Origin: a virus
Reading direction: 5' to 3' (one strand)
Length of the DNA stretch: 33,829 bases
IMG/VR virus record: IMGVR_UViG_3300042907_000731
Span: 1 to 33,829 of that record
The position numbers were made by a program, and so were the translations under genes. The first letter of the stretch is position 1. Every line of letters begins with the position of its first letter. Below, one piece after another: positions 1 through 33,829 of the stretch. The notes below the pieces were generated by a model that had not been told where the DNA came from, did not search any database, and worked only from the letters and a program-made list of their open reading frames with translations.

Positions 1-2
1 CT

Positions 3-665
3 TTGGAAATGTACAAGAAGCGGTTGCAAGCACACACACGGGGAGTCAGCGGTAAACTCATTGTTAAAGAGTATCCCACATCGTCTGCGAATGCAAATCA
101 CTTTCGTATTCTGTTGGACGAGTTGCGAATGAAGAAGCAGTTCGTTCCCGACATTATATTCATTGACTATATTAATATCTGCTCGTCTTCCCGCTTCAAG
201 AGCGGTGGCACAATTAATTCATACGGATATATTAAGGCTATTGCCGAAGAGTTGCGTGGCTTGGCAATGGAACGGGATGTTCCTATCATCTCTGCCACAC
301 AGACTAATCGTGGTGGCTTCTCGTCTACCGATGTGGACTTGACCGATACTGCGGAATCGTTTGGACTTCCTGCAACAGCAGACTTGATGATTGCCCTTAT
401 CACCACCGATGAATTAGAAAAATCGGGACACATCTTGGTGAAGCAGTTAAAGAACCGATACAATACGAAGGCAGCAAACAAAAAGTTTATTGTGGGCTTG
501 AACTACTCCAAGATGAAGTTCTTTGATGTGGACAGCAGCGAGTCGGAAGACTTGATGGACGCAAACATCAACAAGAAAGAAACAGACGGCTTTGGAAGTG
601 GTTACGGCAAGGACTTAAAGAGTAAGTTTGATACTAAGCGTGATACCTCTGATTGGAGTGTTTAA
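3..665 (+). CDS. Replicative DNA helicase, gp41/DnaB type, C-terminal part (5' truncated)
   Basis: The 220 visible residues match the RecA-like motor domain of T4 gp41/DnaB-family hexameric helicases, which unwind DNA at the replication fork and recruit the primase. A Walker-B strand (DIIFIDYINI) lies near residues 49-58. It is followed by a helix (IKAIAEELRGLAMERDVPII) and a motif-4-like SATQTNRGG near residue 98, then LKNRYN near residue 150. The Walker A (P-loop) part and the N-terminal domain lie upstream of the window, so the TTG at position 3 is only the first complete codon and not a start. The C-terminus is charged and Gly/Ser-rich. The primase lies one gene downstream, which fits a helicase-primase block. 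The family call is strong; the gp41 subtype rests on similarity recalled from memory. Confidence 0.88.
   Translation: MEMYKKRLQAHTRGVSGKLIVKEYPTSSANANHFRILLDELRMKKQFVPDIIFIDYINICSSSRFKSGGTINSYGYIKAIAEELRGLAMERDVPIISATQTNRGGFSSTDVDLTDTAESFGLPATADLMIALITTDELEKSGHILVKQLKNRYNTKAANKKFIVGLNYSKMKFFDVDSSESEDLMDANINKKETDGFGSGYGKDLKSKFDTKRDTSDWSV
655..658 (+). promoter_or_regulatory. Ribosome binding site deciding the gmd start
   Basis: A GGAG lies inside the last codons of the helicase gene, 8 nt before the ATG at 667. It supports 667 as the start rather than the upstream in-frame alternative at 628. The 13 extra residues from 628 would precede the Rossmann-fold strand MKTAIITG and are not needed for the family. 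Confidence 0.6.
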
Positions 666-666
666 T

Positions 667-1662
667 ATGAAGACAGCAATTATTACAGGCGTAAACGGAC
701 AAGACGGCTCGTACCTTGCGGATCTATTGATCTCCAAGGGATACTTTGTGATTGGATTGAAGCGGCGTACTTCGCTCATTAACACAGAACGGGTTGACCA
801 CATCTATAATGATGCAATTTCAAACTCACAGTTCACGATGTGTTACTATGATCTAACTGATGGTGGGGCATTCACCAATCTTCTTATGAAATATAAGCCT
901 GATGAGGTGTACAATCTTGCAGCACAGTCCCATGTGGCAGTTTCGTTTGATGTTCCTGAGTACACTAGTGACGGCATTGCAGGTGGAACGCTGAAGATAC
1001 TTGAAGCCATTCGTTCGGTGTCTCCTCACACTCGCTTCTATCAGGCTTCGTCTTCGGAAATGTACGGAGACTCCAAAGATTACGGAACCACAGGCTACAC
1101 CGAAAACAGCCGTATGAGTCCTGTATCGCCGTATGCAGTAGCCAAACTCCACGCACACCATATGACCCGTGTGTATCGTGAAGCCTACGGACTCCACGCA
1201 AGTTCAGGCATTCTGTTCAACCACGAAAGCCCACGGCGTGGCGAAACATTCGTGACCCGCAAGATTACCATTGCAGCCGCTCGTATTGCACAAGGCAAGC
1301 AACAGAAACTGCTGCTTGGCAATATTGATGCCAAGCGCGATTGGGGATTCGCAGGAGACTATGTGGATGCCATGTGGCGAATGCTGCAACAGCCGCAGGG
1401 CGATGACTATGTGGTGGCTACCAACCGCACCTATTCTGTGCGTGAATTTTTAGAAGTAGTATTTCAGTACGCAGGACTTGGTGACTACACCAAATATGTG
1501 GAAACTGATCCGCGTCTGTTTCGCCCCAACGAGGTTCCGTATCTGCTTGGTAATCCTGAAAAAGCCAAACAGGTGTTGCAATGGGAGCCGCAGCATGATA
1601 TGATCGCGCTTGCACAGATGATGTACGATTCCGACCACAAGCGAGAACAGCATAAACAGTAA
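667..1662 (+). CDS. gmd: GDP-mannose 4,6-dehydratase
   Basis: This 331-aa extended short-chain dehydrogenase converts GDP-D-mannose to GDP-4-keto-6-deoxy-mannose, the precursor of GDP-fucose, GDP-rhamnose and GDP-perosamine. Visible features are the NADP-binding Rossmann motif TGVNGQDGSYL (residues 7-17, GxxGxxG), the catalytic S129/E131 in ASSSEMYG, Y156 and K160 in SPYAVAK, and the substrate loop NHESPRRGETFVTRK near residues 185-199. The length is slightly below the usual ~340-370 aa of cellular enzymes, but no core motif is missing. The start at 667 is chosen from its GGAG site, and the stop overlaps the primase start (TAATG). It sits between helicase and primase, so it is probably transcribed with replication genes. 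It may serve host surface-glycan remodelling or glycosylation during infection; this role is an inference. Confidence 0.95.
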   Translation: MKTAIITGVNGQDGSYLADLLISKGYFVIGLKRRTSLINTERVDHIYNDAISNSQFTMCYYDLTDGGAFTNLLMKYKPDEVYNLAAQSHVAVSFDVPEYTSDGIAGGTLKILEAIRSVSPHTRFYQASSSEMYGDSKDYGTTGYTENSRMSPVSPYAVAKLHAHHMTRVYREAYGLHASSGILFNHESPRRGETFVTRKITIAAARIAQGKQQKLLLGNIDAKRDWGFAGDYVDAMWRMLQQPQGDDYVVATNRTYSVREFLEVVFQYAGLGDYTKYVETDPRLFRPNEVPYLLGNPEKAKQVLQWEPQHDMIALAQMMYDSDHKREQHKQ

Positions 1663-2654
1663 TGTCTGCCTACATCGACAAAAAATATATCAACATGGTG
1701 TCGCCGCAACTACAGCGGTTCAAGTGGAAGAGCGCGGAACTAGCGAACTGCCGATGTCCTCTTTGCGGAGATTCTCAACGCAACAAGACAAAGGCTCGTG
1801 GTTTTTTCTTTCCCAAGAAGAACGACTACTTTTTTAAATGCCACAACTGTGGTATTGGGCACTCCATGTATCGGTTCTTGCAGTTCGTGGCTCCTGCTCT
1901 TGCACACGAGTACGCGCTTGAGCGGTGGCGTAACGGCGAGAACGGAAAAAGTAATTATGTAAAGCCTGACGAGCAAATTCTTGCCCTGCCAAAAGCGGAT
2001 ATCAGTCTGCCAAAAATTGCATCGCTTCTCACCGATCATCCCGCATACAAATATTTGGAGTCCCGCAAGGTTCCACACCTTGACCGTTTCTATTTTTCAA
2101 ATAGTTTTGGTGATTGGGTCAGATCCATCGACCCTACATATCTTACCGTTCCGAATGACGAGCGTATCGTTATACCGTTCGTGAACAAAGCAGGGGATCT
2201 CGTAGCAGCGCAAGGGCGCAGTCTAAGTGGTTCCAAGAATGCCATTCGATACATCACCGTGAAGTTCTGCAAAGACGGCAGAGCCATTTACGGCGAAGAT
2301 CGTTTGGACTACTCTAGGAGAGTCTATGCAGTTGAAGGTCCGATTGATTCTGTATTTTTGGATAATAGCATTGCTTTGGCAGGTTGCGAACTCGCCCACG
2401 CTACTAAACTCTTTAGTGATTGCGTCATTGTATATGATAATGAGCCTCGCAACACGGAGATTGTTGCCAAAGTGCAAGAAGCCATCTCCGCAGGGTACAC
2501 CGTATGCGTGTGGTCTGACAGCGTAGACGAGAAAGACATTAATGACATGGTGCTTGCAGGACGCACACCACAAGAAGTTCAGAAGTTAATTGATGAGTGT
2601 TCGTGTAGTGGTCTTGTTGCCCATGCACGGTTTTCACAATGGAGGATGCGATGA
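1662..2654 (+). CDS. DNA primase, T4 gp61 / DnaG-like
   Basis: This 330-aa primase would synthesise RNA primers for lagging-strand replication together with the gp41-type helicase encoded upstream. The N-terminal zinc finger is visible as CPLC (C32, C35) and CHNC (C60, C63), with phage-typical surrounding sequence (GFFFPKKNDYFFKC). The Toprim domain carries YAVEGPIDS with the catalytic Glu at 225, the acidic VIVYDNEPRN segment near 256-264, and EKDINDMV near 290-297. The length matches T4 gp61 (about 340 aa). The start overlaps the gmd stop (TAATG), and the stop overlaps the thyX start by ATGA, so all three genes are probably translationally coupled. Confidence 0.88.
   Translation: MSAYIDKKYINMVSPQLQRFKWKSAELANCRCPLCGDSQRNKTKARGFFFPKKNDYFFKCHNCGIGHSMYRFLQFVAPALAHEYALERWRNGENGKSNYVKPDEQILALPKADISLPKIASLLTDHPAYKYLESRKVPHLDRFYFSNSFGDWVRSIDPTYLTVPNDERIVIPFVNKAGDLVAAQGRSLSGSKNAIRYITVKFCKDGRAIYGEDRLDYSRRVYAVEGPIDSVFLDNSIALAGCELAHATKLFSDCVIVYDNEPRNTEIVAKVQEAISAGYTVCVWSDSVDEKDINDMVLAGRTPQEVQKLIDECSCSGLVAHARFSQWRMR
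2641..2645 (+). promoter_or_regulatory. Ribosome binding site deciding the thyX start
   Basis: A GGAGG lies inside the 3' end of the primase gene, 5 nt before the ATG at 2651. An upstream in-frame ATG at 2639 overlaps this site and would add only four residues (MEDA). 2651 is therefore the likely start, in an ATGA stop/start overlap. Confidence 0.7.
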
Positions 2655-3334
2655 AAGAAGTAAAGGTTCTTGATAACGGATTCGTGCAGTATGTTTCTCA
2701 TATGGGAAATGATTTAACTGTTGCAAATGCAGCGCGTGTATCGTTTCACAAGATTAGCGAAGAGTTCACCGACAAAGACGGTAAACTTATTAACTATCTT
2801 GCCAAGCACAAGCATTGGACTCCTTTCGCGCATCCACAGATCACACTGCGAATCAAGGCTCCCATCTTTGTTCGCACCCAACTATTTAAACATAAAGTTG
2901 GAATGACGGAGAATGAAGTAAGCCGCCGCTATGTTTCCGATCCACCCGTGGTGTACCTTCCTCGTTGGCGTGGCAAGCCTACAGGTGGAGCAAAGCAAGG
3001 CTCCGAAGACTTTATGCCTATAGATGACGATTACAACACTGTGAATCGACACTACGAAATGGCGGTGCGGGAATGCCTACTAACCTATGAGCAACTACTG
3101 AAGCGTGGTGTGGCTCCTGAACAGGCTCGTGCTGTACTGCCACAAGGAACCTATACCGAATGGTGGTGGACAGGATCGCTTTCGGCATTCGCAAGAGTGT
3201 ACTCACAACGCAGTGATTCTCATGCACAATGGGAATGCCAAGAGTACGCCTCCGCAATAGCAGCAGTAATCTCTCCACTATTCCCCCATTCTTGGGGTGC
3301 TTTAACCGCCAAGCCACCCATCTGCCTCGCCTAA
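2651..3334 (+). CDS. thyX: Flavin-dependent thymidylate synthase
   Basis: This 227-aa enzyme makes dTMP from dUMP using FAD, NADPH and methylene-tetrahydrofolate. The signature region lies at residues 78-94 (LFKHKVGMTENEVSRRY), a variant of the canonical RHRxxSxNExSxRY motif. Lys replaces both Arg residues, and there is one extra residue between the KHK and NExS parts. The C-terminal substrate-binding pattern TEWWWTGSLSAFARVYSQR, then SHAQWECQEYA, is clear. The start at 2651 is supported by GGAGG and by overlap with the primase stop. Together with the B12-dependent reductase at 18017 it would supply DNA precursors during infection. The stop codon is embedded in a TAAATA element that precedes the next gene. 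Confidence 0.94.
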   Translation: MKEVKVLDNGFVQYVSHMGNDLTVANAARVSFHKISEEFTDKDGKLINYLAKHKHWTPFAHPQITLRIKAPIFVRTQLFKHKVGMTENEVSRRYVSDPPVVYLPRWRGKPTGGAKQGSEDFMPIDDDYNTVNRHYEMAVRECLLTYEQLLKRGVAPEQARAVLPQGTYTEWWWTGSLSAFARVYSQRSDSHAQWECQEYASAIAAVISPLFPHSWGALTAKPPICLA

Positions 3335-3337
3335 ATA
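3330..3337 (+). promoter_or_regulatory. Candidate T4-like late promoter (CCTAAATA), leaderless arrangement
   Basis: CCTAAATA overlaps the thyX stop codon and ends exactly 5 nt before the ATG at 3343. T4 late promoters (consensus TATAAATA) occupy about -13 to -6, so transcription would begin on the A of the ATG. It marks the switch from replication genes to virion genes, which are expected to be late. The first two bases differ from the T4 consensus (CC for TA). The same box and spacing recur before 17632, 19981 and 20850. Confidence 0.55.
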
Positions 3338-3342
3338 CGGGG

Positions 3343-5004
3343 ATGACCGATTTACCTAGTTCAAACTCACCCACAGAGCCGCGCCGAACTGCTGCCATTT
3401 CCAGTGGTAAGTATTCATCGGGTTCTGTATTTCGTTTAGTACGGGAGATCCGTGGTTCCGCGTACTCTGTGGGTGACGAGTTTATTCTTTCAGAAGAGCA
3501 GGACTGTTTTAATCCTAGCATTCTTAGGCTTGGTGGCGTTGGCGAAAACTATTTTGCTGACCCAAGTGGTCGCCCTCTTAAAATTGAAGCGGGAGACAAG
3601 CAGATTGATTCTATCTTTCAGTTGGTAGAACCCACTGCTGTACCATTACTAGAAGAAATCAAAGTAGTTTCGCCTCCTGTCCGAAATGTTTCAGAGACAG
3701 AGTTTTCTGCATTCCGTTCAGGTTTGGCTGATCTACTCACTGAGATTTCTGCTGTTACTTCCGCACAAGGTGAACGGGGCGAACGAGGCACTCGTGGATA
3801 CACAGGTGTTCAGGGAGCAAAAGGCGATAAGGGTGAACAGGGAAATCAGGGAGAACAAGGACAAGCAGGAATCACTGGTGAACGGGGACAGCAAGGTGAG
3901 CAGGGAGTTGCTGGCGTTCAGGGTGATAAGGGAGACAAAGGCGATACGGGTAGTAGTGGTGCTGATGGAGTGCAAGGAGTTCAAGGCAACAAGGGTGATA
4001 AGGGTGATCGCGGAGATCAGGGGCTGCAAGGAGTTCAGGGCAAGAAGGGCGACACGGGAGTTGCAGGTAAAAAGGGAGACAAGGGCGACAAGGGAGATCG
4101 CGGTGAGCAAGGACTTCGCGGTGTTAGTGGTGCGCGAGGCGAAGCAGGAGTAGCAGGAGTAGCAGGTAAACGCGGTGCTGATGGTGCTGACGGCAAGGCA
4201 GGAGTCAAGGGAGTCCGAGGAGCCAAGGGAGATAAAGGCAGCACTGGCGATTCAGGTATTGTTTCCGCCAAGTTTCCACTTGTTTATGACGCAGCCGAAA
4301 AAACCATCTCAATTGATGAAGCACGGCTAGACAAAATTCTCAAGAAGATTCTTGGCGGCGGCAAGGTGTCTCCACAAGACATGGGTTGGCTTGCGTCCAC
4401 GGGTGGTGGCGGCAAGGTGGCTGTATACATTAACGGCTCCAAGATTACTCCTGATGTTCGCACACTAGACTTTACAGGCGCAGGAGTCTCGGCTACAAAG
4501 GTGGGCGGGAAGGTTACCGTTAACATTACAGGTACAGGTGGTGGAACCGCCGCAGCAGGAACAAACTTCTACTATCAAGAAAATCCACCTGCTGCAATTG
4601 ATGGAGTTACCATTGGTTCTCGGTGGATGGACTCCGACAACGGACAAGAGTACATCTATATTAATGACGGAAACACCCAACAGTGGGTACAGCCAGCAAT
4701 TCCGAATGTAATATCAAGTGTTGTTCACACCGTTGTGACTATTAGTGCCGCAACTTATGAAGCAAGCAACCTAGACTATTATATTGGGGTTAGTTCTGGA
4801 GTACCATCAACTATTACTCTTCCTGAAGGACCAGCATACGGGCGAGAGGTAATAATTAAAGATGAATCAGGGCGGTCAAACACATACCCCATCACGGTGA
4901 TTGGTGCAGATTCGGCTCTCATAGATAATCAGGCGGGTGTTACTATTGATACCAACAATAGAGCAATTCATTTTATATACAATAGTGGATGGAGAATAAT
5001 ATAA
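3343..5004 (+). CDS. Collagen-like virion fibre protein
   Basis: This 553-aa protein has an N-terminal globular region (residues 1-142), a collagen-like stretch of about 54 Gly-X-Y triplets (residues 143-305, rich in GDKGDKGD and GVQG) and a C-terminal region. The C-terminal region has a short helix and a Gly-rich linker (STGGGGKVAVYINGSK), then a segment typical of phage fibres (GSRWMDSDNGQEYIYINDG) and a final beta-rich domain. Collagen-like repeats form trimeric rods in phage tail fibres and whiskers. An upstream in-frame ATG at 3229 lies inside thyX and is less likely than 3343, which directly follows thyX and a late-promoter-like box. No classical Shine-Dalgarno is present at usable distance: GGGG abuts the ATG. 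It is probably a tail fibre or attachment protein; its position on the virion is unknown. Confidence 0.85.
   Translation: MTDLPSSNSPTEPRRTAAISSGKYSSGSVFRLVREIRGSAYSVGDEFILSEEQDCFNPSILRLGGVGENYFADPSGRPLKIEAGDKQIDSIFQLVEPTAVPLLEEIKVVSPPVRNVSETEFSAFRSGLADLLTEISAVTSAQGERGERGTRGYTGVQGAKGDKGEQGNQGEQGQAGITGERGQQGEQGVAGVQGDKGDKGDTGSSGADGVQGVQGNKGDKGDRGDQGLQGVQGKKGDTGVAGKKGDKGDKGDRGEQGLRGVSGARGEAGVAGVAGKRGADGADGKAGVKGVRGAKGDKGSTGDSGIVSAKFPLVYDAAEKTISIDEARLDKILKKILGGGKVSPQDMGWLASTGGGGKVAVYINGSKITPDVRTLDFTGAGVSATKVGGKVTVNITGTGGGTAAAGTNFYYQENPPAAIDGVTIGSRWMDSDNGQEYIYINDGNTQQWVQPAIPNVISSVVHTVVTISAATYEASNLDYYIGVSSGVPSTITLPEGPAYGREVIIKDESGRSNTYPITVIGADSALIDNQAGVTIDTNNRAIHFIYNSGWRII
3769..4257 (+). repeat. 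Collagen-like Gly-X-Y coding repeat
   Basis: About 54 uninterrupted GXY triplets are encoded here. The charged triplets GDK, GER and GEQ alternate with GVQ and GVA. At DNA level the tract is a degenerate 9-bp-unit repeat (ggngayaarg-like), which could support slippage or recombination and so change rod length. Confidence 0.9.
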
Positions 5005-5008
5005 TTCC

Positions 5009-5440
5009 ATGCCACTAGATTTCCCCCCATCACCAAGCGTAAACAATACCTACTCCTTTGGCGGAAAAACATGGAAGTGGAATGGTGCTGCATGGGAGGT
5101 ATTTTTCAGTATTGATAGCGGTGCTGCTGTCGTGGGCACCTCATTTGAAGTGGAAGTAACTGCTGGAGCAACTCAATACATCATTGGACTGCCTAATGAT
5201 GTGGTATTAGGCGGTGGAATCAGCACAAATTATTTGAATTTTGCTAATGGAGCCACATTTTCGGGAAACTCTTCAGGAGTAACTCTTTCTAATACTTTGA
5301 ATGTTTCGGGTGATCTAAATATAGCAGGACGACTCCTCGTAGATGGAGTCATTGTCAGCAAATCAGGATTCAGTGGATTTACTGGAAACGGTATAGTTGA
5401 GCCAGTAACTGATGTAGACCTAGACGGAGGAGAATTCTAA
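5009..5440 (+). CDS. Small virion structural protein (fibre-associated)
   Basis: This 143-aa protein begins with a Pro-rich segment and an aromatic motif (YSFGGKTWKWNGAAWEV, residues 16-32). The motif resembles a short beta-hairpin repeated in tail-fibre proteins of marine phages. The rest is Gly/Ser/Thr-rich beta sequence ending in VDLDGGEF. This terminal DGG motif is shared with the proteins encoded at 6987, 9211 and 10140. It starts 4 nt after the collagen-like gene. A GGAG lies 14 nt upstream of the ATG, farther than ideal. I infer a structural or fibre role from composition and neighbours; no enzymatic motif is visible. Confidence 0.7.
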   Translation: MPLDFPPSPSVNNTYSFGGKTWKWNGAAWEVFFSIDSGAAVVGTSFEVEVTAGATQYIIGLPNDVVLGGGISTNYLNFANGATFSGNSSGVTLSNTLNVSGDLNIAGRLLVDGVIVSKSGFSGFTGNGIVEPVTDVDLDGGEF

Positions 5441-5441
5441 A

Positions 5442-6980
5442 ATGGCAATTATCCGTATAAAACGATCAACAGGAACCAATTTACCATCAGGTCTTACCTT
5501 TGGCGAGTTGGCGTTTGTGCAAGGCAGTGGAGCCACCGCAAATCGTTTGTATATTGCAGGTAGTTCAGGTGGAACCGCATGGGTTGGCGCAGAGATTCTC
5601 AATTCTCCCGTCTATTGGAGTGGACTAACTGCACAAACCACTCTTGCAACCGTTTCTGCAACCGAAAACCGAATCGTTGCTGGTGGTGGTGTAACATTTG
5701 CATCAGATATAACAGTAAATATTAGTGCAGGTAAGTATTTTGGAAAGTATACTCGCGGAGACATTATTCCCGCAACAGGAAAAACTGTTAAAGAAGTGGT
5801 AGAGTTGTCACTTAGTGAAGTAATTGCTCCAACTATGAGTCTTACCACAGTGGGTCAATCTGTTACTTTCGGACAGACATCTGGATCTCTCAGCATTACT
5901 GTGGGATACACCATTAAAACCGCAGGAGCAAGCGCAGCAGGTTCTACACTAGAGTTTAGGTACGGAAGTGGAACATGGACAACCCTTTCTTCTGCTCTCA
6001 AGGACGATGCCAAGGGAACAGATGTAGCGTACAGTTCTGTATTCGCGCACACCACATGGAATCGCAGTGTTGATGCGGAATCAGGTGGTGGCTACTCAAC
6101 CACGGCATTAAACTACCGATACACCGTTCATGACACATTCGGTGCAAGCGCATCCGCAACAGGAACCATAGGTGCAGGAGGAGCAGTACTTCCTAGTGTA
6201 TCATTTGCTGCTGGAATAACTGCACCCACATTGAGAACGGGTTCATTCGCTGCGCCAAGCGGAACAGAAACACACACATTCCGAGAAAAGGGAAACACAT
6301 TCACAACAGTAAATTTTGTTGTTAGTAGAGCAAATTCATATGTTCCCCTTACAAACTATGTGTTACAGGCTCAAGAACTAGTAAATAATTCCCTTGGTGG
6401 ATGGACAACAATAAAGAGTGAGGCTATCTCAGGAAATCCTGGAACGGTTACTAAAGGATTAACATACTCTCCATCTGCAAGCGGAGCAAGTCTTGACCAA
6501 TTGCAGTTCCGTGTAAGAGTAAATGATCAGTACAACAATACTCTTGGAACAACTACAGATAGTGCAACACAAACTGTGTATTTTGATTACATGATATTCT
6601 TTGGAGCAACCACAAATGTTCCCACAACATCAGCCGATATTCGCGGACTGTCTTCAGGAATTATAGCAGGAAATCCCGCAGTGTTTGGTAGCGGTGGCGG
6701 TGGAACTTCAATCAGCAATCCGTTTACGGGATTGGTTGGAGGAGCAAACAACAAGTTTATTGTTGCCCTCCCCGACTCTGTTACTCCGACCACGATAGTT
6801 GATAGTGCTACATTCGCAGATGTTAGTCCTTCGTTTATTCTAAGCGCAACCCTAACTGCTGTAAATGACAGAAGTGGTTCACCAAAGAATTACAATGTTT
6901 ACATTATGGACAACACCAATCCATATAACGATTCTAGAACTCATACTGTAACACGAACGGGATCGGTTTCACAGCCGTAA
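5442..6980 (+). CDS. Large beta-rich virion fibre protein with Mtd-like N-terminus
   Basis: This 512-aa protein has an N-terminal module (MAIIRIKRSTG...GLTFGELAF...RLYIAG, residues 1-40). The module resembles the N-terminal virion-attachment domain of receptor-binding proteins such as the major tropism determinant, and it recurs in the products at 9211, 10140 and 13106. Ig- or fibronectin-like beta regions follow, then a Ser/Gly-rich linker (FGSGGGGTS, about 425-433). A C-terminal domain (FIVALPDSVTPTTIVDSATF, then NYNVYIMDNTNPY) resembles the ends of marine phage structural proteins. GGAGGAG upstream supports the start. It lacks the DGG terminal motif. Likely a fibre or tail adhesin component. 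Confidence 0.75.
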   Translation: MAIIRIKRSTGTNLPSGLTFGELAFVQGSGATANRLYIAGSSGGTAWVGAEILNSPVYWSGLTAQTTLATVSATENRIVAGGGVTFASDITVNISAGKYFGKYTRGDIIPATGKTVKEVVELSLSEVIAPTMSLTTVGQSVTFGQTSGSLSITVGYTIKTAGASAAGSTLEFRYGSGTWTTLSSALKDDAKGTDVAYSSVFAHTTWNRSVDAESGGGYSTTALNYRYTVHDTFGASASATGTIGAGGAVLPSVSFAAGITAPTLRTGSFAAPSGTETHTFREKGNTFTTVNFVVSRANSYVPLTNYVLQAQELVNNSLGGWTTIKSEAISGNPGTVTKGLTYSPSASGASLDQLQFRVRVNDQYNNTLGTTTDSATQTVYFDYMIFFGATTNVPTTSADIRGLSSGIIAGNPAVFGSGGGGTSISNPFTGLVGGANNKFIVALPDSVTPTTIVDSATFADVSPSFILSATLTAVNDRSGSPKNYNVYIMDNTNPYNDSRTHTVTRTGSVSQP

Positions 6981-6986
6981 ACAACT

Positions 6987-8945
6987 ATGCCTCTCCACAT
7001 ATACACACCTGGCGTAAAAGTTCCGAGCGGTTTAGAACCAGTAAATCCCATTCCAGTTGACTCTTGGTCTGGTCCTTATGTTGGTAGTTCCACTGCTGCT
7101 GCTATTTCACTGGCAAACAGCACAATTCCTGCTTCCCTGCGATTCTTGTCACTTGAAGCACGAATTCTTGCTCCCGATCCAGACAATGCTGGTCAAACTC
7201 TTGCATACAAGTACTGGTATCGTGGAAGTACAGCAAATGATGGACTTGTAGAATTCTCTTCTGCTTCTTCCACTTCCACTGGTTCTGGTGTAACACTAGC
7301 AGTTGCTGGCGCAGGAATTGTGCTGTCTCCCGCAGGAGGAACAGGAACAGTTACATTCATCAATAATGGTGTGTTGTCGTTCAACGGCAATACAGGTGCT
7401 GTTACAGGTGCATCGCTTGGTGCAAACACCTTTACGGCAAGTCAAACAATTTCGGGTTCATCTGCTTCCTTAACAGTTACAAACACTAACAATACTGCGA
7501 CTTCAGAGTATACTAGCAGCGGTATAAATGTATCTTATGGTCCTGGTTCACAAACGATAGCGTATGGTCTTTCAGTTCCTGGAAATACTGTAACATTTCC
7601 TGCATATTCAACAGTACTTGCAGGACTTGCAGGAACACAGACCTTCAGTGGAACAAATACTTTTACTGCAATTTCAAATTTTAATGCAGGTATCACTACA
7701 GCATCCATCTACTCTTCCACAGGATCCACATTTGCTGGAACCCTAAAAGTAGTTGGCGGAGCCACCTTTGATGCACGAGTTGATGTTGGTGGTGTTCTTG
7801 AGGTTGCTGGTGGTGTCACATTAGAACACACTCTTAATGTGACTAGTGTGGCTAAATTCCATAGCAATGTTATTCTCGGCGATGAGATTACGGATAGCAT
7901 AACCGCAACAGGAACTTTTCTAGGTCTAACTTCTAGTGGTCTGCTTATAGCAAATGCAGGTATTACTACAGCATTCATCTACGCTTCTACAGGTTCTACT
8001 TTTGCTGGAACCCTGAAAGTAGTTGGTGGAGCAACATTTGACTCTACTACGGATCATGGTGGTGTTGCACGATTTACCGCAGGACTCACTACTTCCTCCC
8101 TTGATGTTCAGGGTGTTTCCAAGTTTGCAGGTGGAGCAACATTCGCTTCGTCTGCTAATTTTGCTGTGGGTCTTACCTCTAGCGGAGATGTGGTTGTTGG
8201 TTCTGCTGGCACCGTACTCAAGACAAACGGCGATGTCACCATTGGTGCCACCCTCACGGTGAACGGCAACTTCTTTGTTGCAGGAACACTGACCACGGTT
8301 AACCAAACCACTCTTCAAATTGACGACAAGACTATTACTCTTGGTAGAACCCTTGACAATGATAATCTTGCAGACGGCGGCGGACTGATTCTGAACGCGA
8401 ATACAGACAGAACACTCCTCTGGAATTCAGTCAGTGATGCGTGGACTAGCAGTGTTAATTATAATGTTGCCACTGGATACGGCTACAAGATAAACAACAC
8501 CACAGCCCTTGCTTCAGGCATGGTTCACGGGTTGAGTGCTTCGGCAGGAATAATTACTGGTGGTACATGGCAAGGAAACTCAATTGGTCTTGCCTACGGT
8601 GGAACAAACAAGGATCTTGCTGCTGTGGGTGCCTCTGGTGGTGTGGTGTACAAAGACGGAACAGGACTAACGATTACCGCTGCGGGAACAGTTGGTCAGA
8701 TTCTCCAAGCAAACAGCAGTGGTGCACCTGTATGGGTTAACACTACTTCCCTCACAGGAATCACAGCCGACAGAGTTAAAACCAACGACACGAATTCGGG
8801 CATATACTACCTTACATTCGTGGCGGGTGCTTGTGCTTCCACAGATCTGCTTGTTGATACCGCCGCAGGAGTAACTTACAATGCTGCATCGGGTGTACTG
8901 TCTTGTGTACAGTTGGAAGCACTTGTTGACGGTGGTACATTTTGA
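6987..8945 (+). CDS. Modular repeat tail-fibre protein
   Basis: This 652-aa protein has a unique N-terminus (MPLHIYTPGVKVPSG, with LSLEARILAPD near residue 52). It is followed by modules shared with the 10140 and 13106 products: SFNGNTGAVTGASLGANTF, GITTASIYSSTGSTFAGTL, and VGGVLEVAGGVT repeats. Then comes a conserved block GTLTTVNQTTLQIDDKTITLG near residues 432-452. The repeats suggest a trimeric beta-helical or beta-roll shaft. The protein ends in ALVDGGTF. There is no clear Shine-Dalgarno before the ATG: TAAACAACT precedes it, directly after the previous stop. The fibre role is inferred from composition and repeats. A 49-bp segment at 7772-7820 is identical to one in the 10140 gene. Confidence 0.8.
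   Translation: MPLHIYTPGVKVPSGLEPVNPIPVDSWSGPYVGSSTAAAISLANSTIPASLRFLSLEARILAPDPDNAGQTLAYKYWYRGSTANDGLVEFSSASSTSTGSGVTLAVAGAGIVLSPAGGTGTVTFINNGVLSFNGNTGAVTGASLGANTFTASQTISGSSASLTVTNTNNTATSEYTSSGINVSYGPGSQTIAYGLSVPGNTVTFPAYSTVLAGLAGTQTFSGTNTFTAISNFNAGITTASIYSSTGSTFAGTLKVVGGATFDARVDVGGVLEVAGGVTLEHTLNVTSVAKFHSNVILGDEITDSITATGTFLGLTSSGLLIANAGITTAFIYASTGSTFAGTLKVVGGATFDSTTDHGGVARFTAGLTTSSLDVQGVSKFAGGATFASSANFAVGLTSSGDVVVGSAGTVLKTNGDVTIGATLTVNGNFFVAGTLTTVNQTTLQIDDKTITLGRTLDNDNLADGGGLILNANTDRTLLWNSVSDAWTSSVNYNVATGYGYKINNTTALASGMVHGLSASAGIITGGTWQGNSIGLAYGGTNKDLAAVGASGGVVYKDGTGLTITAAGTVGQILQANSSGAPVWVNTTSLTGITADRVKTNDTNSGIYYLTFVAGACASTDLLVDTAAGVTYNAASGVLSCVQLEALVDGGTF
7772..7820 (+). repeat. 49-bp exact repeat shared with 11417-11465
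   Basis: This segment encodes ARVDVGGVLEVAGGVT and is base-for-base identical to 11417-11465 in the gene at 10140, although flanking codons have diverged. Exact identity inside a diverged context suggests recent recombination or gene conversion between fibre paralogues. Confidence 0.85.
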
Positions 8946-8986
8946 TCACCTAGTTTAATCGCCTAGATAGAGTGAAAGGCTTTACT

Positions 8987-9202
8987 ATGAACGAACCAAA
9001 TTACAATGAGACTGTTGTGATTCCGTTGCTTCAGAAGAAGTTTCAGGAACTCACCAACGCAAATCTAGTATTGGAGGCTAATCTTCTTGTGGAAAAGGAG
9101 AAAAATGCCTATTTACAAAAGCAGATAGCGTACATTCGTGGCGACACACCACCAAAGAAAAAGAAAAAAGATGACTTGGTGATAGACGGCAACGCTGTCT
9201 AA
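8987..9202 (+). CDS. Small coiled-coil protein between fibre genes (paralogue of 12566)
   Basis: This 71-aa acidic/Lys-rich protein begins MNEPNYNETVVIPLLQKKFQ, has a leucine-rich heptad-like helix (residues ~17-45) and a Lys tract (PPKKKKKDD) near the C-terminus. GAAAGG 7 nt before the ATG at 8987 decides this start; a GTG at 8972 is in frame but has no site. Its N-terminal 35 residues align with the protein at 12566 (shared NET-x-IPLL, then AN-x-x-x-EA-x-LL). Both genes sit just before a fibre gene. It could be a fibre-assembly chaperone, an oligomerisation factor or a minor structural protein; the sequence does not decide. Confidence 0.7.
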   Translation: MNEPNYNETVVIPLLQKKFQELTNANLVLEANLLVEKEKNAYLQKQIAYIRGDTPPKKKKKDDLVIDGNAV

Positions 9203-9210
9203 AATATTTA

Positions 9211-10089
9211 ATGGCACAAATAATCACAAAATATTCAACGACTTCTAGCACTTCGCCAGTTGGCTTGACCACTGGCGAGTTGGCTGTGAATATTTCAGAC
9301 AAAAAACTGTATGTTGGTGGTGCAGCAGGATCGGTAGGATCGGTAAGTCTGTCTGATTCGTATGTAACCTCGTTTAATGGTAGAACAGGTGCAGTTCAGG
9401 GTGTGTCTGCCGCTAACGGACTTACAGGTGCTGTTACATGGGCAGCGGGTACAGGTCTAGATGTTTCTTCTGGTGGTGGAGCCATTACCTACGGAATTGG
9501 TGCGGGATTCGCACTGCTACGCTCTGTTGGAAACACAGCCGCCTTGGATAATATATCTAATCCGAACATTGGTGACTTGGTGTTTGTGCAGGATCGAGGA
9601 ACTTACTACTACTGGGATTACTACGCCGCAGGAGGGACACTCGCGTGGATTAACATTAGTTTAATTTCAAGTGCACTGCAAGGAGATCTGAACGGTGACG
9701 GATCCGTTAATGGTGCAGACCTCGGCATTTTGCTTAATAGTTGGTCTGTACTATCTGGTAGCAATTCCTTGACTATCGGTGTTAAAGACGGCATAACAGG
9801 TGCTTTTAAAATATTTGCAGATGGAAGTGGCAATCCCAAGAAGCAAGACATGGTTGTGGTGTCAACCGAAGGCTTGACATCAGAATTCTCAGTAAACACA
9901 GACGATATTTATCTTACGGGAGTAGTTCATATAAATGGAGAGGGTGAAGAGATTGCACTCGAAGTCTTAAATGGAAGCACTCATGTTGGCAATTTGGTAG
10001 TGGGTTCAGGAATTGATTTATATAGTGGTTTAAATATTATTAGTGGTGGCATATCGGGTGGATTTATAGACGGCGGGACATTTGTATAA
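9211..10089 (+). CDS. Fibre protein with dockerin-like calcium loop
   Basis: This 292-aa protein opens with an Mtd-like attachment module (MAQIITKYSTTS, GLTTGELAVNISDKKLYVGG, residues 1-41) and a SFNGRTGAVQGVSA repeat shared with other fibres. A middle domain is aromatic-rich (DRGTYYYWDYYAAGG, about 130-144). Residues 158-178 read GDLNGDGSVNGADLGILLNSW, the signature of one dockerin type I repeat (Ca-binding loop DxNxDGxVxxxD followed by a hydrophobic helix). The C-terminus ends FIDGGTFV. There is no Shine-Dalgarno; TCTAAAATATTTA precedes the ATG, a degenerate match to the late-promoter box. Likely a tail fibre or adhesin, with the dockerin-like loop giving a Ca-stabilised fold or a protein-protein contact. 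Confidence 0.75.
   Translation: MAQIITKYSTTSSTSPVGLTTGELAVNISDKKLYVGGAAGSVGSVSLSDSYVTSFNGRTGAVQGVSAANGLTGAVTWAAGTGLDVSSGGGAITYGIGAGFALLRSVGNTAALDNISNPNIGDLVFVQDRGTYYYWDYYAAGGTLAWINISLISSALQGDLNGDGSVNGADLGILLNSWSVLSGSNSLTIGVKDGITGAFKIFADGSGNPKKQDMVVVSTEGLTSEFSVNTDDIYLTGVVHINGEGEEIALEVLNGSTHVGNLVVGSGIDLYSGLNIISGGISGGFIDGGTFV
9682..9744 (+). other. Single dockerin type I-like repeat (calcium loop)
   Basis: The segment encodes the dockerin pattern with Asp/Asn ligands at residues D159, N161, D163, S165 and D170, followed by the LGILLNSW helix. Dockerins of cellulosomes normally carry two such repeats; only one is visible here. Confidence 0.7.
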
Positions 10090-10139
10090 TTACCTATATA
10101 GTAACAGCATACTTTACTAGTAACTTTTAAGGACACTAC

Positions 10140-12479
10140 ATGGCAACTCAACTAACTTTCCGCAGAGGCACATCCGAACCAACTCAAGCATCAGGGCTGA
10201 CTCTTGGTGAACCAGCGTTTAATACCGCGCTGAGTACTTTCCATATTGGACGAGGAGCAGGTGTCACGGCTGCTTGGGTTGGTGCACAAATCAGTGGTCT
10301 GTCTACGGGGATTGCTGCGGGACTTACCTTGCAGGTTCCAACCATGTCTGCGGTTAAAGACTATGTTGCAAGCACCACATCTGGTGTTGCCACTCTAAAC
10401 AGTTTAACAGGTGCAGTTACCATTGTTGGTGGCACTAATATTGGAGTTACCAGTGCTAGTGGAAGTATTACTGTTACGAACTTGGGTGTGCGAACCTTTA
10501 ACGGACTCACTGGTGCACTTCAAGGTGTGTCTGCTGCTGTTGCAGGAACAGGCATCTCCGTATCAGGTGCAACAGGCTCTGTTACCATTACAAATATTGG
10601 TGTTCAATCTTTCAACGGAAACACAGGTGCAGTCACAGGAGCATCGCTTGGTGCAAACACCTTTACCGCACTCAACACATTCAACGCAGGTATTAGTGCT
10701 GCTGGTGGTGTGACTTTTGCGGGTGACATTGCAGTCAATGGTGGTGATATCATAACCACAAGTGCTACTGCAACGGTATTCAACACAACTGCAACCACAT
10801 TGAGTATTGGTGGTGCTGCTACTACTTTGGTAATGGGTGCTACTACTGGTGATGCCGCAATACGGAATCCTACTTTGACATTAGGCGATACGGGTGCTGC
10901 TATCATTAAAGCAAAAAATGGAGGACTTCTATTACAATCATCAACTGGCACATCTCCGAGCGGCAGTCTACCAAATATTACAATAGATAATACTGAGAAC
11001 GGTCTTGGTTTTGTAAGTATTATGGGTGGTAATCTATACCTTGGCTATAAACTAGATAATGTTGCCGCGACAACGCCAGTAAATATAGTGTTTGAAGGAG
11101 CAGACACTGACGAATTTGAAACCACATTAACTGTAGACAACCCAACAGCAAATAATACAATCGCCTTACCTAATGCTTCTGGTACTGTTGCACTCACAAG
11201 CCAGTTGATGGGGGCAGTGAACGGCTCAACGGCTGCAACCAATGCAGTGACTTCTTTCAACGGACGCACGGGTGCGGTTACAGGTGCATCACTTGGTGCA
11301 AACACCTTTACTGGACTCAACACATTCAACTCAGGTATAACCACATCGTCCATCTACTCTTCCACAGGATCCACTTTCGGTGGAACTCTGCAAGTAAACG
11401 GTGGAACAACACTTGGTGCACGAGTTGATGTTGGTGGTGTTCTTGAGGTTGCTGGTGGTGTCACAATGGAATCCACTAGTGATCATGCTGGTGCTGCCAG
11501 GTTTGCTTCAACAGTTGTTTCTACAGGTTCAGTAACCGCGAATGGTGGATTGACTGCTTCCACCCTTGATGTGAGTGGTGCTGCTCGTTTGGCTAGTACA
11601 CTTGCTGTTACTGGTATTCTGACACAAACAGGAGGTGCTACCTTTGCATCCACCACTGATCATACGGGTGCTGCCAGATTTGCTTCAACAGTTGTTTCCA
11701 CTGGTTCAGTAACTGCCAACGGTGGATTGACTGCTTCCACACTTGATGTTTCGGGAGCGGCTCGTACCACAGGAGATGTTACTGTTGGTGCAACTCTAAC
11801 AGTCAACGGAAACTTCCAAGTTTACGGAACGCTTACTACTGTTAACCGCACAGACCTAAACATTGACGACAAAACCATCACGATGGGTCGCACCCTTGCA
11901 AATGATGCTCTTGCAGACGGCGGTGGTTTAAGCCTGTCGGGAACTGCTGCTCGTACATGGACATGGAGCAATACTCGTTCAGCATGGGAAAGTAATCAAG
12001 GCGTAAATGTTGCTTCAACTTACGGGTATGCCGTAAACGGTACAAGTGTTCTTACAAGTAATACACTGGGCAGCGGTGTTACTGGTTCTAGTCTTACCAA
12101 AGTTGGAACACTGACAACAGGCGTATGGCAAGCCACAGCGATTGGTGCAACCTACGGTGGTACGGGAATTATTTCATACACCATTGGTGATGTGCTGTAC
12201 GCAAACGGCACAAGTTCTCTTGCTAAACTTACTACTACCACGGCAGGATATCTGCTGTCGGCAAACGGTGCTGGTGCTGCTCCTGAGTACAAGCAGTTGC
12301 TTGTTAAAGACGGTGGCGGAACCTCTATTGCCACGGTCACTTCTGGATCAGGAACTCTTAGTGCTACTATTCAGTATGCCACGGCATCACTCAAGGGAGT
12401 TGCATCGTTTGATAACACTAACTTTACTGTTAGTACTGGAGCAGTTACGATTACAGGAGTAGACGGTGGCACTTACTGA
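10140..12479 (+). CDS. Large modular repeat tail-fibre protein
   Basis: This 779-aa protein starts with an Mtd-like module (MATQLTFRRGTSEP, GLTLGEPAFN, AWVGAQISG, residues 1-55). It continues with repeated blocks: SFNGNTGAVTGASLGANTF occurs twice, VGGVLEVAGGVTMES once, and a 59-aa unit ARFASTVVSTGSVTANGG twice. It then has the block GTLTTVNRTDLNIDDKTITMG, and ends GVDGGTY. It is a paralogue of the product at 6987 over the C-terminal half. AAGGA lies about 7-11 nt upstream of the ATG, and a CTATATAG sequence lies further upstream. Probably a trimeric beta-structured fibre or receptor-binding component; substrate and virion position are unknown. Confidence 0.8.
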   Translation: MATQLTFRRGTSEPTQASGLTLGEPAFNTALSTFHIGRGAGVTAAWVGAQISGLSTGIAAGLTLQVPTMSAVKDYVASTTSGVATLNSLTGAVTIVGGTNIGVTSASGSITVTNLGVRTFNGLTGALQGVSAAVAGTGISVSGATGSVTITNIGVQSFNGNTGAVTGASLGANTFTALNTFNAGISAAGGVTFAGDIAVNGGDIITTSATATVFNTTATTLSIGGAATTLVMGATTGDAAIRNPTLTLGDTGAAIIKAKNGGLLLQSSTGTSPSGSLPNITIDNTENGLGFVSIMGGNLYLGYKLDNVAATTPVNIVFEGADTDEFETTLTVDNPTANNTIALPNASGTVALTSQLMGAVNGSTAATNAVTSFNGRTGAVTGASLGANTFTGLNTFNSGITTSSIYSSTGSTFGGTLQVNGGTTLGARVDVGGVLEVAGGVTMESTSDHAGAARFASTVVSTGSVTANGGLTASTLDVSGAARLASTLAVTGILTQTGGATFASTTDHTGAARFASTVVSTGSVTANGGLTASTLDVSGAARTTGDVTVGATLTVNGNFQVYGTLTTVNRTDLNIDDKTITMGRTLANDALADGGGLSLSGTAARTWTWSNTRSAWESNQGVNVASTYGYAVNGTSVLTSNTLGSGVTGSSLTKVGTLTTGVWQATAIGATYGGTGIISYTIGDVLYANGTSSLAKLTTTTAGYLLSANGAGAAPEYKQLLVKDGGGTSIATVTSGSGTLSATIQYATASLKGVASFDNTNFTVSTGAVTITGVDGGTY
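11417..11465 (+). repeat. 49-bp exact repeat shared with 7772-7820
   Basis: This is the second copy of the exact 49-bp segment found in the fibre gene at 6987. It encodes ARVDVGGVLEVAGGVT. Confidence 0.85.
11491..11763 (+). repeat. Tandem 177-bp fibre repeat units
   Basis: Blocks beginning at 11491 and 11668 encode near-identical stretches (AARFASTVVSTGSVTANGG, then LTASTLDVSGAAR) with a 177-bp (59-aa) period. Differences are mostly at third codon positions. The span covers the first unit and most of the second. Confidence 0.8.
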
Positions 12480-12503
12480 TTGAAAATATTACAGTGGTTG
12501 GGT

Positions 12504-12525
12504 AGCAGAGCGTAAAGGCTCTGCT
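12504..12525 (+). other. RNA hairpin in the leader of the 12566 gene
   Basis: AGCAGAGC and GCTCTGCT form a perfect 8-bp stem around a 6-nt loop (GTAAAG). No U tract follows, so it is not a standard terminator. It lies in an 86-bp gap, about 40 nt before the ATG at 12566. It could protect a processed 3' end or tune expression of the downstream gene. Confidence 0.55.
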
Positions 12526-12565
12526 GTCCACATACATACTACAGCCTCTTGAAAGGAGATATATT

Positions 12566-13084
12566 ATGGAAAGCAAGAACCCGAACGAAACTATTTTGAT
12601 TCCCCTTCTAAACAAGCGACTCACTGATCTTGTTGTTGCAAATATTTTAACTGAAGCCAAGTTACTGTACTGCGAAGAAGAGAAAACAGAACTAAAAACA
12701 CTGTTGGAGAAAGAGCAGACTGCGGCAAAGCAGTTTGTTGAAGACAACTCATCTGCTTTCTCCAAAGCACTGCAAGAGCAAACACAAAGCATTCGTGATA
12801 CCTGTGAGCAGGAAAAAAATGCTGTGCAACAGGCTGCTGAACACAGCAAGCAAGAAATTGCTAAAAATTGGGCGCAAGAACTTGCAACCCAAACAGGAAA
12901 CCTGAATGCAAGGATTAGTGCCTTAACGGCAGAACTCCAATCATCCAATCAAATGGTTAGTTCTCTTCGCAAAGAGATCGAGGAGTTAACGGTACCAGTC
13001 GTTGTTGTGGAGGAAAAAACTACCCCACAACCGAAGCGAAACAGCAAAAAACTGGCTCCTGCAATGAGTAGTGATACCTACTAA
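12566..13084 (+). CDS. Coiled-coil protein between fibre genes (longer paralogue of 8987)
   Basis: This 172-aa protein is mostly alpha-helical and charged, with long Glu/Lys/Gln-rich heptad stretches (about residues 20-140). It ends in a Val/Pro/Lys-rich tail (VPVVVVEEKTTPQPKRNSKK). Its first 35 residues resemble the 71-aa product at 8987; residues after that are an extension. A strong AAAGGAGA lies about 7 nt upstream of the ATG, one of the best ribosome sites in the fibre block, which suggests high expression. The gene precedes the 1037-aa fibre gene just as 8987 precedes 9211. Candidate fibre chaperone, trimerisation or tail-associated coiled-coil; function unknown. Confidence 0.75.
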   Translation: MESKNPNETILIPLLNKRLTDLVVANILTEAKLLYCEEEKTELKTLLEKEQTAAKQFVEDNSSAFSKALQEQTQSIRDTCEQEKNAVQQAAEHSKQEIAKNWAQELATQTGNLNARISALTAELQSSNQMVSSLRKEIEELTVPVVVVEEKTTPQPKRNSKKLAPAMSSDTY

Positions 13085-13087
13085 ATA
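13080..13087 (+). promoter_or_regulatory. Candidate late promoter (ACTAAATA)
   Basis: The box overlaps the stop codon of the 12566 gene and lies 18 nt before the TTG start at 13106, with GGAG (13094-13097) between them. This spacing would leave a short normal leader carrying a ribosome site, unlike the leaderless arrangement at 3330. Confidence 0.4.
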
Positions 13088-13105
13088 GGGGTAGGAGAAT
13101 TTACA

Positions 13106-16100
13106 TTGGCAACACAAATTCAAATCAAGCGTGGCTCTACCACTCCAGCAGGACTAACTGTTGGCGAAAGTGCCATGAACACGAGCACCAACCAAATCTA
13201 CTTGGGTGGAACGGGTGGAACTGTTTTGGTTGGTGGACAAGTCACGGGTGGTGTAGACATGGGTGCAGGTTCGGCTGTTTCTGCCAATCGCATTCCCACA
13301 CAGAGTGGTGTCTACAACTATGTTCGCAATAGTACTGTTACTTCGTTTAATGGACTCACAGGAGCCGTGGGTGGTGTGTGTGCAGCGCAAGCAAACACCT
13401 TTACCGCACTACAGACATTCACGGCAGGTATTTCCGCTGCGGGTGGCATGACGCTTGACGGCGGCAAGGTGTGGCACTCCCTAAATGACGGAATCACATC
13501 TGGTCTTGATGCAGGATTGGTTCACGGCGTGTGTGGTTCTAGATTCTTGGAGAACCTACAGACAGGTCTGCTGTACGGTGGACTCATTAGTGTGAACGCA
13601 GGAAATACTGCACAAGTGAATATTACCGCAGGTGCAGGAATGGTTGTTTCTCCTGGAGCATCACTCACAGCATACCCCATTCCCACAGTTACACCTGTTA
13701 CATGGGCAGCAAAAACAGGGGTCACCCTTGCTGGATTGACTAGTAGTGACGAAACATGGCTTGCTATTGATAGCAGTGGCAATCTTGTACAAACGCTTGT
13801 TGCATTTACTGATGCACAGTACTCTTCACAGATTCCCCTTGGCGCAGCACTTCACTCGTCGCGCACAAACATTCAGTTGATCAAGGGATATCCCCATGTT
13901 TCATATGGGCAACCAGAGCAGTTTGATCCGTTTATTCGTGCATTCGGAAACTTGAAACTATCGGGACACGAAATCTCTGCAAACGGAGCAAACCTAAATG
14001 TGAATCGCAGCGCAGGAAAAGCGTATGCGATGGGAAGAAACTACAGCAACGATCCAAACAATCCCAACATTGTTACCGATACGAGTGCTGCTCCTGCAAC
14101 TGGAATATATCGTTTCTATCGCAACGGAAGTGGTGCATTCACTACCGTTATCAACTCAGCAATTGATCCAAGCAAGTACGATAACGGAACAGGCACTCTT
14201 GCCACCACCACTTCTGCAAAGTTTACGATTCAGCGACTGTTCTATCTGCCTGATCAGCCAACTTTGTTGGGTGTGTATTACGGAAGACAAGAGTACAATT
14301 CCATTGCGGATGCACAGGCAAACATTCCATTTGAATCGTTTTCCGAAAGTGAGTCTACGGCAACACAGGGCATTTTCTGTGGATGGCTCATAGTTCAAGG
14401 AAACTGCACAGCCTTAAACGACACAGCCGATGCCAAATTTGTTAATGCAGGGCTGTTTCGAAACACTGCAAATATTGGTGGTGGTGGTCTTGCAATTGCG
14501 TCTATTGACGACTTGAATGATGTTACAACAACCACACCATCCAACAACCAAGTGCTTCGATGGAACAACGGCACAGCACAGTGGGTAAACAGTGATGTTT
14601 CTTCCTTGGCTGTTTCGTCCTTTAATGGACTCACTGGCGCAGTTACAGGTGTCACGGTGGGTGGTGCAAACACCTTTACAGCACTCAATACTTTTAATGC
14701 AGGTATCTCTGCTGCGGGTGGTGTAACCCTTGCAGGAACCCTCCAAGGAACGACAGGATCATTCTCTAAACTGCTGACTCTTTCTGATGGATTGAGTGCT
14801 GCGGGTGGTTTTACAGTTGGTAACGATATTTCTGTTTTTGGTATTAGAGTTGGCAGAGGAAATCGAGGTGCTTCCGCAGGAGGAGATACAAATCTTGCTG
14901 TGGGAGCCAATGCTCTTAAATCTGTTATTCCAAATCCAGGCTCATATGCAGGAATACAAAATTTAGCATTCGGAACGAGTGCATTAGAATTGACGACATC
15001 AGGTGGATATAATTCTGCATTTGGTACTGAGGCATTATATACCAATACTAGTGGTAATGGTAATATTGCTTTCGGTGTTCATGCACTAAGACTAAACACA
15101 TCTGGAGCAGAGAACTGTGCTTTTGGTGGTGGACCAATGTATCAGAACACAACTGGTGGATACAATACTGCCATTGGAAGTTTAGCATATTATTACAAAA
15201 GTACAGGCAGTTATAATGTTGCCGTAGGATTTCAGGCAGGATATAATTTTGGTACTCCAAGATCTGGTAGTAATGTAACATCTGCAACTAACTGCACACT
15301 AATCGGTACTTATGCTACTCCTTTGACCAGCGGATCAACAAATGAAATTGTCATTGGTTATGATGCAATTGGTAAGGGCAGTAACACGGTTTCGATTGGA
15401 AACAGTTCAATTACTGCTACACACCTAACAGGACTTGTAAATATTTCTTCTGGTCTGAGTGCAGCAGGTGGTGCAACCCTCGGTTCACGAGTTGATATTA
15501 CTGGTATTCTTGATGTTGTTGGTGGTGCCACAATGGAATCCACTCTTGATGTGGTGGGTGTTTCTAGATTTGCTGGTGGCGTGACTTTTGCAGGAACACT
15601 TCAAGGAACAACAGGCTCATTCTCTAAACTGCTGACTCTTTCCAATGGATTGAGTGCTGCGGGTGGAGTAACATTTGCAGGTGATATTGCAGTCAACGGT
15701 GGTGATATTACTACTACAAGTGCCACTGCAACTCTTTACAACACAACTGCAACTACTGTAAATATCGGTAATGCTGCTAGTACAGTAGGTGTAATGGGTG
15801 CAACAGCAGGTGCTAGATTGAACATTGGATCTAATTCTTATGTTAAAACTGGTTCTAAAAATACAACCACTACAACAAAACAAGAGATTTTTTCGTATAT
15901 AGCGGTAGCACCACCCCTTGCCGACACATATTTTGCTGACATAATTATTACTGCCAACTACGGTGGTAGTATTGCTGGTAGTATTAGTTCACAAATTACA
16001 AAAATGTTAGTTGCTACCTCTTATAATACAGCCATAAACCATACAGAATATGGAAATGTCAATACTGCTGGAAATTTGGCAGTATACACCGCTGAAATAT

Positions 16101-16219
16101 CTGGAAATAATGTAATCATCTACGCAACACCCACTTCTTCGAGCCCAGTCTACCCAACGGTATTTAATACTTATGCTACTCTTATAAAAGGATCTCTGGG
16201 TGCTAACACCGAGGAATAA
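13106..16219 (+). CDS. Giant modular tail fibre with YadA-like head repeats
   Basis: This 1037-aa protein begins MATQIQIKRGSTTPAGLTVGE, the attachment module shared with the 5442, 9211 and 10140 products. The start codon is TTG, supported by GGAG 8 nt upstream and by alignment to the paralogue that starts ATGGCAACTCAA. Residues ~150-460 form a domain not seen in the other fibres (SLTAYPIPTVTPVTWAAKTG; RLFYLPDQPTLLGVYYGRQ). Shared blocks SFNGLTGAVTGVTVGGANTF and TGSFSKLLTLSDGLSAAGG follow. Residues ~594-768 hold NxAxGxxAL-type repeats (TAIGSLAYYYKSTGSYNVAV) like the left-handed beta-roll heads of YadA trimeric adhesins. The C-terminus (SLGANTEE) lacks the DGG motif. Likely the longest fibre and a candidate receptor-binding protein. 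Confidence 0.82.
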   Translation: MATQIQIKRGSTTPAGLTVGESAMNTSTNQIYLGGTGGTVLVGGQVTGGVDMGAGSAVSANRIPTQSGVYNYVRNSTVTSFNGLTGAVGGVCAAQANTFTALQTFTAGISAAGGMTLDGGKVWHSLNDGITSGLDAGLVHGVCGSRFLENLQTGLLYGGLISVNAGNTAQVNITAGAGMVVSPGASLTAYPIPTVTPVTWAAKTGVTLAGLTSSDETWLAIDSSGNLVQTLVAFTDAQYSSQIPLGAALHSSRTNIQLIKGYPHVSYGQPEQFDPFIRAFGNLKLSGHEISANGANLNVNRSAGKAYAMGRNYSNDPNNPNIVTDTSAAPATGIYRFYRNGSGAFTTVINSAIDPSKYDNGTGTLATTTSAKFTIQRLFYLPDQPTLLGVYYGRQEYNSIADAQANIPFESFSESESTATQGIFCGWLIVQGNCTALNDTADAKFVNAGLFRNTANIGGGGLAIASIDDLNDVTTTTPSNNQVLRWNNGTAQWVNSDVSSLAVSSFNGLTGAVTGVTVGGANTFTALNTFNAGISAAGGVTLAGTLQGTTGSFSKLLTLSDGLSAAGGFTVGNDISVFGIRVGRGNRGASAGGDTNLAVGANALKSVIPNPGSYAGIQNLAFGTSALELTTSGGYNSAFGTEALYTNTSGNGNIAFGVHALRLNTSGAENCAFGGGPMYQNTTGGYNTAIGSLAYYYKSTGSYNVAVGFQAGYNFGTPRSGSNVTSATNCTLIGTYATPLTSGSTNEIVIGYDAIGKGSNTVSIGNSSITATHLTGLVNISSGLSAAGGATLGSRVDITGILDVVGGATMESTLDVVGVSRFAGGVTFAGTLQGTTGSFSKLLTLSNGLSAAGGVTFAGDIAVNGGDITTTSATATLYNTTATTVNIGNAASTVGVMGATAGARLNIGSNSYVKTGSKNTTTTTKQEIFSYIAVAPPLADTYFADIIITANYGGSIAGSISSQITKMLVATSYNTAINHTEYGNVNTAGNLAVYTAEISGNNVIIYATPTSSSPVYPTVFNTYATLIKGSLGANTEE
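14885..15410 (+). repeat. YadA-head-like beta-roll repeats
   Basis: Several degenerate repeats of about 14-23 residues have the pattern N-x-A-[FIV]-G-x-x-A-L, spaced by TS/TG-rich turns. This is characteristic of left-handed parallel beta-roll heads in trimeric autotransporter adhesins and some phage fibres. Confidence 0.7.
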
Positions 16220-16221
16220 TA

Positions 16222-17145
16222 ATGGCTATACAAAGATTTAATGCCGTAGGTGGATACTCAACAGGACTCACCGCAACTGCCGTGATTGATGACACTGGTA
16301 ATATTACTGGTGTTGGTGCAACATTCACAGGAACCTTTAGTGGTGCAACAGGATCATTCTCTAAACTGCTGACTCTTTCTGGTGGATTGAGTGCTGCTGG
16401 TGGAATTACATTCTCAAGTGCAATAGTATTGCCAATCAACGCTGCTCCCGCAATCACAATTGGAACTCATTCAACAAGAAATCTTATTCTGTCATGCGTT
16501 GATAGTGCGGGACTCATAGAAGTAGGAGGAAATACATCAGCATCACTAACAGTTCGTCAGGCAAGTGGTGGGGCTGTTGTAATTGGTGGAGGAATGGGCA
16601 ACGCATATCTTTCAATATATGATGAAACTGGTAATGCCTATTTACAAAGCACAAATCTATTTATTGGAGATGGTGATGGTGTGGCAAATGGTAACTACAT
16701 TCATATTGATGATGCGTCTACGACCATCACCGCTATTTGTGGTAGTTTTGGTGTGAGTGGTCGTCTTGATATGAATGGGGGATACTCCGAAGCGGGTGCC
16801 ACGGCTACACAGGCAACAAACACCATAACATTTAATGCTGCTTCAGGAAACACACAAAAATTTGTTCCTAGTGCAGTGACCAATACCGTTAATTTTACTA
16901 ATATAAACACCACCCCAACACAGTGCACATCCGCAACTCTAATATTCCTGCACGGTGCAACTCCTTACGGACTTACTACGGGAACATTCTCTGTGCAACT
17001 AGCGGGAGTAACCAAAACTGTGAAGTGGTCTGGCGGATCTGCACCAACGCTAACAAACACTGCAAACAAAACAGATATTCTTAACTTCCTGACATATGAT
17101 GGTGGAACTACTTGGCTTGGATTTGTTGGAGGTCTGAATTTCTAA
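16222..17145 (+). CDS. Fibre-like structural protein, shorter paralogue
   Basis: This 307-aa protein starts 2 nt after the giant fibre stop. Near residue 40 it carries the block TGSFSKLLTLSGGLSAAGG, also found twice in the product at 13106. A middle beta-rich region has ASLTVRQASGGAVVIGGGMG and IHIDDASTTITAICGSFGV. The C-terminal domain (VTNTVNFTNINTTPTQCTSA, then TYDGGTTWLGFVGGLNF) resembles the jelly-roll-like ends of viral and phage fibre proteins of unknown binding specificity. It is probably a fibre tip or side-fibre subunit assembled with the preceding protein. The C-terminus ends GGLNF instead of DGGTF. Confidence 0.75.
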   Translation: MAIQRFNAVGGYSTGLTATAVIDDTGNITGVGATFTGTFSGATGSFSKLLTLSGGLSAAGGITFSSAIVLPINAAPAITIGTHSTRNLILSCVDSAGLIEVGGNTSASLTVRQASGGAVVIGGGMGNAYLSIYDETGNAYLQSTNLFIGDGDGVANGNYIHIDDASTTITAICGSFGVSGRLDMNGGYSEAGATATQATNTITFNAASGNTQKFVPSAVTNTVNFTNINTTPTQCTSATLIFLHGATPYGLTTGTFSVQLAGVTKTVKWSGGSAPTLTNTANKTDILNFLTYDGGTTWLGFVGGLNF

Positions 17146-17546
17146 TGTTTCCATCAAAGGTAGGTTTTCACTCCTCTATTCTTACTCCGAGGCTGACCAG
17201 TACTCTTGTGGCTTTGAGCAGAAGCGTAAACAATTACGGTACGATTGGGTATGTTCTCATCGGTAACATAAACAAGCGTGAAAGATTTTTCGTAACAACA
17301 ACGAATGCTAACATTACAGTTCAAATAGAAACTACAAGCACATCAGCAAATCCCTTTTTTGTGATTACAGGAACAAATGCGTTTGCTACTCCTATTGAAT
17401 TAAAAATCAACAATGGAGAGTATATTCATATTGGTGTAAAAGGATCCGTTGTAGGTACTGGAACTTTATCCTTGCGTTCAAATAGTTCTACAGGAACAGT
17501 TTTGGCAAGCGTTGCATACACCGTTATCACTGGTGGCAGACCCTAA
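17145..17546 (+). CDS. Small beta-rich structural protein, hypothetical
   Basis: This 133-aa product starts in a TAATG overlap with the preceding gene (start MFPSKVGFHSS). GGAGG lies 12 nt upstream, and the overlap implies translational coupling. The sequence is Thr/Asn/Ser-rich with alternating hydrophobics (ITVQIETTSTSANPFFVITG; GEYIHIGVKGSVVGTGTLSL) that predict a beta-sandwich. No family is recognised. By position it may be a fibre cap, adaptor or small virion protein. Upstream in-frame codons (from 17112) belong to the overlapping gene. Confidence 0.65.
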   Translation: MFPSKVGFHSSILTPRLTSTLVALSRSVNNYGTIGYVLIGNINKRERFFVTTTNANITVQIETTSTSANPFFVITGTNAFATPIELKINNGEYIHIGVKGSVVGTGTLSLRSNSSTGTVLASVAYTVITGGRP

Positions 17547-17566
17547 ACCAAATAATCATCCGAATA
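17545..17566 (+). repeat. 22-bp direct repeat, copy 1 of a flanking pair
   Basis: The 22-bp sequence beginning AAACCAAATAATC and ending CCGAATA is repeated exactly at 17919-17940. The pair brackets the small gene at 17632. The copy begins in the stop codon of the preceding gene. Confidence 0.85.
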
Positions 17567-17583
17567 TTTCTCTTGTAGAGAAA
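17567..17583 (+). other. Hairpin following repeat copy 1
   Basis: TTTCTCT and AGAGAAA form a 7-bp stem with a 3-nt loop directly after the direct repeat. No U run follows (GACAATTTG), so termination would be weak at best. The second repeat copy is likewise followed by a hairpin, which there is a clear terminator. Confidence 0.5.
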
Positions 17584-17618
17584 GACAATTTGAACCTTGA
17601 CTAAATTTCTTCTTACGG

Positions 17619-17626
17619 TATAAATA
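17619..17626 (+). promoter_or_regulatory. Perfect T4 late promoter match (TATAAATA), leaderless arrangement
   Basis: TATAAATA is identical to the T4 late consensus. It is followed by 5 nt (ATAGT) and the ATG at 17632, so a start of transcription at the usual distance falls on the initiation codon. The 14 bases TAAATAATAGTATG recur exactly before the protease gene at 19981. Confidence 0.65.
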
Positions 17627-17631
17627 ATAGT

Positions 17632-17886
17632 ATGACTACCCACCACCACATCACAGAAACACCAGAAATTCGTCTTCAGAATGACATTAGTGCAATGTAC
17701 GACAGTGTAAATTTGATAAACGAATTAATAGCAAACAATCAACATTCTGATGAAATCCATGATACTATTAGCAGAAATGTAGATCATCTTGGTGTTATGT
17801 TAACCCGACAAAATATCATAGACAATAACACAGTCACCACAGATTTTGATGCTGCCATTACGAATGGTAATCTATTTATTGTCTAG
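17632..17886 (+). CDS. Small hypothetical protein in a repeat-bounded cassette
   Basis: This 84-aa acidic protein has a His-rich start (MTTHHHITETPEIR) and predicted amphipathic helices (NDISAMYDSVNLINELIANN, about 17-36; then a second helix near 40-62). No Shine-Dalgarno precedes the ATG; instead a perfect TATAAATA lies 5 nt upstream. It has its own promoter and a downstream terminator, and 22-bp direct repeats flank it, so it forms an independent transcription unit between the fibre array and the reductase gene. This is typical of a phage 'moron'-like insertion. Function unknown. Confidence 0.65.
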   Translation: MTTHHHITETPEIRLQNDISAMYDSVNLINELIANNQHSDEIHDTISRNVDHLGVMLTRQNIIDNNTVTTDFDAAITNGNLFIV

Positions 17887-17918
17887 GTTGTGGTCTTCAC
17901 TACTTTGCACTAAACGCA

Positions 17919-17940
17919 AAACCAAATAATCATCCGAATA
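17919..17940 (+). repeat. 22-bp direct repeat, copy 2 of a flanking pair
   Basis: Exact copy of 17545-17566, 374 bp downstream. It is followed 4 nt later by the terminator stem. Confidence 0.85.
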
Positions 17941-17944
17941 CTTT

Positions 17945-17968
17945 AGAGGGGCGAAAGCCCCTCTTTTT
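17945..17968 (+). terminator. Rho-independent terminator
   Basis: AGAGGGGC and GCCCCTCT make a perfect 8-bp GC-rich stem with a GAAA tetraloop, followed directly by TTTT (counting the end of the stem, TTTTT). It ends the fibre array and small-gene transcript before the reductase gene. It is the only strong intrinsic terminator I see in the window. Confidence 0.92.
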
Positions 17969-18016
17969 GTTATAATTCGCTCTACATACTCTACCTAATC
18001 AACACAGGAGTTCGCT

Positions 18017-19936
18017 ATGAAATCACTTCCCACGCTGTACCAATCGTTTATCCACCTGTCCCGCTATTCCCGTTGGCTTGACACCGAAGGGCGGCGTGAG
18101 TCATGGGAGGAAACAGTTGACCGCTATTTCCGCTTCTTTGATGAACACTTTGCGGAAAAGGGTGTAAAACTAAATAAGACTATACGCGATGAGTTGCGTG
18201 ATGCAGTTTTAAATTTGCAAGTAATGCCTTCTATGCGTTCTCTAATGACCGCAGGAGAAGCACTGAAGCGTGACAACACGGCAGGATACAACTGCTCGTA
18301 TGTTGCCGTAAACAAGGTTCGTGCCTTTGATGAGATTCTGTATGTTCTCATGTGTGGCACAGGAGTCGGCTTTAGTGTAGAAAGGCAGTATGTTGAAAAA
18401 CTTCCTACAATTGCTGAAGAGTTTACACAAAGCGATACGCTCATTGTGGTCAAAGACTCCAAAGAAGGTTGGGCAAAAGCCTACCGCGAGTTGGTGTCCC
18501 TACTTATTGGAGGTCAAATCCCCCGATGGGACACCTCTAAAATTCGTCCTCTTGGTGCGCGTCTCAAAACTTTCGGTGGACGCGCAAGTGGACCGCAACC
18601 ACTGGAAGACCTCTTCCGATTTACCGTCAGTACTTTTAAGAAGAGTGCTGGCAGAAAACTCACATCTATCGAATGCCACGACATTATCTGTAAGATTGCG
18701 GAAATTGTCGTGGTCGGCGGAGTGCGTAGATCTGCTCTTATCTCTCTCTCGAACCTCACCGATGAGCGAATGCGTGATGCTAAAGTGGGGCAGTGGTGGT
18801 TGGAAAACCCACAGCGAGCGTTAGCCAACAATTCGGTTTCATACAAAGAGAAGCCAGAGATTGGCGTGTTCATGGAAGAGTGGCTGTCACTCTACAAGTC
18901 CAAGAGCGGCGAACGCGGCATCTTTAATCGTCAGGCTGCACAGAAAACTGTGGAGAAACTTGGTGATCGCCGTGACCCTACCTACGAGTTCGGAACCAAT
19001 CCGTGTTCAGAAATCATTCTGCGTGACAAGGAGTTCTGCAATCTGAGCGAAGTTATTGTTCGTGCAGACGATACTCCTGAAACTCTAAAGCGCAAGATTC
19101 GTCTGGCTACAATTCTTGGCACATGGCAAGCCTCTCTCACCAACTTCCCGTACTTGTCAAGTGAGTGGAAGAAGAACTGCGAAGAAGAGTGCTTGCTTGG
19201 TGTTTCTCTTACAGGCATTCTTGACAACAAACTCATGCGTGATCAGGGTGCTGAATTGGAAAGACTGCTTGCGGGTCTTCGTGCCACTGCTGTTGAAACC
19301 AACAAGGAGTGGGCAAAGAAGATTGGTATTAATCCTGCTGCTGCGATTACTTGCGTGAAGCCTAGTGGAACGGTGTCTCAGTTAACTGATTCCGCAAGCG
19401 GTATTCACGCTCGTCACAACGAGTACTACATTCGTACTGTTCGTGCAGATCGCAAGGATCCCATGTGTCAGTTTATGATCGACAAGGGTTTCCCTGCTGA
19501 ACCGTGTGCCATGCGTCCTGATCACACAATGGTGTTCTCGTTTCCGCAGAAGGCAGTGGGATCGGTGACTCGCACAGACTTGACTGCTATTGCTCATCTA
19601 GAGTTGTGGCTCACCTATCAGCGGCACTTCTGTGAACACAAGCCGTCCATCACCGTGACTGTCAAGGAGTACGAGTGGATGGCGGTGGGTGCGTGGGTGT
19701 ACGATCACTTTGATGAAGTGTCAGGTGTGAGTTTCTTGCCCCACTCCGATCACACCTATGTTCAGGCTCCGTATCAGGACTGCACCAAGGAAGAGTACGA
19801 AGCAGCAGCAGCAAAACTGCCCCTGTCTATTGATTGGAGCGAGTTGACAAAGTACGAAAAGGAAGACACTACCAAGGGCACACAAACCTTTGCGTGCAGT
19901 GCTGGCTCGTGTGAAGTAGTAGACTTGACTAATTAA
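18017..19936 (+). CDS. nrdJ: Adenosylcobalamin-dependent (class II) ribonucleoside-triphosphate reductase
   Basis: This 639-aa enzyme reduces ribonucleotides to deoxyribonucleotides with a B12-derived thiyl radical. Active-site residues align with Lactobacillus RTPR: C93 in AGYNCSY, and N328/C330/E332 in NPCSEI. C341 in CNLSE is 11 residues after C330, as in RTPR (408 to 419). The C-terminal redox pair C627/C632 (CSAGSC) also has RTPR spacing. GTGVGFSVER and PSGTVSQLTDSASGIHARH are further class II signatures. At 639 aa it is about 100 aa shorter than the 739-aa RTPR, with the distance from first to radical Cys shorter by about 50 residues. AGGAG lies 6 nt before the ATG. It would supply dNTPs with ThyX. 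No thioredoxin or glutaredoxin is visible in the window. Confidence 0.95.
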   Translation: MKSLPTLYQSFIHLSRYSRWLDTEGRRESWEETVDRYFRFFDEHFAEKGVKLNKTIRDELRDAVLNLQVMPSMRSLMTAGEALKRDNTAGYNCSYVAVNKVRAFDEILYVLMCGTGVGFSVERQYVEKLPTIAEEFTQSDTLIVVKDSKEGWAKAYRELVSLLIGGQIPRWDTSKIRPLGARLKTFGGRASGPQPLEDLFRFTVSTFKKSAGRKLTSIECHDIICKIAEIVVVGGVRRSALISLSNLTDERMRDAKVGQWWLENPQRALANNSVSYKEKPEIGVFMEEWLSLYKSKSGERGIFNRQAAQKTVEKLGDRRDPTYEFGTNPCSEIILRDKEFCNLSEVIVRADDTPETLKRKIRLATILGTWQASLTNFPYLSSEWKKNCEEECLLGVSLTGILDNKLMRDQGAELERLLAGLRATAVETNKEWAKKIGINPAAAITCVKPSGTVSQLTDSASGIHARHNEYYIRTVRADRKDPMCQFMIDKGFPAEPCAMRPDHTMVFSFPQKAVGSVTRTDLTAIAHLELWLTYQRHFCEHKPSITVTVKEYEWMAVGAWVYDHFDEVSGVSFLPHSDHTYVQAPYQDCTKEEYEAAAAKLPLSIDWSELTKYEKEDTTKGTQTFACSAGSCEVVDLTN

Positions 19937-19967
19937 AAAATCTGGACATTTTTACTCGACAGCCTCT

Positions 19968-19975
19968 TCTAAATA
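19968..19975 (+). promoter_or_regulatory. Candidate late promoter (TCTAAATA), leaderless arrangement
   Basis: The box is followed by ATAGT and the ATG at 19981, with the same 5-nt spacing and downstream bases as the box at 17619. It suggests that the lipoprotein protease is expressed late, from its own transcript without a leader. Confidence 0.58.
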
Positions 19976-19980
19976 ATAGT

Positions 19981-20745
19981 ATGAAGAGGCGCGTAGTCCA
20001 ATCTCTTCTGCTGGCTCTAGCACTCGTCTTGCTGCAAGCCTGTGTTCAAGATATAACTGCCGCTGCGCCGAAGAGCGTGGAGCCGCCGAAGAGCGGGGCA
20101 GTCGATCCAATGGCAGAAGCCCCTGTGGAGACTCAGTTCTTCATGAGGGGTTTCTCGCCGTTGGCGGCAGACGAGGAAGCCGCTGTGGGGCATCTAGAGG
20201 GCGAGAACGGGGAGGTAATAGGCAGTGCGGTTCTCATTGCTCCCGATGAAATTCTTACCGCAGGACATTGCCTAGACGATACGGGGGCAGCGTGGTTCTC
20301 CACTGGCAACCACTGCTACAGAATAATTAAACACACCACCCATCCGTTTTATAAAATTGGTGACACCATGCTGTACGATGTGGCGGTGGCGTGGCTAGAG
20401 GAACCCTGCGGTGTTCAACCCCTTCGTGTGGTGACAGCACCCCATTATTTCACTCGTACCGAACCACTCACCGTTATAGGATTTGGTGGGGGCATTAAGC
20501 GTAGAAGCAATCCCAACACATTCCACTACTTTGGAACGGTGGTGGAAGACCCCACCTACTTCAAGTTTATTCCCTTTGAAGGCACCGTTTGGTTTGGTGA
20601 CTCAGGTGGTGCAGTCATAGATGCCAACGGAGTACTTGTAGGGATTGTGTCATCATTTACTATATTCAACGGTCACCTGTACGAAAACTCCGCAACTCGT
20701 TTGGATCTCGTAAGCGATTGGATCGCAGAACAGAAGGGCAAATGA
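19981..20745 (+). CDS. Secreted lipoprotein trypsin-like serine protease
   Basis: This 254-aa protein has a lipoprotein signal peptide: basic MKRR, hydrophobic VVQSLLLALALVLL, and lipobox LQAC with lipidated C21. A Pro/Ala-rich linker (about 22-50) tethers a chymotrypsin-fold domain. The catalytic triad is visible: H96 in LTAGHC, D133 in LYDVAVAWLE and S208 in FGDSGGAV. Other family marks are GSAVLIAPDEILTAGHC and VIGFGGG. The first 40 codons are richer in G+C than the neighbours. There is no ribosome site; a TCTAAATA box lies 5 nt upstream. Val at +2 predicts outer-membrane sorting in a Gram-negative host. It is not the T4 gp21 prohead protease, which has a different fold. Possible roles are envelope disruption at lysis, superinfection exclusion or processing of host surface proteins. 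Confidence 0.88.
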   Translation: MKRRVVQSLLLALALVLLQACVQDITAAAPKSVEPPKSGAVDPMAEAPVETQFFMRGFSPLAADEEAAVGHLEGENGEVIGSAVLIAPDEILTAGHCLDDTGAAWFSTGNHCYRIIKHTTHPFYKIGDTMLYDVAVAWLEEPCGVQPLRVVTAPHYFTRTEPLTVIGFGGGIKRRSNPNTFHYFGTVVEDPTYFKFIPFEGTVWFGDSGGAVIDANGVLVGIVSSFTIFNGHLYENSATRLDLVSDWIAEQKGK

Positions 20746-20828
20746 AACTCACCCAAATTCAGCGTGTGCTTCTTGGTGCTTGCAGTTTTTTAGTTGGTGT
20801 TTTACTGGCTCGCGCAGTAGGTTTCTAG
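20742..20828 (+). CDS. Possible 28-aa membrane peptide coupled to the protease gene
   Basis: An ATGA overlap with the protease stop opens a 28-codon reading frame starting MKLTQIQR. It is followed by a single hydrophobic helix (VLLGACSFLVGVLLARAVGF) and a TAG. Its basic-then-hydrophobic pattern fits a one-pass membrane peptide. AAGGG lies very close upstream. The short length means chance cannot be excluded, but the ATGA coupling and composition favour a real small gene, possibly a holin/antiholin-like or protease-associated peptide. Confidence 0.45.
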   Translation: MKLTQIQRVLLGACSFLVGVLLARAVGF

Positions 20829-20836
20829 TATTGCAC

Positions 20837-20844
20837 CATAAATA
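20837..20844 (+). promoter_or_regulatory. Candidate late promoter (CATAAATA), leaderless arrangement
   Basis: One base differs from TATAAATA. It is followed by CTTAC and the ATG at 20850, with the same 5-nt spacing as the boxes at 3330, 17619 and 19968. Confidence 0.58.
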
Positions 20845-20849
20845 CTTAC

Positions 20850-21428
20850 ATGATACTAGCGGGAATAGATTACTCATTGTGTGGACCAGCCGTGTGCCTG
20901 TTCAAGTCGAACGCCACGGGGAAATTTTCATACAGTGGATGCTCATTTTTTTTCCTTACTGAGAACAAGCGGCAATCGGAAATTCGTTGCATGAATGTGT
21001 TTGGTGAGCGGCTGAGTGATTGGAACTCAGACGAACACCGCTACGAAAGCATTGCAGATTGGGCTGTGGACATTGTAATGGGCTGTTCCCATGTGGCTCT
21101 TGAAGGCTACGCGTACTCCGCTAGTGGCAGAGTGTTTCAGATTGCCGAGAACACAGGCATCTTAAAATATAAACTGTACCTGTTAAGCATTCCTGTTACG
21201 GTGATTCCTCCCACCGAAATAAAGAAGTTTGCCACAGGCAAGGGCAATGCAGACAAGAACGCCATGTACGCGGCGTTCTCGCATGAAACAGGAGTTAATC
21301 TAAAGTCGGTGCTGACACCAAAACGAGCAGACTCAGTGAGTCCTGTTTCGGATATTGTTGACTCGTACTACATCTGCAAGCGAATGTTTGAATCGCTTCC
21401 TGAAGACTTGCGCTGCGAAACCGATTAA
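20850..21428 (+). CDS. RuvC-like Holliday junction resolvase
   Basis: This 192-aa protein has the RNase H-like fold pattern of RuvC-family resolvases: D7 in the first strand (AGIDYS), E85 in HVALEGYAYS, and acidic D168/D171 in VSDIVDSYYI at the C-terminus. A KFATGKGNADK segment (residues 126-136) is typical of RuvC and its phage relatives. In T4-like phages resolvases trim branched DNA before packaging; here the enzyme may replace or complement T4 gp49 endonuclease VII, which is not in the window. There is no Shine-Dalgarno, but a CATAAATA box lies 5 nt upstream. The stop overlaps by 4 bp the stop of the opposing lipoprotein gene. Confidence 0.8.
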   Translation: MILAGIDYSLCGPAVCLFKSNATGKFSYSGCSFFFLTENKRQSEIRCMNVFGERLSDWNSDEHRYESIADWAVDIVMGCSHVALEGYAYSASGRVFQIAENTGILKYKLYLLSIPVTVIPPTEIKKFATGKGNADKNAMYAAFSHETGVNLKSVLTPKRADSVSPVSDIVDSYYICKRMFESLPEDLRCETD

Positions 21429-21727
21429 GGAGTCGGCAAGTCTACGGTGTTTGGAGTTGATACGGGAGCAGCCTTTGGAGTTTTGGGGGCAGCGTTGTCT
21501 CGCTTGCGACCAAAGAATTCCTTCCACGCCCACGCCACAACCAAGAACACAATGGGAAGATACCACAAGATCCATCCCCAATTGCCGACAATCTTGTCGC
21601 CGCTCAGGATGTCGTGCTTGAGTTTCAGCATAACAGGACTGTCTGATGTGGTATCAGGAATAATAATGGGGGAGGTGTTGCATCCCGCAAGGAAGAGCAA
21701 ACAAAGAATATAGTTTAGTTTAGACAT
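21425..21727 (-). CDS. Small lipoprotein with TM segment (u-spanin-like topology)
   Basis: This 100-aa protein starts MSKLNYILCLLFLAGC, a lipoprotein signal with lipobox LAGC (C16). A ~34-residue ectodomain and one TM helix follow (WILWYLPIVFLVVAWAW, about residues 52-68), then a basic and Pro-rich tail (KEFFGRKRD). An N-terminal lipid anchor plus a C-terminal TM is the layout of unimolecular spanins such as T1 gp11, but the segment between them is short for spanning the periplasm. AAAGGAG 5 nt upstream overlaps the stop of the holin-like gene and decides the start; further in-frame codons upstream lack a site. The pairing with a holin-like gene supports a lysis role. Confidence 0.65.
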   Translation of the reverse strand: MSKLNYILCLLFLAGCNTSPIIIPDTTSDSPVMLKLKHDILSGDKIVGNWGWILWYLPIVFLVVAWAWKEFFGRKRDNAAPKTPKAAPVSTPNTVDLPTP

Positions 21728-21737
21728 GGCTTCTCCT

Positions 21738-22175
21738 TTAAGACTTGTTTGAAGCAGCGGCTGAACCAAAGTAGAAGCCTACAATGCTCACCAAGATTTG
21801 ACGAGTTTCAGACGCAAACAAGAATCCGTTGATCTCAACAAAATACTTGCGGGTTGATTGCGGAATAAGTCCAAACAGCCCTTCGGGTGTGGTAGCGTCT
21901 ACTTCAACGAATGTGGGCAGACCAAAGAACGGCAGAATGAACGGAGCCAGCATAGTAGCAAACAGCACTGCAAGAACAATGAGTTGGCGAATGCCCCTAC
22001 CCACATCCATAGGAACACGCTGTGCTGCCTTGTCTTGGTTCTCTGTGGTCTGCTTGTTGGCAGCAATAAGCCGCTCAAAGATTTCTTTTTGATCCTGACT
22101 CTTCTGAGCCATGTAACGAAACAAGAATCCTGTAGCCGCTCCTCCAACCAATGAAATCAATTCGGTACTAATCAT
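21738..22175 (-). CDS. Three-TM holin-like membrane protein
   Basis: This 145-aa protein has hydrophobic segments at about residues 6-22 (ELISLVGGAATGFLFRY), 64-84 (QLIVLAVLFATMLAPFILPF) and 127-141 (ILVSIVGFYFGSAAA). A charged helix lies between the first two (QKSQDQKEIFERL). The last segment resembles the C-terminal FYFG helix of three-TM holins found in gene-transfer agents and marine phages. Holins time lysis by making holes in the inner membrane. AAAGG is 9 nt upstream of the ATG. No endolysin is recognised in the window, so the lysis call rests on topology and the neighbouring lipoprotein. Confidence 0.6.
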   Translation of the reverse strand: MISTELISLVGGAATGFLFRYMAQKSQDQKEIFERLIAANKQTTENQDKAAQRVPMDVGRGIRQLIVLAVLFATMLAPFILPFFGLPTFVEVDATTPEGLFGLIPQSTRKYFVEINGFLFASETRQILVSIVGFYFGSAAASNKS

Positions 22176-22212
22176 TTCAATCTGCCTTTCTATAGCACAA
22201 CTGCACTACTCT

Positions 22213-22395
22213 TTATTTAGGCTTCATCTTCTTCCTACGAGCAATATTTGATTTGAGTCTTGGGTTGCCAGGCGGCATATCAGGGGGCAAACCTGCAATG
22301 CTGCCGCCTCCTGCGGTGTTTGTGGGTGGCGGCGATGCCATTGGGGGTGGAATTTCTTCGGAAATAAACTTTGAGAATTTTTTGATTGTAGACAT
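22213..22395 (-). CDS. Small Pro-rich phage protein with possible capsid-targeting N-terminus
   Basis: This 60-aa protein starts MSTIKKFSKFISEEIPPP, followed by a Pro/Gly-rich middle (GGGSIAGLPPDMPPG) and a basic C-terminus (ARRKKMKPK). Small proteins of this style are common in marine T4-like phages. The first 13 residues end in FISE, fitting the [LI]xE cut site of the T4 gp21 prohead protease. AAGGA lies 6-7 nt upstream of the ATG. If cleaved, the product would be a basic, Pro-rich packaged peptide. Function otherwise unknown. Confidence 0.62.
   Translation of the reverse strand: MSTIKKFSKFISEEIPPPMASPPPTNTAGGGSIAGLPPDMPPGNPRLKSNIARRKKMKPK
22214..22221 (-). promoter_or_regulatory. Candidate late promoter (CCTAAATA, minus strand)
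   Basis: The box overlaps the stop codon of the 60-aa gene at 22213-22395 and lies 38 nt before the holin-like ATG at 22175. The expected leader of about 33 nt would contain the AAAGG ribosome site. Confidence 0.42.
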
Positions 22396-22403
22396 GGGTT
22401 TCC

Positions 22404-25400
22404 TTAACGACCAATAGGTGTTCCTGAACCTGATACTATACCTGATGCTGGAGAACTCAAAGACGATATTGTATACACAGGAGGAATTGCTGATTTAGTA
22501 ATCAACCAAACTCCACGAGTTCCTTCAATTCCTTTTCGGGAAGTTCCAGGATAAGTATGCTCAGGAACTGCACCACCAGGTATAACAAGTCTGTCTGGTA
22601 TGTCTGCTCTTGCAGTTTGTCCGAGTATAACAGTTTCATATAATCCCATAAGTCCTGGTCGTGCAGTCATTCTCCACAAATATGAACCTGCCATTGGTCC
22701 TCTATTCAGTTGACCACCCGAAGTAAGTACAGGAGAATCGTATGGAAAGGGATTCGTTGTAACACATCTTACGCTGCTGTTTCCACTTATAGTTCTCCAC
22801 GCTTCAAGCACTTTGTGGATAATAATAGTCTGACCATCACCAGCACCGTCTTCACTGGATGCACTAGTACGAAACCATTGCAAATATTTTCCACTAGAAA
22901 GCAGCAGATGATAAGCGTGTTCGTAGAAATATCGGGGATCCATACTCCATTGTTCATGACTGACTTCTTGCCAAGGACCAACAAATGGAGCGTGTCCTTT
23001 TGTTGTCATCCACGGATTGCTACGAAGCATAGCCCGAATTTTTTGCATATCAAACAAGAAGCAGTGATACGAAGAATTACTGGTTGTGTGTTCAATCGTA
23101 AAGGTGGTTCCTGCAACTATTCCGTAATTACTCAATGATTCCAATACTGTTATAAATTTTTTACTACCAGCAGTAATTCCTCCAAGATTATTTCTAACAG
23201 TAAGTGGAACGGGGTTTGTTATGCCACTTGGATTCTGTACCCAAATGTAATCACCTGCAAGAGCAGTAAATCCTCCCCATGCAGTAAATCCAGTGGAAGT
23301 AGATGGAGTTGACTCAACGGTTGCTCCAACAGGAGGAGTCCATATAGTCCCTGTGTTGCCCCATCCAGAACCCTTGTCTCTTTGTGTGTCTGAACCATTA
23401 TATCCAGTACCAGCAAGTCCTATTGCTGTTTTTGGATAAAACTTTCTGCGTCCATTAGGCATGATATAATAGTCTACCGCACCATTGCCCATAGGCAGTC
23501 CTGCCACACTTGAAATATAATTAGCGTAGTCTCCTACTGAATATGTTTGTCCGTTCAGGCAATGCTTTTCAGCATTGGTCGTAGGATTTGGAACAAATCC
23601 ACTGTATAGTGCTGGATTTGTACTACCACCAAGTGCATTACCGTACATGGTAACAGAATTAATAGTTTTTTCTCCTGTTAACGACATCTGTATTTCTGGT
23701 CCTAGATTTGCGTCTACTGCAAATTCCATATTATCTGCATCAGCATTTCCTGTTCCGTACATATTGTATATTATACCAGCACTCATTCCATCAGAATATG
23801 CAATAGAACGATAGTGTCCCCAATACCATTCTGCAACGGTTTGATCCCATGCAAGCCATATCAGATAGTGATTAAAATTATTTATTGATCTTGCTTGATA
23901 TCCCAAAATACCAGAACCCCGTTCGGTAGCAAAATATGGAAAATTGGGTGTTGCACCAAAGGCTGCTGCTCCATGAGCATAAACAATATCCACAGCATGA
24001 GATAGTCCTATCATGGGAGTAGCACCTTGTGCCGTGACTCCTGTTACATTCCACCGCTTACACATCTTTCCGTATATTTCCATGAATCTAGACGGGAATG
24101 TGGGGGAATCTGCGGTAGTTATTCCGCTTGTGGAGAACTGATATGTGGCAATGCGTGGATCACTTATCAATGCACGCAGCATTTCTGGATCAGCCCTGTT
24201 TACTAGTTTACTTTTTCTACTAGATCCAGAAGCGGATATTCCGTAATAGTCATATAAGAATTCAGAAGTAACACCAGATACTCCAAGTGCGCGATCTGGA
24301 TCTGTTCCTGCAACAAATGCACCACTGGCTATTCCCGAATTTGTAATTACTTTATATTTAGTTGAAGTTCCCAGGTGGTACAGCGACATTGTTCCTGGAG
24401 CATTTTCGGAATCATCTTGAAAAATACCTGGTGTTACACCAGCAGCACCCAATGCACGAACAAGTTCATTCACAGCAATGCGTTTATCGTTTGCTTGTTC
24501 ATCCGAAATAAGACCTAGTATTCGTCTGCTTGCAGGAAAGGTTGCTCCGCTATATGTGGTTCCTGTTGAGTAAAGATGACCATTAATACTTTCAGCGGCT
24601 ACTGTAAATCCTGCATTTGTTACACCAGTGGGATAATGTACGCTGGTGTATGTAAACCCATCTCTAATAGCATAATGTTGTACAAGTCTTTCGCGTTGAT
24701 CACTAGTAGTTACGGGAAGTATTCTGCAAGTAGAGCGAAACTCTACCATGCGTCTGGATTGTGGAACATTTTTTATGACTTTTGCCCATGCAGCAACACT
24801 TCCACCAAGCAATCCCGTTTCATTAATATATGTTGTACCCAAATCTCTTTGCATTACTCCCGAAAAATATCCAGAAGTTGCTCCAATATAAGTGCTTAGT
24901 ATTGGAACCATAGATTTTTTTCCTGGCACATATCCTAATTCACCCGCCTGATTTATTAGTGTTTGATTTCCATCTACTCCATCTACCCAAGCCCAATGCG
25001 ATCCGTACACATCGTAATCAAGATTGTTTATTGGTTCGGAAAGAGTGTATGGACTGTTCAAGTAGAACGACTGCCCTTGCAGCACCTCACCAAACACCAT
25101 AAAGTGAATGCGCTCGGTGAGTCCGCTTTGGTAGATTACACCCTGCTGTGTCCACGAGTTGTCCGCAGGGTTTTGCTTTAGTGATTCAACACGGAATCCT
25201 GAAGTAGTTTTGTACTTGTTGTTTAGTCCTGCGCGAATCAACAACAGGGAGAACTCAGGAGTTGCCGCAGTAAGATTAGTTTCGGTGTTGGACTCGTACT
25301 CACCCGTTAGTATGGTGCAGTAGGTGTTCGATGTCATGGGAGTCACAAACGAAACATCAAACAAGGAGTTTGCTCCTGCTGATACGCCTTTCACATTGAA

Positions 25401-26537
25401 TCCGTTTTCAATGTACGCGCTTACCGTGCTGCTGTTACCTTTGTTTGGTGGAATCACAATTGTTCCGTATGCCACTGCCTTGCGCTTGTCTGCTTTATTA
25501 AACAGAGAAGACGAGTAGGTGTTCCCCACCGTGCCAAAGCCTCCCGCACCAGGAACAAGCCGCTTGCGTGCGTCTTGGTTGCCTTTAGTACCAGTATAAG
25601 TAATTGGTTGTGTTCCAATTGGAGTAGAAACAAACTCCGTCACTAGGCTTCCTGGTTCTAGTTGTGCTCCCGCAATATAGTATCTGGCAGAAGCAGATGT
25701 GGCTGTGCCGCCCAATCCAGAGGCTAGACTGCCCTGTAGCCCAAGTTGAATTCCTTCTACGCTGGTACCAGTTATTTGAGTACCCGTGATAGAATATCGT
25801 TTCCAAGTATTAGTGAGTGTGAGCAGTGTTTTGCTACCGCCAACACTTCTAATGAATATCTGCTCTCCGCCTATCTCTCCCTTTATAAAAATGCTTGATG
25901 TCCACGGTGTTGATTTGAACCAAGCAGGAGTAGCAGCCGATTGAATTGCTACAGCAGTGACAGCATTGGCGGCAATATTTACGCTTTGGTTAACTTGATA
26001 CGAATTGGGTATTCCTATTGGACCTGGCACTCCACTAGGAGGGAAGGTAGAAAGAGTACTGTCCACTATCCAATTTCCAACTTCTGGAGCACGCAGATTA
26101 TTTTCTGTGGCAAGTGCAAACACTGCCACATTAGATCGAACTGCATACTCTTTGGCTGAGTCTCCTATGGTAGCAGTTCCGCCACCTGGATGAAATCCTG
26201 AGTAATTAAAGTTTGCTACTCGTATTCCTGCGGACTTGCCCTTGTCGGTAGCATTAAAAAAGTCTTCACCATTTTTTAAGATCTGCGGTCCGTATCCTGC
26301 ATCGTAACCAACTTCGGGTGTACAAATCGTAACATACGCCCCACCGCCGAACTGTTCAGGATTGGAAAATGAAATTCCGTACACTCCTGCACTTACTCGA
26401 TGGGTTCCCAAAATACCGTAACCATCGTTCACCGTGGGAGCCTTGTCCGTGTCGTACTGCATATTGATCCACGCATCACAGGTGGGAACAGTAGTAGTAG
26501 AAGAAGTAAATTGTGCTGCTGAACGAGAAGAAGTCAT
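22404..26537 (-). CDS. Giant virion adhesin, possible carbohydrate-binding and enzyme-like domains
   Basis: This 1377-aa protein overlaps the upstream gene by ATGA. Residues ~1-110 form a beta domain (AWINMQYDTDKAPTVNDGYG, with GVYGISFSNPEQF). Residues ~155-308 resemble a carbohydrate-binding-type jelly-roll (WTSSIFIKGE, TNTWKRYSITGTQ, YYIAGAQLEPGSLVTEF). Residues ~355-455 carry another beta domain (ENGFNVKGVSAG, FDVSFVTPMTSNTY) related to the 157-aa upstream product. The last ~850 residues form an unrecognised domain with many Trp/Tyr, IFQDDSE at 705-711, and YFYEHAYHLLLSSGKYLQWF near residue 1220. This could be a TIM-barrel-like glycan-active domain, but I cannot confirm it. It is probably a receptor-binding or glycan-degrading virion protein. 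Confidence 0.7.
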   Translation of the reverse strand: MTSSRSAAQFTSSTTTVPTCDAWINMQYDTDKAPTVNDGYGILGTHRVSAGVYGISFSNPEQFGGGAYVTICTPEVGYDAGYGPQILKNGEDFFNATDKGKSAGIRVANFNYSGFHPGGGTATIGDSAKEYAVRSNVAVFALATENNLRAPEVGNWIVDSTLSTFPPSGVPGPIGIPNSYQVNQSVNIAANAVTAVAIQSAATPAWFKSTPWTSSIFIKGEIGGEQIFIRSVGGSKTLLTLTNTWKRYSITGTQITGTSVEGIQLGLQGSLASGLGGTATSASARYYIAGAQLEPGSLVTEFVSTPIGTQPITYTGTKGNQDARKRLVPGAGGFGTVGNTYSSSLFNKADKRKAVAYGTIVIPPNKGNSSTVSAYIENGFNVKGVSAGANSLFDVSFVTPMTSNTYCTILTGEYESNTETNLTAATPEFSLLLIRAGLNNKYKTTSGFRVESLKQNPADNSWTQQGVIYQSGLTERIHFMVFGEVLQGQSFYLNSPYTLSEPINNLDYDVYGSHWAWVDGVDGNQTLINQAGELGYVPGKKSMVPILSTYIGATSGYFSGVMQRDLGTTYINETGLLGGSVAAWAKVIKNVPQSRRMVEFRSTCRILPVTTSDQRERLVQHYAIRDGFTYTSVHYPTGVTNAGFTVAAESINGHLYSTGTTYSGATFPASRRILGLISDEQANDKRIAVNELVRALGAAGVTPGIFQDDSENAPGTMSLYHLGTSTKYKVITNSGIASGAFVAGTDPDRALGVSGVTSEFLYDYYGISASGSSRKSKLVNRADPEMLRALISDPRIATYQFSTSGITTADSPTFPSRFMEIYGKMCKRWNVTGVTAQGATPMIGLSHAVDIVYAHGAAAFGATPNFPYFATERGSGILGYQARSINNFNHYLIWLAWDQTVAEWYWGHYRSIAYSDGMSAGIIYNMYGTGNADADNMEFAVDANLGPEIQMSLTGEKTINSVTMYGNALGGSTNPALYSGFVPNPTTNAEKHCLNGQTYSVGDYANYISSVAGLPMGNGAVDYYIMPNGRRKFYPKTAIGLAGTGYNGSDTQRDKGSGWGNTGTIWTPPVGATVESTPSTSTGFTAWGGFTALAGDYIWVQNPSGITNPVPLTVRNNLGGITAGSKKFITVLESLSNYGIVAGTTFTIEHTTSNSSYHCFLFDMQKIRAMLRSNPWMTTKGHAPFVGPWQEVSHEQWSMDPRYFYEHAYHLLLSSGKYLQWFRTSASSEDGAGDGQTIIIHKVLEAWRTISGNSSVRCVTTNPFPYDSPVLTSGGQLNRGPMAGSYLWRMTARPGLMGLYETVILGQTARADIPDRLVIPGGAVPEHTYPGTSRKGIEGTRGVWLITKSAIPPVYTISSLSSPASGIVSGSGTPIGR

Positions 26538-27007
26538 ATTACCACCACCCTTATCTGAATAAGAGAATTAGACTCAAATGTTACGGCACGAACTTGGTTC
26601 CCATTCCCAGTAGCCAAGCCAACATTTCGCTTGGGAGTACCCAATCGTATCCAAAATGAAGTGGTTAGTTTTGGAAATTGGGTTGAGTTTAGTGCGTGAG
26701 TATATACTGGAATACTCGTACCAGCATTGTGTAGAAATTCAGCCTGTATAAAAATTTTATATTTGGTGTCCCGCATGGGAGTAATAAAAGAAAACTTTAG
26801 TGCCTTACCCAAGACATCACTAGCACCTGGAGAGATATGGTTAGACGGATCCAAACGAAGGTTGTATCCGTCTACGAAATTTGCACTATCCCACCTGTTG
26901 GTGGGTACGGCACCACTGAATACAGGAAGATGCGACACACCCGTATGACACCACGCCTTCACGGTGCTGTTTTGTGCAAAGAATGGAAGTTGCGGTGAGT
27001 TTGCCAT
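26534..27007 (-). CDS. Beta-sandwich structural protein, partner of the giant adhesin
   Basis: This 157-aa protein starts MANSPQLPFFAQNSTVKAWC. The segment KALKFSFITPMRDTKYKIFI (about residues 68-87) resembles a domain seen in tail proteins where an AW-x-x-F-N strand is followed by a Y-x-V-x-F-x-x-PM strand. The same arrangement occurs within the 1377-aa product immediately downstream. Start and stop both overlap neighbours (TAATG upstream, ATGA downstream), giving tight coupling. Likely a structural or adaptor subunit for the adhesin. Confidence 0.65.
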   Translation of the reverse strand: MANSPQLPFFAQNSTVKAWCHTGVSHLPVFSGAVPTNRWDSANFVDGYNLRLDPSNHISPGASDVLGKALKFSFITPMRDTKYKIFIQAEFLHNAGTSIPVYTHALNSTQFPKLTTSFWIRLGTPKRNVGLATGNGNQVRAVTFESNSLIQIRVVVI

Positions 27008-27390
27008 TACAATTGCCTCAGAATCTGTGCTAGTTTGCCGTCCATCGGGATGTCCGAGACTACGATGCCGTCAAAAATCATCCGCTCATCTATGTATTCC
27101 AAATACAGGAGAACGGTCTTCAGTGCAGGGTAGATGTCCGCTTCCAATTTGTGAAACAGCATACGAGACGCTGCCGCACGACCAAACACATTCCCAAGCA
27201 CCATGATGTGGTTCAGGAGAAGAATGGTTCGCAAAGTGCCGCAGCGGTTATACCGCTTCAGCAACCGCTTTACATATTTGATTTTTGAAATATCTTCCAA
27301 GAATTCATCCATCCCCATGCAATCAGGATTCGTGTAGTTTCCCATTGCATAGAGAGAGAAGTTGTCTTTGGTCAATATATTAATGTCCAT
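27007..27390 (-). CDS. Conserved hypothetical protein of marine T4-like phages
   Basis: This 127-aa, mostly helical protein has the pattern NFSLYAMGNYTNPDCMGMDE, FLEDISKIKYVKRLLKRYNR and LLLNHIMVLGNVFG. I recognise the pattern from memory as a small conserved family in T4-like cyanophages and relatives, of unknown function. Its neighbours are virion genes, so a minor structural or assembly role is plausible. There is no good Shine-Dalgarno upstream; the start lies 15 nt after the preceding stop. No metal-binding or catalytic motif is evident. Confidence 0.68.
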   Translation of the reverse strand: MDINILTKDNFSLYAMGNYTNPDCMGMDEFLEDISKIKYVKRLLKRYNRCGTLRTILLLNHIMVLGNVFGRAAASRMLFHKLEADIYPALKTVLLYLEYIDERMIFDGIVVSDIPMDGKLAQILRQL

Positions 27391-27405
27391 GATAAAAGTA
27401 TTCGC

Positions 27406-28683
27406 TTACCAGCGCATACCGTACTTGTTTAGTCTGTCTTTAATTGCATGACTTTTAGCACTTTGTTCTGCTCCACCTGGTAGTGTAGTCCGCTTCTTCA
27501 TAGTCTTCTTTGGGGTCTTTGCGGCTTCATCCACAACCTTCTTGATGCGCTTGGTTCCCTTGCCGCTTTGATCAGCAATGTTTGATCCAAGAGCAGGATC
27601 CATGATTGGAAGACCTGTGGTGAATTCTGTGGTTACATCTTCCTTTACAGACTTCTTGGAGCGAAGCATCTTGAAGTCTTGCGAGTCAAGCCGCTTGTTC
27701 TTGTTCGCATCAAGTTTCTTCTGACCGCCAACAAGTTCTTCCTTTACAGACTTCTTGGATCGAAGCATCTTGAAGTCTTGCGAGTCGAGACGCTTGTTCT
27801 TGTTTGCATCCAATTTCTTCTGACCGCCAACAAGTTCTTCCTTGACACCCATAGCCGTCTTGATGCCCTTCACAGCATTGGCTTGCTTTTTGCCCGTGAG
27901 CGAATTGTAGTTCTTGTCGGAACCGTACTTCATGGACGACAGTTGTGATCCACGCTTGGCAACATACGCGTCCTTGGTCGCCTTGCTCAACTCGTCAATC
28001 TGCTCTGCGCCTTCCTTCACTTCCACGCCTTCTTCAGCCATCACAGGCTCTTCCTTTGGTGAAACAAAAGCGGTTACACGGTACATGGAGTCATCGCCCA
28101 ATTCAACTTTAACGGTAAGCGTGAACTCTTGGAATCCGTCTTGGCTACCTGCACGACCATCAAAGCGAATTCCGCCAGTCAGTGCATCGTATCCATCAAC
28201 ACGACCAAAGCGTGTCAGTGGAAGAGTAAACACACCAACCACAGAACTGTTTTCTCCTGGTGCAGCAGGTGGAACCTGTGCGTATCCTGACCACACCCGT
28301 GGTGTCCACGGGAAGTCAAGCAACAGCACATTGAGTCGTGCACGAATCTTCACCAGTGCATCGGTGGTATTCAAGTACGAGTACTTTGAAAGAGCATTAA
28401 GCATGGCATTGGCGTTGGCAATGAACTGTGCATTGAACTTGAATGCTCCAACATCAGTATCAAGCGAACGATTAGGATAGCCTGTAAGGGTTTCCTTGTA
28501 CTCGCTCTCGTTGAGTGTGTTACGGAACGCTTTGAATTGTTTGGTTTCTTTCATGTGCTTTGCCTTTGAAATTTCGATGGCAGCCAGTTGCTTCTGTGCC
28601 TTCTCTTTGGATGGGTGGGTTCCTAGAATCTTGGAACCTGTAGAATCAGTGACTACGAATTTGCTTCCGCTTTTCTTTATCAT
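27406..28683 (-). CDS. Virion-associated protein with duplicated EF-hand-like repeat
   Basis: This 425-aa protein has four parts. Residues 1-43 are a small phage module (KFVVTDSTGSKILGTHPSKE, then KQLAAIEISK). Residues 44-59 (MKETKQFKAFRNTLNE) resemble a capsid-targeting peptide ending in LNE. Residues ~65-210 are a beta-rich domain (FKFNAQFIANANAM, then LLDFPWTPRVWSG). The C-terminal half is Lys-rich and carries two 33-aa repeats, each with an EF-hand-type loop (DANKNKRLDSQD at 292-303 and 325-336). No ribosome site precedes the ATG at 28683, whereas AAAGG lies 8 nt before M44 (28554). A 382-aa product from 28554 is therefore plausible. Probably a prohead or internal structural protein; function unknown. 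Confidence 0.7.
   Translation of the reverse strand: MIKKSGSKFVVTDSTGSKILGTHPSKEKAQKQLAAIEISKAKHMKETKQFKAFRNTLNESEYKETLTGYPNRSLDTDVGAFKFNAQFIANANAMLNALSKYSYLNTTDALVKIRARLNVLLLDFPWTPRVWSGYAQVPPAAPGENSSVVGVFTLPLTRFGRVDGYDALTGGIRFDGRAGSQDGFQEFTLTVKVELGDDSMYRVTAFVSPKEEPVMAEEGVEVKEGAEQIDELSKATKDAYVAKRGSQLSSMKYGSDKNYNSLTGKKQANAVKGIKTAMGVKEELVGGQKKLDANKNKRLDSQDFKMLRSKKSVKEELVGGQKKLDANKNKRLDSQDFKMLRSKKSVKEDVTTEFTTGLPIMDPALGSNIADQSGKGTKRIKKVVDEAAKTPKKTMKKRTTLPGGAEQSAKSHAIKDRLNKYGMRW
27641..27838 (-). repeat. Two tandem 99-bp coding repeats (EF-hand-like)
   Basis: Two adjacent 99-bp copies (27641-27739 and 27740-27838) differ at only a few, mostly silent positions and encode the same 33 residues (KEELVGGQKK, LDANKNKRLDSQDFKMLRSK). 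The start of a third copy (KEELV/KEDV flanks) is visible. This points to recent tandem duplication. Confidence 0.9.
28563..28567 (-). promoter_or_regulatory. Internal ribosome binding site (AAAGG) for an alternative start at 28554
   Basis: AAAGG sits inside the reading frame, 8 nt before an in-frame ATG (minus strand, 28554-28552). The upstream start at 28683 has no comparable site. Initiation here would place the capsid-targeting-like peptide at the extreme N-terminus. Confidence 0.5.
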
Positions 28684-28686
28684 GGT

Positions 28687-30132
28687 TTAGTCTGTTGTTG
28701 TGGTTGAACGGTAGTCTGCATCACCTGAGCGGCGGCGTTGACTCGTCTTGGTGTCTTTGGTGCGCCGATCCTTTGCCCATTCCATCTTTTTGCCTTTTCC
28801 CATACGAGCCATTGGATTTGTTGATCCACGAGCAGGTGGAATAGGCTTGCGAAGTTCTTCGGCGTGTTTGGCGTAGTCTGCCTTTAGACCCTGAAGTTTT
28901 GCAGTAACCCCACTCGCTTCATTCACTTTCTTCTTGACGATAGGTCTTTCTATTTTTCTCGCGTGTTTCAAATCGGCTTTTAATTCTCGATCCTTGAGTT
29001 GATTTGAAGTACTATTTTTTGGGTTGTATTTCAAATCTGGATGTTCTTCAGCGGTTCTTTTGTCTGATGGTTTACCCATCATTTTAATTAAGTCAACTCT
29101 TCTCATTCTTGCGTGTGCGATCTTAGAATCCCTAAGTCCTTTACTTGAATAATCATCTTCATCAGTAACACGATTGGCATCACTTGTTGCTTTACTCTTA
29201 ATTTTGTCCAACGCGGCTCTTCTTGCAGGAGTAATTCTATAGATTTCAGTAACCTCACTGGCTTCTTTCACTGGCTTTGGCTTTGGCATCTTTTCGGATT
29301 CCATTTCATCGCGCAGTTTACGAGCCTTCTCTCGCGCAGTAGCATTTTCCTTTGGACTCTTGCGGTTCATGGTGGTCATGTATTCGTTGAGTTCATTCTG
29401 AAGCGCAAAGAATGTTTTTCCTTCGCTCACACTTTTCCAATCGCCGCCTTGTTCGTTGTACCACTTAACAGCCCAACCGTTGGCGTAGGCAGAAGGGTAC
29501 ACATCAAACTTTGCACGAGCCTTGGATTTTGCTTGTGACCACAGTTCAGGATTTGTTGGCTTGTTCTTTTCCATTAGTTCTTGTGCGGCTTCAACCAAAC
29601 CAAACTCGTCCATGCTTTCGGTGTTTGGTGTCTCGAATGATTCCTCAACAGTTTCTCCACCAAGAGTCTTGCGGAAAGCGTTGAACAGAACAGGTGATCC
29701 TGTAATCTTCTTTACCATTGAGTCCATCATGTCAATCATGAGGTCGCGATACACTTTGGATGCACCCATCTTGATGGCTGTCTCAGGAGACTGCAAAGCG
29801 CGGCGAGCCACGATTACATCCTTTTTCTTTACAAGACCACTACGAAGCAGGGTCTTCGTGCGTTCGCCTTCAACACTTTCGGTGGTGATGTTTGATTCCT
29901 TGGACAGACTAGTGCGGAGAGCGGTGTACAGGTTGCGGTTATTCAGTACACGATCCACCACATCCACAAGAATTTCCTGCATAAGCATACGGTATGCGGG
30001 ATTCTTCATTGCCTTGTCGGGGTCTTGGAACAGAACCGCTGCACGGCGAATGTTGTTCTTGGAAACAAGACCAAGCCGCAGCAAGGTGTTGAGTTTCGAT
30101 GTGATTCCGCTATCGTGTCCGATTCCGTCCAT
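28687..30132 (-). CDS. Helical basic phage protein with an internal duplication
   Basis: This 481-aa protein has two related ~65-residue helical units at its N-terminus. Unit 1, residues 14-77, has TLLRLGLVSKNNIRRA, ILVDVVDRVLNNRNLY and TALRTSL. Unit 2, residues 92-158, has TLLRSGLVKKKDVIVA, LMIDMMDSMVKKITGS and NAFRKTL. A middle segment (LWSQAKSKARAKFDVYPSAY, then ANGWAVKWYNEQGGDW, about 198-233) is a small domain I recall from many T4-like phage proteins. The C-terminus is long, Lys/Arg-rich and probably disordered. GGGAG lies 8 nt before the ATG. Composition suggests a DNA-associated or prohead-internal protein, but no catalytic motif is seen. Confidence 0.65.
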   Translation of the reverse strand: MDGIGHDSGITSKLNTLLRLGLVSKNNIRRAAVLFQDPDKAMKNPAYRMLMQEILVDVVDRVLNNRNLYTALRTSLSKESNITTESVEGERTKTLLRSGLVKKKDVIVARRALQSPETAIKMGASKVYRDLMIDMMDSMVKKITGSPVLFNAFRKTLGGETVEESFETPNTESMDEFGLVEAAQELMEKNKPTNPELWSQAKSKARAKFDVYPSAYANGWAVKWYNEQGGDWKSVSEGKTFFALQNELNEYMTTMNRKSPKENATAREKARKLRDEMESEKMPKPKPVKEASEVTEIYRITPARRAALDKIKSKATSDANRVTDEDDYSSKGLRDSKIAHARMRRVDLIKMMGKPSDKRTAEEHPDLKYNPKNSTSNQLKDRELKADLKHARKIERPIVKKKVNEASGVTAKLQGLKADYAKHAEELRKPIPPARGSTNPMARMGKGKKMEWAKDRRTKDTKTSQRRRSGDADYRSTTTTD

Positions 30133-30151
30133 TGTAGAGTCTCCCTTTTCC

Positions 30152-31204
30152 TTATTTAGACGATTTCAAGTGGCTAGTCATGCGGGGGGCGTTTCCTTTT
30201 CCGCTTTGCTGTGTTTCTGGTTCAACTCGTCTTTTTTGAATTACAGCGCGTTTTCTCTCTTTGGGAGTCATCTCTCCCACCGTCTCAGGGGTCTTGCTGC
30301 TTACTTTGTTTAGGGGACGGCATTTAGGGTATTTACCCTTGGAGGTGTCAGAGCGACCACATGGGGGGTACTCCCCTGTCTTGGGGTCTTTCTTGCCGCC
30401 AATGTCCACCCACTTCTCCTTGAACCACTGCGAAAGGTCTTCATCCATTTTACATGGAGGCGTGGGAAATATTTTATTGTGCTTGGAGAATCCCCCTGTT
30501 TGACCAGGAGTATCGGCTCTTCGCTTTTTCTTGTCGCTTTCAAGCAGTCGCTCTGCGGCGGCACGGTAAATATCTGTGTAGTTGATGCCTTCTTTAATCA
30601 TCGTTTTCATGCCCCGTTGTAGATCTTGGTACAAGTCTTTAACATCAGAAGCATTGGCTTGGCGGGGCATTCCGCTCTTGAAAGTCTTGAAGTCGTTTGC
30701 GGCAGCAGCAGCACGAAGTTTGGACGCGCTCATGCCCTGCACACCTGTTGCGTTCTCGTCTCGCTTTCCTGCACCCACAATCGTCAGGCTCTTTAGTTTA
30801 AGGCGGTCTTTCCTGCGAGTGGAACTCATCAGGTCTTTGAAAGCCTCGTATTGTCCTTGGCGATCTTCTCCACCAACGAGATGCACATGATCGTATCCCT
30901 TTTCGGCAAGCCAGTACAGCATCTCCACAGGGTTCTTGATTGTGTTCAAGTCCTTGAAGTTTGCGTCAGGAAAGAACCGCTTCAGGTACTTGAACTTTTG
31001 TCGGGGGGTGAGTGGATTCTTCTTGGGGTCGTTTGTGCGACTGCTGAACATTGCGTACTCTGCGCCCAAACTCTTTGCCGTGCTAATGACCTTATCGACT
31101 AGCAGTTGGTGACCTGATGTGGGGGGTTGAAAGCGACCAAAGGCAACAACGATAGACTTGCCTTTAGTCTTGGGTTTAGCAATATCCCGAACTTTTTTTT
31201 CCAC
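30152..31204 (-). CDS. Nucleotidyltransferase (HxGH/ISxTxxR superfamily) fused to a Cys-rich phage tail domain
   Basis: This 350-aa protein begins with a Rossmann-like nucleotidyltransferase domain: AFGRFQPPTSGH (residues 21-32, HxGH-type with Thr first), HLVGGEDRQGQY (108-119) and GMSASKLR (157-164, the ISxTxxR counterpart). This is the NMN adenylyltransferase/cytidylyltransferase superfamily, which transfers a nucleotidyl group from NTP; the acceptor is not predictable here. The C-terminal third has KEKWVDIGGKKDPKTGEYPP and CGRSDTSKGKYPKCRP, a small Cys-containing domain common in marine T4-like phages. I place the start at the GTG at 31204, with GAGG 8 nt upstream. The GTG at 31213 would have its site abutting. 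Neighbours are a ligase-like protein and virion genes. Confidence 0.78.
   Translation of the reverse strand: MEKKVRDIAKPKTKGKSIVVAFGRFQPPTSGHQLLVDKVISTAKSLGAEYAMFSSRTNDPKKNPLTPRQKFKYLKRFFPDANFKDLNTIKNPVEMLYWLAEKGYDHVHLVGGEDRQGQYEAFKDLMSSTRRKDRLKLKSLTIVGAGKRDENATGVQGMSASKLRAAAAANDFKTFKSGMPRQANASDVKDLYQDLQRGMKTMIKEGINYTDIYRAAAERLLESDKKKRRADTPGQTGGFSKHNKIFPTPPCKMDEDLSQWFKEKWVDIGGKKDPKTGEYPPCGRSDTSKGKYPKCRPLNKVSSKTPETVGEMTPKERKRAVIQKRRVEPETQQSGKGNAPRMTSHLKSSK
30153..30160 (-). promoter_or_regulatory. Candidate late promoter (TCTAAATA, minus strand)
   Basis: The box overlaps the stop codon of the nucleotidyltransferase gene and lies 20 nt before the ATG at 30132. A leader of about 15 nt would retain the GGGAG site. 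Confidence 0.42.
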
Positions 31205-31246
31205 TGTGATCACCTCTTTATTGTTACACCAGACACCAACTGCCAG

Positions 31247-32455
31247 TCAAGGTTTATTCCAAGTCTTTTCTGTGGTCAGATTGCTGCGTGAAAAATCCAA
31301 TCGGTCTACCAATTTAACTGCATTGTTGCTCAAGCGGTCGATTGCAACAAATCCTTCAGGAGTAGTAACTCGGTATCCGCTCTTGTCCTTGATAAAGGTT
31401 CCTACGCCTGTTTGCATGGAAGCCATCTTCTGAACAATTGTGAGTTTCAACTGAGCCAGTGCATTATGTAGTGCAAAAACACGAGCAAGTTGGTTTCTGT
31501 TGTTGCGAACCCAATCAATTGATGGAGTAGTTTTTGTGCTTGCTACTTTGCGTTTGCCTTGTGCGCGTTCAAGCATGAATTGCAGGAGTTGATTCACATC
31601 AGCATGAGAAGTAGCAACTCCTCCACGCACCAATCCGTTGATGTAGGTTTTGATGTCTATTTTAACTCCCTCGTTCTTGCCAATGCCGTTCAAGACAACA
31701 CGCAAGTCAGCAGCAGTCTTGGTAAGACTAGCAATAGAGTTTTCAATTGTGCTGCGTTCCGATGGGGAGAATAGTCCTGATCCGTTTGCAAACTTCATTG
31801 TGGCGTTATCAAACCAGACATCCTTTACTTTTTTCATGTAACTAATATCGGGATTGAATCGTGCAGTCATGGTGGCGATTGATTCGCCCTCGTATGCGGT
31901 ATGAAACACAATACCAATTTTTGCTGCTGCCATGCGTGTTCCCAAATCACTTTTTGGATCCACGGCGTATTTGATTGTGTTGGGCTGAAAAGTAAGGTAA
32001 CTCTTGCCGTCAATGAGTTCCCGCTGTTTTGATTCCCCATCGAACATCATGTCGCCTTGCAGCACACCACGAATACCAAGTTTGGAAAAATGCTTTAGCG
32101 CAAGTTTAAGTTTTAAGTTCAATCCCTCTACGGGATGGTTCGCATCAATATCTGAATTGGTAAAGTTCAATTTGGGAGTCACATTGAACACACCCTTTGT
32201 GCCAACAAAAAATCGACCGCTTTGGGGGTCGATTCCACAAATAATGGCGGGTGCGCCATCCCACTTTACCGTGATGTCGTATGCACTAGGCGCGTTTGCT
32301 GTGAGAGCCTCCACAACGCCCCGTAAAGCCTTTATGGCGCGTCCGAACCCTGCGTAGCCGCTGTTGAGGATCTCGTCCTCAAGATGCTCCAAATGGACAT
32401 TCTTTCCACTTGATTTTTTAAATGCTTCGACTAGGTGTTCGGTAAATGCTCTCAT
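31247..32455 (-). CDS. Ligase-superfamily-like protein (KWDG motif), possibly packaged
   Basis: This 402-aa protein belongs to a family I recall from T4-like marine phages (DUF6267-like). VKWDGAPAIICG (63-74) resembles motif I (KxDG) of covalent nucleotidyltransferases, which include DNA/RNA ligases and capping enzymes, with K64 as candidate nucleotidyl-Lys. GVLQGDMMFDG (130-140) and IGIVFHT (180-186) may correspond to motifs III and IV. HLEHLEDEILNSGYAG (21-36) is family-typical. Its N-terminus MRAFTEHLVE|A closely parallels the T4 internal-protein capsid-targeting peptide MKTYQEFIAE|A, including length and [LI]xE|A. AGGAG lies 4 nt upstream of the ATG. Activity is unproven. The C-terminal half is helical and unrecognised. 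Confidence 0.72.
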   Translation of the reverse strand: MRAFTEHLVEAFKKSSGKNVHLEHLEDEILNSGYAGFGRAIKALRGVVEALTANAPSAYDITVKWDGAPAIICGIDPQSGRFFVGTKGVFNVTPKLNFTNSDIDANHPVEGLNLKLKLALKHFSKLGIRGVLQGDMMFDGESKQRELIDGKSYLTFQPNTIKYAVDPKSDLGTRMAAAKIGIVFHTAYEGESIATMTARFNPDISYMKKVKDVWFDNATMKFANGSGLFSPSERSTIENSIASLTKTAADLRVVLNGIGKNEGVKIDIKTYINGLVRGGVATSHADVNQLLQFMLERAQGKRKVASTKTTPSIDWVRNNRNQLARVFALHNALAQLKLTIVQKMASMQTGVGTFIKDKSGYRVTTPEGFVAIDRLSNNAVKLVDRLDFSRSNLTTEKTWNKP

Positions 32456-32472
32456 AATTCTCCTGTGCTTCT

Positions 32473-33138
32473 CTATTTAGAAGCATAGGAGTTCCGCTCG
32501 GAGCGGTAGAACTTGATTGCATCTGCCAAATCTGCAATATATTCCCGTGGATCGGCTGTAAACACCTGACAGCCACCTTGTTCCACACCAATCAGAATGG
32601 CAATATTTCGGAGTTCCACTCCTGTGCGATCCTGCCACATAAGCGAATACGCCGTGGCTTGCATGAAGTAGTCTTGGATTGCGTCTTCGCTTTTCGGATA
32701 TGTGGAAGACTTAAAGTCGATAACCGACGGCTTGTCATCAAAAAATCCAATGCAGTCCGTCCTTCCCGCCAATCCCACACGCTTCGACCACAGCGGAACT
32801 TCGATAGCGTGGATCGTGCCGATGCGGTCGATAGACTCCTGCATTTCGAAAAATAGGTCGGACTCACAAGTCCCCGCATTCGTCTGTACGGAACTGTGAT
32901 CGTTTTTGAGATACGACTCGATAATTGAGTGAAGTTTCGTGCCACGGCTAAGTACTCTCTTTGATTCTTCGGGGTTTTCTCGCCGCCACTTGGCAAAGAA
33001 GGCTCGCTTCTTCCATCCCGTAACGGTGGTAACAGAGGGAAAAACGCCATCAGGGGTCTGATAGCGTCTGCCGCCGTCTGTGTCTACGCTGTTTACATTT
33101 TCGTTTAGCGTCACTAATTCATGATGAAAGGTTTTCAT
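32473..33138 (-). CDS. PD-(D/E)XK exonuclease (RecB/Cas4/MGME1-like)
   Basis: This 221-aa nuclease shows the PD-(D/E)XK core: H70 with E74 in RGTKLHSIIES, E113 in HAIEVPLWS, D128 in GRTDCIG, D141-x-K143 in VIDFKSS, and the Q160/Y164 motif in FMQATAYSLMW. Such enzymes degrade or process DNA ends. Similar phage proteins are annotated as RecB-like or MGME1-like exonucleases. The start directly follows the upstream stop (TAA then ATG). The N-terminus MKTFHHELVTLNE begins like the T4 capsid-targeting peptide (MKTY) and contains LNE, a possible prohead-protease site, so the enzyme may be packaged. No tandem helicase domain is present. Confidence 0.82.
   Translation of the reverse strand: MKTFHHELVTLNENVNSVDTDGGRRYQTPDGVFPSVTTVTGWKKRAFFAKWRRENPEESKRVLSRGTKLHSIIESYLKNDHSSVQTNAGTCESDLFFEMQESIDRIGTIHAIEVPLWSKRVGLAGRTDCIGFFDDKPSVIDFKSSTYPKSEDAIQDYFMQATAYSLMWQDRTGVELRNIAILIGVEQGGCQVFTADPREYIADLADAIKFYRSERNSYASK
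32474..32481 (-). promoter_or_regulatory. Candidate late promoter (TCTAAATA, minus strand)
   Basis: The box overlaps the TAG stop of the nuclease gene and lies 18 nt before the ATG at 32455, with AGGAG between. The arrangement matches the boxes at 13080 and 30153. Confidence 0.42.
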
Positions 33139-33321
33139 TTATTCGTCTGGTGTTTCTTCAATGATCTCCGTGCCTTCAGGCAATTCATCATCGCGTTTCT
33201 GCTGCGGAGGGGGAGTAATGGGAGTCTGATTGCGATTCTGTTGTCGCTGTGCAGCCTTCCACTGTGGATTGTTCTGCTGATTTTGCTGTATCCAACTCAA
33301 ATAATTTCTCATGTTGCTCAT
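33139..33321 (-). CDS. Small Gln/Pro-rich hypothetical protein
   Basis: This 60-aa polar protein starts MSNMRNYLSWIQQNQQNNPQ. The middle is Gln/Asn/Pro-rich and the C-terminus acidic (EGTEIIEETPDE). A good AAGGAG lies 6 nt before the ATG. It abuts the nuclease gene, suggesting coupling. It is probably disordered; no function can be assigned. Confidence 0.6.
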   Translation of the reverse strand: MSNMRNYLSWIQQNQQNNPQWKAAQRQQNRNQTPITPPPQQKRDDELPEGTEIIEETPDE

Positions 33322-33357
33322 AGTAGTCTCCTTAGTATATAGGGTGAATGCTCAAAG

Positions 33358-33828
33358 TCAAGAATCAGATCCAAGTATTTCTCCGTGAGCGTCTAGGAAC
33401 TCTTGAGACGCAGTAATGTACTTGGATGTGGTTTTAGAAAACTCCGAGAATATTCGCTGAGTGAACGGATGGGTATTTCCGAATTGCACAATACACGGAA
33501 GCAGAATAGCATTAGCGGCTTCTTGTATGTAGGAGTGCTTTACATCAAATCCTCTTCCACCTTCTTGCTGCTTTGCTTCCAACAGCCCAATTGCTTGGAT
33601 AAACGGCTGCTGTTTCTTTTCACTCAGTAGGGGAAGCGCAGCGGTTGCAGCAGAAACAATATCACGAACGCAGTTCACGCACGAACTTCTAATGCTGTAG
33701 TCACACTCTTCTTTAATAGACAAGAACTCGAATGGCATGGTGTTCTCACGAATCTTCTTCAGCACATCACGGCTTTTAAAGAATTGAATGTCTTCGTTCT
33801 GAACTCGCACCAAGTCGTACTTCTGCAT
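33358..33828 (-). CDS. Hypothetical helical protein, possibly truncated by the window edge
   Basis: The 156 visible residues begin MQKYDLVRVQNEDIQFF at the last bases of the window. The true start may lie beyond the edge, and no ribosome site can be examined. The protein is mostly helical, with Cys residues clustered in SSCVNCVRDI near residues 48-57, and ends SQEFLDAHGEILGSDS. I do not recognise a family. It lies upstream of the small Q/P-rich gene, separated by 36 bp containing a CTATATA sequence and a ribosome site. Confidence 0.6.
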   Translation of the reverse strand: MQKYDLVRVQNEDIQFFKSRDVLKKIRENTMPFEFLSIKEECDYSIRSSCVNCVRDIVSAATAALPLLSEKKQQPFIQAIGLLEAKQQEGGRGFDVKHSYIQEAANAILLPCIVQFGNTHPFTQRIFSEFSKTTSKYITASQEFLDAHGEILGSDS

Positions 33829-33829
33829 G

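Follow-up and report, generated by a model that had tools for sequence, protein, structure and literature searches.

We found that a T4-related phage encodes a ligase-like protein of the DUF6267 family whose N terminus agrees with the T4 capsid-targeting sequence (CTS), and that the DNA around it is probably part of a T4-type internal-protein system, in which CTS-tagged proteins are processed by gp21 and injected into the host. The window, that is, the whole stretch of DNA analysed, is a 33.8-kb fragment from an uncultured phage. All four N-termini quoted in the original prediction are present in it, all on the minus strand. Of the injected set proposed there, the ligase-like and 60-aa proteins proved to be tagged, the EF-hand protein is a possible member, and the nuclease was dropped.

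22213..22395, minus strand: 60-aa proline-rich protein with a basic C terminus and the tag MSTIKKFSKFISE (16 distinct N-termini compared)
22357..22395, minus strand: predicted tag of the 60-aa protein, codons 1-13 (same N-terminus comparison)
27406..28683, minus strand: EF-hand-like protein, 425 aa (phrog_3684; Dockerin-type match under the cut-off); its tag-like motif is internal
28507..28554, minus strand: this internal motif, MKETKQFKAFRNTLNE, from codon 44 at 28554, where many relatives start
30152..31213, minus strand: NMNAT/cytidylyltransferase-like protein with a C-terminal DUF5872 (phrog_3041, phrog_395, PF19197), untagged here and tagged in cyanophages
31247..32455, minus strand: ligase-like protein, 402 aa (PF19782 DUF6267, 334 bits; phrog_455), KWDG at residues 64-67, examined with an AlphaFold2 model and fold comparison
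32426..32455, minus strand: predicted capsid-targeting tag MRAFTEHLVE, codons 1-10 of the ligase-like protein, with a gp21 cut predicted after Glu10
32473..33138, minus strand: PD-(D/E)XK nuclease, 221 aa, N terminus MKTFHHELVTLNE, left out of the tagged set

The ligase-like N terminus, MRAFTEHLVE|A, has the T4-type form that had been claimed for it and agrees with the CTS at all four key residues (F4, H7, L8 and E10); two T4 reading frames, which we take to be IPII and IPIII, open with MKTYQEFIAE|A. Among 14 homologues, tag columns 1, 4, 7 and 10 were invariant and column 8 nearly so, while columns 2, 3, 5, 6 and 9 varied. The targeting pair and the cleavage site occurred in order in 20/21 distinct first-20 N-termini of DUF6267, and the tag, which is present more often than chance would give, was found in 86 of the 88 distinct homologues of a larger set reaching down to 42.5% identity. 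When the start rules ignored the tag, it was still found in 62/65. By the rule that gave 86/88, the adjacent nucleotidyltransferase was tagged in just 3/39. A tag profile trained on DUF6267 scored the ligase-like protein at 18.8 (its own family being the training set), the 60-aa protein at 12.6, the internal start of the EF-hand protein at 6.9 and the nuclease at −3.8, with the remaining window proteins below 0.

In the DUF6267 protein itself, K64-W-D-G (a KxDG with what would be the motif I lysine) was invariant in 46 sequences. AlphaFold2 modelled the protein with a pLDDT of 83.9 from a deeper alignment, compared with 50.9 from a shallow one. RNA ligases headed the VIA-align list for this model, with a best Z of 7.8, which is under the decisive level of the tool (Z below 8). 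Plain Foldseek gave no match at E 0.001 or better; its top rows were carbonic anhydrases (TM 0.07), the first ligase coming at rank 25, and PDB sequence searches with both alignments gave best E values of 0.31 and 1.1. At these moderate scores, the modelled fold appears nearest to RNA ligases, and nearer to them than to DNA ligases, which bears on the earlier idea of DNA-end processing. The model resembles the Naegleria RNA ligase, T. brucei REL1, T4 Rnl2 and Rnl1 in fold (Z 6.7-7.8) and has its conserved motifs in matching order, but it is only about 10% identical to them, carries a large inserted helical part and has Asp in what we presume to be motif III, where the ligases have Glu. A role for the protein in nucleic-acid repair or adenylation, or in nucleotide (NAD/ATP) chemistry, during the first minutes of infection seems likely.

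DUF6267 probably works with the adjacent NMNAT/cytidylyltransferase-like protein. Some phages have the two joined in a single chain, and many carry the tag on one partner or the other. Neither carries it in Syn1 and S-PM2, and neither fits the pattern in HTVC008M. A nucleotidyltransferase of this neighbourhood has been reported in purified virions of S-SM1, S-CREM2, S-SCSM1 and S-SZBM1, and we found that all four begin with a tag. The S-CREM2 SAM hydrolase is likewise tagged and in the virion, and belongs to the same Pfam family (PF23780) as a tag-like protein of G001, a close relative of the window phage. The window shares a gene neighbourhood with the cyanophage virion enzymes (NMNAT/cytidylyltransferase, SAM hydrolase, APH-like kinase and Cas9-like nuclease), and the enzymes reported there begin with tags, although DUF6267 is untagged in these cyanophages, unlike in the window. 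S-CREM2 gp87 and S-SZBM1 141, both untagged DUF6267 proteins, are missing from the virion tables of the two phages. We found no report of DUF6267 itself in a virion in the virion literature searched; in S-SCSM1, neither of the two 'virion proteins' encoded directly ahead of the nucleotidyltransferase is DUF6267, the homologue of which maps to 221388. S-SZBM1 191 and 192 are tagged yet undetected in the virion, and over the whole S-CREM2 list of non-structural virion proteins the tag profile separated detected from undetected proteins weakly (AUC 0.593, p 0.057). In the virion studies, the authors accept that carry-over may occur and leave open whether the cyanophage enzymes are cargo or contaminants of this kind; the part of the S-CREM2 paper that was searched lists virion enzymes and names no targeting tag. 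A tag that accompanies virion enzymes would supply a sequence rule for cargo, and one kind of N-terminal peptide could then distinguish cargo from carry-over.

By analogy with T4, the tag would dock on the prohead core through its aromatic-type residues 4 and 7 during head assembly, a gp21-type protease would then cut after [LI]xE, leaving a mature protein that would remain in the head and reach the host along with the DNA. We infer that DUF6267 itself is packaged, cleaved and injected in this way, and infer its role likewise. The tag on the ligase-like protein, together with those on rows of proteins in its relatives, suggests that these phages probably inject ready-made enzymes with their DNA. 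Compared with the T4 internal proteins (IPI-IPIII and Alt, which are cut by gp21), the ten-residue tag has the same four key positions and a gp21-family protease occurs in the close relative G001, whereas the cargo here is RNA-ligase-like (in relatives HNH, SAM lyase and other families) and some tags have shifted spacing. Ejection proteins of the giant phages phiKZ and SPN3US are also head-loaded and cut after Glu by a gp21-related protease, according to the accessible parts of PMC5694885 and PMC9026906; in those parts the SPN3US propeptides are mostly longer than 100 residues, compared with 10-16 residues here, as in T4. The T4 mechanism would thereby extend to T4-like phages that infect Synechococcus, Methylophilales and uncultured hosts, with an RNA-ligase-like candidate for injection, and the tag would mark DUF6267 and the small tagged proteins, families without known function, as first-minute effectors. 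More tentatively, DUF6267 could be a virion-borne RNA ligase, delivered with the genome and an NMNAT-like partner, that undoes nucleic-acid or NAD damage by host defences before phage genes are expressed, the tag being a portable label that has moved between the partners and been added to a row of effectors (HNH, SAM lyase and small proteins). If that were true, the injected arsenal would be readable from sequence across T4-like aquatic phages.

The 60-aa protein carries a variant of the tag. An F..F aromatic pair and an [LIVMF]xE site were present in 16/16 distinct N-termini, and pair and site stood in order in 15 of these, which exceeds chance, with shifted spacing; the strict [LI]xE was met in only 7/16. 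Among 35,559 reading frames from 15 records, a profile of this family recovered the family members of G001 and G002. Kinship with T4 gp61.1 was considered and set aside: the T4 frame opening at 19142, which is gp61.1, came next in the list at a non-significant E of 0.13. Being tiny and proline-rich with a basic tail, the 60-aa protein would suit contact with the core or with DNA, and it is conceivable, if unlikely, that the tagged proteins, once packaged and processed, do their work within the head (in core, scaffold or DNA packing) rather than in the host. T4 core proteins are likewise cut, according to the accessible part of PMC9026906. By contrast, DUF6267, HNH, SAM lyase, the kinase and the nucleotidyltransferase belong to enzyme-like families for which no role in the head is evident, and T4 internal proteins function in the host cytoplasm, according to the accessible part of PMC9391042; both points count against action within the head.

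For the EF-hand protein, the predicted internal start, MKETKQFKAFRNTLNE, is indeed there, at a position inside the reading frame and not at its beginning. Ahead of the internal methionine stands ...TTTCAAAGGCAAAGCAC, which could be no more than a weak ribosome site. In relatives, 6/13 distinct N-termini open at the motif, reading MSExKRFKAFRSELNES, and the rest start upstream with a MIKK segment, as in the window. A phmmer comparison with the tagged 131-aa protein of Melnitz-3 gave no match at E 0.01.

An N-terminal motif of this kind might also be a structural or interaction helix that resembles a capsid-targeting tag by coincidence, which we regard as improbable. The segment is predicted to be helical, albeit with a pLDDT below 50, and the DUF6267 homologues share ancestry, so the 86/88 do not amount to 86 independent events. 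However, the conserved residues are those that matter in T4 (the roles of the CTS residues are described in PMC9026906, in its accessible part) and their neighbours vary; unrelated families carry the motif with replaced letters; the entire segment is absent from cyanophage DUF6267; and tagged proteins from other families occur in virions.

We give still less credence to the full set as originally proposed, with the PD-(D/E)XK nuclease injected too. In favour of this set, all four genes share a strand and fit into 11 kb, and F4 and an LNE site are both present in the nuclease. Among its homologues, however, [LIVMF]xE occurred in 19/27 and the targeting pair in 1/27, with both in order in 0/27, and relatives read MKTFDHAFVELND, MKSFVHEFIDVGCD and MFNHDIVKIEDN at the N terminus. 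The protein is a PD-(D/E)XK exonuclease by PF12705 (29.3 bits, cut-off 22) and phrog_298 (E 5e-53), and its putative tag segment is the start of this exonuclease family. Cyanophage members often adjoin phoH or a late-transcription gene, and the homologues S-CREM2 gp196 (phmmer E 3e-25) and S-SZBM1_78 (1.5e-37) are absent from the virion tables of those phages. PADLOC gave no match for six other proteins, matched the HNH protein to a homing endonuclease and matched the nuclease to Cas4-type, Cas1g and DruK. Two further proteins failed as tagged candidates, with both parts in order in 0/13 distinct N-termini of the 481-aa protein and 0/21 of the DUF7207 protein; the former also had no phmmer match to S-CREM2 gp160 at E 0.01.

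The original prediction proposed looking for a gp21-like protease and further tags in the rest of the genome. We found no such protease in the 33.8-kb fragment; G001 contains one, together with six tagged genes just outside the position of the window edge. gp21 was also found in G002, HTVC008M and Melnitz-3, and in 8/11 records of another record set. The isolate Melnitz-3 has a tagged DUF6267 as well (INFSKYITE|D). Fixed-spacing tags were counted over whole records and compared with shuffles. None occurred in T7, N4 or P1, and some gp21-bearing phages had no tag excess (S-PM2, 0; Syn1, 1; Syn9, 1; HTVC008M, 1; KVP40, 2). That short motifs such as these simply arise by chance in any phage genome is hardly credible: Syn1, Syn9 and HTVC008M do each have a single match, as often as expected, and a looser rule picks 1/69 ORFs in N4 and 1/106 in P1, but the tag is conserved across families, the data on DUF6267 and the 60-aa protein already contradict chance, and G001 has 7 tags where 0.25 are expected (Poisson 1e-8). 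Observed and expected counts were 4 and 0.12 in G002, 5 and 0.22 in S-CREM2, 5 and 0.65 in S-CRM01, and 5 and 0.70 in T4.

The original prediction held that four proteins of the window carry N termini like the T4 capsid-targeting sequence, a targeting pair followed by a cleavage site for the prohead protease gp21. All four N termini were found in the sequence, on these proteins:

31247–32455, minus strand: ligase-like protein, DUF6267 (PF19782), 402 aa
32473–33138, minus strand: PD-(D/E)XK nuclease
22213–22395, minus strand: 60-aa protein
27406–28683, minus strand: EF-hand protein

As reviewed in PMC9026906, the ten N-terminal residues of T4 IPIII are enough for targeting; positions 4 and 7 are important for this step and positions 8 and 10 for cleavage, which gp21 carries out after L/I-X-E. 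The DUF6267 start, MRAFTEHLVE/A (slash, predicted cut), agrees with the IPIII rule at every key position (4, 7, 8 and 10), which bears out the T4-like tag proposed for this protein. Among 14 homologues, M1, F4, H7 and E10 are invariant and L8 nearly so, residues 2, 3, 5, 6 and 9 vary, and the conserved domain begins at about residue 17. In a wider set reaching down to 42.5% identity, we observed the tag pattern in 86 of 88 distinct N termini, a count in which the start codon could be picked to favour the pattern; altered letters occurred (for example, MKFTEFLTEA, MINYQDYLTES and MKSFQTFLNEA). Two start rules blind to the tag each gave 62 tagged homologues of 65. Under the same pattern-favouring rule, the adjacent nucleotidyltransferase (30152–31213, minus strand) was tagged in 3 of 39, a few of these being truncated frames.

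The other three proteins fared differently. For the 60-aa protein, the aromatic pair was present in all 16 distinct N termini and both tag parts stood in order in 15, with the strict [LI]xE in only 7. The motif of the EF-hand protein is internal in the window, and 6 of 13 relatives' N termini begin at it. The nuclease was not upheld as a tagged protein, as the targeting pair was found in 1 of 27 homologues and both parts in order in none. Its N-terminal segment belongs to the exonuclease family.

The window is a 33.8-kb virus record. Its plus strand carries T4-type genes, and a block of genes on the minus strand runs from 33828 down to about 21425. At 3229–5004, amid a run of tail-fibre-like genes, lies a reading frame of 591 aa that contains long collagen-like G-x-y repeats and whose annotated start overlaps a thyX-like gene. 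Among the records listed, the closest DUF6267 match was Methylophilales phage Melnitz-3, with cyanophages and Pelagibacter phage HTVC008M slightly behind. The most informative relative was G001 (IMG/VR contig 3300042868_005520, 113 kb), which extends past the window's right edge; stretches of the window match its positions 44164–74075 at 79–98% identity, and its DUF6267 is 99% identical.

Six consecutive tagged genes, including HNH and related small proteins, lie at 79433–84341 of G001, 5–10 kb past the window's right edge (MKSFSQILNE, MKAFRQHLQE, MIDFRSYLTE, MKAFRSYITE, MNSFRQHLRE and MIPFRQYISE). An HNH domain was detected in one of them (25.6 bits; cut-off, 24.8), whose counterpart in a second relative, G002, additionally has a polynucleotide-kinase-like match. 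The fixed pattern was kept in distinct N termini of homologues of the HNH (21/26), 159-aa (23/28), 166-aa (22/27) and 169-aa (7/10) queries, whose homologue sets overlap, and of the 245-aa (9/13) and 282-aa (3/3) queries; in the 245-aa family, tag letters are swapped and the remainder is unchanged. For the G001 SAM lyase (PF23780, 41.8 bits), none of 26 distinct homologue N termini showed the fixed pattern; 25 of the 26 start MKKF[TS]Q[YF][LI], and the 18 distinct N termini of that type have an LxE site about five residues later.

Counted over whole records against shuffled N termini, the fixed-spacing pattern ^M..[FYLI]..[FYHIL][LIVMF].E revealed a strong excess of tags in the window's relatives: 7 versus 0.25 in G001 and 4 versus 0.12 in G002. 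Counts elsewhere were 5 versus 0.22 (S-CREM2), 0.65 (S-CRM01) and 0.70 (T4); 2 versus 0.33 (Melnitz-3), 0.65 (S-SCSM1) and 0.68 (KVP40); 1 versus 0.41 (HTVC008M), 0.48 (Syn9) and 0.45 (Syn1); 0 versus 0.52 in S-PM2; and 0 in T7, N4 and P1. A looser rule, similar to that used for DUF6267, gave 9 of 143 ORFs in G001, 5/101 in G002, 0/43 in T7, 1/69 in N4, 1/106 in P1, 2/195 in Syn1 and 3/229 in S-PM2. gp21 (PF03420) was found in 4 of 10 records (G001, G002, HTVC008M and Melnitz-3), the other six being fragments of 32–59 kb, and in 8 of 11 records of a second set; it was absent from T7, N4 and P1. Some gp21-bearing phages have few tags, so gp21 by itself does not imply many. In T4 (NC_000866, 18966–19130), the 54-aa gp61.1 has a tag-like start, MKTFKEFIKE/D.

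An AlphaFold2 model of DUF6267 from 46 sequences (pLDDT 83.9, pTM 0.78; residues 1–22 below 50) had no match at E 0.001 in a plain Foldseek search of the PDB, in which carbonic anhydrases led (TM 0.07) and the first ligase ranked 25th. VIA-align, run on Foldseek's first 1000 chains, ranked Naegleria RNA ligase first, at a Z of 7.8 (4.1 Å over 183 residues), where the program's own note treats Z below 8 as not decisive. T. brucei REL1 (7.5), T4 Rnl2 (6.9), Trl1 (6.9), T4 Rnl1 (6.7) and DNA ligases (5–6) followed. Among the best 50 of 228 chains with Z of at least 2, a ligase is named in 44 titles; the remaining six refer to a ligation or NHEJ complex or to 'Pmar-Lig', or are truncated. Residues invariant across the 46 sequences (K64-W-D-G, Q-G-D135, H185-T, E367-G and K381) follow one another as motifs I to V do in ligases. 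The best viral match was a 591-residue S-PM2 protein, named cytidyltransferase-like, that aligns with DUF6267. The joining of the nucleotidyltransferase with part of DUF6267 in one untagged S-PM2 frame (103007–104801), and the coverage of both by one profile (phrog_455), suggests that the two may be partners.

The published virion studies consulted have detected tagged proteins in other phages. Nucleotidyltransferases were reported in virions of S-CREM2, S-SZBM1 (cytidylyltransferase; PMC9146016; MRFRQFIIE/A), S-SCSM1 (NMNAT, ORF91; PMC9602691; MKSFLQFLKE/A) and S-SM1 (T4-GC190; PMC3037559; MKKFSAFLNE/A), and all four are tagged; T4-GC190 was reported undetected in S-PM2 (PMC3037559). DUF6267 is untagged and its partner tagged in S-CREM2, S-SZBM1, S-SM1, S-CRM01, Syn9 and S-SCSM1. 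Neither is tagged in Syn1 or S-PM2, and neither fits the pattern in HTVC008M. In the S-SZBM1 virion table (PMC9146016), the untagged DUF6267 is missing, as are proteins 191 and 192, which are tagged. Authors of two virion studies warn that such enzymes may be carry-over (PMC10665884, PMC9602691).

Of the 52 proteins reported in S-CREM2 virions, the non-structural, non-lytic enzymes were a SAM hydrolase, an APH-like kinase, a cytidylyltransferase and a Cas9-like nuclease (PMC10665884). The first three start MKDFDSFLEE (PF23780, 70.1 bits), MKRFDAFLTE and MKNFSSFLTE. The Cas9-like protein (gp12; L092:7704–10313) has a tag-like FASFMAE/A at residues 19–25, after a short lead, and ranked 215 of 219 by profile at the usual tag positions. 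A strict regex matched 4 of 28 detected non-structural proteins versus 3 of 167 undetected (Fisher P = 0.0089; all 52 detected, P = 0.057), and a looser one 5/28 versus 12/167 (P = 0.076). With a profile built from DUF6267 tags, nine of these 28 ranked among the first 15 of 219 (P = 7.6 × 10−6), a cut picked after the ranks were seen; the nine include gp209, an endolysin without a real tag. Over the whole list, the AUC was 0.593 (P = 0.057). A large share of the 28 resemble proteins of the tail or its fibres, for which no tag is expected.

Capsid targeting is already known from T4, in which IPI and IPIII assist the phage against defences of the host (PMC9391042). The tag would dock DUF6267 into the prohead core, gp21 would cut it after Glu10, and it would be injected into the host, where, with its partner, it would repair or modify nucleic acid or restore nucleotides in the first minutes of infection. 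As far as our searches show, the mechanism has not been described in these phages or for such a cargo: full-text searches of a library covering a minority of subscription journals and preprints returned no mention of DUF6267, and the capsid-targeting papers they returned dealt, judging by title and abstract, with T4, giant phages, P1, P22 and T4-based vectors. The terms 'capsid targeting', 'propeptide' and 'internal protein' do not occur in the searched text of the S-CREM2 paper (PMC10665884). Beside the same locus, two proteins of unassigned family were seen: S-SCSM1_90 (L370:959–2293), annotated as a virion protein, and one in Melnitz-3 (L002:10914–11999) that starts MQGFKTFLSE/A.
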